Source: Physcia stellaris (Eukaryota; Ascomycota; Lecanoromycetes; Caliciales; Physciaceae). From it: 64,000 nt of DNA. The notes beneath the pieces are model-generated. The model was given only the letters and a program-made list of their open reading frames with translations. It made no database searches and was not told the DNA's origin. The stretch is from the NCBI GenBank assembly GCA_018902385.1, contig JABSSW010000035.1:1-64000 (forward strand), given 5' to 3'. Below, piece by piece: positions 1 through 64,000 of the stretch. Position 1 is the stretch's first letter; each line of letters starts with the position of its first letter. The translations under genes and the position numbers were made by a program.

Positions 1-3000
1 ACGAATTCGAACGATTTCGATTGACAATATGAATTTGTTGAATTTATCGTTGATCGAATTAATAAAATGATTGAAATTGATTTTTTTCGAAATCGTTCGA
101 ATTTCGATAATCGAATTGTTTGACGAAATGCGAATCGCATTTTCGAAAATTTCTGAATTTTTATTTTTACAATTTGTCAAACATCTTCGTAATATTTTTT
201 TTTTCGCGAACGTCGTTTCGACGATTCGTTGTTATTGCGTGATTTGAAAATTTTGTTGAAAATTTTGTTGATCAAATTGTATGATTGCAAAATTCAGAAA
301 TTTCACGATCATCATTTTTCATTTTTTAATATTCTAATGTCATTTCGACGTTCGATAAAATTTGACGACAATTTTTGAAAATGTTTTTGACACGATTCAA
401 TTTTTCATGCGATGTAAATTTTGACTGTAAATAACATCGAAAAAATAATAAAAATTGAATTGTTGAATAAAAATCGTGAAATCAAAAACAAATGAATGAA
501 AATTGAATTCGTGACGTCAAATGTTAATCGAAAATAGTTTCGATTAATGTTAACATGACGATTTTTTTTCGAAAACGACGACGATTCGCTGAAAAATCGA
601 ATTCGTTGACGACGATTTGAAATATTGAAATTAACGTTTTGAACGATTTTGAATTTGTCGTCGTGAAATGAATACGATGAAAATCGTTCATCACGTTGCG
701 AACATTATCGAATTTTTCGTTATCGACATAATATCACGTTCGATCATGAAATCAATTCGATCAATTGACACGATATTGAAAACGATTGTAATGATATCGA
801 AATTTCAAAATATCGTTCATTTCTCATTCGAAATTCTCGTTAACTATGACGAAATCGAAAAATTCGTTAATTTGATTTTCGAGAAAATCACGAAAATTTT
901 TGCGAAAAAATCAACAATGAAACACATCGTAAATTTGCATAATTTCTGATAATTCGAATCGATAAAAATTGTTTATACGTTTTAACATTTTGTACGATTT
1001 TAATTTTTTGTCATCAAATTTGTCAAATAATTTGATCGTTTTGATGTTTCGTCGATTCAAAAAAACGAAATTTTTTTTAACGTATTTCACGATTTTTCGA
1101 TGTTTGTTGATTTGAATTGTTATACGCTTTTGAATCATTTTTGCATGATTTCGTACGTAATTGAAAATATTTTGCATTGTGTCGATGATATTTTCTGTTT
1201 TGACGATCAAAAATCGCTTTTTCGTTGTAACATACGAGATAAAATTTGATGAAAAGTTCATGCGAAAATGAAAATTCTTATTGATGAAAAATGATGACAA
1301 TTTTGTTGTTGCAAATATCGCGTTGTTGTTTGCAAATTCGATTATGAACAATCAAATATTTTAATCGTTTTGCATGTAATTGCAATATTGTCGCAATTGT
1401 TTTTCGATATTTTGATTGATTTTTTCGATTTGTTCATCGATTTCTGAATGAAAAACGATAAAAAATTTACATTTGATGTCGAGAATTTTGCAAAATGTTT
1501 GTCAAACGAACGATATAAATTGAAATTTTCGATTTGACGTTATAAAAAAATAATTCATGCGTACGAAATACGTAATTGATAAATATTTTGATTATGATTT
1601 TCGCGTTTGTATTTTCGTCGTCGACGATGCAAAACACGTAATGACGTTTTTTGTTAAATTTGTCAATTATCGTGCAAATGACGTTATGATCGTAAACGTC
1701 GAACAATTCGATAATAAAATTCATAAATATGTCGATTCGACGTTGCAAAAAAATGATCAAAAAAATGAATAAATCATTTTTTCGATTTTTGAAAATTTTC
1801 GTACGTTGATATTTATAACAATTACGTACGTATCGACGAACGAATTTGCGCATATTAAATCAATAATAATCGCGACGTATAAAATTTTTCATACGATTGA
1901 AATTTGAATGTTTCGAAATCGAAAATTCGTGAATTTTTTTGAAAAAATCAACGAATAAAAAAACATCGACAAACATTCATAATCGATCATTTCGATATAA
2001 AATTTCGTTTTTTTCATTGCAATTTCGTAAATCGATTTCATTCATTGAAATGAAATTTTGTTCGATAATTTCACGATAAATCGTGCAATCATCGTCAATT
2101 TTGTTGACAATCAAAATTCGTTCGTAAATAAATTTGTCAAATTTTATCGCGTGAATTTCGAATCGCTTCGAAATAAACAATATTTGTTCTCGATATTGAT
2201 GTCGCTCGTCAATATCGTTTTTTGATCATGAATCAAACATACGAATCAAAACATTTGTTTTAACGTTTTGAATTTCGAATTGAAATTGAATGACAATATT
2301 GAATTTCGAAAAAGTTTTTTTTTTTTTTTTTGTTCAACGAGTTTGACGAAAAATTAATTTTTTTTGACGTCATGAAAATTTTCAAATTTTTGTAATCGAT
2401 GAAAATTTTGATCGATTTTTCAATGTTTTCAAATTCAAAACGTCGATATTTTAAACAACGAATAATGATCAGCAATTTTTTGTTATAAATTTCGTAATTG
2501 CATTCGATTGAAATCATGTTACGATTATAAAAAACAACAAAATGCAAAATTTTTTCGTCGTCGTATTGAAATAACATTTTCGCATTGACGTAATCAAAAA
2601 AATCGATTTTAAAATGATTTGTTTGATTCGATCGTAATGTCGTAATATGAAAATTTCAATCATCGTTTTTTTGAAAAAATTGAAAATTTTTCAATTTCAA
2701 CAATTCATTCGAAATTTTACGAATTTTTGATCATTCGAATAAAAATTTAATTTTTTTCGAAAAATCACGAATGAAACGTCGATAAAAATTGACGAAATTC
2801 ACGAAAATTTGCATTTTTTCAAATTTGTAAAACGTTTTCAATTGACAATGATTTTTATTTTTTGAATTTATGCGAAAATCATTCATCGATAATATGACGT
2901 TCAAAAATGTTTTTTTTTTGAAAAATTCGCATTTTCAATATTCATTTGTAATTCGATTTTTTTGAATTTTTTCAACATTTTACGAACGTGAACGATGTGC

Positions 3001-6000
3001 TTTTTTTGAATTTGTTGTAAATAAAAATATCATTTAAATAAATTTGACAAAAATCGTTCAAAAATTGAATAACAAATCGTTTATGTAATGTTGTCAACTC
3101 GCAAAATTCGTTGATCAATTCGAAAAATAATATTCGATATTTGTATGATTTCATGAAAATGACGAAAATGATGAATTTTTCATTTTTTTCATTCATTCGA
3201 AATTTGTTGAAAATCGATATAATATTCAATTTGATCAAATATTTGCAATTTTGCATTTTGATCAAAAATTTTTCGATCAAAAAAATGAAATATCGATTGC
3301 GTTTCGTGATGTGATTAAATCGTCGATAATTTCACACACAAACGTAATTGATCGTTTGATTTGATTGCAAATAAAACGAACGAAACGTATGTCGTTTGAT
3401 TGAATACGATAAAATTTTTTTGAAAATTATTTTTCAAATATTTTTGAATTTTTTGAAATTTGAATTCGAACAAAAAATATATTTTGTTTCGAAACAAAAA
3501 ATTGTTATCGTTTAAAAATTCGATTTTGTGATCGTAAAATTCGATACGAAAATAATTGATTAATTTTTTGAAAATCGAATATTTTTGACAAATGTTTGAA
3601 ATATTTGATATTTTTTTCATTATGCGTTCAAAAATCGATTTGATTTGTTCATGTTTCAAAATTTTTTTGATATGACGACAATTTTCAACGATTCAAAATT
3701 TGTTCGCAATGTTTTGAACGCGAAATCGATTTGATTGATCGTAATGAAAAAACATTGCATTTTTTGTTTTTTATTTTTGAAATCGACGAATAAACAAAAA
3801 AAAATTGCTTCAATCATCACGATATTCATCGAATCGTTTGAATTCAATTTCGATGATGAAAAAATTTCGAATTGTTGTTTTTTGATTTTTCAACGTTTGT
3901 TGCGTTGTTTTTTCAAATTTTTTTTTTGATGAATGTCGTTTTCGTAATTGTTGTGATATAATTTTTGAATTATTTGATTCGATGATTGACGATTCGTCAT
4001 TGTCATCGACGTTCGAATGAATTGAACATTCGAAACATTTCGAATCGAATACATTTGATTCATTTTCAATTGTAAAAAATAAAAATTTGATTTTGAAACG
4101 AAATAAAATGATATATCGAAATTTTATCATCGTTATATGTTTCGAATTGTTTTTTTGCGATAATAAAATATCACGACGTCAATTAAATACATTTTATCGA
4201 CGATTTGATTTGAAAATTTTCAAACGTCGAATTTGAACAATTTGATTGAATATATTGTCATGATGATTGCATTTAAACGATTTGAAAATCAATTTATCGT
4301 AAATCATGTTCAATATGATTTCATGTTTGTTTATTCACGATTTTTTTAAAATTATCGAATGATTATTCAAATTGATGATTAACAAAAAAACAATCAATTC
4401 GAAATGCAATTTTATCGTTAATTTAAAATATATGACATAAATTATTGATAAAATTTGACGATCGTCGAATTCAATCAATGATTTCGATTTCAATAAAAAT
4501 ACGAATTTCATGTTCAACATGTTGCATACAAATTGCGCGATTTCTTTATCAATAAATGCATAATCAATTGCATCAATGTTTATTAAAATTTTTAATTTAT
4601 GTTTATTATCGTTGAATGATAACGTACAATTGATGATTAAAAATCGTTTAATGAAAAAATCAAACAAATTATTATTGTGAATAATTTTTTTTAAAACATT
4701 TATCAATCGCGTTTTTGACGTGAATTGTTAATTTTTCGAATCAAAATCGTTCGATTCGACGATTAAATTTATGTAAAATATTTGCATTTTATGTCAATGA
4801 CGTTTTTGATGTTTGTGATTACGTTCGAACATTTTTTCAAACGTGATTCGAATTTTTCACATGTGAAACATTTGTTCGTGACGATCAATTTGTCGATCAT
4901 CGAATCACGAATTTTGATTTCAACGTTAAAATGAAAATGAACTGTAAATTTCACGAAAAAAAAATCGAAATGTGACAAATTTCGTAAAAAACATCGAAAT
5001 CGAAACGACAAAAATTGATTTGAATTAAAACAATTTAAAACGTTATTGACGTGACGCGATTTTTTTTTTTCGAAAATTCGATTGTCGATTGTATATTTGT
5101 TGCAAAATGATTCGAATTTCATCGAACGTGATAAAGTCACGTGAATATACATTCATCGTTTTTTTCAAATTTCAGAAAATTTTGTTCATCAATTTTTCGA
5201 TTTTGATGATTTCGTTATAATCAATTGAATTGTTAAAACGAAAAAAAATGAAATAAAAAAATTGAAAATTTTGAATATTCATAATCAATGTTCGAAATTG
5301 ATTACGCATATTGCGTTTGAAATCAAAATTTTCGTAAATAATATTCAAGAATTTCAACATCATATGTCAAATTTTGAAATGATTCATATCAATATCACGA
5401 ATCGATTGTATGTGATTATCGACATTATTTTCAATTTAATCAATCACAATAATGATTGCGATCATGTTCGTGTCGTAATAATCAACGTTGATCGTCATTT
5501 TATCGTATATTTTTGTTTTTTAAACACGTCAAATGAATTTTATTTCATCGATAAATTTAAAAAAATCTGAACGTGTTTTGAAACGTCGTTTGTTTTTTTG
5601 AAAAAAATTAATTACGTTGATTTCATCGTCGTTTTTTTCATCGTCGACGTCAAAATTTCGTGCACGATCGCGAATTTTGATTAGCAAAACGTCGTAATTT
5701 TTTTTCAAAAAAATGTAATTTTTTTGTTTGATTAGAAATAAATCACGTTGTTTTTCGTATTCGTTTTTCAAAACATTCAATTCTCGACGAATTTTATTTA
5801 ATTCGACATTCGTATTGATCAATTCGTCACGATCGACGCTGACAATATTGTACAAATTTTGATATTGAATCAAAACGTTCAAATAATTGTCACGATCGAT
5901 GCGTAATCGATCAAATTTTTAAAAAATCGACGATTTTATGATTGATTTATCATTTCAATTGATCGATAATGACAATATTCAAAAAATGAATGATTTTTTC

Positions 6001-6680
6001 ATTTTTTACTTTTATCATAACGCTTTTTTTTTTCAAAGAAATCGATCGTTGACATAAATCGACGACGTTTGAATTAATCAACGAAATTTTCGTCAAAAAA
6101 ATTGTCGTTAATTTCATACAACATACGATTCACGTTGACGCGTAACGTTTTGAAACGTTGTTTCATCGAAATAAAAAATTCGAAAAAAGTTGTTTCGTGA
6201 TGACTTCGAATCATAATTGAAAATGAAAAATTGAAAATGATAAAAAAAAAAAAATTAATCGAATCAATTTTCGTCTTTTATCGTCGAAAACTTCGTCGTT
6301 GTTTCGTCAAAAAAATTTTCAAATCGTTTGTTTGATCAACAAACTTTTCGTCGTTTGTTCGTCAAAAAAGTTTGATCGATTTGAAATTTTATTTTTGAAC
6401 GTTCGCGTATCTCGACGAGCGATAAAAATTGAAAATTTATTGTAATATCATGAATCGTGTTTGAATAAACGTATTATTGATTAATTAAACGAAAACAATA
6501 AATTTGCAAAAACAAATATGTACAAAATGATGAAATTGTAAACAATATGCGAACGTCAAATTTCAAATCACGCTAATTTCGTCAGAAAATTAGAACATAA
6601 TTCGATTTAAATTTATTTGTTCAATCATTTATCATATCGTTTATTTATTTGTCAAACTTATCTGTCAGACATGCTCGTAA
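1..6680 (-). mobile_element. Ty3/Gypsy LTR retrotransposon fossil, older copy, cut by left edge
   Basis: Read on the minus strand, recognisable parts follow Gypsy order: gag with a CCHC-like knuckle (about 5,880-4,770), a retropepsin-like segment (about 4,700-4,335), reverse transcriptase (about 4,130-2,970), RNase H (about 2,580-2,180) and integrase with its C-terminal part (about 1,900-910). Family identity comes from conserved strings such as YNREMIS-like and CNYEIY in RNase H and RHYV in integrase. A weak LTR-like sequence, distantly similar to the 210-bp LTRs of the neighbouring element, lies at about 6,440-6,680. The other end would be outside the window. The copy is broken, with dozens of breaks, and is more heavily mutated and so probably older than its neighbour. 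Confidence 0.8.
6440..6680 (-). repeat. Probable diverged 5' LTR of the left Gypsy fossil
   Basis: This stretch shares scattered words, in the same order, with the LTR at 15,430-15,639, including an ATGTA...GAAATT core and a final CTCGT-AC motif. It lies just upstream, in the minus direction, of the gag region, which is where a 5' LTR should be. The boundaries are approximate because both copies are heavily mutated. Confidence 0.4.
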
Positions 6681-7069
6681 CAAAATGATTGATTATTTCG
6701 ATAAATTTCGATGACGTTCACGAAAATTCTGAAATTTTTGCGAAAACGAATTTTGTCGACGACGAAAAATTCTGTTGAATAAACAATGTTTGTCGAGATT
6801 GAATAATTAATAATTGACAACGATGTTGATTTAAAACAGTTAATTACGATATTGTTCGAACAGTAATTTTTGTTGATGTATTGACAGAATAAATTGAATC
6901 AATTGTATTGATATAATCAAATAACTCAAACGCAATGCGAATGATTTGTGATGTGAAAACAATCAAAATAACTTAAATGAAAATAATGTGTCGTATTGAA
7001 ATTTGAAATAAAATGATGATAAACAAAACAAAAAAAAACGAATTGAAATTTTCAAAACTTGTTGAACAA

Positions 7070-8452
7070 ATTATTTGTTGATGAAAAAACAAATAAAATC
7101 GTTAAATTGAATTGTTCGAATCAAACAGAAATTCGATAATGAATTGATTTTCAAATATGTCGTCATTGAACAATGACAATGCGAATTTTCACGAAAAATC
7201 GAAATGTTCTGAATATTTGAAAGAAAAATCAATCGTTTTTGCTGAAAATTGTAAAAAAAATGAAAAATTTGATTGAAATTTTCATTTTCAACTAGATGTT
7301 TGTTGTTGATGATTGATTTCGATCGACACGTCGAATCGAACGAACAGCAAAATTTTCGACAACGACAACGAGAAAAATATTGATGAACAAATGATTTGCG
7401 TACAAAATGCAAAACTGTTCGAAAACTGATACGTTAAAAGACAAAAAATGTTGTCGTTTTGTTTACGTACAAATCATTGTTTGAATGATGCTATCAATTG
7501 TTATGCGTAAAATGTGAATTGATTGATGTAAAAATTATGAACGACAAAATGTCAATTTATGTACAATAATTGCGAGTCAATTGTTTGATCATCATTCATT
7601 TAATATGAAATGACGACAGAATTTTTGTCAAAAGTCAAACAAAATAATGTTGTCATATTTCATATCATTTAATTTGATTTTGTGTCATAACATTTAACAA
7701 ATCGAATGATTCGAAAAATGATTTCATAAACAAATCATTCATTTTTGCGATGTAAAATATGCTCATTATTCGCAATTTCGTTTAGAAAACATAATTGATC
7801 GTTTTTTAATAATATTAAAAATAACATGTATTCGTTGCGACATATTTGAAAACGTTTCAAAACGATTCGTTGAAATTTCTTTTTGTTGATATTATAATGT
7901 TTTAAAATTTTCGAAACAGTGAATTCGTTGCACACAATGTTTCAATCATCGAACAAATATATTATCATTTCATTCAAATATGTTCACGATCGATTCAGAA
8001 AAAAATTTTTCAATCTTTTGATCACGAAAACGTCGATTAAAAATTTTGAATCAAAACGTTCATGAAAAACGATATGTTGATCGTATTTTTTCAAATTTCG
8101 TCGAATTTTTTTGACAACGAAAATTTCACATTTTTCGATGTTTCGTATAATTTCGATAAACAAATTTCGATGAATATAATATTCAATGCGATTTTTGCAA
8201 ATTTCGTTGAAAAAAAAAAACATTGTTCACGACGATGAAATTTGCAACAACGAAAAAAATTGCGATCGAAACGATCACGATGTTTAATCGTTAAAACGTG
8301 TTGAAACATTGATTTGAACGATTTACGAACAATTCAGAAAAATGTGTGAATTATTGAAATCGAAAAAATCGATTTTATCGATGTTTTATGCAGAAATAAA
8401 AAAAAAATGCATTTCAGATTTTCGCGCGAACGCGAAAAAATGCAAATCGAAA
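7070..8452 (-). mobile_element. Tc1/mariner-like DNA transposon relic
   Basis: Minus-strand reading gives two recognisable transposase parts. Upstream (about 8,210-7,990) is a helix-turn-helix-like stretch with VKKIRRNLKKYDQH, matching the VRRIRRNLREYG pattern of fungal mariner transposases. Downstream (about 7,930-7,740) is a segment matching the first catalytic-aspartate block: LCFLNEIANNEHILHRK against the usual LVFLDESAANERTLHRK, with the catalytic D mutated to N. The remaining DDE part toward 7,070 is too degraded to assign firmly. The right terminus is placed at 8,452, next to a TA, because similarity to a second copy ends there. No left terminal repeat was found. The element is non-functional. 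Confidence 0.65.
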
Positions 8453-8458
8453 TATAAT
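8156..8458 (-). repeat. Transposon-end repeat, copy A (paired with 16,066-16,369)
   Basis: About 300 bp match the segment at 16,066-16,369 in the same orientation. Differences are dominated by G-to-A and C-to-T in this copy. In the last 27 bp the other copy is GC-rich while this one carries about nine G-to-A or C-to-T changes, all at GpG, ApG or CpC, with every CpG and CpA kept. The segment is the 5' end of the Tc1/mariner-like element, including the start of its transposase region. Confidence 0.75.
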
Positions 8459-8504
8459 TTCTGCATGAAACATCGATAAAATCGATTTTTTCGATTTCAA
8501 TAAT
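8350..8504. repeat. 155-bp quasi-palindrome at the transposon end
   Basis: Arms of 48 bp (8,350-8,397 and 8,457-8,504) are inverted copies with a single mismatch. They flank a 59-bp spacer that is itself partly self-complementary (GCATTT...CGCG against CGCG...AAATGC). The left arm lies inside the transposon and has a counterpart near 16,260-16,305. The right arm lies just outside the presumed TA-flanked terminus and has no counterpart at the second copy. It could be a fold-back rearrangement or a truncated head-to-head second insertion. Confidence 0.8.
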
Positions 8505-8812
8505 TTATCATCATCATCGATCAATTCGTGATATCATGATTACACATGTTCGAACATATTGTTAGAATCACACATTTGAAAATTGAGTCGTAACGATTGT
8601 TTTAATCGAATACAACAACATCAAAAACAAAAAACATGCGATAAAAAAACAAAACGAAAAAAGAATTTGAATGAATTGTTTTTGATCGTAAAGACTTTAA
8701 AACACGATGTTTAATCGAGTTTACGAAAAATCGAAACATACATCGATTTAAAGATTTCGAATTCGTGCTTTTTGATCTGAAATAAAAAAATGAATAAAAA
8801 AATCAATTGCGA
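8505..8812. other. AT-rich spacer without recognisable gene
   Basis: I see no reading frame, RNA gene or element end here. It separates the Tc1/mariner relic from the left LTR of the next element. A short TTCGAATTCGTG word near 8,757 recurs near 15,753, on the far side of the LTR element. Confidence 0.5.
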
Positions 8813-9022
8813 AATGTGAGATGCTATGCAGAGATATAATACTACTACATAACTACACGAGAATATCGAAATGAAAAGCAAATACATGAAATCTGCAAAA
8901 ACATATGTAGAAAATTTGATTTTTTGAATGCGTCAAGTCGAATCTCGACTCTAACATTCGATGTGATAAAATAAAAATGTTAATTCTGTCAAATGTTGAA
9001 TTCGATGTACGCTCGTCACATT
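8813..9022 (-). repeat. 3' LTR (210 bp) of the Gypsy fossil
   Basis: It begins AATGTGAGATGC and ends GCTCGTCACATT, giving 7-bp inverted termini. It is equal in length to the right copy and about 94% identical, and is preceded by GCGA. Confidence 0.9.
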
Positions 9023-9179
9023 ACTTTTCGTTTTTTCTCAGTTTCGTTTCGAAACGATCAATTGAATTCGTTTTTTTTTAATGATGAGCGCTTTGCGCGA
9101 TCTAGATGCGTTGTTGAATGACGTTGAATTGAATGATTGATGAAATGAAAAAATAAATTCGAAATGCTGTGAAATCGAT

Positions 9180-9680
9180 TTCGCTCGCGAAATCGATTCG
9201 TCAAACATCGTGAAAACATCAAATCGACTTACGATGAGATGAACAGTTTGATCATGTTAATAGAATCATCGTAACAATGTTTAACGTCTCGATATTTTCG
9301 CGTATGCGAGAGTTCGTGTGTACATTGCATGCGATAAAGCGTGAATGTAATGAATGTTCTGAAAAATAATCAATTCATACGTTTCGTAAAAAATAACTTC
9401 GACGAGCATTAATAAATAAGAAATTGTGAATTTGATTTAGCGCGTCAACAATTTTGAAAATTTTTGCAACATCAAATTGATATCACGAGACGAGCAATTT
9501 GAACAAATCGATAAAATTTTTATCATCATGATTAACGCGTTGATGTCATCGCATATACGACGTCTGATTCGTACATTGCATTCAACGAAATATGCATGTA
9601 CTAGATTTTCTGAAAAGCAAATATTTTGAACGAATTTTACAGATAGCTTCGCGTGTCATTAGTAAACAGTTGAAAATCTT
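9180..9680. repeat. Diverged tandem duplication of about 250 bp
   Basis: Two adjacent blocks (about 9,200-9,420 and 9,455-9,670) share an ordered series of words: a GCGTATGCGA / GCATATACGA pair, GTACATTGCAT, TTCTGAAAA, and a closing TTCG...CATTA. They lie between the 3' LTR and the integrase region, where many Gypsy elements carry 3' untranslated repeats. Divergence is high, so boundaries are approximate. Confidence 0.5.
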
Positions 9681-12600
9681 GTTGACGAACTCGTAAATGT
9701 TCAATTTTTCTGACAATTTGTTGTTTACTCATATCATTGCATGATATTTTACATTACTATTCATTGTTCAGTAAAATTTGACGACAATTTTTGAAAATGT
9801 TTTTGACACGATTCAACTTTTCATGCGACGTAAGTTCTGACAGTAAATAACGCGAAATAACATGAAAGCGAAAAATCGAAACAAAGATTTTCTGAATCAA
9901 TTTGACAGTGAATCGTAACGAATTCATGTTGACGTCTTTTGATCGATCACAAACGATGTTTACAATTTAATCATTTCGTAAAACAGATTTCGCTGTCTCT
10001 GAATTAGTTTCGTGAAAAGCATTCACGATGTTTTGAGCATTTTGAAATTCGTCATCGTCGACATAATATCAAATTCGATTATGAGAATTTCAGCTCGATC
10101 ATTTGCAACGATATTGAAGACGATGATAATGATATCGAGATTGCAATATATCATCGAGTTTTCATTCAAACATTTCGTTTGCGATAATTGATTTTGAAAA
10201 ATCGTTATGTTGTTTCTTCAGCGAGTCTCTAGAATCTTTTCTTAATAATCAAAAATGAAAAACTGAATGAATGTGCATATCGTTGAGCAATTTCAATTAT
10301 GAAATTCATCGATATATTAACTCATCGTTGACTAGAAATCGACAATGAAATCAACAGTTCGTGACGATCATCGTGTGAAAATTTCGATCGCTGACACTTG
10401 TGACAATTACGAATATAACGTTTGATGAGTAGTCTCATACTAAATCAATAATAATAGCGTTTAATGAGTTTCTCAATACGATTCATGCTCGAATGTGCAC
10501 AGAAAAATTGATCGTGAGCGTCACGAATTATTTTCATCATAAAATCTAGTTGATCGAATATTCATAAATTTTCGTTTTTAAAAAAAATTTCGTCTCGATC
10601 GAAGCAATTTTGCAAATTTACGTTTTCGTTGATGATATGTTCATCGATCAAAATTTGACGATGATTAGTACAGTTTTCGTTCTTTCGATTGATTTGCATG
10701 ACGCGTTCGTACAAATCGTTTTGAACGTCAATCGAACATAGTTGCAATCGAGAAAGTGACAACAAAACTTGTTTTCTATAAAATTCACGTTCGTCGTTTT
10801 CGACGAGACGAAATTCAGACATTTTAGTCAAAACATTCGCTTTGACGTTCTTGATTTCGAATTGATATTGAATTTTGATGTTGTAATTCGTCAAAGTCTC
10901 GACTCAACGTATTTGACGAGAAGTGAATTTTTTGTTTGTCATAAAGATTTCTAGATTTTTGTGATCGATGTAGATTTCAATTGATTCATCGATATTTTCG
11001 AATTCGAATTTTCAATGTTTCAGACATCGAATAATGATCAAAAGTTCTTTGTTATATATCTCGTAATTGCATTCGACAGAAATCATCTTTTTGTTGAAAA
11101 AAGCTATCGAATGAAAAATTTCGTCGTCGTCGTATTGAGATAGAATTTCATCTAGACATCAATTTGAAAAATCGATTTTCAGAATAGTTTTACGATTGCG
11201 ATCGTAATGTCGAAAAATTGAAATTTCGATTATTTGTTTTTTCAAAGTTTCGAATGTTTCGTTAGCGAAATCGATTCATTCGAAATCAATTTTCTTTTTG
11301 ATCATTCGAGTTAAAAGTTTGACGAATTTCGAAAACGTTTTGATGAAACGTCGATAAAAATTGCAAAAATTCACAAACGTTTGCATTTTTTTGATGCATG
11401 TTGAGCGAATTCAATTGACGATGTTTTGTATTTTTTTGAAATTCATGCGTAAATTTTTTGTCGATAACATGACTTCTAAAAATGAGATTTTTGTTTGAAA
11501 GAACTCGCACTTTTTGATATCGATTTGAAAATCAGTCTTTTTCAACTTTTGAAAAATTTGAGTGAAATGTCGCTCATGTTGCTTTCGAATTTTATTGTAA
11601 ATGAAAATATCATTCAAATACATTTGACAGAAATGATTAATGTATTCAAACAACAAATCATTCATGTAGTGCTGTCAACTGACTGAATCATTGATAAAAT
11701 CGAAAAACAACACATGATATTTGTAGATGTCTAGCGAACATATGAAAATAGTAAAATTTTCGCTTTGTGAATTCATTCGAAATTTATTGAAAATCGATAT
11801 AATATTCAATTTGAACAAGTATTTGCAATCGATAACTTTAGCAAAAATTTTTCAATTAGCGAAATAGAATAATTATTACGCTTGATTATGACGTTCAGCT
11901 TTCGATAATCGACACACAAACGAAATTGTTCGTTCGATTTGACGACGAATAAAATGAGTGAAATATAAAACGTCTTGTTTGAATTGATAAATTCTTTTTG
12001 AAAATTATCGTGTAAATATTTTTGAAAAATCTCGAGTTTTTTAGACGATAAAAAATAGATTCGATTTCGAGACAGTCGATTCGAACTCTTCGTCAACTCG
12101 ATTTTGTGATCGTAAAATCTATAAGAAAATAGTTTGTCGATTTCGTTCGAATTGAATACATTTTCGAATCGTTTAAAAAATTCAGAAATTTTACGTTCTA
12201 ACTTCTCGACGATTGTTTTCATGATTTTAAAAACTTTTTTGAGATTCAAATCAGAATCAGTTTCTATTTTAGTTAATTTTTCTTTGACGTTGTCAATAAT
12301 CTCGTTCAATTTCTTCATGATCAACGAGAATGTTTTGACTCTTTTTTTTTCTTCTTTAAATTCGACTAGCGATTGAAAAATCGTCGCGTCAATAAAAGCG
12401 ACATTCAACGATGTATCAGAATCGAGATTTTGTTCGTCATTTTTCATTTCGAAAATTGTAATTTTGAATCGTCGATTAGATCGACGCGTAGATTTTTGAC
12501 TATGTCGAGTTTTTTTATTGATGCGTTGATCAAAGTCGATCTTTGAATTTCGCGTATGATTTTCAATTTTCGTTTTTTTTTGAAAAATTTATTTGAAAAA

Positions 12601-15429
12601 TAATTTTTGTCTATTTTCTCAATGGCATGTTTGAAATCTGAAATCAAAAATTTTTTTATTGATTGTTCGTTTTTTTTCGAGTTTTTCATCGTAGAGCGAG
12701 AAGAAGTTACTCGAGAAAATGTCGAGACGAATCGTCTTTGAAGTATTTGATATTTTTGAACGTTTGTCGACGAAAACGACGTTAAAAATCGTTTCGAAAA
12801 TGATAAATAGAGCGTTTTATTCGATTGCTGAGTCGAATTAAACAACTTTTGAAATATAGACGAACGTGAAAACAAAAGAAAATTTCAACGTGATCACAAT
12901 GATTTGAAATGAAATAACATTCGTCATTGATCATATTGAAAATCATTTCGTGTTTGTTCATTCAAAATTTTTTAAAATCAGCGAGTGTTGTTCTATTCTG
13001 ATGATGAACAATGAAACGAAAAATTCTGAATGATTTTGTATCGTCATTTTGAGCAATATTTGATGAGTAATAGATTTGATTTTCGTTTCTTCGAAATTAA
13101 AAATTTTTTTAAATCGAAATAGAGAGATTGAAATTAATTCTAATTTATGACATATTTTTTGCGCAATTTTTTCATTAATGAAAACGTATTCAGAAACATC
13201 GATATCAATTAAATCATGAATCATGATTTTTTTATCATTCGAAAACAGATTTATCTTCTTAATTAAAGATTTACAATGAAATTCGTTAAAGATGCTATGT
13301 TGAAAATTTCGTGAACAAATTTTGATAATCTTCTTCGCGTTTTCGAAAAAGATTGTTAATTTTTCGATTCAACGTCGAATGTGATTGAAACATCGAAATT
13401 TATACTATCGTCGTCGATGCTTGAAAAATTATCGTTGATCAAAAAAATGATTTGCAAATTAAACATTTTTTGTTTAATCAAATTGTCGATTCAATTATCA
13501 AATGATTTGTCAAAAATGCATTTTTTTCATCAATGATTTTTTTCATCACATTTTCGACATTTCTTTTTCAGTTTAAACAAATTAGAACGAGCAGTGACAA
13601 TTTTATACGTCTTTTTTTTTAAAAAAGTCGTATATCTAATTTTCAAATTTTTTATGTATTGTTCATTGCGACGAGCTCGAGAACTTAACTGACTGATCGA
13701 TGATTTGTCTTTAGTGAAAAAAATGTTGATTTTAGCATCGTTGTTTTTGATGCGACGATGTTTGTTATTCATGATTTGAAATTTGCGAAAATAATCGTCA
13801 AAAATTTCATAATCGTTCAGAACAACGTCGACGTGTTGAAATTTCGTTGTGATTTTTTCTTCGAAATCGTGAATTTTGTTTTTTTCATTCTTTTTGAGCA
13901 ATTGATTGATCAGAAAAATGAATTCGAAATAAAACTCGTTGAAAAGTTCAATGAATTTCATTTTCAAATCATCGTATTGGCGACGAACGTTTCGAAAATG
14001 ATCAACATCGATATAAATGTCGTTCAAAAACTTGAAAATTTGATCAAATGATTCGAAGAAATTGCGTTTAATTTCACGTCGAATATCGATATGCTTCGCA
14101 GATTTTTTTTTGTTCAATCAATCATTGCAAAGACTTTTTTGAATTCATCGACGTATCAATCGAAATTGATTTTCAATTTATCAATGCATTTATTCTTTCA
14201 GATATCGTAACGAATATATTCAAATGTATTGAAATTTTTATGCTCAAAGAAGATAGAAAAATCAAAATGTTTGAGCGAGCGCGTCTTAGAATCAAATCGA
14301 GCTTTTTCAACAAAAAAGTCAGATTGTTTGAACGAGCGCTTTTTAAATTCAAAACGAGATTTTTTTTCGAAGTTGAAAAATTTTTCGAGTTCTGATAATC
14401 TAACAGTTTTTTTTCGTTGTTTATTTTTATTTTCACGAATTCGCTGAACTTTGAAAAATTCATTACATTGAGTTTGAGCAGCAGAGATTTCGATTTTGAC
14501 GACACGCAAAATCTCGTTGATTTCATATTTTTTTTTATTATGATTCGAAATTTTGATTTTCATGTTTTTTATTTGAAGATTTCAAATTCGAATGACGATC
14601 ATTTTTCGATTTCGATTTCGTCGAAAAATTTCGAAGATAGTTCATAGCTCGTCGAGATGATTGACGATCATTGATTGAAATTGTTGTTTCGAAAAATGTT
14701 TATCGAATTAACGATTTTGAACGATTCATTTTCATCAAACTCATCGTCATTCTGATTAAAGTTTAAAACAAAAAAGATGTCGATGATATGTTGCTCGAAA
14801 TCTGTGATTATTCGATCAAAAACATACACGTTCAATTGTGTGATTTCGCTAAACAGTAATCGATTTTCCAGATTGACTTCGAAGAGAGAATTTGAAGAGA
14901 TCATGATTGTGAACTGAAATCGAATAATTGTTGAAACAGAAAAGAAAAATGAACAAAGCAATGATTTAAATAAATCTTGATGATTGAATTTCATTCAGAG
15001 TGACAGATTCGATGTGATGTTGAGTGAAATTTCTAGATGTTTGTTTATGATGAAACAGATGAGTGTTGAATAAAAATGTTTGTTTGTTGATGTGTTTTTT
15101 GATAATTTGATTTGATGATTTTCTGATTTTCAAACACGAATGTTTCGTCAGAAGTGATAAAGAAAAAAAGTTTGTTGTATTGTGAATCGAGATTATCGCG
15201 TGAATTCGTCTGTTCTGAACGTCCTTTAAGGCAAAGCAAACGAATCTATTATGCTTCGTTTCTTTCAATTCACAACGAGTCTATTATGTTTCGTTGTTTT
15301 CGTTGAATGATCAAGATCAAATTGAATCTATTATGTTTTTATTCGTTCACTGAATTTAACTGTAAAAAGCTTTGTTTATTTGAATGCTCGCGTATCATGA
15401 ACGAGCATGAAAAAAAATGATTTCGATAT

Positions 15430-15639
15430 AATGTGAGATGCTATGCAAAAATATAGTATTACTACATAATTACACGAGAATATCGAAATGAAAAGCAAAT
15501 ACATGAAATCTGCAAAGACATATGTAGAAAATTTGATTTTTTGAATGCGTCAAATCGAATTTCGATTCTAACATTCGATGTGATAAAATAAAAGTGTTAG
15601 TTTTGTCAAATGTTGAATTCGATGTACGCTCGTCACATT
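15430..15639 (-). repeat. 5' LTR (210 bp) of the Gypsy fossil
   Basis: Right-hand copy of the terminal repeat. It has the same termini and length as the left copy and is followed by GCGA, matching the four bases before the left LTR. The element's leader and gag region begin immediately to its left, reading on the minus strand. Confidence 0.9.
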
Positions 15640-16065
15640 GCGAGCGAGAAATAGAAAAAAGAAAAACGTTGTTTTACATCAAAATTGATTTGATTTTTTC
15701 GCGAATCTCATGCAAATAAAATCGAAAATCGAAAATTTATTTTGATTCAAAAATTTCGAATTCGTGATTTTCGATTTGAAGTTAAAAAACGTTATGCGAC
15801 AAAAAAAACATCGAAAAAATTACATGATTTTGCATTCAAATTGTTCTGTTTCTCTGCGAACATTTCATTGAATACATAGAGTTTATTCATTGCATTCAAT
15901 TCGCATGCAAAGATTCGAAATTCGTGTTTTGTACAGAAAAAATAAATCTATTCGTCATTTTAAATGATTTTCTTTTCATCGATATCTCGAACACATAAAG
16001 CCCATGAATCATTTTTTAATGAATCGTAATATTTGCATGCGAGAAATGATTTCTAGTCGTTTTCG
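15640..16065. other. AT-rich spacer without recognisable gene
   Basis: Only degenerate AT-rich sequence is visible. Two copies of a TTCGAAATTCGTG-like word occur near 15,753 and 15,885. No element boundary could be recognised. Confidence 0.5.
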
Positions 16066-16364
16066 AATAGACAAGTCTCGATGAATATAGTACTCAATGC
16101 GATTCTTGCAAATCTCGCTGAAAAAAAAAAAATTGTTCACGACGATGAGATTTGCAACAACGAGAAAAATTGCGATCGAAACGATCACGATGTCTAATCG
16201 TTAAAACGTGTTGAAACATTGATTTGAACGACTTACGAACAATTCAGAAAAATGTGTGAATTATTCAGGTCGAAAAGATCGATTTTATCGATGTTTCATG
16301 CAGAGATAAAAAAAAAAATTGCATTTCAGGATTTCGCGCGGGCGCGGGAAGATGCAAGCCGAGG
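16066..16364 (-). mobile_element. Truncated Tc1/mariner-like end abutting SRP receptor gene
   Basis: Second copy of the transposon end at 8,156-8,452. Minus-strand translation near 16,125-16,080 gives SEICKNRIEYYIHRDL, the same transposase N-terminal string as in the longer copy. The terminus (GCGCGGGCGCGGGAAG...GCCGAGG) is followed by TA, the expected mariner target. Its last 45 bp keep normal GC content while the rest is AT-rich, so the mutational front stops inside the element. Only the transposase 5' end is present. Confidence 0.6.
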
Positions 16365-16477
16365 TATTTCCAATTTCAGCCTCGGCTCGCCTTACCACTC
16401 CCTCCCGCCGCTTCACAAATCCACTGAGCGCTTCCTTCTTCGTTACTGGGTACCTGAAGGCATCGATCTCCTGCGAA

Positions 16478-17421
16478 ATGTCTTGGACGGACCCACAAAG
16501 CTGGTTGACTTCGATGATGGGACCGTCCCCTTTGGCAATAGTAGTCACATTGATTGTCGCACTTTCAATACCATTATTTCTACATTTGGTCATCTATCGC
16601 TCCACATCCTCCAACACTCTTCCCTCCTTCCTACTCATAGGACCTAGCGGTGCAGGCAAAACTGCATTGCTTACCCTGGTATATTAGTCTGTTGTCTGAG
16701 AGCAGAATAGTGGCTAAGGATATCGTAGTTTGAACAAGGACACCATGTTGACACCAGACCTTCTCAGACTCCGCTCTCTGTTGAGGTTTCACTTCCAGTC
16801 AAGACTAAAACAGCGTCTTCAAAGTATCGTTCGGCCAATGATCCTTCATTGCAAGTTCACAAAAGATTCTTACTCGCTGACACTCCCGGCCACGGAAAGC
16901 TGCGATACCATGCTTTCGATAGTGTCGTCAAGCCGCAGAATCTGCAGGGCATCATCTTCATGGTAGATGCTGCGGATCTATCTTCCTCTACTGAAGGCGA
17001 TAGCAACGAAGGTTTGCGTCAAGCAGCGGAGTACCTTCACGATCTACTACTCCTTCTCCAAACAAGATCTACAAAGTCCAAATCCTCCAAGGCACCCAAA
17101 GAGCTTCCAGTCTTGGTCGCTGCCAACAAACTTGACCTGTTTACAGCACTCCCAGCTCCACTAGTACAGAAAGCATTGGAAGCAGAGATTACCAATGTCC
17201 GCACTTCAAAAAGCAAGGGTTTGCTGGATTCTGGCATTGACATGAACGAAACCGATGTTGGTGAAGAGAAAGATTGGCTAGGTGATGGGGGTGAAGGAAC
17301 TTTTAAGTTCTCACAAATGGAAGAGGTCAATGTATTCGTGACGGTTTTAGGCGGTAACGTTGTAGGGACTGACGGCCCTGACGTTGGGAAATGGTGGGAT
17401 TGGATTGGAAGTAATCTTTAG
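16478..17421 (+). CDS. SRP102: Signal recognition particle receptor beta subunit
   Basis: Small membrane-anchored GTPase that tethers the SRP receptor alpha subunit to the ER membrane for co-translational targeting. Two exons (16,478-16,678 and 16,729-17,421) give 297 residues, close to the usual length. An N-terminal hydrophobic segment (about residues 15-38) precedes the P-loop GPSGAGKT. The G3 box is DTPGHGK and the G4 box NKLD. The start is the first Met giving a membrane anchor directly before the GTPase domain; in-frame Mets further upstream fall in the repeat-derived leader. The intron interrupts the coding sequence just after the P-loop. The gene begins only 113 bp from a transposon end, so its promoter must lie at least partly in the AT-rich block. 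Confidence 0.92.
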
Positions 17422-17681
17422 GGCCCGGATTACCAAGTTGCCCAGTCTCCCAATTCGACCAGCAACACTGCGAGGGCGCTCAAGTTTGGAACTTTCAACG
17501 AGAAGCCAGCATAGACGAGGCGCCTTACATTCTCGTTGGATCACTGAGAACGAGCGCGAACAGTATGCCAAGGAATGTTCCTCGTGTATGGAGAGCGGGT
17601 TGTTGAACATCCCTCTGTACCTGGAAAGGTCTCTAACACCTCGCTATGTCCGGGAAGCCATGCAATCAATGCAGGTCATAT

Positions 17682-19458
17682 TCATCCCTCTATTTTGCCT
17701 TGTCTGACCAGCCAGCTCAGCAGGTCCACCTTTGTAACCACTGCAACAGGCCGCATGTCTTCTCCGCCGGCTTTTTCCGTCACAACTGCGGCACTATTCC
17801 ATTCGAAGAAGCGACTTAACGCTTTCAGTGGCGTCTCCATTGTGATCTCAACGAATTTTCTTCGCTTCCCTCCGCCAGCTCCGAGGCCATGGCTATCTGC
17901 CTCTCCATTTGTCAACTTATCTCCTTTGGTGGCCGATATGTCGCCTATGTCCCTCGGATCAGTGACGACTTCGCTGATCTTACTAAAGCTGAACATAACG
18001 TCTGAAACTGGGCTGCTAGCCGAGGCCCGTCCTTGGCTAATCCAGCTGAGGAGATTTCCCAGTGTCACGAGGCCTACAAGCTTGCGAGACTTTGGTGCCA
18101 GAACAGGGAGTTGATCGAATGACTTTTCCCTCATGGTTTCTATTGCTTCCGAGCAAGGGGAGTCGGAGGGGATGGTAGTAACAGGCTTCAAGCGGAGAGT
18201 GCGGATAGTGGCGTTCGCAAAGGAATCAGAGGGTTTAGCTGGGAGTGTCGGCGAAGGAGGATTTGTGGCTGGAGGCGTTGGGGGCAAAAGATCGTTGGCT
18301 GCAAGCCAATCGTCGTCGACGAACTGTGAGGGTTTTCAGTTGAGATCTGGGGGTATTCGCAGTCCGAAGTTCTCGTACCTTACTGAGATAGCTCCGAATA
18401 CTATCCGGCAAAATTACTACGACCACATCCCCCTTTCCCAACCCCAGTTCTTTCACACTTTTGACCATGGCAGCTATCGCACTGCCACTACTACCACCGA
18501 CCAGGAGTCCCTCTTCCGCTATAAGTCTCCTCGCATACGCGAAGGCTTCCCTGTCATCAGTCTTATACCAATGATCCACGGTTTTCTGATCCAAAACATC
18601 TGGAACGAAGTCGTATCCGATTCCCTCAACTTTGTATGATTCATTGGCGTATTGCTGATTCAGCGTGGTGGGTAATGCTAATATACTCCCATATGGATCC
18701 GCTGCTACAATCTTCACTTCTGGATTGTGCTTCCTCAATCCTCTCGCGAGCCCGGTGATGGTGCCTCCTGTACCAGCGCCGGCAACTACAGCTGTGATCT
18801 TACCCTCTGTCTGCGTCCATATCTCCTCAGCGGTTCCATACTCGTGCGCTAGCGGATTGTCGGGATTGCCATACTGATTAAGGATATGCGCGTTGGGTAT
18901 TTCTTTCTGTAGACGCCGCGCTACACCAATATGAGATTCGGGAGAGTCGAAGGCTGCCTGAGTAGGAGTCCGGATGATAGTGGCATTGAGGGAGCGCAAG
19001 ACGGCGACCTTCTCAGGGGACATCTTTTCAGGCAGGGTGATGATTGTCTTGTAACCTGGGCTGTGTAAGCATTGCGGTTTCGATACCGGTGGTGTAATTA
19101 CTTCGTACCTTTTACGGCAGCGACCAATGCTAGACCAATGCCACTGTTTAGCCCCTCTCTATTCAGTATCTGGCTTTGCTCTTTCCCGACGAACTTACGT
19201 GTTCCCACTTGTGGGCTCAATAAGTGTATCCCCAGGTTTGATTCTCCCACTGCGCTCAGCTTCTTCAATCATTCGTAGCGCGATGCGATCCTTGACACTG
19301 CCGCCGGCATTGAAAAACTCTAGCTTTGCGTACACCGTGGCTTCTATACCAAGGCTTTGAGGGAGCTTGTTCAGTCTGACCATAGGCGTGTTTCCGATCT
19401 GTTGCGTTACTGTTTCCATGACCACTGGGGGCAGCTTTGGTTTCGTGAGAGTGGACAT
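17682..19458 (-). CDS. CYS4: Cystathionine beta-synthase
   Basis: PLP enzyme condensing serine and homocysteine to cystathionine, the first step of reverse transsulfuration; cytosolic. Four exons (19,458-19,199; 19,143-19,109; 19,055-18,379; 18,323-17,682) give 537 residues. The PLP lysine lies in GGSVKDRIA (K56). SGNT and the [10 protein letters not shown] phosphate-binding loop are present. The C-terminal region holds two CBS-domain repeats (around PCSEAIETM and [12 protein letters not shown]) separated by a low-complexity insert. No N-terminal haem-binding extension is seen, as in yeast Cys4. The 35-bp second exon is supported by exact frame continuity through [12 protein letters not shown]. 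The gene is convergent with SRP receptor beta and divergent from the cation exchanger. Confidence 0.95.
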
Positions 19459-20475
19459 GCTGAGGACTGCAAGGACTAAAGTGGATAGTCAGGAGTGATT
19501 TCTTCTAAGACGAAGTTTACAAGAAAAAGAGCAAGCCTGTACCTGGGTTGATACTTATGTAAGGTACCTTACCTTAGTAGTGCATGGGCAGCAGCTTTCT
19601 TTATCGCTCAAGCCGAGGCTAGCCGCTGATTAGGACTAAAGGCTATGGTCGAAAAGTTCACAGATGCATCAAGTCCTTCACAAAGCTCGGCGCACAGCCA
19701 GACTTGGTCAGGTATTCTAAATCAAAGGAAAACATGAAGCATCTACCTCAGGATACGAGCTCATTCGATCTACGTACCCGACGAGTGGCAAGGGACAGGT
19801 ACGCCTAAAAAAAGAAACAGTAGATTGTAAAAAGATCCGTGTCGTATCATGGTACCTCCGTACGATGGTACAGGTTGGAAAAGTATTGTACTGTACGTAG
19901 TCATGATAATAAGGCGGGTTTTCGCACGGGTACCTGAATGATCATCGTCGTGGCCAGCGGAGCCAAGTGAAAGCTTGGATACGATAGTAATCTTCTTTCT
20001 CATAATCTTCCACACACGCTTGAAGCGCGCCAAGCATTGGCCGCGAGCGCGCGATCTTTTTGTTTGGGGGAACAGCAAGATGGCAGCTGAAAACTTGCTG
20101 AAGTGTCAAATCTCCAGCAGCAACAGCAGGCCTTGCAGCTCGTCAAAACTTCCATTGGTTGCAAAATGTCTGTGCGCTGAGGCTTCACCAATTCGTCAAA
20201 TGACTGTAGGCCTGACTCCTTGGCATGCGCCCAACCTGGAACGCATCTTGCCAAATTACCTGATTCCCTCCTCTCCAAGGACCGTCTCTTTACTTACTAC
20301 AGCTCCCACTGCATTCCTTGTATACGTTGATCACTATCACTCTCAAAGCCTTACTCAAATCACCCTCCAACAAGAAAGGTCCCCGCATCGCGAATCGACC
20401 ATCTCCCTTGGCTGCACCCTCTTGAACCATAACCCTCCTTCACGCCTGCAACTAGCGTTCTAGATAGTCGGCAAG
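19459..20475. promoter_or_regulatory. Divergent intergenic region, CYS4 / cation exchanger
   Basis: About 1 kb between two divergently transcribed genes, expected to hold both promoters. A plus-strand open frame at 19,975-20,463 is probably fortuitous: it resembles no family I know and lies where the exchanger leader should be. No clear TATA element or known operator was recognised. Confidence 0.5.
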
Positions 20476-22566
20476 ATGTCTGGGCGACACCGGAACACTA
20501 CTCAAGCTCCTATGGGGGATGGTATGCAAGATATCGAGATGTCGGACTCTCCTAGCCATGGACATTCCAAAGGGCGGAAGAAGAGTGGCTTCCACCTCCC
20601 GAATTACGATCACTTGCACGTGCGTGTTCACTCATCATTACCCACGTCTTTACAATCATCGCTGACTTCTGCATAGGATGGATACAATCATGTGAGCTGC
20701 TTTGGCTTGACCAAGAAACTGGAACGAAAAGCTGATCTGATCGAAGAATGGGCACAGAGTTACAAAGGGCATACACCCAGTCAGTCCTTTCCAATCTTTT
20801 ACGAGCTCGTAGATACTCCTACTGATTTTGGTCAGGATGGCGAGTCTGGTCGTCGTGGAGTACACCCTTGGCACTTCCTCCGAATTGGCTTCCGAAGCAC
20901 CAGCACAGCTTCGATGTTGGTCAATGCTCTATGGCCTTTCGTACCTGCGGCTATCGCAATCCACTTCGCTCGACCGGATCTGCATGTCTGGATTTTCGCC
21001 CTCAATTACATCGCCATGATTCCCTCAGCCAATTTGATAGGGTTTGCGGGGCAAGAGCTGGCAAGAAAATTGCCAAAAGTCTTGGGTGAGGTCCCTCGAA
21101 AAGTCCAAGCCGAGTTGCCGCTAATTCGATTAGGTGTTATCTTGGAAACGTTCCTCGGAGGTAAAGCATTCAAGAGAGACAACCTTTGAATTTTGGGTTA
21201 ATGGAACGATACAGGGATTGTTGAAATTATCCTCTTCACTATACTTATCGTCAAGAGCGCTGACAGCCCGGACCCGACAGAAGCTCTTCCCGGTACCACT
21301 AACGTGCCGATCATAAGAGCAGCGATACTTGGGTCAATCCTTGCCAACCTACTCCTATGTCTTGGGTTTTGCTTCTTCGTTGGAGGAATGCGAAGGGACG
21401 AGCAGGAATTCAACGAAGCTGTGAGCGAGGTAGGCAGCGGATTGCTGCTTGTTGCTGGCTTTGGGCTTCTAATTCCGTCTGCATTCTTCAACTCCCTCTA
21501 CGGCGGCGTTACCGGAGGCGACTTTTCCCTTCCATCGCTCGAGGATAAAACGCTGAAGATCAGTCGAGCAACTTCGATAATCCTGCTTATAGCCTTTTTC
21601 ATCTATGTATATTTCCAAATGAGGTACTTCTCTTTTCTCTAATCAGTCGAGACTTTTTGCTAAATAAGAATTTCAGGAGTCACCAAGGGATATACGACGC
21701 TGTGCTGGAAGAGGACGAGAAACGGGACAGTGATCGGCACAAAGATCTGAAGAAAGCCAAATTTACTCTCACAGAATGCATTCTCGCCTTGCTCCTAGCG
21801 TTAACATTCGTCGCCCTCTCTGCAGACTTCCTAGTACACGAGATTGAGTTCATCGTACAAGATTATGGTATTAGTGACTCATTCATGGGCTTGGTGGGTA
21901 CAGTCTCCTTCAACGTTCTGGACGAAGACTGACTACCGCATCCCAGATACTGGTGCCCTTGGTGGAAAAATTAGCAGAACACTTGACCGCCATTGATGAA
22001 GCTCACGACAACCAGGTAGGCCATGTGAGCCAAGCCTTGTTGTTCCTTTCTGACCATCCTAGATGAACTTTGCACTCGCACACGTACTCGGCGCCACCAT
22101 TCAAACAGCTTTGTTCAACTCCTCGCTAGTCGTTATAATTGGCTGGGGACTTTCCAAGGGAATGGTATGTGTCTGGAGTAATATAACTAATCGACCATAT
22201 ATCTGCTAATCCTTTTTAGGACCTTAATTTCGAACCTTTCAATATTATCGTGTTGATCCTTTCCATCATTGTGGTAGGCAACTTCCTACGGGACAAAAAG
22301 TCGAATTACCTTGAAGGCGCACTCTGCATCCTCGTCTATGTTATTATAGCGGTAAATACTGAGTTTTCCAAGCTAAGTGGCTCGCGCAGCTGATTTGGCT
22401 ATAGATTGCAGCATTCTACTACCCTAATCCTAAAGAAGCAGAACCTCAAGAGGGCGGTGGCTCCGAAGGTCAGGCAGAAGGTGGAGAGGCAACGAGCACG
22501 GCTGAACTGGCTGCGAAAGCAACAGAACATGCCACCGAAGCCGCGCTGCGGTTCTTCCGCGGCTGA
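20476..22566 (+). CDS. CAX-type vacuolar cation/proton exchanger
   Basis: Predicted multi-pass Ca2+ (or monovalent cation)/H+ antiporter of the CaCA superfamily, probably vacuolar. Eight exons (20,476-20,619; 20,677-21,160; 21,215-21,623; 21,677-21,893; 21,947-22,015; 22,063-22,164; 22,220-22,351; 22,405-22,566) give 572 residues with every junction in frame. Two hydrophobic halves flank an acidic loop (YDAVLEEDEKRDSDRHKD). The alpha-repeats are non-standard: the first is ETFLGGIVEIILF and the second LVPLVEKLAEHLTAIDEAH, where classical CAX proteins have GNAAEH. The variant resembles the Vnx1-like branch as I recall it, though yeast Vnx1 is longer. The C-terminus is a Gly/Glu/Ala-rich tail. 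Family is confident; ion specificity is not. Confidence 0.88.
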
Positions 22567-23085
22567 ACGACTTATCTTTGAAAGGTTCCATTGCAGATTC
22601 CTCAGGAGATGAGTGCTTATGATAGCTTTTGTATGCTTAGTTCGCTATATGGGGAGTTTTTTACGTTCTTGTATTATGAGCATTGTAAATCATCATCTGA
22701 CGCATAGCCTGGCGTTGCTGGATGCAATTCGTAGCAAATTATAGCTTAGCGTCGAGTTACTGCTCCCATGGTTTCTACATTTCTTCCCAAAAGTCGTCCC
22801 TACGTTCATGTGCCGAGTCCTTTCAATCAGTCTATATACCGCTATGCCCTAATTCTCTCGAGGGACAGCGATCTGCGTGGGAGTTCACCAAGACGGCGCA
22901 ATACCCATTAAAAAGGGAACGATGCATCCGCTAGTTGACTCGAGCCCGGGCGTGTTTTTCTCGAAGCGTGGGTATCTCGCACAAGATCACCCAGCCTGAT
23001 CTCCAGAGTTCAGACCATTGCTAACCTGAAAGCTGTGTTGCAACCCTTATCAGCACTGCCCCTACTCGAGCCAGTGCATTGACCA
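22567..23085. other. Convergent intergenic region
   Basis: Separates the 3' ends of the exchanger and the Sfk1-like gene. No coding sequence or repeat is recognised; both transcripts should terminate here. Confidence 0.5.
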
Positions 23086-23820
23086 TCATTGCCGATGCGG
23101 TTGTGAATTAAGTAAGGAGCTACGTTCGTCGATCTCTCTGTTGTATTTGACCGAAGGGCTGAAGAAGTTAGTAGAAAATCCTGGAGAGTGTTTATCCAAT
23201 ACATACTCAAAGAACCCAATAAACGCCCAAATGTAGAAGACGCCTACAATGCTGAGTATCCATTCTAAGATCCCAGCTGTTCGGAAATAGGCGAAATTTT
23301 CGAATACTGTCATTGCTATGGCAAGCAACATTTCAACCAGGACGGTGGCATTGCTTATAATGGCGCTATGTCTTCCATTAGTATGTTCTTACTTGGAGAT
23401 AATGTCCAAGGTTGGAAATAGAACACACAACACTCACCAGCGCCTTCGCCGATTAGGCTTCGTCGTCCTCTTCATATAACCCCAGCACACAATAGATGTG
23501 CAACAAGCACTGCCCGCTAGCGAGAAGAAGCAGGAGAGTAGGAACCTCTGATGTCGCTCGTGGAAATCGAAAGTGTCGAAGATGCTTAGGAGGGAGAGAC
23601 TGAGCCCAGCGCTGAAAGCCAGCAGGATGGCTAGCCCAGAGACGAGTTTGCTGCTTGTTAAGGGCCGAGTGCTGGCTCTGGAGCGACCGTGGCGCCACAG
23701 ATTGTGGCGATCAACATGCACGGCAGTAACGGTCCCAATGAATGTAAAGGCGGTTATCAATGACCTGCGATCCCGGGGAGTTAGCTCTATGGACTTGGAT
23801 TGGCGAGGACTCTGTCCCAT
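23086..23820 (-). CDS. Sfk1/DRAM/FRAG1-family membrane protein (N-terminus uncertain)
   Basis: Two exons (23,820-23,438 and 23,365-23,086) give 220 residues. The hallmark is GLSLSLLSIFDTFDFHERH followed by hydrophobic helices and AGILEWILSIVGVFYIW, the pattern of fungal Sfk1-like proteins (GLSIFDT...H; AAVLEWVI). These proteins act at the plasma membrane in phosphoinositide or lipid homeostasis. Usual members are longer and begin with a helix plus a YISD motif, which I could not find upstream on this strand. Either an upstream exon was missed or the gene is N-terminally shortened. A CAG acceptor inside the first exon (about 23,770) would suit a missing exon. Confidence 0.62.
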
Positions 23821-25518
23821 GGCCTGGTAGAAAGTGGTGCAAATTTTAGGATGAACCTCGACAGACCTGCGATTACTCGACTGGTGACGAAATTGGAAGA
23901 TGATGTGTTTTTCATGTCATCTTCAAATGCTTTGTGCCAAAGACGAGTACCCGTCTTGTCATGATGAATACCTTAGTGGTGATGCATGGGAGGCAAGATT
24001 GCACCACTCCAGACCATGGGATAAAAGTGAGAACAGAGCAAGAACAATAGAACACTTGAATCGTTTCACGCGGCTGGTACCAACGGATTCGCAAAGCCAA
24101 TATCAAGTGGGTTTAACAAGCCTCCTTGGACTGCTCATCCAATCCACGACATAGCCCACTGCCACGTTGTTCATAGTGGGTCTTCATCTATATTTGCTCA
24201 AACTAACACATTAAGGAAAGGAATCAATTACCCCACGATAAAGAGAGGCCGAAGTCGCGCGCTCCCAATGTTAGAGATAAATCTACATGTCATCAGTCCG
24301 CTCTTGACAGGATCGAGGGGAGATGAGGGCCGCACGCAACATATGGATTGCTCTGCAAGGGGTAACTGTGTCATACGAGAGTCAGCAAAGGCTGGGATCT
24401 CTGCGATTTGTTCCAGATTCTATCTCTGAGTACGAAAATCAACAACGAAACTTTAGCGGAAAGCGAGAGGTGGACGAGTATAGAACGTGTTCCAGCTATT
24501 CTCCCTTTCACCTACTCCATCATAAAGCGTCGGTACCTCTCATAGTGTCCAAGAAAGTCGGAATACGCACCGAGGTCTGCCTTCAGCCAGCCAATAAATA
24601 AGAAGTGAGGAAAGCGTGATGAGCCATGCTGATCCCGAGACAAGGGGTAAAAGCTCTGGTGAAGAATAGGACATATCCAAGGTCATCTTCGGATCGCAAC
24701 GAAAGTGTGTGGGTGTTCCCGTGAATATAGTAAAAGCAGATAAGATTGTGATAAAAAATGCGTCTAGGGCTTAATTACTATGGCTTCCCTGCCCAGCGGG
24801 AATTAGAACATGATGAGCTTCAAATTCCTCTGTTCATTGGATTCTTGACCGCTTTCTCTCGATTGGAGGCGACGACAAAGTCGAGAGCCGTTGGGGGTCG
24901 TAGAAAAGTCTTATTGATGATGCTTAACGATTACCACGACACGTCAAGCAATGATGGGCATATAGCGAAATACGCACAAACCGAAATTTGATCTTCACTA
25001 ACTACAGTACGAAAAGACGATGAGGATTGAAAATGAAAAAACCCCCAAGTTAAAAGATGAACGAAGTGATCGTGTGACTGAATGGAAATGACGAAATGAT
25101 AATGAAACATCGGATGAAACCGTTTTCTAGTTGCGGAATCTTAGCTCGCTTAGCTTCCGTGGGCTTCCGCAGAGCCCCCCACTACTGCTCTCGCTTGTTT
25201 TAGCGTGCCTGCCTAAACTCAGCTACTGGGCATCCCTGTCGTCATATTCACGGCGATCTCAACCACCGGCTGTTCAGCTTCTTGTGAACACAATCCCATT
25301 GCAAGCTTCACCATATGCTTTCCACTGACACAACTCCAGTTGCTGTCAGCTACACTTTCCAACCAATCTTCATTTGCCCGTCATTCATCCTTGACTGCTC
25401 ATTGGTCCTCATGACTGCTTTCCCACAACCAACCATAATGTGGAAGTAGCTCCCCTGATAGCACCTTCTCCAGTCACATCACATTTCTACTGGGCCAAGC
25501 CCATCACTACTAGATCTT
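23821..25518. other. Gene-poor interval of 1.7 kb
   Basis: No convincing coding sequence on either strand; the short frames lack recognisable domains and splice partners. It should include the promoters of the flanking divergent genes. Pyrimidine-rich tracts before 25,519 fit a fungal promoter and leader. Confidence 0.45.
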
Positions 25519-28500
25519 ATGGACGACTCCGACTCCTCTCTTACCCGGAAGCGGCCCCGTCTGTATAGTGGAGATCGATCTCATCGAAGCATGTCACAAG
25601 ATGAGCTATCAACGACACCACCGCATCTCAAGTCAAATCATCCTCCCTCTACACCTGCTTCAAACCCGGCGGCTGGAGCCAATCAAGTCAACACAGCGCT
25701 CCAGGACATGGTGTCAACCCCCTTTCAAACCCCAAGCAAGGTGACAATCAACGTCCGCGAATCTGGCCAAGGCGCCCCACAACAACCGCCGTCTCCAACT
25801 AATCAAGCCAGCGATAATCTACAGCTTCACCCAGAGAAGTGCGACATCAACCCTGCTGAATTTCCGACAGTTCGCGATGCATCATCTCCTGATGTAATTT
25901 CTGTATCGTCATCTCCACCCCGAAGTCCTGAAATTGAAGTGGCGGAGATAGAGGATATGGAGGACCATCCCCACGAAACAAAATGGAGAACAGTAAGGGA
26001 TGCAACCGATGTGCAAATGGCGCTTCTCGCTCAGTTTCCGTTTCACTCTCGTGGACGCCACCTCTGGAAGACCGTGGAAGCAATTCTAGAAGCCCTTGAG
26101 GACGGTGAGTCTGCTTATATTCGCCCCAAGAAGCCTAATAGCTGACTCGAATAAAGGCACCCTGCAGCCTGGCGACCGAGTTTTCAAGAGGCTGGGCGAC
26201 TGGATCGAGGGTTTTCTAGAATCTACAGAGTCATTAAGCTCGCAATGGAAAGATATGTTCTTGGATCAAAAGGATTTCTGGGCAATTTTTCCTCAGATTG
26301 CTCAGATTCTATGGAAACGATGGTATGCAGTGATTCATCGAAGTTGACGTAAAGCGCTTATACCAGCCAGTAACCATACAAAACGCGGAGAACCGCCTTT
26401 CAACGTTCTCATGTACGAAGAGGACAGTGAATATCGCCAAGATCTCCAGCAATTCTTCTCCGCCTTCACTGCGTTGATCGCCAGAATAGTGAAGGTCGAC
26501 TGTCAGATCATGGAGACAAATTCGTCTGTTGCCAGCATCGTTCGTGATCTCGTGTCGGACGAGTACATACGATGCCTAGGGATTTTTACTCACTACTGTG
26601 GCTCAACCCTCTGGGGTTTACTCCAGAACTCGTATGGATATGATTCTCGCCGCATAGTCACAGCCATCATCGTTCGCTTTTGGAAGCCCCATCGTATGGC
26701 ATTGAAAACATGTCACTGCTCCTCGAGAGATTGATGAATCGGTCTACAGATGCCCCTGGTCTGCTGCCAAAAATATGGCCGATCCTGGCTGCAGTAAACC
26801 GCGCACTGACCTTCTATCGGTTGTTGCAAGACATCGATGGCTTCGACTCTGCTACCTTACCGGAAGCCTTGCGAAGCATCCCTACTAAGGCATACAGACT
26901 ATTTGAACTGGTCGATTCAACTCTCCAGACATTCATTAGCAAACAAATGCCGGCTTTATCTCAGCCAATGGCCGAGAATATGGTTACTCAGATGTCACAG
27001 ATGCGGTGTATGACTGCAGCTGCGGACGATAAAGTGGCAGCCGCCATGTTGCAAACGCTTCCCAATGTCTCGCCTCAATTGAAAGCCGAATTTGGACCTA
27101 CTATCTTAGAGCTGACCTGGAAGTTCCAGACATTCCGAAAGTTTTTCCAGGAAGGCCGCATGGAGATCAGAGTACAGGGCGTCGAGCTGATGCAGCAAGA
27201 GTTGGTGAACAATTTGTATTCAAGGTTCATGAATCGTGACTCTGCGAAATGGGATCATCCTATAGCACAGTACATTGCAGATCTGATACTGGATAATCGA
27301 TTAGTTCAGTACCTTGTGGGAGTCGAGTCCCATGCCCAGTTGATCAGCCGTTGCGGCAACATCTTTGGATTTCTTGCGGTCACCCACAGATACACCAACG
27401 CCGAAACTGATGCTATATGGAAAGCAGTACGCACCAGCCAGGACTCTCGAGTGGTCGACGCTATTATAACTATGCTCGGCCATGTGGTTATTGTTGCTCA
27501 CTATCAAATGTTGCTCTACCTTACCACAAAGCTGAATGAACTACCGCTCCATAACTTTGACAGCACCATGATCCATTACGTGGGGAATCTACTCCACCAC
27601 ATTCGCGCTAAATGGAAGCTTGAACACCCTGGCGCAGAAGCAAAAATGGACATGCCACCTTATCATCTATGTATCCGGCTGATTCGAGAATCCGCTGCGA
27701 ATCAGTCTCTAGCTCCTCAAAAGCAGAGGGAGATCAAGGCATTTGCCACGCATCAGCTACAATCTTTATTGGCGTTAGGCCCAAGCGATGCGGACAGAAA
27801 AAGCATCTACGAAGAGTGCGTGATAGACATCTCCGGCGCGACCCAGTCTGCTGCAGGTAGTCTGTCTGCTATCCAAGCGCTACTCGGCGATCATTACAAG
27901 GAGGGCATTGTTTCGCTGGCTTCAACCTATGACATTTCTAGTCTCTTGATAAGGGAATACGGTTCTCTGGTCGAGACTGGAGACCTTCGAGAACTCACCT
28001 TCGAAGCCCTCTGTGAGCATTTAGGACCCCGGTTCAATTTCTTCGCTCTCATCATTGCGCATGCTCCTGAAAGCATCGACCTGGAACATGGACAACAACT
28101 CTGGAGTCTACTACTGGGGTCCCAATCTCTAAATGAAGGAGCGCGGGACAGAGCATGGATCATGCTTGCGGAAGCCATCAAACAGTGCCCCTTTAGGAAT
28201 ACCTTCATTGATAGATGTCTCAACATATATTTACCAACTCTACCACCATCCTCCTTTGCGACTCGACACAGCTTATCATTTCTGGAGCAAGTCATTCTTT
28301 ACGAGTCACGGACAAATGATGTAGTTCCAGGCGAACAGAAACCGGCTGCCGCCCCTACGGGGGTTGAACTACTGTGGCATTTGTCAATCGTCGCTCCTCC
28401 AAAGACTATCGAGCTCGAAGCTATAACCAAACTAGTTTCTTACTATCTCAACCTACCGAACGGCCAACGCTCGCCACGCACGATGACAGAGTCAATCTAC

Positions 28501-31500
28501 ATTGAAGTAGTTGAACGTTGTATTCGCCAGCTTACTGCCGCAGCATCGAAGTTAAAAGCCCATTGCGAAGGAGGATCTAGCGGCGAGCATGAGTTGATGG
28601 CAATCGTATTGTCCGAAGAAGATTGGACCACCCAGAGGCTGTCCTTCACGCGCTCGCTTCTGATCATGAAAGAGTTCGTCAAGGGTGCCCGCTCACGACC
28701 AACGTTTAGCCCGCTGCGCCAAACGGTTACTTGGGTACCGCGAAACGAGCACGACGTGAAGGGCAAGCCTATGAACTTACCTTATCAGACTTTCAATGGC
28801 AGTACCAGTAGCGGCATACTACGAATAGACGTTGGCGACGAAGAAACCCTTGTCGATCTTGCACAACGATTACGAGACTTGAGTGGATTTGCAGAGTTCA
28901 CTTTGATTGCCGGGGGGCGAAGGCTAGACCTTGAGGTTGATAAGAATCGAACATTAGAGGAGCTGAAGATCGATCAAAATAGCTTTCTCCTGGTCAAAAA
29001 GATGTTGCTTGCAGACTCGGCAACGGAGGTAGCTCTTGTATCAGACTTGAAGCCGTTGGAGGGTGAAATCATGAAGCACTTTCCCTCGCTTTACGATCTT
29101 CTTGCGATTGAAGACAGCCTTGCGAAAGAGGTAATCCCTAAGGCCTATAATGTCGGGAGCTTCACTTACCTTGTCAGATGTACGATTTCTTACTCAATTT
29201 CCCGCCACATAAGGATACGACAGCACTTGTTTGCGGCAACAAGACTCCAATAGAGGTAGCCTTCCCTCTAAAGCGCCATATCAAAGCCTCTATTCCACGT
29301 ATGCTCTTAAGAGCTGTCTCGCTTTCCAGCTACGCAACGTAGGTCATTTATCTCCACACTTTTCGAGAGATTCTTGCTAACGCACTCGAAGGGGACGGCA
29401 AGCCAGGAGTTTATCTCTCACGGTGTTCGACTGTTAGCTACAGTGCTGACGACTTTCGATGTCTTCAGCGAGCATCCGACTAATGAGCGTGACATTGTGA
29501 CTGCGGCAGGTCTTGTCGATTGTCTGCTCGCCTATCTCAGAGGTACGCTCCTCCCTTGAACGGCCAATTTCTCACTAAAACTGTCCACCAGAGCCTACAT
29601 CTGCAGAATTATCTATGAACTACGTTCTAGATCCTCGCTGTTTCGTGCAGCGTCTACAATCTTGTATCCTGTCTACGCTGGCATGTACAGATAGCGCCTA
29701 TTCAGGAGCGTTAGCTTGTAACTGTTTTGCGGTACTTCTTGAGGCTTCTCTACATTGTGGTAACGTATGGCATGCTCTCAAAGCGTCAGGACAGTGCGCC
29801 GCTTTGCTCCAAAGGTTAATCCTTGAGGACCCAAGAGACCATATTCGGAAGAGAGTTGCAGATTGTCTACGGGGCGTGTGTGCCGCACTACCCAAGTAAG
29901 TCAGGATTCCACAAGTACTTCAGGTACAAATACTAAGAGTGTATAAGCCTTGAAACCACGACCGCTGAAGAATTGGAATCCTACTTCTGGAACCAGATTC
30001 GGATCATCATACCTCGTAGCCTCGCGTTTGCAGATAACTGTCAACAATTCTTCGAGATCGCCGTGGGGATTTTTAGGTCCCTTGATCACATGAATCGAGA
30101 TAGCCTAGAGTTAGAGAAAATGGTTAAAGATTGGAGTAATCTATTACTAGTGCACAACCACTGCGAGGTGAGTAACGAGTCGAATATGAAACACCGTGCA
30201 AGATTTCACGCTTACTCTACTAGTACATTGGGTCCAATAACACGGACTGGGTAGCTTCGGGTATCTCCAGCCTTCTCCAGTGCTGCGTCCATGTGGCGAA
30301 ATCATTCAAGAAGCCAATGCGCATCAGGTGTGTTTCTCTCTTTGGACTGCAGGAAAATGGTTCTGACGCGTCATCAGCTCTGAATTGACCAGCAAACTTT
30401 TTAACAATTGCCTCTTCCCAGACATTCCCTACGAAGCAGACCACACAGCAGCATCGACCCTGACCCCAATTCTGCATAGCCAGACTAGAAACGATCTATA
30501 TCAGGTCATACTGGCGTTGAGTAACGATAACGAGAGTTATCAAAATTTACTAGGGCTTGTCGACGGACTGCTTCCGCAAGGTGAGGACTCTCACGCTTGG
30601 TCTTGGGGCATCGCTCAAATATCTGAAGAGTCTCTATACGAGGCCAATTGGAACCTCGAAAGGTCCAAGCTAGTTCTCTCGCCCACGGGGTATCCTGGTT
30701 TACGCAATCTGTCCAATACCTGCTATCTTAACTCGCTGTTCACACAGCTTTTCATGAACGTTGGTTTCCGCGAATTCATTCTCAAAACCAACATCACGGA
30801 GGGCCTTCGGTCGCAGAAACTTCTTGCGGAGACCAAAACTCTGTTCGCTTATATGCAAAACACCGTGCTCAAGGCAGTAGATCCTCAAGGAATCGCAGAA
30901 TCGGTCATTACCTACGATGGCACTCAAATTGATGTATCGGTACAAATGGATGTCGATGAATTCTTCAATCTACTTTTCGATAGGTGGGAGAGCCAGATCC
31001 TCTCTGATGCAGACAAGAAGTCGTTTCGGAACTTCTATGGTGGTCAGATTGTGCAACAAATAAAGTCAAAAGAATGTTCTCATATATCGGAACGATTGGA
31101 GCCCTTCTCCGCAATCCAATGTGATATCCAGGGCAAAGCTACGCTAAAGGACAGTCTGGATGCCTACGTGTCTGGGGAGATCATGGAAGGAGGTCCGTGA
31201 AATGCTTAAGTATGAATGTACTAAGATATCTCTGCTGACTTGAACACCAGACAACAAATACTCATGCACGTCATGTGGCAGATACGTTGATGCCATTAAG
31301 CGGTAAGTGTCGTAAGCTATCTGTACGAATATTGATTGACTTTATGCCAGAGCTTGTTTGAGAGATGTTCCTGATAATCTAATATTTCACTTGAAGAGAT
31401 TTGACTACGATCTTATGACAGGCCTAAGAAGTAAAATTAACGACAGGTTCGAGTTTCCTCTTGAGATCGACATGGCTCCATACAATGTGGCTTATCTCAA

Positions 31501-33701
31501 GGACTCTGACGTATCATTCCCACCTGATGTTTTCGAATTGGTTGGTGTCCTTGTCCACAGTGGCACAGCGGAGTCTGGGCATTATTACTCCTATATTCGC
31601 GAACGACCAGCCATTCCTGAGAGCAGTAACGCATGGGTCGAATACAATGACGCCGACATTACCCGGTTTGATCCTGTGCATATTCCTGATCAGTGCTACG
31701 GGGGTTTGGCCGAACAGTCACCTTTCACCACCTACCCCAAGCAGTGGAATGCATATATGCTCTTCTACCAGCGAAAGAAGGCCATCATATCTGATCTTTC
31801 CACATATCACCCGCCTTCTTCGGGCTCGCCAGTGAAAATTGAGCTGCCTGAAGGCTTAGTCAATCAGATTGCCCTGGACAATGCCTTGTTTATACGGAAG
31901 TTTTGCATCCTTGATCAGTCGTACGCAGATTTTGCATCAAACTTGCTGGAACAGCTCAGTCAAGTCAGGAAAGGGGTATGCTCTGAGGAACATCTCGTTG
32001 AGAAAGAGTCTATCTGGCTTGCTCTAAAAACACTCAACCAAGTTTTCTCCCGAGCCAGGGATTTCTATGGGTTCGATAAGACGTTGGGATCATTGACAAA
32101 GGTCATTGGAAACTGTACAACATGTTGCAAATTAGCCCTTGATTGGGTTGTTTCAGAGGATTCAAGCATGAGGAATATGCTACTTCGATGCCCGTCACCG
32201 AAAATCCGTAGAGATTTTGGATCAATGATTTTGATCGCTCTACGGTATCTGCGGCAAAACGACTCACCAGCTTATGGCCTTGTTATAGACAGTGACAATG
32301 ATGGAGCCGGTGATGATCGTTTGTCTGAAACTGCAGGCGCATTTCAGGAGGTAGTCTACTCTCTAAGAGAGCTGCGAAAGCAGATACCAGTACACGTCAG
32401 AGCATGGGACGACTACTTCGGTTTGATCGCCGAGTTGGCTGCATTCGGGAATCTGGAAGCATATGTCATTGTCCGTGAAGGTTTCATAAGGCACTGCCTC
32501 GATTTTCTCACGGTTGAGCATCAAGATATGAGGCAACAAAGCAGCAATTACCTCCGGAATTATGTTCGGCTGATCGAGAAAGGTCGCAAATTTTCGCTTC
32601 ACAAATTGATCGAGCTTCTACGAATTCTCCTCGAACATGTCGATCTCACTGAAGCATCACTGGAGCTGAGGGAATACGAGGATCGACCTATTACGAATGG
32701 CAAAGCACGGCTAAATGAGATGGAAGAAGGCCATCTTCACTTTGGCAGTCGATTACAGCGGCCTCGAACACTAATCTTTCTTGAGAAAATCCTTGGCTCA
32801 GATCACAATCGTACTGCAGCGAACAGCATTGTTCGTATGATGCTACTCGCAGAACCCGATACTGCTCTTTTGTCGGCAATGCATCGGACCATCGTCGCTG
32901 GTGTCAACGTCGAGCCGGCTACGATGGCTGCACCCTATCTAAGCGCCGCCATCGTGTTCTGCGAATCTTGTGCTGTGAATTCACTTATAAAAGAGCTCGT
33001 CAGGGGGATTGCCCAGGAAGTTGATACCATTGGATTGAATGGCGGTCAAGAACATCTCGACTTCTTCGCCTGCGCTAGACGGCTCTCGAATACCCAAGCT
33101 CCAAGGTCTCAGAACTCTTTCCACCGTTTGGTCCTTTTGACGGTACCACAGTGGGCTCCAGCATTGCTGATGTATTGGGAGGAAAGCGTCCGCCTTGGGA
33201 CGATTGAGCTTCTGAAGACGCTTGTTTTTGATTGCGATACCCGTAACATGGACAACGAACGGGAAGCTAACGAAATCGAGAACGTTGGAAGAGACCTATG
33301 TGAAGCATGTCTCCGACGCACCGAGGAAAACATTATCGAGCCTCGAAAACAAATTGACGGTAAACAGCTGGAGAATGTGATCCAAGTGATCAAGCATTGC
33401 GTACGTGCCTACTGCGACGCTGACGACATCCACCGACAGATCTCTGTTCGTGCCGAGGGTGAGTCTCCTCTACCTATGTTTCTATGTAAAGCTTTAGCTA
33501 ACGTATCTTGCAGTGGCAATCAATCAATTGCAGGCGCTGACGGTCTCGGAGGCCTACGATGCGGTCTCTGGTCAGTAGCTACACCTTCCTGTTGTTGGCG
33601 AAGATACTAATGTATGTATCTTAGACACGTGGAACGATGACAATTCGACCAATCCTACCGAATCGGAGTCGGATAACCTGTATCTGTCGGGTGGCGTTTA
33701 A
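25519..33701 (+). CDS. Giant USP34-like ubiquitin C-terminal hydrolase
   Basis: Large C19-family deubiquitinase, about 2,492 residues. Exons: 25,519-26,104; 26,157-26,322; 26,371-26,615; 26,687-29,130; 29,178-29,338; 29,403-29,542; 29,592-29,895; 29,948-30,167; 30,224-30,327; 30,378-31,192; 31,251-31,302; 31,351-33,458; 33,514-33,570; 33,625-33,701. The N-terminus is Ser/Pro-rich and disordered. A long helical region precedes a ubiquitin-like stretch (about 28,820-29,010, ending NSFLLVKKM). The catalytic core has the Cys box GLRNLSNTCYLNSL (Cys about 1572), a CSCG-like zinc pair (YSCTSCGRY) and the His box SGHYYSY (His about 1823). A long C-terminal helical region follows, as in USP34/USP9X. 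The third intron (26,616-26,686) is tentative: it has a weak donor and is inferred from the frame change. Confidence 0.9.
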
Positions 33702-34512
33702 TGAGCCAAGAAGATTTCGGGAATGAGGAAGGGTTCTCACAAACACCTGGCAACATCACGCTACGGTAATGGCGTACGGGAACGACTGGGATGATGGCAT
33801 GCATGTTAGGTAGTACAGCCTCAGTGGCTAGGGAGGATCATGTGCATCAAAGGCGAGCCGGCTTACTGGCGTGTATTGAAAGGCATGGAAGGCGTGTTTG
33901 CTGTACCAATGTACATGTACAAGTCCGGGTGATTTGTCCAATGAACTGAGGACTGGCAGTCTCAGGGAATGTTATTTCATTGCGCTTTATGATCGATACT
34001 TGAGGAGCAGTCAACGCTTCTTCTTGGGCTCTGCATCATGGAATCCGGTTCTCTGTAGTGGTGATGGCTTCTTCTTCAACAATAGTTGCGCGTAGGCGCT
34101 GATGGTAACACCACCGTCCTGAACATCTAGCACCTGCGGTCTCACTAATCCTAAATTTAGTATAAAGCCGCTTCGAAACCGATTTCCGTTCGCCTGGAGG
34201 TTTCTCGATAAAGCTCTGCGATAGAACTAGGCATTGCGTGGCAGCATAGGGTTTGTGGCAATCTTAGATACTGGCTACTGAAAACCTCGTGTATCTCATG
34301 TCTAGAGCAACAATCGAGAGAATCTACGATGAACTCGCTCGAAGAAGGTGAGGAGCACTCAAATCCTATGACAGACTCGCTCAGAGATCCCGCGGAGCTT
34401 TACATTGGTCCGGATAGCATTCTCCTTGACCAAATACTAAGGACGCGCTCTCTGTTCTAGATCATGCTGGATGTATCCTCTCGGTGCATCGTTCGCGTGA
34501 TCTCTATCTAGT
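33702..34512. other. Convergent intergenic region
   Basis: Between the 3' ends of the deubiquitinase and the aminopeptidase genes. No gene, RNA or repeat was recognised. Confidence 0.5.
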
Positions 34513-37415
34513 CTACTTACCGAACAGATCCTTCTCCAGCAGATTCCTGCAGATCGGGTGGTAGAAGTCTCTATTCCCTTCGAACGTCTTGACCGCGAGA
34601 TCGCGATCGACCTCGGCGAGCTGTCGATATCTGTTGAGCGCCGGTTAGTATACCTCTTCCAAAGAGTGCCGTAGATTAGGGGTCTCCTACAACGGCCTAA
34701 CAAACTTCATCCGTCCAACCTTGCCCAGTAGTTCCACCGTAGGGCCATACACCTCCTCAGCCTTGGCCTTGAGCCCAATGGCGAAAAACCGGCTCGTGAG
34801 CTCGGCGTTTCCGCTTTTCAAAAGCCCGTACTGCTTGCCCATGGCGTGCACTTCCTGCTTCCCGAGCGGCTTCTGGAACTCCTGCACCGCCTCCAGGAAG
34901 ACGACCACCTGGTTAGAGCCCCATCCCGCAATGTCCGAGGAGCTGGGCTGGAAGTCCGCTCCGGGGTTGTCATTGAGGTTCTCCCACTGCGAGGCCAGAG
35001 CATAGCAGGAATCTGCCAGCGAGGTGTCGAAGTCTGGTTTCGGGGGAAAGCCGGGCGCGAAGAACCATTTGTCCCAGTCCAGGTTTTTGAGGAAGGCGTA
35101 GGCTTTGCTGTCGTTGGAGAAGAAGGAGAGGAGTGTTGATTTGAATTCGTGGGAGTCTAGAGATTTGCGGGCGAAGGTTGTGAAATACTGGGGAAAGCGT
35201 AAGCTACAATGCATGAGATGATCGAGAGTGTACTCGCGTACGTGTGGGATGAATTTATCCCATTTTTCTTTGCCGATTTGCTTTTCGAGGTGGTAGAGGA
35301 AGGTGAAGCCTTTCTCGTAGGGCACCGTTGAGAAAGCATCGTCTGGATCCTGGCCTTTGAGATCGATGACTAATTTGGTGAACTCGTGATCTTCTCCGAA
35401 TTCGCGGATGGAATCTGACAGCGCTTCTGTTTTGGAGTCAGCGTTGCCAGACTTCGGTAAGCTTCGTAAGTAAGACTTGTCCTTTAAGGAAGCTGCTCCT
35501 ACGAAGTATCGAGCACCTCCAAGACAAAACTAGCAAAGGAGGAAACGCTCTGAAAAGACCTACTCCAACCGATGATCGCGGAGAAATCGCGGTACTGTTC
35601 ACCATGTCTGAAATATAACTTAGATGTGACCAACGACAGATATTTATATGACAAAGGCATACATTGCTGCTTCAAGCTATGGATGTTTAGCCCAACGGTC
35701 GGTCTTTGGGAAGGAGAAGTAAGCTTACCCGTCGTTGAATGTACATGGTCCACCCTTCATTGAGCCAAAAATGCTCCCAGGACGCGTTGGTAACGAGGTT
35801 GCCACTCCAGCTATGCGCCAGCTCGTGGGCTATCATGTCAACGTTCTGACGGTCCTTGATGATCAAAGTCAGCCTTACGTTCGTGCCCATCGTCTGCAAC
35901 CTGAAGGAAAACGAGGTGGATTTCTAAATATCAGAACAGACAAGACAGACGAAGAAGGAGACTCGGCTATAGATCGCTCCTAAACGGGAGCATTGAAAAA
36001 GCGTTTTTGGGTCTTTCTCAGGTTTCGAGAAAACGAAACAGCGGGACGAGGTTTGAAACAACAGCTCACTCCAGTAATGAAAGTGGGTGTTGCGAATGTG
36101 TACTGAGGATTCTCCATGCCCCCATCTAATTCGCGGCGTCAGCGCTAGACATAGGATGGTGTGAGACAAACGAACAAGGGAAGCTTGGAGGGAGGACCAA
36201 GATATTGTACGTAGTCCAGGAGTATGGGCAAACAATTTTCTGGTCTCGTTAGTCTTCGCAGACAAGAACAGGGTACACTGAATAAGCAAACCTCAGCAGT
36301 TTGAATGAACCGCTCCGTGTCAGCTTCGACCTCCCACTGGCATGCCTCAAGTTCATCTGCACCCGTGGCTACCACGCTCCTCGGCCCAACAGCGGCCGTT
36401 GCAATATCGCTATTCATATCAGCCCGGCATGATGTAGATGAGTATGAAGCTTGATCACGCACCCACTAGCAACGGCAAAGAGATAACTCGGAATGGGCAC
36501 TTCCTGTCTAAATGTGTAAAGCAGAGTACCTGCTTTCCCATCTGGACCTGGCTGGTAATCCTTCGCACCCGTGAAAAGACCGCTCGCAAGTACAGGGAGA
36601 GGCGATCTAAAATTGAAGTCGAATGTTGATTTCACGTCTGGCGTGTCTTGACATGGTATCAGTGATCGAGCATGAATCGCCTGACATTGGGAGACTAGCA
36701 TTTGTCAGTCTAATCTGTGGTCACAGTCCGACCATGGCAGATCCAAACAGACACATATAAGGATGTTTCTTATTCGATGTTTGTGCTGGCGTGAGCCATT
36801 GCACAGCTGTGCATTTTTCTGTTGTCCGAATTTCAATCTACGGGGACACATTCGAATTAGGCTTTTTTCAAGCAAACACTATCACTGAACCAAGGAAAGC
36901 GAGATCCTTGTCATGAAGCTTTGGAGTTTACATCTAGCAGTCCGCGATGCTAGTGAAAGATAGAAACACATCTGTTCAACGAGTGGAAAACCCGCATCCC
37001 GAAATCAACCTACGTCAAGCTCAAGATGGTCCCTTTCGAAATCAGGCTCAAGTTTAATCCTCAATGCACTTCCATACGGCTCGACTCTCGACTCCAACCC
37101 CCATTTCGCCGGCTTCCCATTGAAAAGTACGCCACCCACGTCGAGGTAACTGGTATCAAGTAGTATATCTGGCCTCTCAGCGTTGTTGAGGCACTTCAGA
37201 TGCAAGATAACGTTTCCAGACAGGGATTTCTTTCCAAAATCTATGTCAAGGTTGGCGATAGTGTGTGTGGTAAGAAAGGAAGAGTAATTAGACTGAGTGT
37301 TAGGATCTCGCGTGGATGCCATTCCGCGTACACTGATCAGATTTGCAGGAGATACGGAAAGCCGATGAAGTATCGAGCGTGGCAAATGAGACGCAAGCAG
37401 AGAGCATCGGTACAT
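34513..37415 (-). CDS. LAP2: Leukotriene A4 hydrolase / M1 aminopeptidase
   Basis: Bifunctional zinc aminopeptidase/epoxide hydrolase of family M1. Eleven exons (37,415-37,014; 36,837-36,753; 36,694-36,463; 36,409-36,292; 36,239-36,176; 36,125-36,070; 35,854-35,729; 35,676-35,663; 35,607-35,564; 35,426-34,691; 34,630-34,513) give 664 residues, close to yeast Lap2 (671). The substrate loop YGGMENP is split by an intron. The zinc site is HELAH (329-333) with Glu 19 residues later in WLNEGW. The C-terminus ends [19 protein letters not shown], typical of the family. A 14-bp microexon supplies LEAA between QRR and HGEQYR; without it the frame breaks. The first Met gives a possible mitochondrial leader and Met32 (GMASTRDP) a cytosolic start, so dual targeting is possible. 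Confidence 0.93.
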
Positions 37416-37692
37416 GGACAGTCCGAGGGGTCAAAATAATCCACAAATGCTGAAATCTGTTCCATAAAGATCTAGGGTTGAACTTAGATGTATGATATCT
37501 AGGGTTGAGCTGACGCGACCCTCTTTTCCACTGTTCGTGACCCTTCTTACTAATTACTCTAGCTTAGGATTTTGGTATCAACGAATGATATATACATGGC
37601 ATAGAGAATGGCTTCGAATCCTAAGATATGCTCTAGGCTTGGGTCACCATACCAGGAAGGAGAGTGGTGGGCAACGACAGTTCCATCATGAA

Positions 37693-38394
37693 ATGATCGA
37701 TAATCCTAACAGAACTAGGCCCACACTTGCTGCTGACGACCAAGTCGCGATTGTAGAGCTTCTTGTCGATGCACTGAGCCCAGTGGGACGATATCGGAGC
37801 TGTCATGTAGTAGCTTCACGTGGAAAGCGAGCAAAGAGGAAGTCCAAGCAAATGAAGAGAAGAGCGGACCCAGAGGGTAACAATGGTGCAGATGAACCAC
37901 CGTCCCGATCAACTGAGGGAGTACCAGAGATATCGAAATACGTGACTATCGGCTTCAACTCGACGGTGCGTTACCTCGATGCCCTAGCACACATGTCAGC
38001 TCCAATGGTATACGAAGCTGGGGTATCCAAGAGTACCGAAACGAGACCACATGATGTTAAAGATCAAGAGTTGACCAGTGTTCTATCCCAAATGGGACCT
38101 CTTGCAGCTGTCTTCATTCCCCACTCCGATCAGGCATCGACGCTCTTTGCTCATCTGCCTGCCCTCGTTCAGATAGGAGTTTTAGGTGTTTCAGACTCAA
38201 TGAAAACTCGGCTAGTAATGCTGCCTAAGGCCGCCGAAGTGAAGCTCAGTGCTGCCTTGGGCATCCCACGGGTAGCTATCATTGGACTCATGGATGGAGC
38301 ACCCATAGTTTCCAAGCTCATAGAAATGGTTAGAGCACGAGTGCCGCTCGTCGCAGTGAAGAGACTTGAGCAAGTCGCCGTAGTGTCATGTTGA
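37693..38394 (+). CDS. POP3: RNase P/MRP protein subunit Pop3
   Basis: Subunit of the nuclear RNase P and RNase MRP ribonucleoproteins that process tRNA and rRNA precursors. Family signatures are DDQVAIVELLVDALSPVGRYR, ISKYVTIGFNSTVRYLDAL, AVFIPHSDQ, TRLVMLPKAAEVKLSAALGIPRV and IGLMDGAP. A basic, Lys/Arg-rich loop separates the N-terminal motif from the core. The start is uncertain: the frame stays open upstream to a Met at 37,492 (300 residues), but that extension resembles no part of the family, so I use the Met at 37,693 (233 residues). An unseen first exon is possible. It is transcribed divergently from the aminopeptidase gene across a short gap. Confidence 0.85.
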   Translation: MIDNPNRTRPTLAADDQVAIVELLVDALSPVGRYRSCHVVASRGKRAKRKSKQMKRRADPEGNNGADEPPSRSTEGVPEISKYVTIGFNSTVRYLDALAHMSAPMVYEAGVSKSTETRPHDVKDQELTSVLSQMGPLAAVFIPHSDQASTLFAHLPALVQIGVLGVSDSMKTRLVMLPKAAEVKLSAALGIPRVAIIGLMDGAPIVSKLIEMVRARVPLVAVKRLEQVAVVSC

Positions 38395-38602
38395 CCCGTC
38401 AACATAGAGCAAACGACCCAAAATTGAGGTAGATCGATCCAAGAGAAAGAGCTGTGCTGATGAAGCTGATGAGAAGTCTTAGCGAGGAAGCAGATAATAG
38501 ATCATGTTCCTCGTCGTATCGAAAGCCGGATTTCGACATTGTGCCAAAGGATCAACAAGGGATCAGGTCTCAAAACATAGATTCAGGGGACAAGGCATTG
38601 GC

Positions 38603-39097
38603 TCATAGTCCTCCTTGTATTGAAAATGACGACACAATGAGGACCAGGAGGTTGATCAAAGACCAAGCGAAGGGTATCCAGGTAGACATCTGGAAACTGC
38701 CTGAATTGTAGACAGCGCCGAGTCTGCGTTGAGATGGGTCAGATTCTGAGTAGCTCTGTTGCAAAGGTGTGATAGAACAGCATTGAGCCACAACTTACAT
38801 TAAACCTACAACTGTTCCCGCCAACACAGCTTCGATGCCTGCTGAAACCATATATACCAACGGTACAATCCACATGATCTTCCAATTTTGCCGTTGTACA
38901 ATTATTGCGTACCCGCTCGCTGCAACGTGACTGAGCTCGAATATAATGATTGTCCAGAAGAGGGTGAACCGCCATATGTCGCTCAGGTGGTACAGATATT
39001 GAGGCTGATCAGCTCTTCCGTTGACGAACCAATACAGGCCGGGAAAAGGGGGTGTGCTGTAGCCAGCGGGCAGCGGCTGGGACGTGTTCCCAACCAT
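38603..39097 (-). CDS. TMEM170-like integral membrane protein
   Basis: Two exons (39,097-38,799 and 38,723-38,603) give 139 residues. A Pro-rich N-terminus is followed by four hydrophobic segments: FTLFWTIIIFELSHVAASGYAII in part, WIVPLVYMVSAGIEAVLAGTV, the AVYNSGSFQMSTWIPF turn, and LINLLVLIVSSFSIQGGL. The pattern matches fungal members of the TMEM170 family, small ER/nuclear-envelope proteins linked in animals to ER sheet shape. Function in fungi is not established. It is convergent with POP3 and divergent from PEX8, with which it shares a 320-bp promoter interval. Confidence 0.72.
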
Positions 39098-39417
39098 GTT
39101 GCTGGAACCGTGTGAGCCGATTTGTGCACGATCACTATAGGCGTTGTAGGCATCATCGCCTGGTCGGTCTCATTCAGGGTCTGATATGTAAATGAGTGAA
39201 GATATGGGAGACCGTAAGTAAACGGTCTGCAAGCAGATCGACGGCTTGGCGTTGTACCAAGCCTCGGCAAGTCCCAGTCACTGATAACTCCATTTAAATA
39301 AACACTCGAGTCATCCGCCTTCGGTTTTAATGTCGCAAATGTTGGCTCACTGAATAAACTACATAGAACAGCCATGCCTATACTTTAGGCCCAAATTCAA
39401 CGCATGTACTGGGCTCC
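39098..39417. promoter_or_regulatory. Divergent interval, TMEM170-like / PEX8
   Basis: The 320-bp gap between divergent start codons must carry both promoters. No specific motif was identified. A minus-strand open frame covers it (39,375-38,983) but shows no family resemblance and overlaps the real TMEM170-like exon in another frame. Confidence 0.5.
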
Positions 39418-41616
39418 ATGGCGACTGACAGATCGCTGACAACTCTATTGCGCGCCTTGCAAAGCCCTTCTATCGAGCAGGATACTCCCAGGTAAATGCT
39501 TTCCCTACCTTGATCACCTAGCATGAGCTTAATACTTCTAGGTTGTTAGGCTCAGCAACTACTTTGCTCACTCTATTGACCAACCCTCTCAATGTCACTC
39601 TACTTAGCTCCCAGCTATTGTCTGCTCCAGCCGTTTGGCATAGGCCCGATGGACTTAGAACTCCAATCAGCGTCTTAAGCATCTTCAACTCTGCTACCAT
39701 CCGATATGGTAGTCAAGGTTCGCCACAAGTCTCAAGTCACTTGGGTGTAGGTCGCAAGCTTACCAATGACGAATGGATCACCGCTGTTGTCAAGGGAGCT
39801 GATGACCGAACTCCGAGATGGCGACACCTACTTCTCCTGGGCGGGCTTCTCCTGGGAATTTCACGAGAAGATATAGAGCAGACAAATCAGTCCATGACAC
39901 GTGCAATTGAAGGGGCTATTGTCAAAGCAGTAAACATTGCGCTCAGTGAAGGCGGAAATGATGATGCATTGGCTATGAAAACGATCATAGTAGTGCTAAG
40001 TCATGTTTTTGACCTCCTTGAAAACAATTGCAAAGCCGATCTTAATCATGACCTTCTTCTCCCCAAGCTTTACCATTCACCTTTCTTTGACAAGGAGGGT
40101 CTTCACTCTGGCTATTTCCTCAGTACCATGGACGCCGATGTGATCGAGTCAGCAGCTACGAAATTCGACTGGTCGATAAACTCTTCAACTTATGTCAGAA
40201 TACAGAGGATGTCGTCTGGGCCATTAGTAGCTTCTCTAGGCTCCATTTCTCGTCTTATAGCTTTCTCCGCTGAGAAGGTTCGAAAAGTAGATCTCCTCGC
40301 CGTCATGATTGAAGATCTCGGCGCTTTTGCACGTTGTCTATGTGTTCAATGGCGGCAAAACAAAATGTCAGAAATCGACATTACAGAAGAGTCAACCTAC
40401 TTGACAGATGAAACTTTGCGAAAATCTCTACCGCTGCTGTGGCGTGTCCTGAAGTCAAGCATGTTTGCAGTCATCATCGTCTTGAGGTCTGTTCTGGGTC
40501 GCGTGCTTGGCGACTCGAGGGTTCCAATGGACATGCGTAAGTTGTAAGGACAATGATTAGTATGAGTTCTGTTACTAATGAGTCTAGCTAGACCCCTTCA
40601 TGGCCATTCAAACTTTACACATCCTGAAGAATCTTTATTTTATCTCTTCTCGAATGGGTAGCAACATGTTCTCTCAGTATAACTTTGTGTACTTAACCGC
40701 CATCGATGTCCTTTCAGGATATCCTATACAGGCCGAGGCCTTCCTGCGAGACATTCAGCCCGTTGAGATTGGTCGTATCCCACAGCACCCGCTTGATAGG
40801 TGCCACGATCTCTATTTTCTTAACACTTCAGAGCACTTTCCTCTCATACTCAGCATGCAAACCAATGAGGACCTGCTGGTCAAGGCGGCCACGCCATATC
40901 TCGGACTGGGCGGTGATCCGAGGCTTGTAGAGGCATTCGAAGCTGCCCACAGTGTAATGCTAGCAGTCTTCGCAGCTCCGAAGAATACAGACCTCACGAT
41001 TAGGCATCTTCGTCCCTACTTCGACGCTCTGTTCCAGGTCCGTATTTCCCATGTCTGACTTGATTTCCACTAAAAACCACTTGTCTAGGTGTTTCCCCGA
41101 AGTCTCTCTGCTAGACAGTTCCGGATGGCTGTCAAAACTCTCGTGGGTATCACCACCCCACCCTCTCCGATCTCCGATTTACAACCGTTGTTGCCCTCCA
41201 CATTACTGGAACTGGTCCATTCTCGCTTACAAGGTGCCTCTCCGGAGCCTTTAAGGCAATTAGTCTTGCCAAGTGTTGCTGCTCCAGATTTAGGAGAGCA
41301 ACCGGCGTTGTCGGAACAATCCGTTCTCGTACTGACGCTGATCGATGCTCTTCCTTACCTACCAATTTTTGACCTGGAAGATTGGCTGCCTGTTATTGCC
41401 CGATCGCTACATATAATACGAGATGAGCTTATGCTACAGGTATGCAGACAACGGTTTTGGGAGGTCTTGAGTTCTGGTGAAATGGATGTTGATAGAGCAG
41501 AAGTGTGCGTAGCCTGGTGGAGCACGGCAGGTGGGAGGGAATTGGTTCTCTTCGGGAATGATCAGGAATCAGCCCCCTTTATGAGCGGTGCTCTAAATGA
41601 ACCCAGCAAGCTATGA
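39418..41616 (+). CDS. PEX8: Peroxisome biogenesis protein Pex8
   Basis: Intraperoxisomal peripheral membrane peroxin that bridges the docking and RING subcomplexes of the matrix-protein import machinery. Four exons (39,418-39,491; 39,542-40,536; 40,592-41,037; 41,089-41,616) give 680 residues, the usual size for filamentous-fungal Pex8. The C-terminus is EPSKL, a canonical PTS1 import signal and a Pex8 hallmark. The conserved central block runs HILKNLYFISSRMG, FSQYNFVYLTAIDVL, QAEAFLRDI, GRIPQHPLDRC. The sequence is otherwise helical and repeat-like. All junctions keep frame. Confidence 0.88.
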
Positions 41617-42616
41617 ATACCACTCTGGTCTGCAGTATTGACTGTACAATTATGCAGGCGCCACGTTCAGGCCTCCCTCTTACCTACCGAATTATAACTG
41701 GAATCAAGCCTTGAATCTACCGAGGATCGGTAGTAAGAGAAAGGTAGTCTTGGATATTGTCATCCCCAGGGAAGCTGCTGGGCAATCCGGGACAAGGACT
41801 TCTTACCCGCGACCGTGCTGACACGTTCAAATGACGTGGTAGACCCTCTACCTTCTACAACATTGGTATAGGTATCGGAGAGAGGTCGGGCAACTCTGCC
41901 TGCTTCCTCGGAAACAGTGTTCTTCCAGGGTCAAGGATTTGGGTTTCCGCTGTGTTCAGGCAACATACGGGATACAAATGCTGAACACGCCAATACATTT
42001 TCGCAGCATCGGAGCTCGATAGTTTGGATGATTTGACGACGAAATGCCCGTCATATATTATCAATTTCCTTGAGGGTATTATCGACACAACCCAAAGACA
42101 CCGAAGGATTGTCGAGCAGTTCCTGATCGGATTGACATTTCTCGAACATGTCTGTCATCAGCAACAATGCCGTGCGCGGAAGAGCTCGATATCTAAAAAC
42201 AAGACAATGCTGGTATATCAGCAGGCAATAGGCTAAGCCGAAGTCGTGCAACTCGCTGGGGCTTTGCTGTCTTCAGTAAATATTCCAGGAGAAGTATTAG
42301 TCCGACCTGTCCTTCTATAAAACAATGGGAAAGCGATAGACGTTTGGAGAGGTGGTCAAGAATCGTTTCGATCTAGGTGAATGGGCACTACTCGGACGGG
42401 TACATCACGCCGGCGGAAGTTGTCATGCCTTGAATGGTATAGGTCTGCGCATGGAGCTTTGCGGAGACGTGGTGAACTCTTGATACTACAGCTATAGGAC
42501 CAAAATATGATACAATGATCCCTGGGTATCTCCCGTGCATCCTGACCGTTAACTCCGCAGTAAATGCCTGATATTCTCGCGCTGCTATGCCGAGTTTTTT
42601 GAGCCGAGTTTTTGTC
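41617..42616. other. Convergent intergenic region of 1 kb
   Basis: Lies between the 3' ends of PEX8 and STE14. Short frames on both strands have no domain. No repeat or RNA gene was recognised. Confidence 0.5.
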
Positions 42617-43551
42617 CTATCGAATCAATGGCAGACCGCTTCCCGTCTTCTTGCGATACTCAACATAGTCTTCACCGAAGAACTTCACTAACAGTATCTC
42701 CTCCTCTGTAGTATTCACAGTGAGTATGCGGAGAGGCAAAGCTTGGAAGAAACCGTACCTCGTATCCGGTGCCTGAAGAACCTCCACAGCACAATGGCAT
42801 ACCCCAGTAGGCAGACCGCATTGCCAAGCACGACTTGGGTACCCAATCCCCACCAGAAAAAGCCGAAGTAACTCGGATGTCGCAGCCAAGCGTAAATACC
42901 ATCTGTCACGAGAACGTGTCCGTGCCTTTTCTTCATCTGCACCGTGTGGTTGAAGTTGCTCCCTGCTTTTGCCATTGCGGTTGTGCGCGTGATCTGGCCA
43001 AGGAGCAGCATTGCGAATCCCAGCGTCAGCCAGATCTGGTGAAAGGGCAGGCCCGGCTTGGTCTCCGTGCTGCGGAAAGGTTCGGGAGCAGAGCTTAGCA
43101 ATCTTTCCTCGAGTTTGAGGTGGAGTGGTGAAAAGATGGTGTAGCGTGCAAAACACTCAAGGAAAGCGAGGCTATGAGCGATGTTGTAAGCTCGTCCATT
43201 CTGGCTGAGAAGAAATGCCGATATCGTGGCAACGGTGGGGTTGTACAAAGCCGTTACTTGGTATTCGAGAAAATGGAATAAGGAAAGAGCTGATAGGAAA
43301 AACGGGAGGCGCCAAAGTGGATTGCCATTGAAGGCTAGAAACAGGGTAAGGAAAATGGACAAGCCGAGGGTCAGGCCCAACAGAAAAGCGCGAATAGAAA
43401 TAGCGGCAAAGTCGGAATGTGGAGAGTACGGTGTATGTGGTGTTGATGGGGTGGAATTGGGATCTGACACATGGCCGTTGGCGTGGTCTGTAGATATGGA
43501 GAAGGGATCACGGCGGATCGGAGGACTGTAGGCGGTTGCTGTTGAGGCCAT
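42617..43551 (-). CDS. STE14: Protein-S-isoprenylcysteine O-methyltransferase
   Basis: ER membrane enzyme that methylates the C-terminal prenylcysteine of CaaX proteins such as Ras and a-type mating pheromone. Two exons (43,551-42,759 and 42,705-42,617) give 293 residues. A disordered Ser/Pro N-terminus is followed by several membrane helices. The ICMT signature is clear: HVLVTDGIYAWLRHPSYFGFFWW, followed by EEEILLVKFFGEDYVEYRKK and a C-terminal SGLPLIR. Reading through the intron would lose the essential C-terminal motif, so the splice is well supported. Confidence 0.95.
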
Positions 43552-43816
43552 GGTTTAGTCTTTCAGCGAAGACTGACCCGTCATACAAATGTATCATGCA
43601 AGCTGCAGACTTGAATCTCCGGGAAGAAAGGAGCCAATGACGTCCTACCTGCGATATTTGGATGCGGCTAGATGCCGCTTAGCATTGTTCCTGCGGCTAG
43701 GCTAGCCCTTGAGACACAGTCATCTAATCTAATCTAATCTGATTTGATCGTGCTAACTCTTAAGTGACCTCCATCTAAAGTACTATTTCATCTTTCGTAC
43801 AATAGATTCTCAAACC

Positions 43817-44636
43817 ATGGCTCAGTTGACAGAGAAGGAGAAGATGCTCAAGGGAGAGCTGTATTATGCTTTCTCTCCGGAGCTGATCCGAGAGCGCAAT
43901 TATTGTGCTCGCGTCTGCAATCGATTGAACAACGAACCTGAGTTGACCAGAAGGTTAATGGTAAAGCATTGGCGAAAGTGAGATAGCTATTCAACATTGC
44001 AAGACATCTCTTTATGCTGATCGCTAACTTGTAAGTCTACAACTCGATGACACTCCGATGCCTCCAGAGCTGCCAGACCAGGAAGCAGATGATGCTCAGT
44101 TCCCAGACGAGCCATGGATAACGCCGCCCGTTCGTATGGATTACGGCTATAACGTCAAATGCGGAAAGAATGTATACTTTAATTTTGGGTGCACCTTCAT
44201 CGACGGCCGCTTGATCACATTTGGATCTCGCACGCTGGTTGGCCCTAATGTTTCTTTCTACACTGGCTCCCATCCAACGGATCCGGTCATCAGGAACGGA
44301 ACGAACGGTCCAGAATTCGGCAAGGAAATCCATATTGGAGAAGACTGTTGGATTGGAGGCAACGTTATCATTCTCCCCGGCGTGACCGTAGGAGATGGTG
44401 CCATTCTCGGCGCTGGTAGTGTAGTGACCAAAGTAGGCTATATTTCCACCTTTATTTGATCTATTCTTTTTCTTATGCCACGAATCCAGAACGTGCCGTC
44501 CTTCCACATGGTAGCTGGAAACCCAGCAAGGATTATCAAGGAGCTGCCGAGGAGCAGTAATCCAGATTTGAAAACCGGTGCAGAAGTGCCTATGGCTGAT
44601 ATGGCAGAGAAGCTGGAAGACGGTTCCAGATTCTGA
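43817..44636 (+). CDS. Maltose/galactoside-type sugar O-acetyltransferase
   Basis: Acetyl-CoA-dependent transferase of the left-handed beta-helix (hexapeptide) class, related to bacterial Maa/LacA/NodL. Three exons (43,817-43,977; 44,036-44,432; 44,490-44,636) give 234 residues. The N-terminal MALTOSE_ACT-like domain starts EKEKMLKGELYYAFSPEL. The core has MDYGYNVKCGKNVYFNFGC, the catalytic-His region FYTGSHPTDP, and hexapeptide repeats IGEDCWIGGNVIILPGVTVG and ILGAGSVVTK. It ends MVAGNPARIIKEL, typical of the family. Physiological substrate is unknown. Fungal homologues are widespread and an old bacterial origin is often suspected, but nothing here proves transfer. Confidence 0.92.
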
Positions 44637-44828
44637 ATCACTCATTGCACTCGTTGCACTCATTGCATTTATTGTTCATTGTCAACATGACGCATACAGA
44701 TTTAACCGCATGACTCTCATGTACCGGGTGGCCGAGCTATTTAAGGCGCTGCAATTTCCTAGATTACAAGTAGCTCCATTACAGCTACGACTGAAAAACG
44801 ATATACTCTTACCGTACAGCTTAACGCA

Positions 44829-45906
44829 ATGCCAGAAAGACTTTCCAGACGCGAAAAACATCGCTTGTACGAAGAAACAGAATGGAGACCCAAGGAGCAT
44901 CAAGGAACCCCATACCCCTGTGCCCAGCGTGTCTTGGATGGCTACCTTAAACTCACAAAGCCAAACAATAACAGACCATCACGTTTGTACGTATCGCCTT
45001 CTGACTATTATCTCTGTGAGATACTTCAATATTTATCGAGCTTCTAATCCCTCATATTCCTCCCAGAAGCCAAAAGTAAGAATGCTAATCATATCGTTTT
45101 CATAAGGATGATGACCACACATCGGTTAGTACGACACAATCGGCTCGACAGGGAGCCTTCATCAGAGGAAGCGGACGCCATAAAGCGCTTGAAAAAGGGC
45201 TTGAAAATAAAGAACTGGGGTCCCGATCTAATAATCAAAGCTTTCCATGACTTGGACACTGTATTTTTCCGAGGGGTCTTGGTCGGCAATTGCCTAGTGA
45301 GATGGAGGGACCCTGAAGGCTGTCGGAGTGTAAGTGCAAAGAACAGATGCACATGGTTTGGCCTCACTTCCCGGGCTGGACCACGAGCGGAGAAGCAGGT
45401 CGCGATAACATTAAGTGCGGAACATATTTTCCTCAAATGCGAGTATCCCTATGATCAAATGTGGAAAAGTATGATTGTAAGTTGATCTATCTCTAGCTTG
45501 ATACTCCGTCCGCATTTCTATTGATGTTACTTCTATTTCACGATATTCGCTGACCTCTGCTTTACAGCATGAAATGGTGGTGAGTAGCCTGAATCTAGTT
45601 ACGCTCATAGTCGTAAACTCACTGGTGAACTAAACGTGTCTCAAGCACGCATACTACCGCATCTTGACTGACAAGCATGATACACCTCATGATGAATGGG
45701 TTGGAAACAAACCAGGGCATGGGGCTCACTTCGGAACAGCTATTTCCACTATTCACAAACGATCAAGGCAGCTCATAGGCTTGAGTGCAATGAAGCACCC
45801 CAGCCAAGAGTCGTACATATTCGACAAAGTGCCTGAAGAGGAGCTTAGGAGGTTCGAGAATTCCCTCATTCAAAAACGACGCGCTAGAGAGCGCAGGAGA
45901 TATTGA
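44829..45906 (+). CDS. SprT-like domain metalloprotease
   Basis: Predicted zinc protease of the SprT/Spartan fold. Five exons (44,829-44,986; 45,067-45,075; 45,107-45,476; 45,568-45,579; 45,646-45,906) give 269 residues. The core reads NWGPDLIIKAFHDLDTVFF, a beta-strand region, ITLSAEHIFLKC, then the active-site helix HEMVHAYY (HExxH at 180-184) and GHGAHFGTAISTI, matching the third-ligand region of fungal SprT-like proteins. It lacks the zinc-ribbon and PCNA/VCP-binding tails of Spartan, so a DNA-protein-crosslink role is only a possibility. Two exons are tiny (9 and 12 bp), the second coding exactly HEMV. Both are inferred from frame and splice sites alone. A decayed paralogue lies at 49.1-49.7 kb. 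Confidence 0.78.
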
Positions 45907-46665
45907 GATACATGTTATCATGATAGCGAACAATCCAGCCGCGGAGCTAGATGCTGGTGATAGCCACGAGTATGCAATGTAGCACGGCTGCAGGAGTTTT
46001 ACATAAGCTCTGCATAACTAAGACGTATGCAATGGTCTCAACTAACAAGTGCTCCATTACATCTCCACGCGCATTGTGAGGTTTCTGGCGCTCTCAGTTA
46101 ATCTCCCTACGAAAGTCTCTAGGTTCGTTCATGGTGACAAAGCACGAATTGGTCTCCTTTACGTCGTGGGACTGGTATGCGGAATGGGCATGGAGCTCGT
46201 TTAAAGACCCTGTGATGGTAAGGTACTCGCCACCCACGGCAGGGAGAGGCCCAAAGTAGAGAAAGCCTTCACTTACGTGAAGCTGGACGCGGTCCTTCCT
46301 GTGTTGCTGGCCAGGCCTTGCGAAACTGATAGCCTGAAATGAGAAGGGGCCCCGGCTGGCGAAAGCCTGAGGGCAAGACTAGGAGCGACTGATTGTGAAA
46401 AGAGCATGATGCAAAGGAAGCCACGGAAATGCATAACGAACGACTACCATGAGTTAGCGAGGAAAGGAGGTGGTTCTTGCCCATATGAAGCAACTGGAAA
46501 AAACCGGTTCGTCCTCACACAGATTGATTTCTACGTGTAATAAACCTACATTTCGATAGGTCAGCAGACCCTGCGACCTAGGTACTCTCCCTTCCAATCA
46601 ACAGATATGGGCTGACACTGACAGATGGCGATTCAGAGTCTAGGTAGGGGCCCACTGCTCCCCGG
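45907..46665. other. Intergenic region without recognised gene
   Basis: Convergent gap between the SprT-like and propeller genes. No domain-bearing frame, repeat or RNA was seen. Confidence 0.5.
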
Positions 46666-48375
46666 TTACTTGCCTAAACGCCATACATTAAATGAGCCGC
46701 TCGCTTGATCCCTATAGCCCGTTCCAAACATCACGTAGTCCTTAATGACGGCAATCCCGCCCTGAAAAGTCGCATCCAGGGCTGTCTCCATCAAGATACG
46801 TCCAGTATACTTGTCAAGTGAAAGAAAGCTCCCATTGCCTCCCTGACTCGATGAGCCTGAATAAGGGCCACTCACCCCCACCAGCACCAGATCATTAACA
46901 ACCGTTGGCTGCACTAAGGATGTACTATTAGGCGGCACTGGCGTTTCCCACAATATCTTCCCATCCGCCAAGGCCGCCGCGCCAAAAGCACCATTGGAAA
47001 GCGCCGTGCCATCTCCAAGCTTCCACGGCTTCCGTTCAGAATTAACTGCGGTGTAGTAAATAGAACTGGCATCCACAGCAAAACCCCATATAAGCCCGCC
47101 ATATAAGCCGTCTGGGCTAGTAGCCAAGGCCCAGTATAGCGTGCCATCACTTGCCGCAAGGGCGTACAGGTTGCCGTTTTTCTGGCCTATGATAAGGGTA
47201 TCTGCGCCGGAAGGAGTATTCCCGGAGCCAGGTACGAACGTTGGAGCAATACCAAAATCCGCATCTGGGCCTGGGTTTGCTGGACAGGCACCGGGGTTGA
47301 CTCCGCCGCCTGGAAAGCCTCCGGAGCATGCTACAGTGTAAGCATCAGTAGGACTCAGTTGGTGAGACCAATTTACATCTCCGGTCATAGTGTCGAAAGC
47401 GAGTATCGCCTCCTGATAAACCTCTTTGGGGGCGCAGGGGTCCGTTGCATTACTGAGGTTGGATGATGAGCTATTCGCCGTGCTGTCGACGCAGGCATCG
47501 TATGATGGTGGGACAGAATACAAGTTACCTGTAGCGATGAATACTTGGTCGCGCTTGGGGTCAATGGATGGTTGACTCCCCCAAATAGCAGCGCCGGAGA
47601 AATTGGACCCGACCGGAACCATAGGTTCGCTCCAAAGGAGTTGAAATCGATTGTGCGTAAAGGTCAATGCGTTCATAGTCCCGATAAAGGAACAGCACAC
47701 GTATCCAGGGATAATGTCCGCCCCAATTTCCTCTGCGCTGGCAGTACCAACAAATATCCTGCCTCGCCAGACTGTTGCTGATTGGGTAATCAGAGCCTGA
47801 GGATGATGACTGATCTGAATGGCGTCGACTAGCCTTCCAGACCGCTTGTGGATTGCTAGTAGTAGGGCTTTAGCCTGGGTACCTATGATAAGAACATCCT
47901 TGTACAGCACCGGTGTTGTGCGCGAAATCGAGTTTAGAAACGAGTAAGACGTGGCATTGTATTGATTGATCGAAGTGGTTACATTCTTCTGCCAGAGCAC
48001 TTTGCATTTGGCGTAGTCCAGGGCCACGAACAGGCCGTCCCAGGTCGGATAATAGGCGATTCCTTCGACCACAAGCGGTGGGGCACTCTCGCCTCCGGTA
48101 TATTTCTTTCTGCAGACAGAGTGAAGAGAGCCTACATTGGAGGCGTTGACAGCGGCGTCTGAGGACGCCCAACGGTTATTATATATGCCGTTGCCCCAGC
48201 CCACCCAGCTACCCAGGCTGCTTGATGAGAATAGTCCTCGTCCATCGAAATCCACGCCTTGATATGATTCAATATCAAGTTTGGGCGCTGAGCTGTGGGC
48301 AACGGTAATGAGGCTACCCCAAGTGGTCAGGGCTGCGATGAGGCGAATCACAGACATGGTTACACGTTCCTCCAC
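46666..48375 (-). CDS. Secreted PQQ-type beta-propeller protein
   Basis: Single exon of 569 residues, or 563 if the Met at 48,357 is used; the latter begins directly with a signal peptide (MSVIRLIAALTTWGSLITVAHS) and is preferred. The mature part has repeated blades of the quinoprotein type: SAPPLVVEGIAYYPTWDGLFVAL, TPVLYKDVLIIGTQAKALLLAI, AILAFDTMTGDVNWSH, DTLIIGQKNGNLYALAASDGTLYW and a final GGIAVIKDYVMFGTG. The closest named relatives are polyvinyl-alcohol-dehydrogenase-like and other PQQ-binding-like proteins. Many potential N-glycosylation sites (NSSSSNLSNAT) and several Cys suit an extracellular enzyme. Whether it binds PQQ or is an oxidoreductase cannot be told. No intron, unlike its neighbours. 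Confidence 0.85.
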   Translation of the reverse strand: MEERVTMSVIRLIAALTTWGSLITVAHSSAPKLDIESYQGVDFDGRGLFSSSSLGSWVGWGNGIYNNRWASSDAAVNASNVGSLHSVCRKKYTGGESAPPLVVEGIAYYPTWDGLFVALDYAKCKVLWQKNVTTSINQYNATSYSFLNSISRTTPVLYKDVLIIGTQAKALLLAIHKRSGRLVDAIQISHHPQALITQSATVWRGRIFVGTASAEEIGADIIPGYVCCSFIGTMNALTFTHNRFQLLWSEPMVPVGSNFSGAAIWGSQPSIDPKRDQVFIATGNLYSVPPSYDACVDSTANSSSSNLSNATDPCAPKEVYQEAILAFDTMTGDVNWSHQLSPTDAYTVACSGGFPGGGVNPGACPANPGPDADFGIAPTFVPGSGNTPSGADTLIIGQKNGNLYALAASDGTLYWALATSPDGLYGGLIWGFAVDASSIYYTAVNSERKPWKLGDGTALSNGAFGAAALADGKILWETPVPPNSTSLVQPTVVNDLVLVGVSGPYSGSSSQGGNGSFLSLDKYTGRILMETALDATFQGGIAVIKDYVMFGTGYRDQASGSFNVWRLGK

Positions 48376-49112
48376 CTACTTGCTCCTTGCTGATGCGTTG
48401 AACCACGGACCGTTGTCGATCCATACCGTGGTCTATTTAAGTTGCTCCCAACGCAAACATCTTGCCATTATCTTCGGGCCCACCATTCGCTGATGGTGGG
48501 TATTGTCAGCACTGGTTGGGTGCAATGATCAGGGCCATGGATGCAAGCTCTTAGATAATGTGCTGACAAAGCAGAGTATGGCTGGAATTGCCGATTCCTC
48601 GCAACGCTATCTACCTTGAGCTTCACTGCAATGGATGAAAGCTGTTGGAACACCTCGCAGGTGCTATCGCTTACTCTTGCCCTCATCTAGAGTGATAATG
48701 GCGTTTTACGTGTGGGCCATCATGCATGCGAACTAGTGTGCGGAGTTGGACCGCTAATGATGAATGAGCATGCCGTCAAGATAGAGATTGAAGGTTCTGT
48801 GGTCGTCAGGAAGAACCGCAATGCATGATGTGTGGCATTGTGTGCATTATCTAGGGCCTGTGACGAAAACATTCCGCATGTCACGCTTAGCCGCTTACTC
48901 ATAAGGCATCGTGCTAAAACCTTCAGAGACTGCAAATTGGTCTGCAATAGTAGTAGATTCTGCAGGCAGTCAAACAGCACTTTACAAGAGTCACTCGTTC
49001 AGCTGACATCAAATTCGTCATTTGAAGCGAACATGGTGTTGCGCCTCTCCCTCTGTAGCACCAATCGACAGGAACTCTGCGGGCGTGATGCAGGACATCA
49101 CTTCCGAGCTTA
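48376..49112. other. Intergenic region, divergent from propeller gene
   Basis: Presumed promoter of the propeller gene (left) plus unassigned sequence. Nothing else recognisable was seen. Confidence 0.45.
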
Positions 49113-49700
49113 ATGACAAAAGCAAGAAGTGTATCTCGAAAGCCAAGTAAGAACGCCTCAACTCAAGACCTAAGCCTGGACTACTTCTTGCCTGCTGAAT
49201 GTCGAGGCGAGACTCTAGTCACCATTGGATTATCCTGACAAGCGCAAATTCGACCTTGGGGTCTCGATCTTGTTATAAAAGCCTTCGACGACTGGGACAA
49301 GGTCTTCTTCGACAGACGATTGAGAGGCCATGTTGAACTTTACTGGAGAGATGAGAAACAAATCCCGAGCTGGGTTCAGCACTGCACGTATGGCCATGAA
49401 TTTGAACAAGACAATTCCTGGCGCGGAGAGTCGTCAAGATTGAGCTCAATCCTAATCGACTGCTCTTAGCACCGTTGATGAAGATTAAAGTATGACAATG
49501 GATGAGCCGGAGGTGTCCCCTTTGCGGGCAATGTGTGGTTTTTTGCTCCACGAATGTTGTCATGCCGTGCCTGGGTATTCTTGCTGGAAGTGCGACCGAC
49601 AAGCATGAATGCGCGGAAGGATATGATGGTGGGCACGGTGTCTACTGAGTACTTTCCAAAGGTGCATTCATGCAATTGATCGAAGCGCTCGAGCGAGACC
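49113..49700 (+). pseudogene. Decayed SprT-like paralogue
   Basis: The segment at about 49,231-49,469 translates as PWGLDLVIKAFDDWDKVFF...LYWRDE, clearly related to NWGPDLIIKAFHDLDTVFF...VRWRDP in the intact gene at 44.8 kb. Downstream, in another frame, LLHECCHAV (about 49,543-49,569) is an HExxH active-site helix, and in a third frame TDKHECAEGYDGGHG recalls TDKHDTPHDEW...GHG. An in-frame stop (about 49,227-49,229) precedes the conserved part, and no splicing I could draw joins all three pieces. I read it as a pseudogene of the SprT-like family with at least two lesions; an unrecognised intron set is the alternative. Confidence 0.65.
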
Positions 49701-50720
49701 GGGCGTAGCGGTCGCCTGCGACTATGGTACGGTACTCGGAGAGCACCCTAGAAACCCTTCGATGTCAAAAACCATAAAGTCATCCCCCGAGACCCCAGGG
49801 CTCCTGTGCTGAAGCGCATGGCTATTCTTCAAATGCAGAGGACGTGTGGTCATATGGTGAGGGTATTGCTCGTGCCTAGCTAGCTCATTTTGATGCAGGT
49901 CTCGTAATGCAGTCGGCTAACTTTCGCAGCAAGCTTCTCAGAAGCCTTGGGGTTGCTGATGGTTGACCATCTTGAGACACTCCTGCTTATTTTAGTGCCG
50001 GGTTCCATTCTTCGATCCATCTTGTCCATTAGATCTTCAAGATTCAATTATTGTCAGCACCGAAGCAGAAGTGGAATTGATGCTGAAGTCTACGACACGC
50101 AGCTAAATGATGATAAAGAGTGAAGCGCCGCGTTTTTTGGCAATGCAACTTTTTCGTCCTGGAAGGAGCTCTGCACCAAAGCAAATATCAGGTAAGTAGC
50201 TGTGCTGCAGTACTTGCAACTCAACAGCACCATTTTTGTAATGCATGAGCTACGATACTCAATCGCTACTATTAAAGCTAAGTTTCAAGCCAATAGAAGG
50301 TATCGAATTGCATCAAGGGATCTGCCTAATGCTTGATCGCCGTCTTCATTATTTCATTGCTGTAAGATAAGCGATTAATCACGTATCCCAACCAAGGCTC
50401 ATCTTACTTTCCCTAGGGGTCCAAATTATACATTCGGGTTGCTTGGCATCAAATCTACATATCTGAATACAGGATCAGTCCCTTCACCGATGACCACCAT
50501 CGTCAGTGTACAGCAAGAGCTCTAGCATTCTTCTACCAAGGTACGCTCTGAGCCGTCTAAGGATCCATTGCTTGAGATAGTTACGCCTTATCCCTCACAA
50601 TAGGTTCTTACAGACTACTACTCTGATATCACCAGGATCTGACCGCCGATCCCGGTGAGCTCTCCTATAGCATTGCCTCAAATCAATACACTGGACAACC
50701 ACAAGCTCATAAAAGGCAGG
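49701..50720. other. Gene-poor interval of 1 kb
   Basis: No coding sequence, RNA or repeat recognised. It should carry the promoter of the BTB gene to its right. Confidence 0.45.
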
Positions 50721-51449
50721 ATGGGTTCATGCTATCATGAAGACAAGCGGAGGAAACTCAGCGTGTATGTCATGCCCATCTATAATGAACTGTTCAAGTC
50801 GTCAAACTGCTTCTCTAACCGCTTTCAGGGATTCGTTTGAGTCCTCCACCGTTGACGTGATAGTCGGCGAGGCGGAAACAAAATTCGTAGTGTACAAGGC
50901 CGTGCTTTCCAACATCGCACCGTTCTTCAAAGCTGCTCTCGAGGGCAATTTCAAGGAGAGCTCAGAACAGAAGATTACAATGCCCGAAGAGTCTCCTGAA
51001 GTGTTCCGGCGTTTCTTACTGTGGGCACATTCTGGATCACTTCTGGGGCACCAAGAGCATGTGACAGACCTGAGCCCAGAAATACTGATACGTCTCTACA
51101 TTTTCGGAGATGCTCATGGAGTCCCGGACCTCCAAAATGCTGCTGTAGATTCGTTGGGAATGTGGTCGAACTACAAAAAGCTGAGCCCAGTGAGCATCCT
51201 GCATCTTGCTTTTCGGGATACACGAAGAGGCTGCACTCTCCAACGTTTTTGGTAGACTGGGCAGCTTCCAGGGGATCTCTCAGGGAAGATTGGTTCGTGG
51301 AGGAGAAGTTGGTACTTTATCCGACGGTATATCTTGCTGAGCTCGTGATGGTATTGTACGATGTGAAAGAAGGCACTGCGTCCCCTATCAAAGACAATGA
51401 ATGGGCTAAACCCGGATGCCGGTACCATATCCACCCAGAGGCCAATTAG
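50721..51449 (+). CDS. BTB/POZ-domain protein, probable frameshift
   Basis: Exon 1 (50,721-50,764) joins exon 2 at 50,829, giving KRRKLSVDSFESSTVDVIVGEAE and then the BTB fold: FVVYKAVLSNIAPFFKAALEGNF (the usual shape is F.VHK..L...S..F..A..G.F), TMPEESPEVFRRFLLWAHSG, and ILIRLYIFGDAHGVPDLQNAAVD. Such fungal proteins are presumed Cul3 adaptors or protein-interaction modules. The frame stops at 51,255 after TLQRFW, but the expected continuation LVDWAASRGSLREDWFVEE lies in another frame beginning at a run of five T (51,246-51,250). One extra T would restore the family pattern. So it is either a recent pseudogene or a base-calling error. Without correction the product is 157 residues and truncated. 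Confidence 0.72.
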
Positions 51450-52810
51450 GGGACTGTAGCTTTACCAGATAGGAATCTAACACATCTTCAGTATCAGCAT
51501 CAGGACCACTGAGGTGGGGTTGGCAGATACTTCAGGCCAACAATGGCAGCGGGAAGGGATCGAAAGTCCAAGACACCAGTCCGTTAGGCTGATCCCGGTC
51601 TAACATGACTCGAAGTATAAAGAGACTCCAACGGTTGTCACCACACTGGAATAATTATATAAGGATAATTCTATGGGCTCTATCGGTAGCTGAAAAGCGA
51701 TAGTATTGAGCGACTAACTCTTCGTCCACAGCTCACTAATCCAAATATCTTACTCAACCCATAATTAGCATACATGATCAGCGCCTTGAGCCGGCTCCCC
51801 CTGAAGGGCGTAGGTGCCTCCGGAACAATGCCTTCCTTAGCCACCATACCGAGCATACCTACAACAATTTGCTCAGAACTTCCCAAGCCGACCATTGCAT
51901 ATCACGCTGAACTCTAACAATGAGAAGGTTTGGTGACCCGCAATTGAATGACCGGTAATGCACAACAGAATTGCAGTCCTATTGCACGGCCAAGGCCTGA
52001 TTCGTCCTTGGGCCTGCTCCCTTTTTTTTTCCTGAAATAAAGACAAAGTTCTGGGAGGAGCACAGTTCTCATGACACCAGCTATCATCTTAAGTCTTGAC
52101 CTATCCACGGTGATTATCCCATTATCTGGTGTGGTGCGATTCTGACTGCCACTAATACTCATGGTGACAAGACGTGTATCCGTCCAGGACAGAAAGCATA
52201 TATATATGGCATGATAAAGACATTCACTTCTGATTCCGTCCCAAGTCGGGTAATCCCAGATCTGTCAGGATACATAGTAGGGCATTGCGTGTCGCTTTTG
52301 ACGGTAAGCTCCGGATTTAAACCGTTCGACGTACTTGAATTAACCTTGACTAAACCGTGGAATTGCGGTTGCATGAAGGCATCAAAACCCCAGTATGTAT
52401 GTGCTCAAAAAATTTGTACCACTTAGTACCCGGCCATGAGATCATAGAGCTTGGTATCAGTCAGACTATTCCTAGGTCGTCTCTTTGTACTGTAGGCTGA
52501 GACCTATTGAAAGCGTATACTGTGAAGATTACTGATATCATCATCATCTACAATTTACTCGATATTGTCCATCAAGTTCACTTGATTAGCATTTGAAGCA
52601 AACACCAACAATTGTGTCATTTCTGCGTGAGCTCTATGCTATGACGTGAAAGGCAATTGATTGGCTTGCAAAAACTTTCGTCTGACAACCCCACGCCAAT
52701 TGGGATTCTTCATGAAGGTGAGTATCACACAGACACAGTCTTTACGAACGCTCAACGCGTTGACCTCAGGATATTACAGAAAGAGCGCTTCAGCTAACGT
52801 CTTCAACCAT
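51450..52810. other. Gene-poor interval of 1.4 kb
   Basis: Several short frames on both strands lack domains and splice partners. No transposon or RNA gene was recognised. Confidence 0.45.
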
Positions 52811-53990
52811 CTAGACAGGACCCGCTCGTGCCTCGCCAGGCACGGTAGTGCTATGATACGGAGGTGCGATACGGAAAGTGATCATGTGCAGAATACTACC
52901 AATGAATGGTCCGAGCCACCAGATCCATTGATCGGCGAAACTTCTTCTCGCCACTGCGAAAGCGAAGCACCTGCCAGGATGCATTGAAGCTCCGGTATAC
53001 CCAGGGGCTATGCTACCACTTGCGAAAGTGACCAGGCCGACGGAACAACCCACAGCTAGTGGGGCGGCGAACATGCCGAAGAGCTTCTGCTGTCGAGGGT
53101 CAAGGGCGACGCCGAAGGCTAGGAATCTGTGCGAATGCAACTTAGCGAGGCTGACAACAGTGTGTGGGCGTCTTAGAACTCTTACAGTAGAGCAAAGACG
53201 GAAAAGATCTCGATGCAGAGAGCCTGGCCAACAGTCACACTGTAACCATGACTGTGATGGTCACGGTAGCATCCACCTCCGTGAACCCTGAAACGAACGT
53301 GATGGTCAGCAGCCAGATGGGTATGCGTTGACGCTCGGGCTTGACTTACGCTGTACTTCGGGCTTTACCGAACGATGCACGCAATACAGCTCCAGCGATT
53401 GCAGAGCCAGCTAGCTGACCGATCAAATAGAGGATACCTGGTGAAACAATCAGTGCTGCACACCATTGGCAGGCAGATACCACAGTACCTCGCGAGAATC
53501 CTGTCAGGCCGCTGATGAGGGTCGCAAAGGTTATGGTCGGGTTGACATGTCCACCCGAGCCAGGGCCAGCCGCCATGATGAAGAGGGTAAGCAGGAAGAT
53601 GTTTGTCAAACCGGCATAAGCGGCTCCTTGGGATGTACCGAAATTGCCGATGGTGGTATCAATGAGGCCCGACAAGTAGCAGAGAAGACCGGTAGCGACC
53701 ATTTCGACGAACTATGGACGTTATTATCCAACAGCGTGATTAGATGCTGATGCACTTACAGCACTCTTCCAGATACCGACATCAGTCCAGCCGGCTTGAA
53801 AGTAGGTGACCCAGTCTGGTACTCTACTCTGGCGAATCGTAGGGGCTGCCGAGTCTGGGATTGGTGGGAGACTGTTCAGAACGAATGAGCCTCTGAAGGC
53901 GGCTACCGGCCCAGGCTGGAGGCTTGTTTGTGTACGTTGGGGTTTGCCATGTTCAGAAGGGTAGTAGTCATCTTCTGTGTTAGGTGCCAT
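52811..53990 (-). CDS. Aquaporin-like (MIP family) channel with altered NPA boxes
   Basis: Four exons (53,990-53,760; 53,711-53,350; 53,287-53,186; 53,126-52,811) give 336 residues with all junctions in frame. The order is MIP-like: a cytosolic N-tail; first helices; GSGGHVNPTITF (first box, residues 134-136, NPT); CQWCAALIV and LIGQLAGSAIAGAVL; a TVGQALCIEIFSVFALLFLAFGVALDPRQ segment; then GASMHPGRCFAFAV (second box, residues 281-283, HPG). Both canonical NPA motifs are therefore changed, though the Arg after the second box is kept. The second change removes the pore-lining Asn. It may be an unorthodox aquaporin with altered selectivity or a non-conducting member. Divergent from the HAD gene. 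Confidence 0.85.
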
Positions 53991-54815
53991 TCTTCAAAGA
54001 TGGCAAAAGGGTTTGAGTTGATGCAGAGGGATAAGGCTACGATAATAATAAAGAGAAAGGCAATGAGCTACCTCGGTGAGAGTGTACTGATAAAACGGAG
54101 CAGAGTCTTGAAAAATGGATTGATTGAAGGGATCAAAGATACATGACTTCCAGCTTTTTAAGTAACTGGTGCAACTTCCCCTTCCACCTTGGACGCCAGC
54201 TAAGATTTCTCCCTTTGTTCGCAAAGCAAGTACGACCACTACAGACATTTTGAGAAGGCAGGTGGAGCACTTTATGTAAAATTAGTCAGCAGGTAGGTTG
54301 TTGCTGGGAAGGAAGAGCATCAGACCTACCTTTAAAGGATTATAGTAAGGTTATCCGATGGCATTGTCCCTGCATTCCATTTCACAGTGTGCGTTTACTG
54401 CCTGCCAGATTGTGTACTCGTAAAGTATCCGAGCAGGGAGATCTCGGAGAGTTGAACCGCTCGAGTCGCTAATTCCTGCACGTGCCATCTCGATTATCGT
54501 TTTTGGTGGGGCCTCTCGGGCCCAACAGCACATTCAAGCTCTTTTCGTCAATTTTCAATTTATTGAAAGCTTCACAATCACACCGCTCATACCTGCTCTT
54601 CCTCAACCTTCCCATTACTTAACAACCTTTGTTCCTCTTCATTCCCGCTCCTACCACATCGAACCACTCTCTGCATCTCTTCGCATAACAGCTGAAGCTC
54701 GATAACCTCTGGAAAAGTCAGTGTGCCCTTCTCAGCCATTCACTGACAGCCATTGACTGAAGGCAGATAACAAACAAGATATTGAAAGAAAGCCTGTCCG
54801 ATAATCTTGCCCATC
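53991..54815. promoter_or_regulatory. Divergent interval, aquaporin-like / HAD gene
   Basis: 825 bp between divergent start codons. The stretch just before 54,780 is pyrimidine-rich (CTTCCTCAACC, CCACTCTCTGC) as in many fungal leaders. A small minus-strand frame (54,533-54,351) shows no family resemblance. Confidence 0.5.
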
Positions 54816-55607
54816 ATGCCCAAGGTAAAGCCGTGAGAATCTATCATGTTCGTGCTGTCGCTTACCATTCTTGCCCTTTAGATTACTCAACTTCTCTTCG
54901 ATTGCGACAACACTCTTGTCCTTTCCGAAGAGCTTGCTTTCGTCGCTTGTGCCGCCCTCTCCAATGAGTTGCTCGAGTCCAAAGGCATCTCGGAGCGATA
55001 TACTGGGCCGCAGTTGATGGCCGAATTTGTTGGTCAAAACTTCCGTGGTGTTGTCGGTGGGGTGCAAAAGAAGTTCGGCTTCTCCCTTGAGCCCAAAGAG
55101 GTCGATGATCTTGTCGGTCAAGAGCTAGGAAGAGTCATTGCCACCCTGAAAGAGAAAGCCGAGCCCTGCGAAGGCGTCATGCCCGTTTTGGACAAACTCT
55201 ACAAGGAGAAGAAGTACGGCCTCGCCGTCGTGTCATCGAGTGCTCTGAGTCGAGTGCAGGCATCAGTCGAAAAGGTTGGACAAGCCAAGTACTTCCCACC
55301 GGATCATATTTTCAGCGCTGCGACTTCTTTGCCAGTCCCGACTACCAAGCCAGATCCAGCAATCTACCTTCATGCTTGTAAGGTCATTGGGAAGGACCCC
55401 AGCGAGTGTGTTGCCGTCGAGGATAGCAAGAGCGGAGCCCTTAGCGGTATCCGTGCGGGCATCCCAGTGATGGGATACGTTGGTAGTTACGAGGGTGAAA
55501 TGAAGCAGAAGGAGATGGACGCCCTCATGAAGGATCTTGGAGTCAAGGTTGTGATGAAGGATTGGGCGGACTTCGAGAAGTGTCTCGCGGAAATTGAAGC
55601 CATGTAG
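54816..55607 (+). CDS. HAD-superfamily phosphatase
   Basis: Predicted haloacid-dehalogenase-fold phosphohydrolase of the beta-phosphoglucomutase-like group. A 9-bp first exon coding MPK (54,816-54,824) is joined to 54,882-55,607, giving 244 residues. Motif I is FDCDNTLV (DxDxT nucleophile), motif II VVSSSA, motif III TKPDPAIY and motif IV AVEDSKSG. An alpha-helical cap (residues about 20-90) lies between motif I and II. The tiny first exon is needed because no in-frame Met precedes motif I in the main exon. Substrate unknown; sugar phosphates are usual for this group. Confidence 0.88.
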
Positions 55608-56050
55608 AATGTGAACAGACAGCCAGAGCTGCCGATGGCATTTTCATAGAGACGAGAAGATTTTGCTTCGGAGACTTTGCAAAATGAAAGACATAGACCA
55701 TAGACCTAGAGGATAAAGGATTTGGGGGAAACAATTGATTTAACGACTTAAAGCGTCTTGATGAGGAAGCTGTGATGCAAGTAATCCGGAGTAAGAACAG
55801 ACAGTTCTTGACGTGAGGGGAACCGGTCATGGCGAGCGAGAAGCAGGAGACGCAAGAAAAGACGAAATGCCGACTAGGGCTCCGGAAATTTGATCACTCG
55901 ATAATGCTTAGAATGGTTTAGCTCTGGAGTCTGACTAAGGCCCGGTATTTGCCGTCAGCCCTACTGCCCTACTGCCCTATCAGAAGCGAGATTCTTCAGC
56001 CGCATGTTGGCTCTGCAAGTCAGACTGCCGGCTAAAAGATCCTTCAGGAC
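55608..56050. other. Short intergenic region
   Basis: Between two co-directional genes. A short direct repeat CTACTGCC occurs at about 55,961-55,977; otherwise nothing was seen. Confidence 0.5.
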
Positions 56051-57373
56051 ATGAAACTTCCACACATATCGCGCCGCATTGCAGCAACAGCTCAGCTGGT
56101 CATATATCACGTGCGTGACCAAGCTCCCGGTGTTGCTCATGATGCCATCCATACACCAAAGGGCTGGACACTCCTAAGTTTCGTGATCATTTACCTACTA
56201 ACCGTTGCATATCTGAGCCGTGCCAGTTACCGCGACCCTACTTCAGCCTTCTTTGATCCTCAGCATGGATATGATCGACGATATTCGCTGCACCGCCAGC
56301 ACGAAGCAGAAGCGTTCATCGAGCAAGCTAATTCCTCAGCCAAACGACCTGCTACCCTGATAGAGCCTGAGATGTGCATTGGTATAGCGACAATTGGCAG
56401 ACCTGGGGAGCAATATGTTCGAACCACAATAGGTTCATTAGTGGAGGGTCTCACGAAGAGGGAGCGGGATGAGATACACCTCATCACGTTCATCGCCCAA
56501 ACCGACCCGCATGAGCATCCCATATACGGAGAGACATGGCTAGAGGCATTGTCTGATCAGGTGTTATCTTATGACGTCCCAAGAGAAGAGCGGGAGCATC
56601 TGAAGAGTCTTGAACGAAACAAGAACTACCGGGAGAAAGGCATCTACGATTACAGCTATGTTCTGGACAAGTGTGCTGCTACTGGAGCGACCTGGATCGC
56701 GATCATCGAGGATGATACCATCGCTGTAGCAGGCTGGTACCAGCGAGCAATTGCCGCGCTCAAGAAGATAGATTCGGAGCTGTCGAAAGGCAAGGAATGG
56801 CTTTACCTACGGCTGTTCTTCACCGAGGAATTTCTTGGGCGAAATAGCGAAGACTGGTTATACTATCTCGCCAATTGCTGCGGGATCATTTTATTGTCAG
56901 CTCTCGTACTTGGTACTGCGAGGTCATTCGGATACCAGAAAGTCATTACGGACCTCGTGCTCGGCACCGTGTGCTTTGCTTGCGTTCCAGCTTGCATTCT
57001 CCTTTACTTCCTCGCCGGCAAACTTTCAGTACATCCATTGACTCCTGGTATCTACGAGATGCCCAAATTTGGGTGCTGTGGCCAAGGATTCGTCTTCGCA
57101 CGTCGGACTGCTCCCTTAGTAGTCCATCATCTTCGGGAGAAGAAGGTTGGGTTCGTGGATATGCTGGTTGAAGAATGGGCAAATGAAGCGGATCTTGCAC
57201 GGTGGGTTATAATGCCTAGCTTACTACAGCATATTGGATCAACGAGCTCAAAGGGCGACGACTTTGGGGGTAACGCCAAGCACGATCGGTCAGTGGCTGA
57301 AAAGATATGGAACTTTGGCTTTGAGCTTTACGATGCTAAAGGTCATTGGAAACCTTCTACGCCAATGGGTTGA
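56051..57373 (+). CDS. PGAP4-like membrane glycosyltransferase
   Basis: Single exon, 440 residues. One N-terminal membrane segment (WTLLSFVIIYLLTVAYL) is followed by a GT-A-like domain with IGIATIGRPGEQYVRTTIGSL and an acidic EDDTIAV motif in place of DxD. Two adjacent membrane helices (about residues 275-325) are inserted inside the catalytic domain, followed by KFGCCGQGFVFARR. A tandem membrane insertion in a GT-A fold is the distinctive design of PGAP4/TMEM246, the Golgi GPI-GalNAc transferase. The fungal family is related in sequence layout, but its acceptor is not established. The assignment rests on motif order rather than a search. Confidence 0.75.
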   Translation: MKLPHISRRIAATAQLVIYHVRDQAPGVAHDAIHTPKGWTLLSFVIIYLLTVAYLSRASYRDPTSAFFDPQHGYDRRYSLHRQHEAEAFIEQANSSAKRPATLIEPEMCIGIATIGRPGEQYVRTTIGSLVEGLTKRERDEIHLITFIAQTDPHEHPIYGETWLEALSDQVLSYDVPREEREHLKSLERNKNYREKGIYDYSYVLDKCAATGATWIAIIEDDTIAVAGWYQRAIAALKKIDSELSKGKEWLYLRLFFTEEFLGRNSEDWLYYLANCCGIILLSALVLGTARSFGYQKVITDLVLGTVCFACVPACILLYFLAGKLSVHPLTPGIYEMPKFGCCGQGFVFARRTAPLVVHHLREKKVGFVDMLVEEWANEADLARWVIMPSLLQHIGSTSSKGDDFGGNAKHDRSVAEKIWNFGFELYDAKGHWKPSTPMG

Positions 57374-58344
57374 AAATACTATGCCATTTGTTCTTGCAGG
57401 AGGATGAAGATCTCTACACTGACCATTCCGATTCTTCATTGGCTGAAACTTGGTCGGTTTGAACATCAGGGTGCTGTCAAGCATAAGGCCCTATTCTGTT
57501 CAGTGGAGGCAATTACGAGTTGTCGTGGCTCAGATCTACTCACTACAAGCCTTCCGACCGTGCGAGCACAGGTTTCTATCCTCAACATGATATACAGGGC
57601 AGAGCTATATGTAACCGATGCTGTAAGATTCCTCCCATCATTATGGCTACTCCGCTGCGAAGTTTTTTCCGGACTCTAATCCTCTGTAGCTTAACCATAT
57701 CCCCGTCATCAGGTCAGTGTCACGAATTCGGCGCTCTTATCCCTGATAAAACCAACAATACGAGAGCCATGACTGCTCGGTTTTCACATTTATTTAATCC
57801 TCATCCGCCTCGAGTAAGCGCCAGAATCAGATAACGCTATCGCTCCCCTCGCCTGGGCTTGCAACAGTGAGACTGGGAGGAAAGATAGATTCGGAAGGCG
57901 GAGACTCTGGCAGAAGACATCATCTTGCACGGGATGTTGGCTTTGATAGACTCTCACAGCGTGAGACGATCAGGCCAAGATGACCCTGATGGAGCATGGA
58001 GGGGTTTTTCCTAGGAGAGCCGATTACTATTTTGTTCAGGCTCCTTAAGTAGATCATCTCAAGTCAGCCTCAATGTGACCAGTATGAAGGCATGAAATAA
58101 CATCCGTCTGTTTCCTTTTCTCATAATGATACCCGATATCGATTCAAAGCCTTTGAGATCGATATGAAGAAGAGCATACCATTACGTTTAGGTGTAGCCT
58201 AATGGCCCATGGAATGACTAGATGACGACTTGATGGCTGGACGTTTTGGAAAAATGACAAGTTAATGAGTTGATAGATTCACACTTTGACGACTCGGGAA
58301 AGTGTCTTTATGAAAGGAAATTCAAAGATGAATGAGACAGAAAT
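57374..58344. other. Gene-poor interval before the 8-bp satellite
   Basis: Overlapping plus-strand frames (57,404-57,834) show no domain. Isolated degenerate forms of the downstream repeat unit (GATGACGACTTGATG near 58,221; TTTGACGACTCGG near 58,285) lie at its right end. Confidence 0.5.
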
Positions 58345-58584
58345 TTGACGACTTGACGACTTGACGACTTGACGACTTGACGACTTGACGACTTGACGAC
58401 TTGACGACTTGACGACTTGACGACTTGACGACTTGACGACTTGACGACTTGACGACTTGACGACTTGACGACTTGACGACTTGACGACTTGACGACTTGA
58501 CGACTTGACGACTTGACGACTTGACGACTTGACGACTTGACGACTTGACGACTTGACGACTTGACGACTTGACGACTTGACGAC
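58345..58584. repeat. Perfect 8-bp tandem repeat, 30 copies
   Basis: The unit TTGACGAC is repeated 30 times without a single mismatch over 240 bp. Because 8 is not a multiple of 3, all three minus-strand frames are open and code the same eight-residue period SRQVVKSS; these frames are artefacts. Perfection implies recent expansion by slippage or array homogenisation. Nearby imperfect units at 58,221 and 58,285 look like seeds. It lies in the 3' region of the lectin gene. Confidence 0.98.
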
Positions 58585-58682
58585 TTGGGAACGATGAAGG
58601 GCCAATGATAGAGAGAGCCACCTACTGCACACGGCACAAACCGCCAAAGAGAAGTTGATAACAAGATGAAACCGACTTTTAT

Positions 58683-59973
58683 TCAGAACCGCGACCCTCG
58701 CTTAGACGCTCTATACATTGTCCAGCCCACATACACGCCCCCAGCAACAACAGGTATCATCAACAGCTTCAAAAGGAACCACAGCCACCCTCCACTCTGC
58801 CCTCCCCTGTTCGGATCATACTTCTTCCCCTTCCCCTTTTTATTCCTCCCACCCTTATCCCCGCTCTCGGTGCTCTTCCACGCCTCGCTGATGTGCATGT
58901 TGTACGATTGCACCTGTATGATGTCGTGATTATCGGACAGTTCGCCCGTCTCGGCGCTGAAGCCGAGGTAGTTGACGGGCGGGAGCTTGAGCGCGCCGGT
59001 CTCGAAGCAGTCGGTCCATTCGTCGGCGGACTTGTATTGTAGCTCGACTTTGAAGGACTCCTCTTGGTAGTAGGTCAGGCGGATTTTGGTAGGGACGGAG
59101 GCGGTGCGGAGGCCGCGCGCCTGTGGAGTGGATTGTTAGCTGAAAAGTGGTGAATTTAGAAGGGGAAAGGGGAGCCGTACTGAGCATCCCATCAACTCAG
59201 TCCCTTTGTTGTCGTTATCTTTGTCGTATGTCTCTGTGCCGTTTCCTAACATGGCGGAGACGTAGGGGAAGACTGTCCCTGGCCGGTGGTTTTTGTAGGT
59301 ATCGATGAAGATTCCTAAGCCTTTGAACTTGTCTGCGTGACCGAAGACAGGACCTGGAGAGGCCCGCTGTTCTGTGATCCATATGGCCATGCCGTCACCA
59401 TGAAGGTTCCCAATGCCATGTATCTTGAATTCAACCTCAATCTAGGCGATGTAAGCCTCGACAATGGGCATGGAATGGATGTGGAGGCATGGCAGACCTG
59501 CCAGTTCGTGGCTGTGAGAGGTAGGCGAGAGAAGAGCCACCCATCCTGCGACGGGCGATCGGATGTGAGACGTATGTACCTGTGGCCTCGATCTTGAGTT
59601 TCTCGGCCTACTCGAATATGCTAGAGAGTTCCGTACTGGTCTGTCCTCACGATCGTGTCTTCACCAAATTCGAAAAATCGACTTGAGATTTCTGAGTCCA
59701 GGAAGGGCTGTCCATGCTGTTATCAGCCAAGTCCCATAGAGGAGAGATGGTTTCTCAGAATTGAATCGCAGGGACATATTGATAGAGGAGGGAGACTGAC
59801 TGATGATAGACTATGTGAGCGTAACTACAGCAAAGATTAGTAAATGATTCGGTCAGTAATAAGTGAGGTGGACTGACGGGTATTTTTCTGACTTTTGAAG
59901 TATCTACAGCGGCTTGTACATTCAGGCAAAGGAACAAGAGCCATAGTGCTGTAGACCTCCATGGTAAGGCCAT
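58683..59973 (-). CDS. L-type lectin cargo receptor (VIP36/Emp47-like)
   Basis: Early secretory pathway cargo receptor with a luminal mannose-binding lectin domain. Six exons (59,973-59,878; 59,824-59,801; 59,716-59,637; 59,579-59,498; 59,441-59,181; 59,120-58,683) give 326 residues. A signal peptide (STALWLLFLCLNVQAA) precedes FEFGEDTIVRTDQYIRLTSD, GWLFSRLPLTATNWQ, GDGMAIWITEQ (ligand Asp), GLGIFIDTYKN (calcium/sugar-binding Asp and Asn) and DCFETGALKLPPVNYLGFSAETG. A basic Lys/Gly-rich stalk and one C-terminal helix (WLWFLLKLLMIPVVAGGVYVGW) end in a short basic tail without a KKXX signal. The first two introns are the least certain. Type I topology. Confidence 0.87.
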
Positions 59974-60362
59974 CGCTGCTCGACGCCGTACTCAGTGATA
60001 TGGAGAGGTCCAGCCTAAGACGTTTGAGGCTCTTGTATATTGGTGGAGAAGATGAGGATCAGACGCACGCGACCATGAATCTGGAAACGTGGTGAACTGC
60101 TGCTTCCGCCGGGGAAAATGCGGGCCGATAGCCGATCTGTTTCTTGAAGCTCCAGAAGCTTTTTGGACATTGAGTTTTTTTGATACTTTGTTGTACTGCC
60201 AAAATACAGGCCAAACTTACTCTACTTGCTAAGCCGATACCATCATTAGGACCAACACGTCCCATACTGGTCTACAAGCCTTCTCTAGGCCGAACATCGA
60301 GCTTTTTGCAGTGAGATTCCTACCTCATTCCCACCTCCTAGTTAATACCGTTCTACGCAACC
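59974..60362. promoter_or_regulatory. Divergent interval, lectin / TIM13
   Basis: 390 bp between divergent start codons, expected to hold both promoters. A minus-strand frame (60,265-60,059) has no family resemblance. Confidence 0.5.
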
Positions 60363-60722
60363 ATGGACATCAATAACTCCTCTTTCGCATCATCCGATCC
60401 CAAAACACAGGTTATGAGTGAAGTACGACAATCAATGGCAATAAATAATGCGCGGCAATTGATATCAGTATGTTGAATTGCGGCGCCCCAATTCCCACAT
60501 CGATACTAATCGGTTCTCTTGAAGAAAGTGAATGAGCATTGCTTCGAAAAATGCATACCTTCACCTGGCACATCGTTATCGAAGAAAGAAGAAGGGTGCT
60601 TCACCGCATGTATGGAGAAATATATGGCGACTTGGAACGTCGTAAGCCGGCAGTACATAAATCGGATCCAGAGAAACCAACAAGGTCCAGCAGTGGGGGG
60701 ATTTGGTGTACCAGACATATAA
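60363..60722 (+). CDS. TIM13: Mitochondrial intermembrane chaperone Tim13
   Basis: Small Tim protein that with Tim8 escorts hydrophobic precursors across the mitochondrial intermembrane space. Two exons (60,363-60,467 and 60,525-60,722) give 100 residues. The twin CX3C motif is intact (Cys41/45 and Cys60/64) with a 14-residue spacer, in CFEKCIPSPG and GCFTACMEKY. The N-terminal helix MSEVRQSMAINNARQLI precedes it. The intron sits just before the conserved KVNEHCFEKC. Confidence 0.93.
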
Positions 60723-60997
60723 CCCAGGACTTGCAGAAGCCTTCGGTTGAGACTCGCTCAGTTTTATCGCATTGATAATGTAAAAGAAATAGACACAGAC
60801 GATCGGATCGAAATGGCCGGTACTGTCTAAGCATGCTGCTAATGTACTACATAGGAGTAAGGGGGTGTATTGGGATATAGCAGAGTATGTCTGTAACAAC
60901 TATGGCCTGGATGGGTTTATGATTGAAAGCTGCCTATGTCTATCTCTGCAGAGTCATAGTTGTAGCGGGCAAATGTCTCAGGTACCATTAATAGATA

Positions 60998-61487
60998 CTA
61001 CTCCAGCTTAAGCTTCTCCTCCACCCCTTTGAGTCTCGCATCCATCCCATCAATTTTAGTACTGAGATTGTCCAATTTGGTGCGAATCTCAGCCTGTGCA
61101 TCAATCTGATTACGCGCTGCCTCCTTCAACGCATCAAATGCTAGATCCGACTTTTCATACTGATTCAACGGAGCATTCGCAATTTGAGCTTCTAGCATTT
61201 GTACCTAGAACTAAGCTTAGTATAGGCTTTACTAACTAATTAGAGCCGTAGTGACATATCTGACGAGTGTTTGAGGCAAAGCCCGACATCGTGAATGACG
61301 ACTTGATTTCGGGATAGTGCTGCAGCTAAACGTTAGCGACTGACGATTCTTGCAGTAGTGATTGTAGGCTTACTTTAGATAGCGTGTTCTGATGGATAGG
61401 TGCAAGAGCGGTCCTTTTTGACGGTGAGGATGACTGGAAAGCAGCTCTACGTTTCGGTGAGGATTTGGGGGTCGTATTTGAGTCCAT
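60998..61487 (-). CDS. Small coiled-coil protein of unknown function
   Basis: Three exons (61,487-61,374; 61,325-61,265; 61,191-60,998) give about 122 residues; the last junction is the less certain. The N-terminus is basic and Ser/Pro-rich (SSPKRRAAFQSSSPSKRTALAP... in pieces), suggesting a phosphorylated nuclear or regulatory protein. The C-terminal half is a predicted coiled coil (DAQAEIRTKLDNLSTKIDG, LKGVEEKLKLE). I do not recognise the family. Convergent with TIM13 and upstream of NUC1 on the same strand. Confidence 0.6.
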
Positions 61488-61655
61488 CTGAGAAATATGT
61501 TGAGAGAGAATCAACCGAAAGCTGCTTAAATAAGGTTGTACTTACCCCTCTCCAGCCCCCCAATCTGCTATCGATAAAGCTCAACCGCCATGAGCGCCTC
61601 CAATGCTCGCTGCGCTAAGTACTACTCATTATTGTAAACGCGAAAATCAACCTAT

Positions 61656-62687
61656 TTAGATTGTAAGGGACAGGGATTTCCTTGCAGGAGAGTCTCCCAT
61701 CAAGTTCTTCTGCCTGTCCATGTATTCTCGGACTATGATGGTGCAATGTACTTCATCACACAACCTGCGTCGTCTTTGCATTGGTAATTTTGCCGCAAAG
61801 TCTAAGCCGCTCGCTCTTTCAATAGCCTCGATTGGCACCTCGAAATCCTTCAAGGGCTTGTTATTCGCAATCGGCGCATTCGGGAGAACGAAAGCTCCAA
61901 GGCTCACATTCCCACCAGTCTTTCCATCTTCCGCAAAGATAACCTTATAGAAGTGTGTTGGGACAGCAACGTTCGGCGCCGGATGTCCAATTACTTCGTA
62001 GGAGACCCGCCATTTCCCGTCCTCAGGATCTCTTTTCGGGAGATACAGGGGCCCAGTAACGATTCGCACGGAGGGGTAGTCATTGGTTAAGCGCCTGCAG
62101 AAATCTTCGAAATGCGCCCAATAGTCTCGATTGAAGCCGTCGCCTACTTGTGGGCACATATTACTGAGGAGAAAGGTTTGGTCCAGCGCGTCCTGACTCC
62201 ATTTGGCGTCCGCTGCGGGCACTTGATGACCCCTGTCGTAGCCTGAGCGACGATAGTCTTCTAGCTTCGCACGAAACTTAGAGGGTATGCTTTCATCTTC
62301 AACGAAGTACGAGTGTCGGCGGTCGGCGTTGTTGGCTAATAGCGATGCAGGTGTAATGTGCTCGGCAACCCAAGCGGGGTTGCGCGTACGTCTGTCAAAA
62401 GCGGAGGTTGTGGAAAGGGTAGGGTGAAGGTCCGACACAGGGCCTGGGAAGCCATATTGGAAGAGACCATTCGGATTCACTGGGGGAATGATTTCTTTGT
62501 ACGGCTGCGCAGGAGCCGCCGGGATAGGGAGTGGTGCCGAAGAAGTCTTTGTTGAAGGTATAGAAGATGTTGATTGTGGAAGAGGGAGCGCATCACGCTG
62601 TTTGCGCGATGAATATATGGCTGCTGTTACACTGGCGCCGGCGGCCGCTGACACTCCGGCAATGATAGCTAAAGTCGTCTTCGACAT
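61656..62687 (-). CDS. NUC1: Mitochondrial nuclease Nuc1 (endonuclease G family)
   Basis: Non-specific DNA/RNA nuclease of the beta-beta-alpha-metal fold, in mitochondria and released in cell death. Single exon, 343 residues from the Met at 62,687, chosen because it starts the hydrophobic N-terminal anchor TLAIIAGVSAAAGASVTAAIY; the frame is open further upstream without family similarity. The catalytic motif DRGHQ (151-155) is followed by the metal-ligand segment QTFLLSNMCPQ...FNRDYWAHFE. YFVEDESIPSKFRAKLEDY precedes it as usual. Divergent from the zinc-transporter gene. Confidence 0.94.
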   Translation of the reverse strand: MSKTTLAIIAGVSAAAGASVTAAIYSSRKQRDALPLPQSTSSIPSTKTSSAPLPIPAAPAQPYKEIIPPVNPNGLFQYGFPGPVSDLHPTLSTTSAFDRRTRNPAWVAEHITPASLLANNADRRHSYFVEDESIPSKFRAKLEDYRRSGYDRGHQVPAADAKWSQDALDQTFLLSNMCPQVGDGFNRDYWAHFEDFCRRLTNDYPSVRIVTGPLYLPKRDPEDGKWRVSYEVIGHPAPNVAVPTHFYKVIFAEDGKTGGNVSLGAFVLPNAPIANNKPLKDFEVPIEAIERASGLDFAAKLPMQRRRRLCDEVHCTIIVREYMDRQKNLMGDSPARKSLSLTI

Positions 62688-63129
62688 ATTTGAAGCCTGG
62701 AGATACAAGAGCGGAGGAAAGAGGAGAGTACTGTTCTTGAGTAGGCGCCTGTGGACTACAAGTACCTTACAGTTCGTCAGGCAGATGATCCTGCACGTGT
62801 CATGAGGACGCGACTCGTGTTCCAACTAAGATCAAGTCGTGTTGAACCACAGCCAATCGATATCTCGTGCCGTAATCGATAACGCTAACGGAAGTAGCAG
62901 CCGGTTGAACCGAGCTGGAGGACCTTGACTTGGCCCTTTAGAACTTTGCCGCTTTCGTCAACATCTCAACATTCATTGATTTTCTTGTCCATCTCCCTAT
63001 AGCTCGGTCCTCATCAATACTACTCCCTCTTAGCCCGTTCACCTCTAATCTGACTCTTCAGTTATGCGAACATCGTATCCATAGCCTGCAATTGGCAAAA
63101 AGCCCCAGAAGTACACAAATCTGGGCAAA
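62688..63129. promoter_or_regulatory. Divergent interval, NUC1 / zinc transporter
   Basis: About 440 bp between divergent start codons. No recognised motif. Confidence 0.5.
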
Positions 63130-64000
63130 ATGGTGGTCCCAAATGACACCAGAGGTTGGATTATGACCTGTGTAAGCGGTATCGCTTGCATCGTAGGTTC
63201 AAGTATAATATGTGTGGATCTTATCATACAACGTATACCTTCGAAACGGAATTTCCGGATACAGGACAGTGATGCTTTTCTTTCAGCTTCTCTCAGTCTG
63301 AGTTCTGGCGTCATGGTAAGTCCCTTGTTCTGATATGAGACGTCTCACATTTGATCGGAACTCAGCTCTTCTCCTCGTTGTATAGCATGCTTCCCTCGGC
63401 TAGTGGCTCTTTGGAGGCTGGAGGTCTTTCTCCCAGACCCGCGGCATTCGCGGTCATTGGCTGCTTTCTCGGCGGCGTTGTAGGAATACAACTTATCTCT
63501 CGCCTCCTGCATCGTTATATTCCTTCCCACGTTGTGAACTGCGACGATACCCACAACAAGCGTGAACAAGACATAGGCGCCGGCAGGCCGCATGATCATC
63601 GTAGGCCGGAAATCAGTCAAACTCACACATCTGACAGTGCGAGTTCGGAAGATACGCCCTTGCTCTCTAGAGCAGATCTTGACTTCAAGCCGAGGCTCTC
63701 ACAACGGTCGATGTCCGCCTACCAGGAAGTGGATGGGAAGCCGAGCACCGCTTACTTTACTCCTCAACCAGGTCAGAAACCTAGTTTGCAAAGCCGTCTA
63801 AGCAGTATCATGTCTGCACGGACTACTTTATGCGACCGAAACGGCCCTTGCCATGGCTATTTGGATCCTTCTGCCAAAAATTGCTCCAAGGCATTGAATA
63901 GGAATTTCTCGTCGAATCCCGTGCGATTTTCGGATACTGGCTCCCAACCTCGGACTACCCTACTGCGTACCGCCACGGAGCCTCATTCAGAAGCTACTTC
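63130..64000 (+). CDS. ZIP-family zinc transporter (Zrt3-like), cut by right edge
   Basis: Exon 1 (63,130-63,315) and exon 2 (63,366 to the window end, open throughout) give the first roughly 270 residues. First helix: GWIMTCVSGIACIVGSSIICVDLII; then KRNFRIQDSDAFLSASLSLSSGVMLFSSLYSMLPSA in consecutive parts, the N-terminal pattern of fungal vacuolar Zrt3-like ZIPs that release stored zinc. A third helix (AVIGCFLGGVVGIQLISRLL) precedes a long Ser/Thr-rich loop typical of this subgroup. The catalytic ZIP helices IV and V must lie beyond the window, so assignment rests on the N-terminus only. Confidence 0.75.

Follow-up and report, generated by a model that had tools for sequence, protein, structure and literature searches.

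The window considered here is the stretch of 64,000 nucleotides at the start of a Physcia stellaris contig. Its first part (1..16320), recognized from its dinucleotides, GC profile and border, is a block of mutated repeats in which C is depleted before pyrimidines (CpY). The block reaches the contig start, and its GC content is 0.23–0.33 per kb up to 16,000. It contains a mutated LTR retrotransposon copy (172..6682, minus strand), consisting of the internal part and one LTR of 237 bp (6446..6682), which matches again beside the 172 end in other copies. Its strand is given for the reverse transcriptase, as inferred from related copies, where RVT_1 runs opposite to the DNA match. This copy belongs to family A and is kin to an unmutated element on contig C12. 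A genome DNA search found it in 13 other places, over about 4.6–6.6 kb at 85–93% identity; C2:1321220-1327821 and C47:238974-245590 match it as well as the C12 element. A second, diverged copy (8813..15639, minus strand) lies between direct repeats at 8813–9022 and 15430–15639 (94%) and is colinear with the first at offsets of 8569–8628. Outside it, another direct repeat (8211..8407) pairs with 16121..16317 (94%), where the mutated DNA stops. Within the second copy, an open reading frame of 260 aa (11809..12588, minus strand) without any Pro, Gly or Trp is a reverse transcriptase relic; Pfam made no RT call on it, and it was identified via homologues, several of which carry PF00078. The remainder of the window (16329..64000) is unmutated unique DNA with CpC odds near 0.9 and ordinary genes, including UCH/DUF3517, ICMT, PQQ and Endonuclease_NS.

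The dinucleotide make-up of the block is extreme. In 1–12000 there is no CpC and no GpG, against 193 and 251 expected from base counts, and CpT and ApG number 139 and 145 against 564 and 620. CpA and TpG, on the other hand, stand at 645 and 852 (544 and 643 expected), and CpG is strongly enriched (737 against 220). An earlier note on this DNA had described just such a loss of CpT, CpC, ApG and GpG with plentiful CpA and CpG, and had observed that C stands almost exclusively before A or G in 1–180 and 1,861–1,980. The counts agree: the base 3' of C is A 4, C 0, G 15 and T 1 times in the former, and A 7, C 0, G 9 and T 0 times in the latter. The loss of CpT and ApG is graded, being strong in 1–8500 (51 and 40 where 388 and 424 would be expected) and weaker in 8501–16250 (194 and 250 against 382 and 422), whereas that of CpC and GpG is near-complete along the entire block, with 4 CpC and 3 GpG in the whole of 1–16250. 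The change-point falls at 16,303 (support 16,230–16,303), close to the previously proposed end at 16320; the DNA is normal from about 16,300, and CpC and GpG are frequent from 16,329 onward. Base composition alone is ruled out as the cause by the expected counts and by two AT-rich contigs of other origin (L059 and L060; GC 0.30 and 0.33), whose CpC odds are 1.16 and 1.29. Since these contigs keep normal CpC, low GC does not by itself account for its absence here.

This pattern recurs at contig starts all over the Physcia stellaris assembly. Among 200 windows of 1 kb taken at 20 contig starts, 158 were AT-rich and 38 GC-rich. CpC was missing entirely from 115 of the 158, in which the median odds were 0.0 for CpC, 0.13 for CpT, 1.27 for CpA and 3.65 for CpG, with TpA at 0.45; in the GC-rich windows the median CpC odds were 0.93. 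Standard RIP criteria flagged none of the 158 AT-rich windows, and for 1–12000 the indices are 0.40 (TpA/ApT) and 1.40 ((CpA+TpG)/(ApC+GpT)), bearing out the prediction that they would call the block negative.

What kind of mutation produces such DNA? Nineteen mutated copies of two LTR-retrotransposon families were scored against natural unmutated copies. The changes are almost exclusively C:G-to-T:A transitions: each 2-kb copy has 348–546 C-to-T/G-to-A changes, with 8–27 T-to-C changes and 7–54 transversions. The main target is CpC, not the CpA of classical RIP, with 2345/2442 and 2706/2977 sites lost to C-to-T in the two families (91–96%), followed by CpT (2129/2639 and 1509/2110; 72–81%). 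CpA was changed at 161/2523 and 122/2388 sites (5–6%) and CpG at 78/2557 and 87/2444 (3–4%). The 5' neighbor has little effect: in family B, every NCC is changed at 0.95–0.97 and NCA at 0.06–0.10 for each 5' base. Both strands are mutated (88% and 87–89% in family B). The CpY-preferring, RIP-like hypermutation of repeats proposed from the window is thereby upheld, its own test for CpA having gone against CpA in the 19 copies. The CpA rate does exceed the T-to-C background of about 1%, which leaves room for a weak activity on CpA; among 13 copies of the window's family, C/T columns were also common at CpA (118) and CpG (82). Two unmutated family-A elements, on C12 and C5, coexist at 96% similarity, and this pair counts against a RIP reading, as RIP should act on it. 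Their C/T differences fall at 5.8% of CpC, 7.2% of CpT, 4.4% of CpA and 4.8% of CpG, and because this CpY excess is weak, the pair was left out as evidence for the early spectrum. A further repeat that is still unmutated lies on C52.

In other respects, the process resembles RIP as known from Neurospora crassa and other Pezizomycotina, with C:G-to-T:A changes only in repeats, on both strands and in strand-biased tracts, and with unique DNA spared. The tracts are seen in one partly mutated full-length copy (L050), in which 760/981 CpC, 339/833 CpT, 24/872 CpA and 20/899 CpG are changed. Its strand heterogeneity was reached by 0/2000 permutations and takes the form of RIP-like one-strand tracts; in one place 20 top-strand CpC are intact although the bottom strand has 29 of its 31 CpC changed. 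Eight usable repeat borders were placed to 8–73 bp, with no gradient outward into the flanks, and together with the 38 GC-rich windows they indicate a restriction to repeats. Dispersed 5S rRNA matches, eight in number, all exceed the family cut-off; they form no size series and at most hint at a length threshold below which short repeats might escape.

Which enzyme might be responsible? The assembly encodes two C5-methyltransferases of the RID type, RID-A on contig C6 and RID-B on C5, both of which carry a PPCQ motif and also EET/EQT, a substitution for ENV that marks RID. Pfam found nothing in either beyond the methylase domain. One of the two, RID-A, forms a long branch and is, among named sequences, so far known only from Physciaceae. 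The predicted model of its Heterodermia orthologue (P0001) matches chains of DNMT1, MET1, ZMET2 and DIM2, with a best TM of 0.65 by query length; it hints at a BAH-like N-terminal part and is uninformative on target choice. A DIM-2 homologue lies on C3 (608 bits against the solved DIM2 chain 9bap), so that RID and DIM-2 homologues are both present, as in RIP fungi, and the search for them suggested by the earlier note was rewarded. That note had also suggested a divergent enzyme of the RID/DIM-2 type as a possible agent. The genes make this plausible; its other suggestion, a different deaminating path, is disfavored by the 3'-neighbor rule and the absence of a 5' rule. We infer a RID-type C5-methyltransferase with an altered target, with RID-A as the first candidate and RID-B and DIM-2 as others.

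Taken as a whole, the best explanation, and one that we consider probable, is a CpY-specific variant of RIP acting on LTR retrotransposons. Such a process would hit C before a pyrimidine on either strand, CpC first and then CpT, the 3' neighbor deciding the target. CpC approaches saturation, a younger copy is hit in one-strand tracts, and the effect stops abruptly at repeat borders. The agent would be a RID-type C5-methyltransferase whose target has shifted, and the process would presumably act in or near the sexual cycle, by analogy with Neurospora. RIP occurs between fertilization and meiosis and needs RID. The sequenced culture was, according to the available part of its description, derived from ascospores (PMC7513301).

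Could DIM-2 rather than RID be at work, methylating CpY in heterochromatic repeats, with the methylated C then mutated either by slow deamination or through a DIM-2 branch of RIP? A homologue is present, and the Neurospora enzyme is reported, in the accessible text of one review, to prefer CpT (PMC13297926). However, the leading context here is CpC, sharp borders with no outside gradient point to a step limited by homology more than to heterochromatin that spreads, and slow deamination is ill-suited to the single-strand tracts in L050 and to the rarity of other changes, making this alternative unlikely. A misreading of ordinary CpA RIP or of base composition could be imagined for an AT-rich, repeat-derived block, but it is barely conceivable given that about 94–95% of CpA is retained, that TpA is low in the AT-rich windows and that CpC is at a normal level in AT-rich contigs of other origin.

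Two further sources of apparent or real C-to-T changes are very improbable. Methylated C at CpY might be read as T in Nanopore base-calling, and the assembly is described, in the part of the source available, as Nanopore-based with Illumina data (PMC7513301). Such an artefact was nevertheless judged unlikely from the changes on both strands, copy-specific patterns with few other errors, the single-strand tracts, and the occurrence of relics free of Pro and Gly in other assemblies, which may themselves be Nanopore-based. Lichens are exposed to sun, and both UV damage and APOBEC/AID-type deaminases produce C-to-T. UV targets TpC besides CpC and CpT, and the choice of site by APOBEC/AID enzymes depends on the 5' base. 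Yet TCA and TCG are changed at 0.06 and 0.04 in family B, the uniform NCC rates show no 5' preference, and the changes are confined to repeats with sharp borders; this origin was rejected on the neighbor table, short of a deaminase that would read the 3' base.

How does the proposed CpY-specific RIP compare with known systems? In Pezizomycotina the usual target is CpA, as far as the consulted portions of two papers state (PMC12543289, PMC4352252), whereas here CpC exceeds CpT, and CpA and CpG are nearly spared; TpA drops rather than rises, and the stops are TGA. CpT accompanies CpA as a RIP target in Botrytis, Sclerotinia, Magnaporthe and Anisogramma, in N. crassa Tad1 and in the control genomes of PMC7882544, and some analyses name CpT-to-TpT the dominant form (PMC2621366, PMC7882544, PMC4352252, PMC10998396). 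These systems share the CpT target, but none is described, in the available parts of those papers, with CpC leading or CpA spared. For Monilinia, the accessible text reports CpC-to-TpT double changes and mentions CpC as a target (PMC8959702); its RIP is there the classical CpA-to-TpA, while in Physcia stellaris CpC goes to TpC first and CpA stays. Lichen-forming Cladonia rangiformis has large AT-rich retrotransposon blocks with sharp borders and RID and DIM-2 homologues (PMC12542154), but the main text of that paper states no dinucleotide context, the terms CpA, CpT and "dinucleotide" being absent from it. Microbotryum and other basidiomycetes show, in the portion of the source consulted, a repeat-associated TpCpG/CpG C-to-T bias without a RID-type gene (PMC4352252); this is a CpG context, which Physcia stellaris spares. 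A literature search, with subscription papers outside its reach, found no CpC- or CpY-dominant RIP in the texts available to it. The 2011 paper by Clutterbuck is reportedly a survey of ascomycete genomes.

The consequences for the elements are severe. In the one reading frame scored, codons for Pro, Gly and Trp are almost erased, with 1/267, 2/296 and 0/50 residues kept, against 308/314 for Gln. Across the 150 RVT_1 matches scored, in-frame stops are mostly TGA (250, with 33 TAA and 3 TAG). The element therefore dies by missense and TGG-to-TGA stops, unlike the CAA/CAG-to-stop changes under CpA RIP. Among 120 matches listed, 58 are relics without Pro or Gly that derive from related elements in other assemblies, and this protein composition suggests that the process may reach past the Physcia stellaris genome. 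The wider reach is judged from proteins because the contigs searched gave no relative's DNA to score: no relatives were found among viral contigs, and other genome contigs gave five weak matches, all to prokaryote MAGs (CpC odds 0.91–1.29). A bolder proposal, to which we lean slightly less than we doubt it, is that of a distinct mutator directed at repeats: a divergent RID paralogue would have switched from CpA to CpY and would strip Pro, Gly and Trp from transposon proteins. The system would be common to many lichen-forming and possibly other fungi, having been missed since screens seek a loss of CpA and a rise in TpA.

A 2025 survey of 1,239 fungi holds, in the part available, that RIP-like defenses share a CpA preference (PMC12543289), and the Physcia stellaris genome is a counter-example. 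Because the usual indices score its repeats as untouched, surveys relying on them would under-count this defense. RID catalysis in vitro is given as not detected in the accessible text of a 2026 review (PMC13297926). With a near-opposite natural target and two RID-type paralogues at hand, the basis of the RIP target is testable by gene transfer into Neurospora.

The dinucleotide pattern of the window is real beyond doubt. GC content per kb is 0.23–0.33 in window positions 1–16000, versus ~0.45–0.54 past 17,000, with the transition to normal DNA falling between ~16,303 and 16,329. Both CpC and GpG are absent from positions 1–12000, where 193 and 251 are expected, while CpT and ApG are about four-fold below expectation, CpA and TpG slightly above it, and CpG more than three-fold above it. 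The CpT loss varies in degree along the block, whose 16,320 bases hold eight CpC and GpG in total. The block is composed of LTR retrotransposons. One copy (172–6682), with a 237-bp LTR, matches 13 other genomic places over ~4.6–6.6 kb at 85–93% identity, and a second, diverged copy is flanked by direct repeats at 8813–9022 and 15430–15639. An inverted repeat (8349–8397 and 8457–8505, with 49-bp arms, 98% complementary, and a 59-bp spacer) lies just ahead of this second copy. A reverse-transcriptase relic remains open on the minus strand (11809–12588), and its 260 aa include no Pro, Gly or Trp.

The direction and context of the changes were scored against natural unmutated copies of two LTR-retrotransposon families, L037 on contig C12 for family A (224-bp LTRs, 100% alike) and L039 on C52 for family B (400-bp LTRs, 99.5% alike), both with ordinary dinucleotides. 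Over ~2 kb from the element end, ten mutated family B copies (of 40 match rows) had C-to-T changes, on both strands, at 2345/2442 CpC, 2129/2639 CpT, 161/2523 CpA and 78/2557 CpG; nine family A copies (of 21 rows) had them at 2706/2977, 1509/2110, 122/2388 and 87/2444, respectively. Other changes were few (T-to-C, 8–27 per copy; transversions, 7–54), and since the CpA rate is above the T-to-C background, a weak CpA activity is possible. The 5' base had little influence in family B (NCC 0.95–0.97, NCT 0.76–0.86, NCA 0.06–0.10, NCG 0.02–0.04), and family A was similar. The first C of CCC was mutated at a lower rate than that of CCA (B, 0.91 versus 0.98; A, 0.86 versus 0.95), as would be the case if the second C mutates first and leaves a poorer CpT target. 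The window's own family gave a less tidy picture: columns with both C and T across 13 copies comprised 139 CpT, 118 CpA, 82 CpG and 2 CpC, and all-C columns 141 CpG and 88 CpA, with no CpC or CpT. By simple arithmetic, pooling 13 copies with per-copy rates of ~6% and ~3% predicts about the CpA and CpG column counts observed. L037 (C12:56500–64500) and L038 (C5:1163000–1169500) are unmutated 6.7-kb elements, 96% alike over their full length, and their coexistence despite thorough repeat mutation could reflect either new insertions or escape. Tandem-like ~305-bp repeats occupy L037 1–899, in mutated DNA adjoining the C12 element.

A partly mutated, full-length 6.7-kb copy on C95 (L050; 81% identity to the reference) bears on the order of events. 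Its C-to-T counts (CpC 760/981, CpT 339/833, CpA 24/872, CpG 20/899) are part-way, and thus CpC is mutated earlier than CpT. The strands differ locally: changed CpC amount to 4/47 on the top versus 69/74 on the bottom strand at 1250–2000, and to 2/25 versus 33/39 at 5500–6000, and a run of 20 top-strand CpC is intact where 29/31 bottom-strand CpC are changed. In this single copy, such heterogeneity was matched in 0/2000 permutations. Nine repeat borders were picked by eye, eight of which gave a usable change-point (L005 did not), with support intervals of 8–73 bp. The fraction of C with a 3' pyrimidine was 0.04–0.09 inside and 0.46–0.59 in each 100-bp bin outside (outward bins including the L005 rows), and no spread of mutation into the flanks was seen in these bins to 1.5 kb outward. 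All eight 5S rRNA matches were above the family cut-off, which is compatible with a length threshold without proving one.

How widespread is the pattern? The first 10 kb from 20 of the 147 contigs (43.97 Mb in the assembly analysed) gave 200 windows of 1 kb, of which 158 had GC <0.35, 4 were intermediate and 38 had GC ≥0.42. Since contig starts are repeat-biased, 158/200 should not be read as a share of the whole genome; a very rough estimate from the published 43.3% G+C is that one quarter of it is mutated. Among the AT-rich windows, CpC was zero in 115/158 and its odds <0.1 in 143/158, CpT odds were <0.7 in 156/158, and odds <0.8 were found for CpA in 1/158 and for CpG in 0/158 (medians: CpC 0.0, CpT 0.13, CpA 1.27, CpG 3.65, TpA 0.45). 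The 15 windows with CpC odds of at least 0.1 include some with a border inside and the apparently less mutated L022 and L014. L022 (C40:1–10000) retains 4–13 CpC per kb and L014 (C10:1–10000) 7–49 CpC in three AT-rich windows, both with more CpT, and these are perhaps younger or less mutated repeats. By the usual RIP criteria (TpA/ApT ≥0.89, substrate index ≤1.03), 0/158 AT-rich windows of this survey were RIP-positive, and 0/158 had a positive composite RIP index; 1/38 GC-rich windows passed the TpA/ApT and substrate criteria.

In a 435-codon family B frame (ten copies, 4,295 codons), Pro was kept at 1/267, Gly at 2/296 and Trp at 0/50 positions, versus Gln at 308/314 and His at 84/99, and 49/57 new stops were TGG-to-TGA. 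CpA-directed RIP is expected to yield TAA and TAG from CAA and CAG, whereas the stops in P. stellaris copies are mainly TGA: 250, against 33 TAA and 3 TAG, in frame in 150 scored RVT_1 matches (of 527 candidates).

RIP contexts on record include CpA, often plus CpT, and CpG (PMC4352252, PMC10998396), and a survey of 1,239 fungi describes the CpA preference as shared among them (PMC12543289). Because CpT-to-TpT is already named dominant for N. crassa Tad1 (PMC2621366) and for RIP-capable control genomes (PMC7882544), a CpT target is not new per se; what is new is CpC in the lead with CpA nearly spared. Monilinia has CpC-to-TpT double changes, but alongside CpA (PMC8959702); the main text of the Cladonia RIP paper gives no mutation context (PMC12542154), and no case of CpC- or CpY-dominant RIP was found in the open-licence papers searched. 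The best reading, and in our judgment a probable one, is that a RIP-like process targets CpY.

Which enzyme might be responsible? The genome has four PF00145 matches, equal to three genes: RID-A (C6; 513 aa, two introns), RID-B (C5) and a DIM-2 homologue (C3) that scores 608 bits against the solved DIM2 chain 9bap. Introns of RID-A and RID-B were removed by manual inspection of GT-AG sites, and RID-B matches the deposited P. stellaris protein G7Y79_00005g016670 with 100% identity along the full query. Pfam found no domain beyond the methylase in RID-A or RID-B. In a tree of 43 methyltransferases, RID-A groups with Heterodermia and four further sequences (support 91/100; stem, 1.09 changes per site), a clade of provisional extent, because the bootstrap had not settled and the motif filter removed 9/52 sequences, lichen ones among them. 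RID-B joins two other sequences (97/95) inside an unresolved set, and its SPPCQFFSDAHT is also present in several lichen fungi. RID-A has the motif SPPCQSFSPAQ, where most others have HT or KT next. The model of its Heterodermia orthologue (mean pLDDT 84.5) matches DNMT1, MET1, ZMET2 and DIM2 chains. RID-A is a candidate agent of the CpY mutation, a lead with about even chances of being right.

Could the pattern stem from base calling? The published assembly (46.57 Mb, 184 scaffolds, scaffold N50 594.86 kb) is described as Nanopore plus Illumina sequencing of a mycobiont cultured from ascospores (PMC7513301). The window relic matched 141 proteins; among the 120 listed, 58 were without Pro and Gly, 98 had <2% of these residues and 7 at least 5%, and of the closest 31 listed, all from ENA assemblies, 30 were without both. 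A query free of Pro and Gly biases its matches towards the same composition; the median Pro + Gly content of 238 control methyltransferase matches was 12.6%. One related relic, P0249 (423 aa), has 24 Pro and 1 Gly, a composition that would arise if CpC were mutated on the non-coding strand only. Many of the matches P0271–P0358 (e.g., P0273 and P0292), from JGI/NCBI sources, are ~405–408 aa long with 35–40% identity to the window relic; Pro and Gly are scarce or absent in them, which may reflect this type of mutation in other organisms. As judged from protein composition, the occurrence of Pro- and Gly-free relics elsewhere would speak against a base-calling artefact, and it suggests that the mutation process may be common to other genomes.
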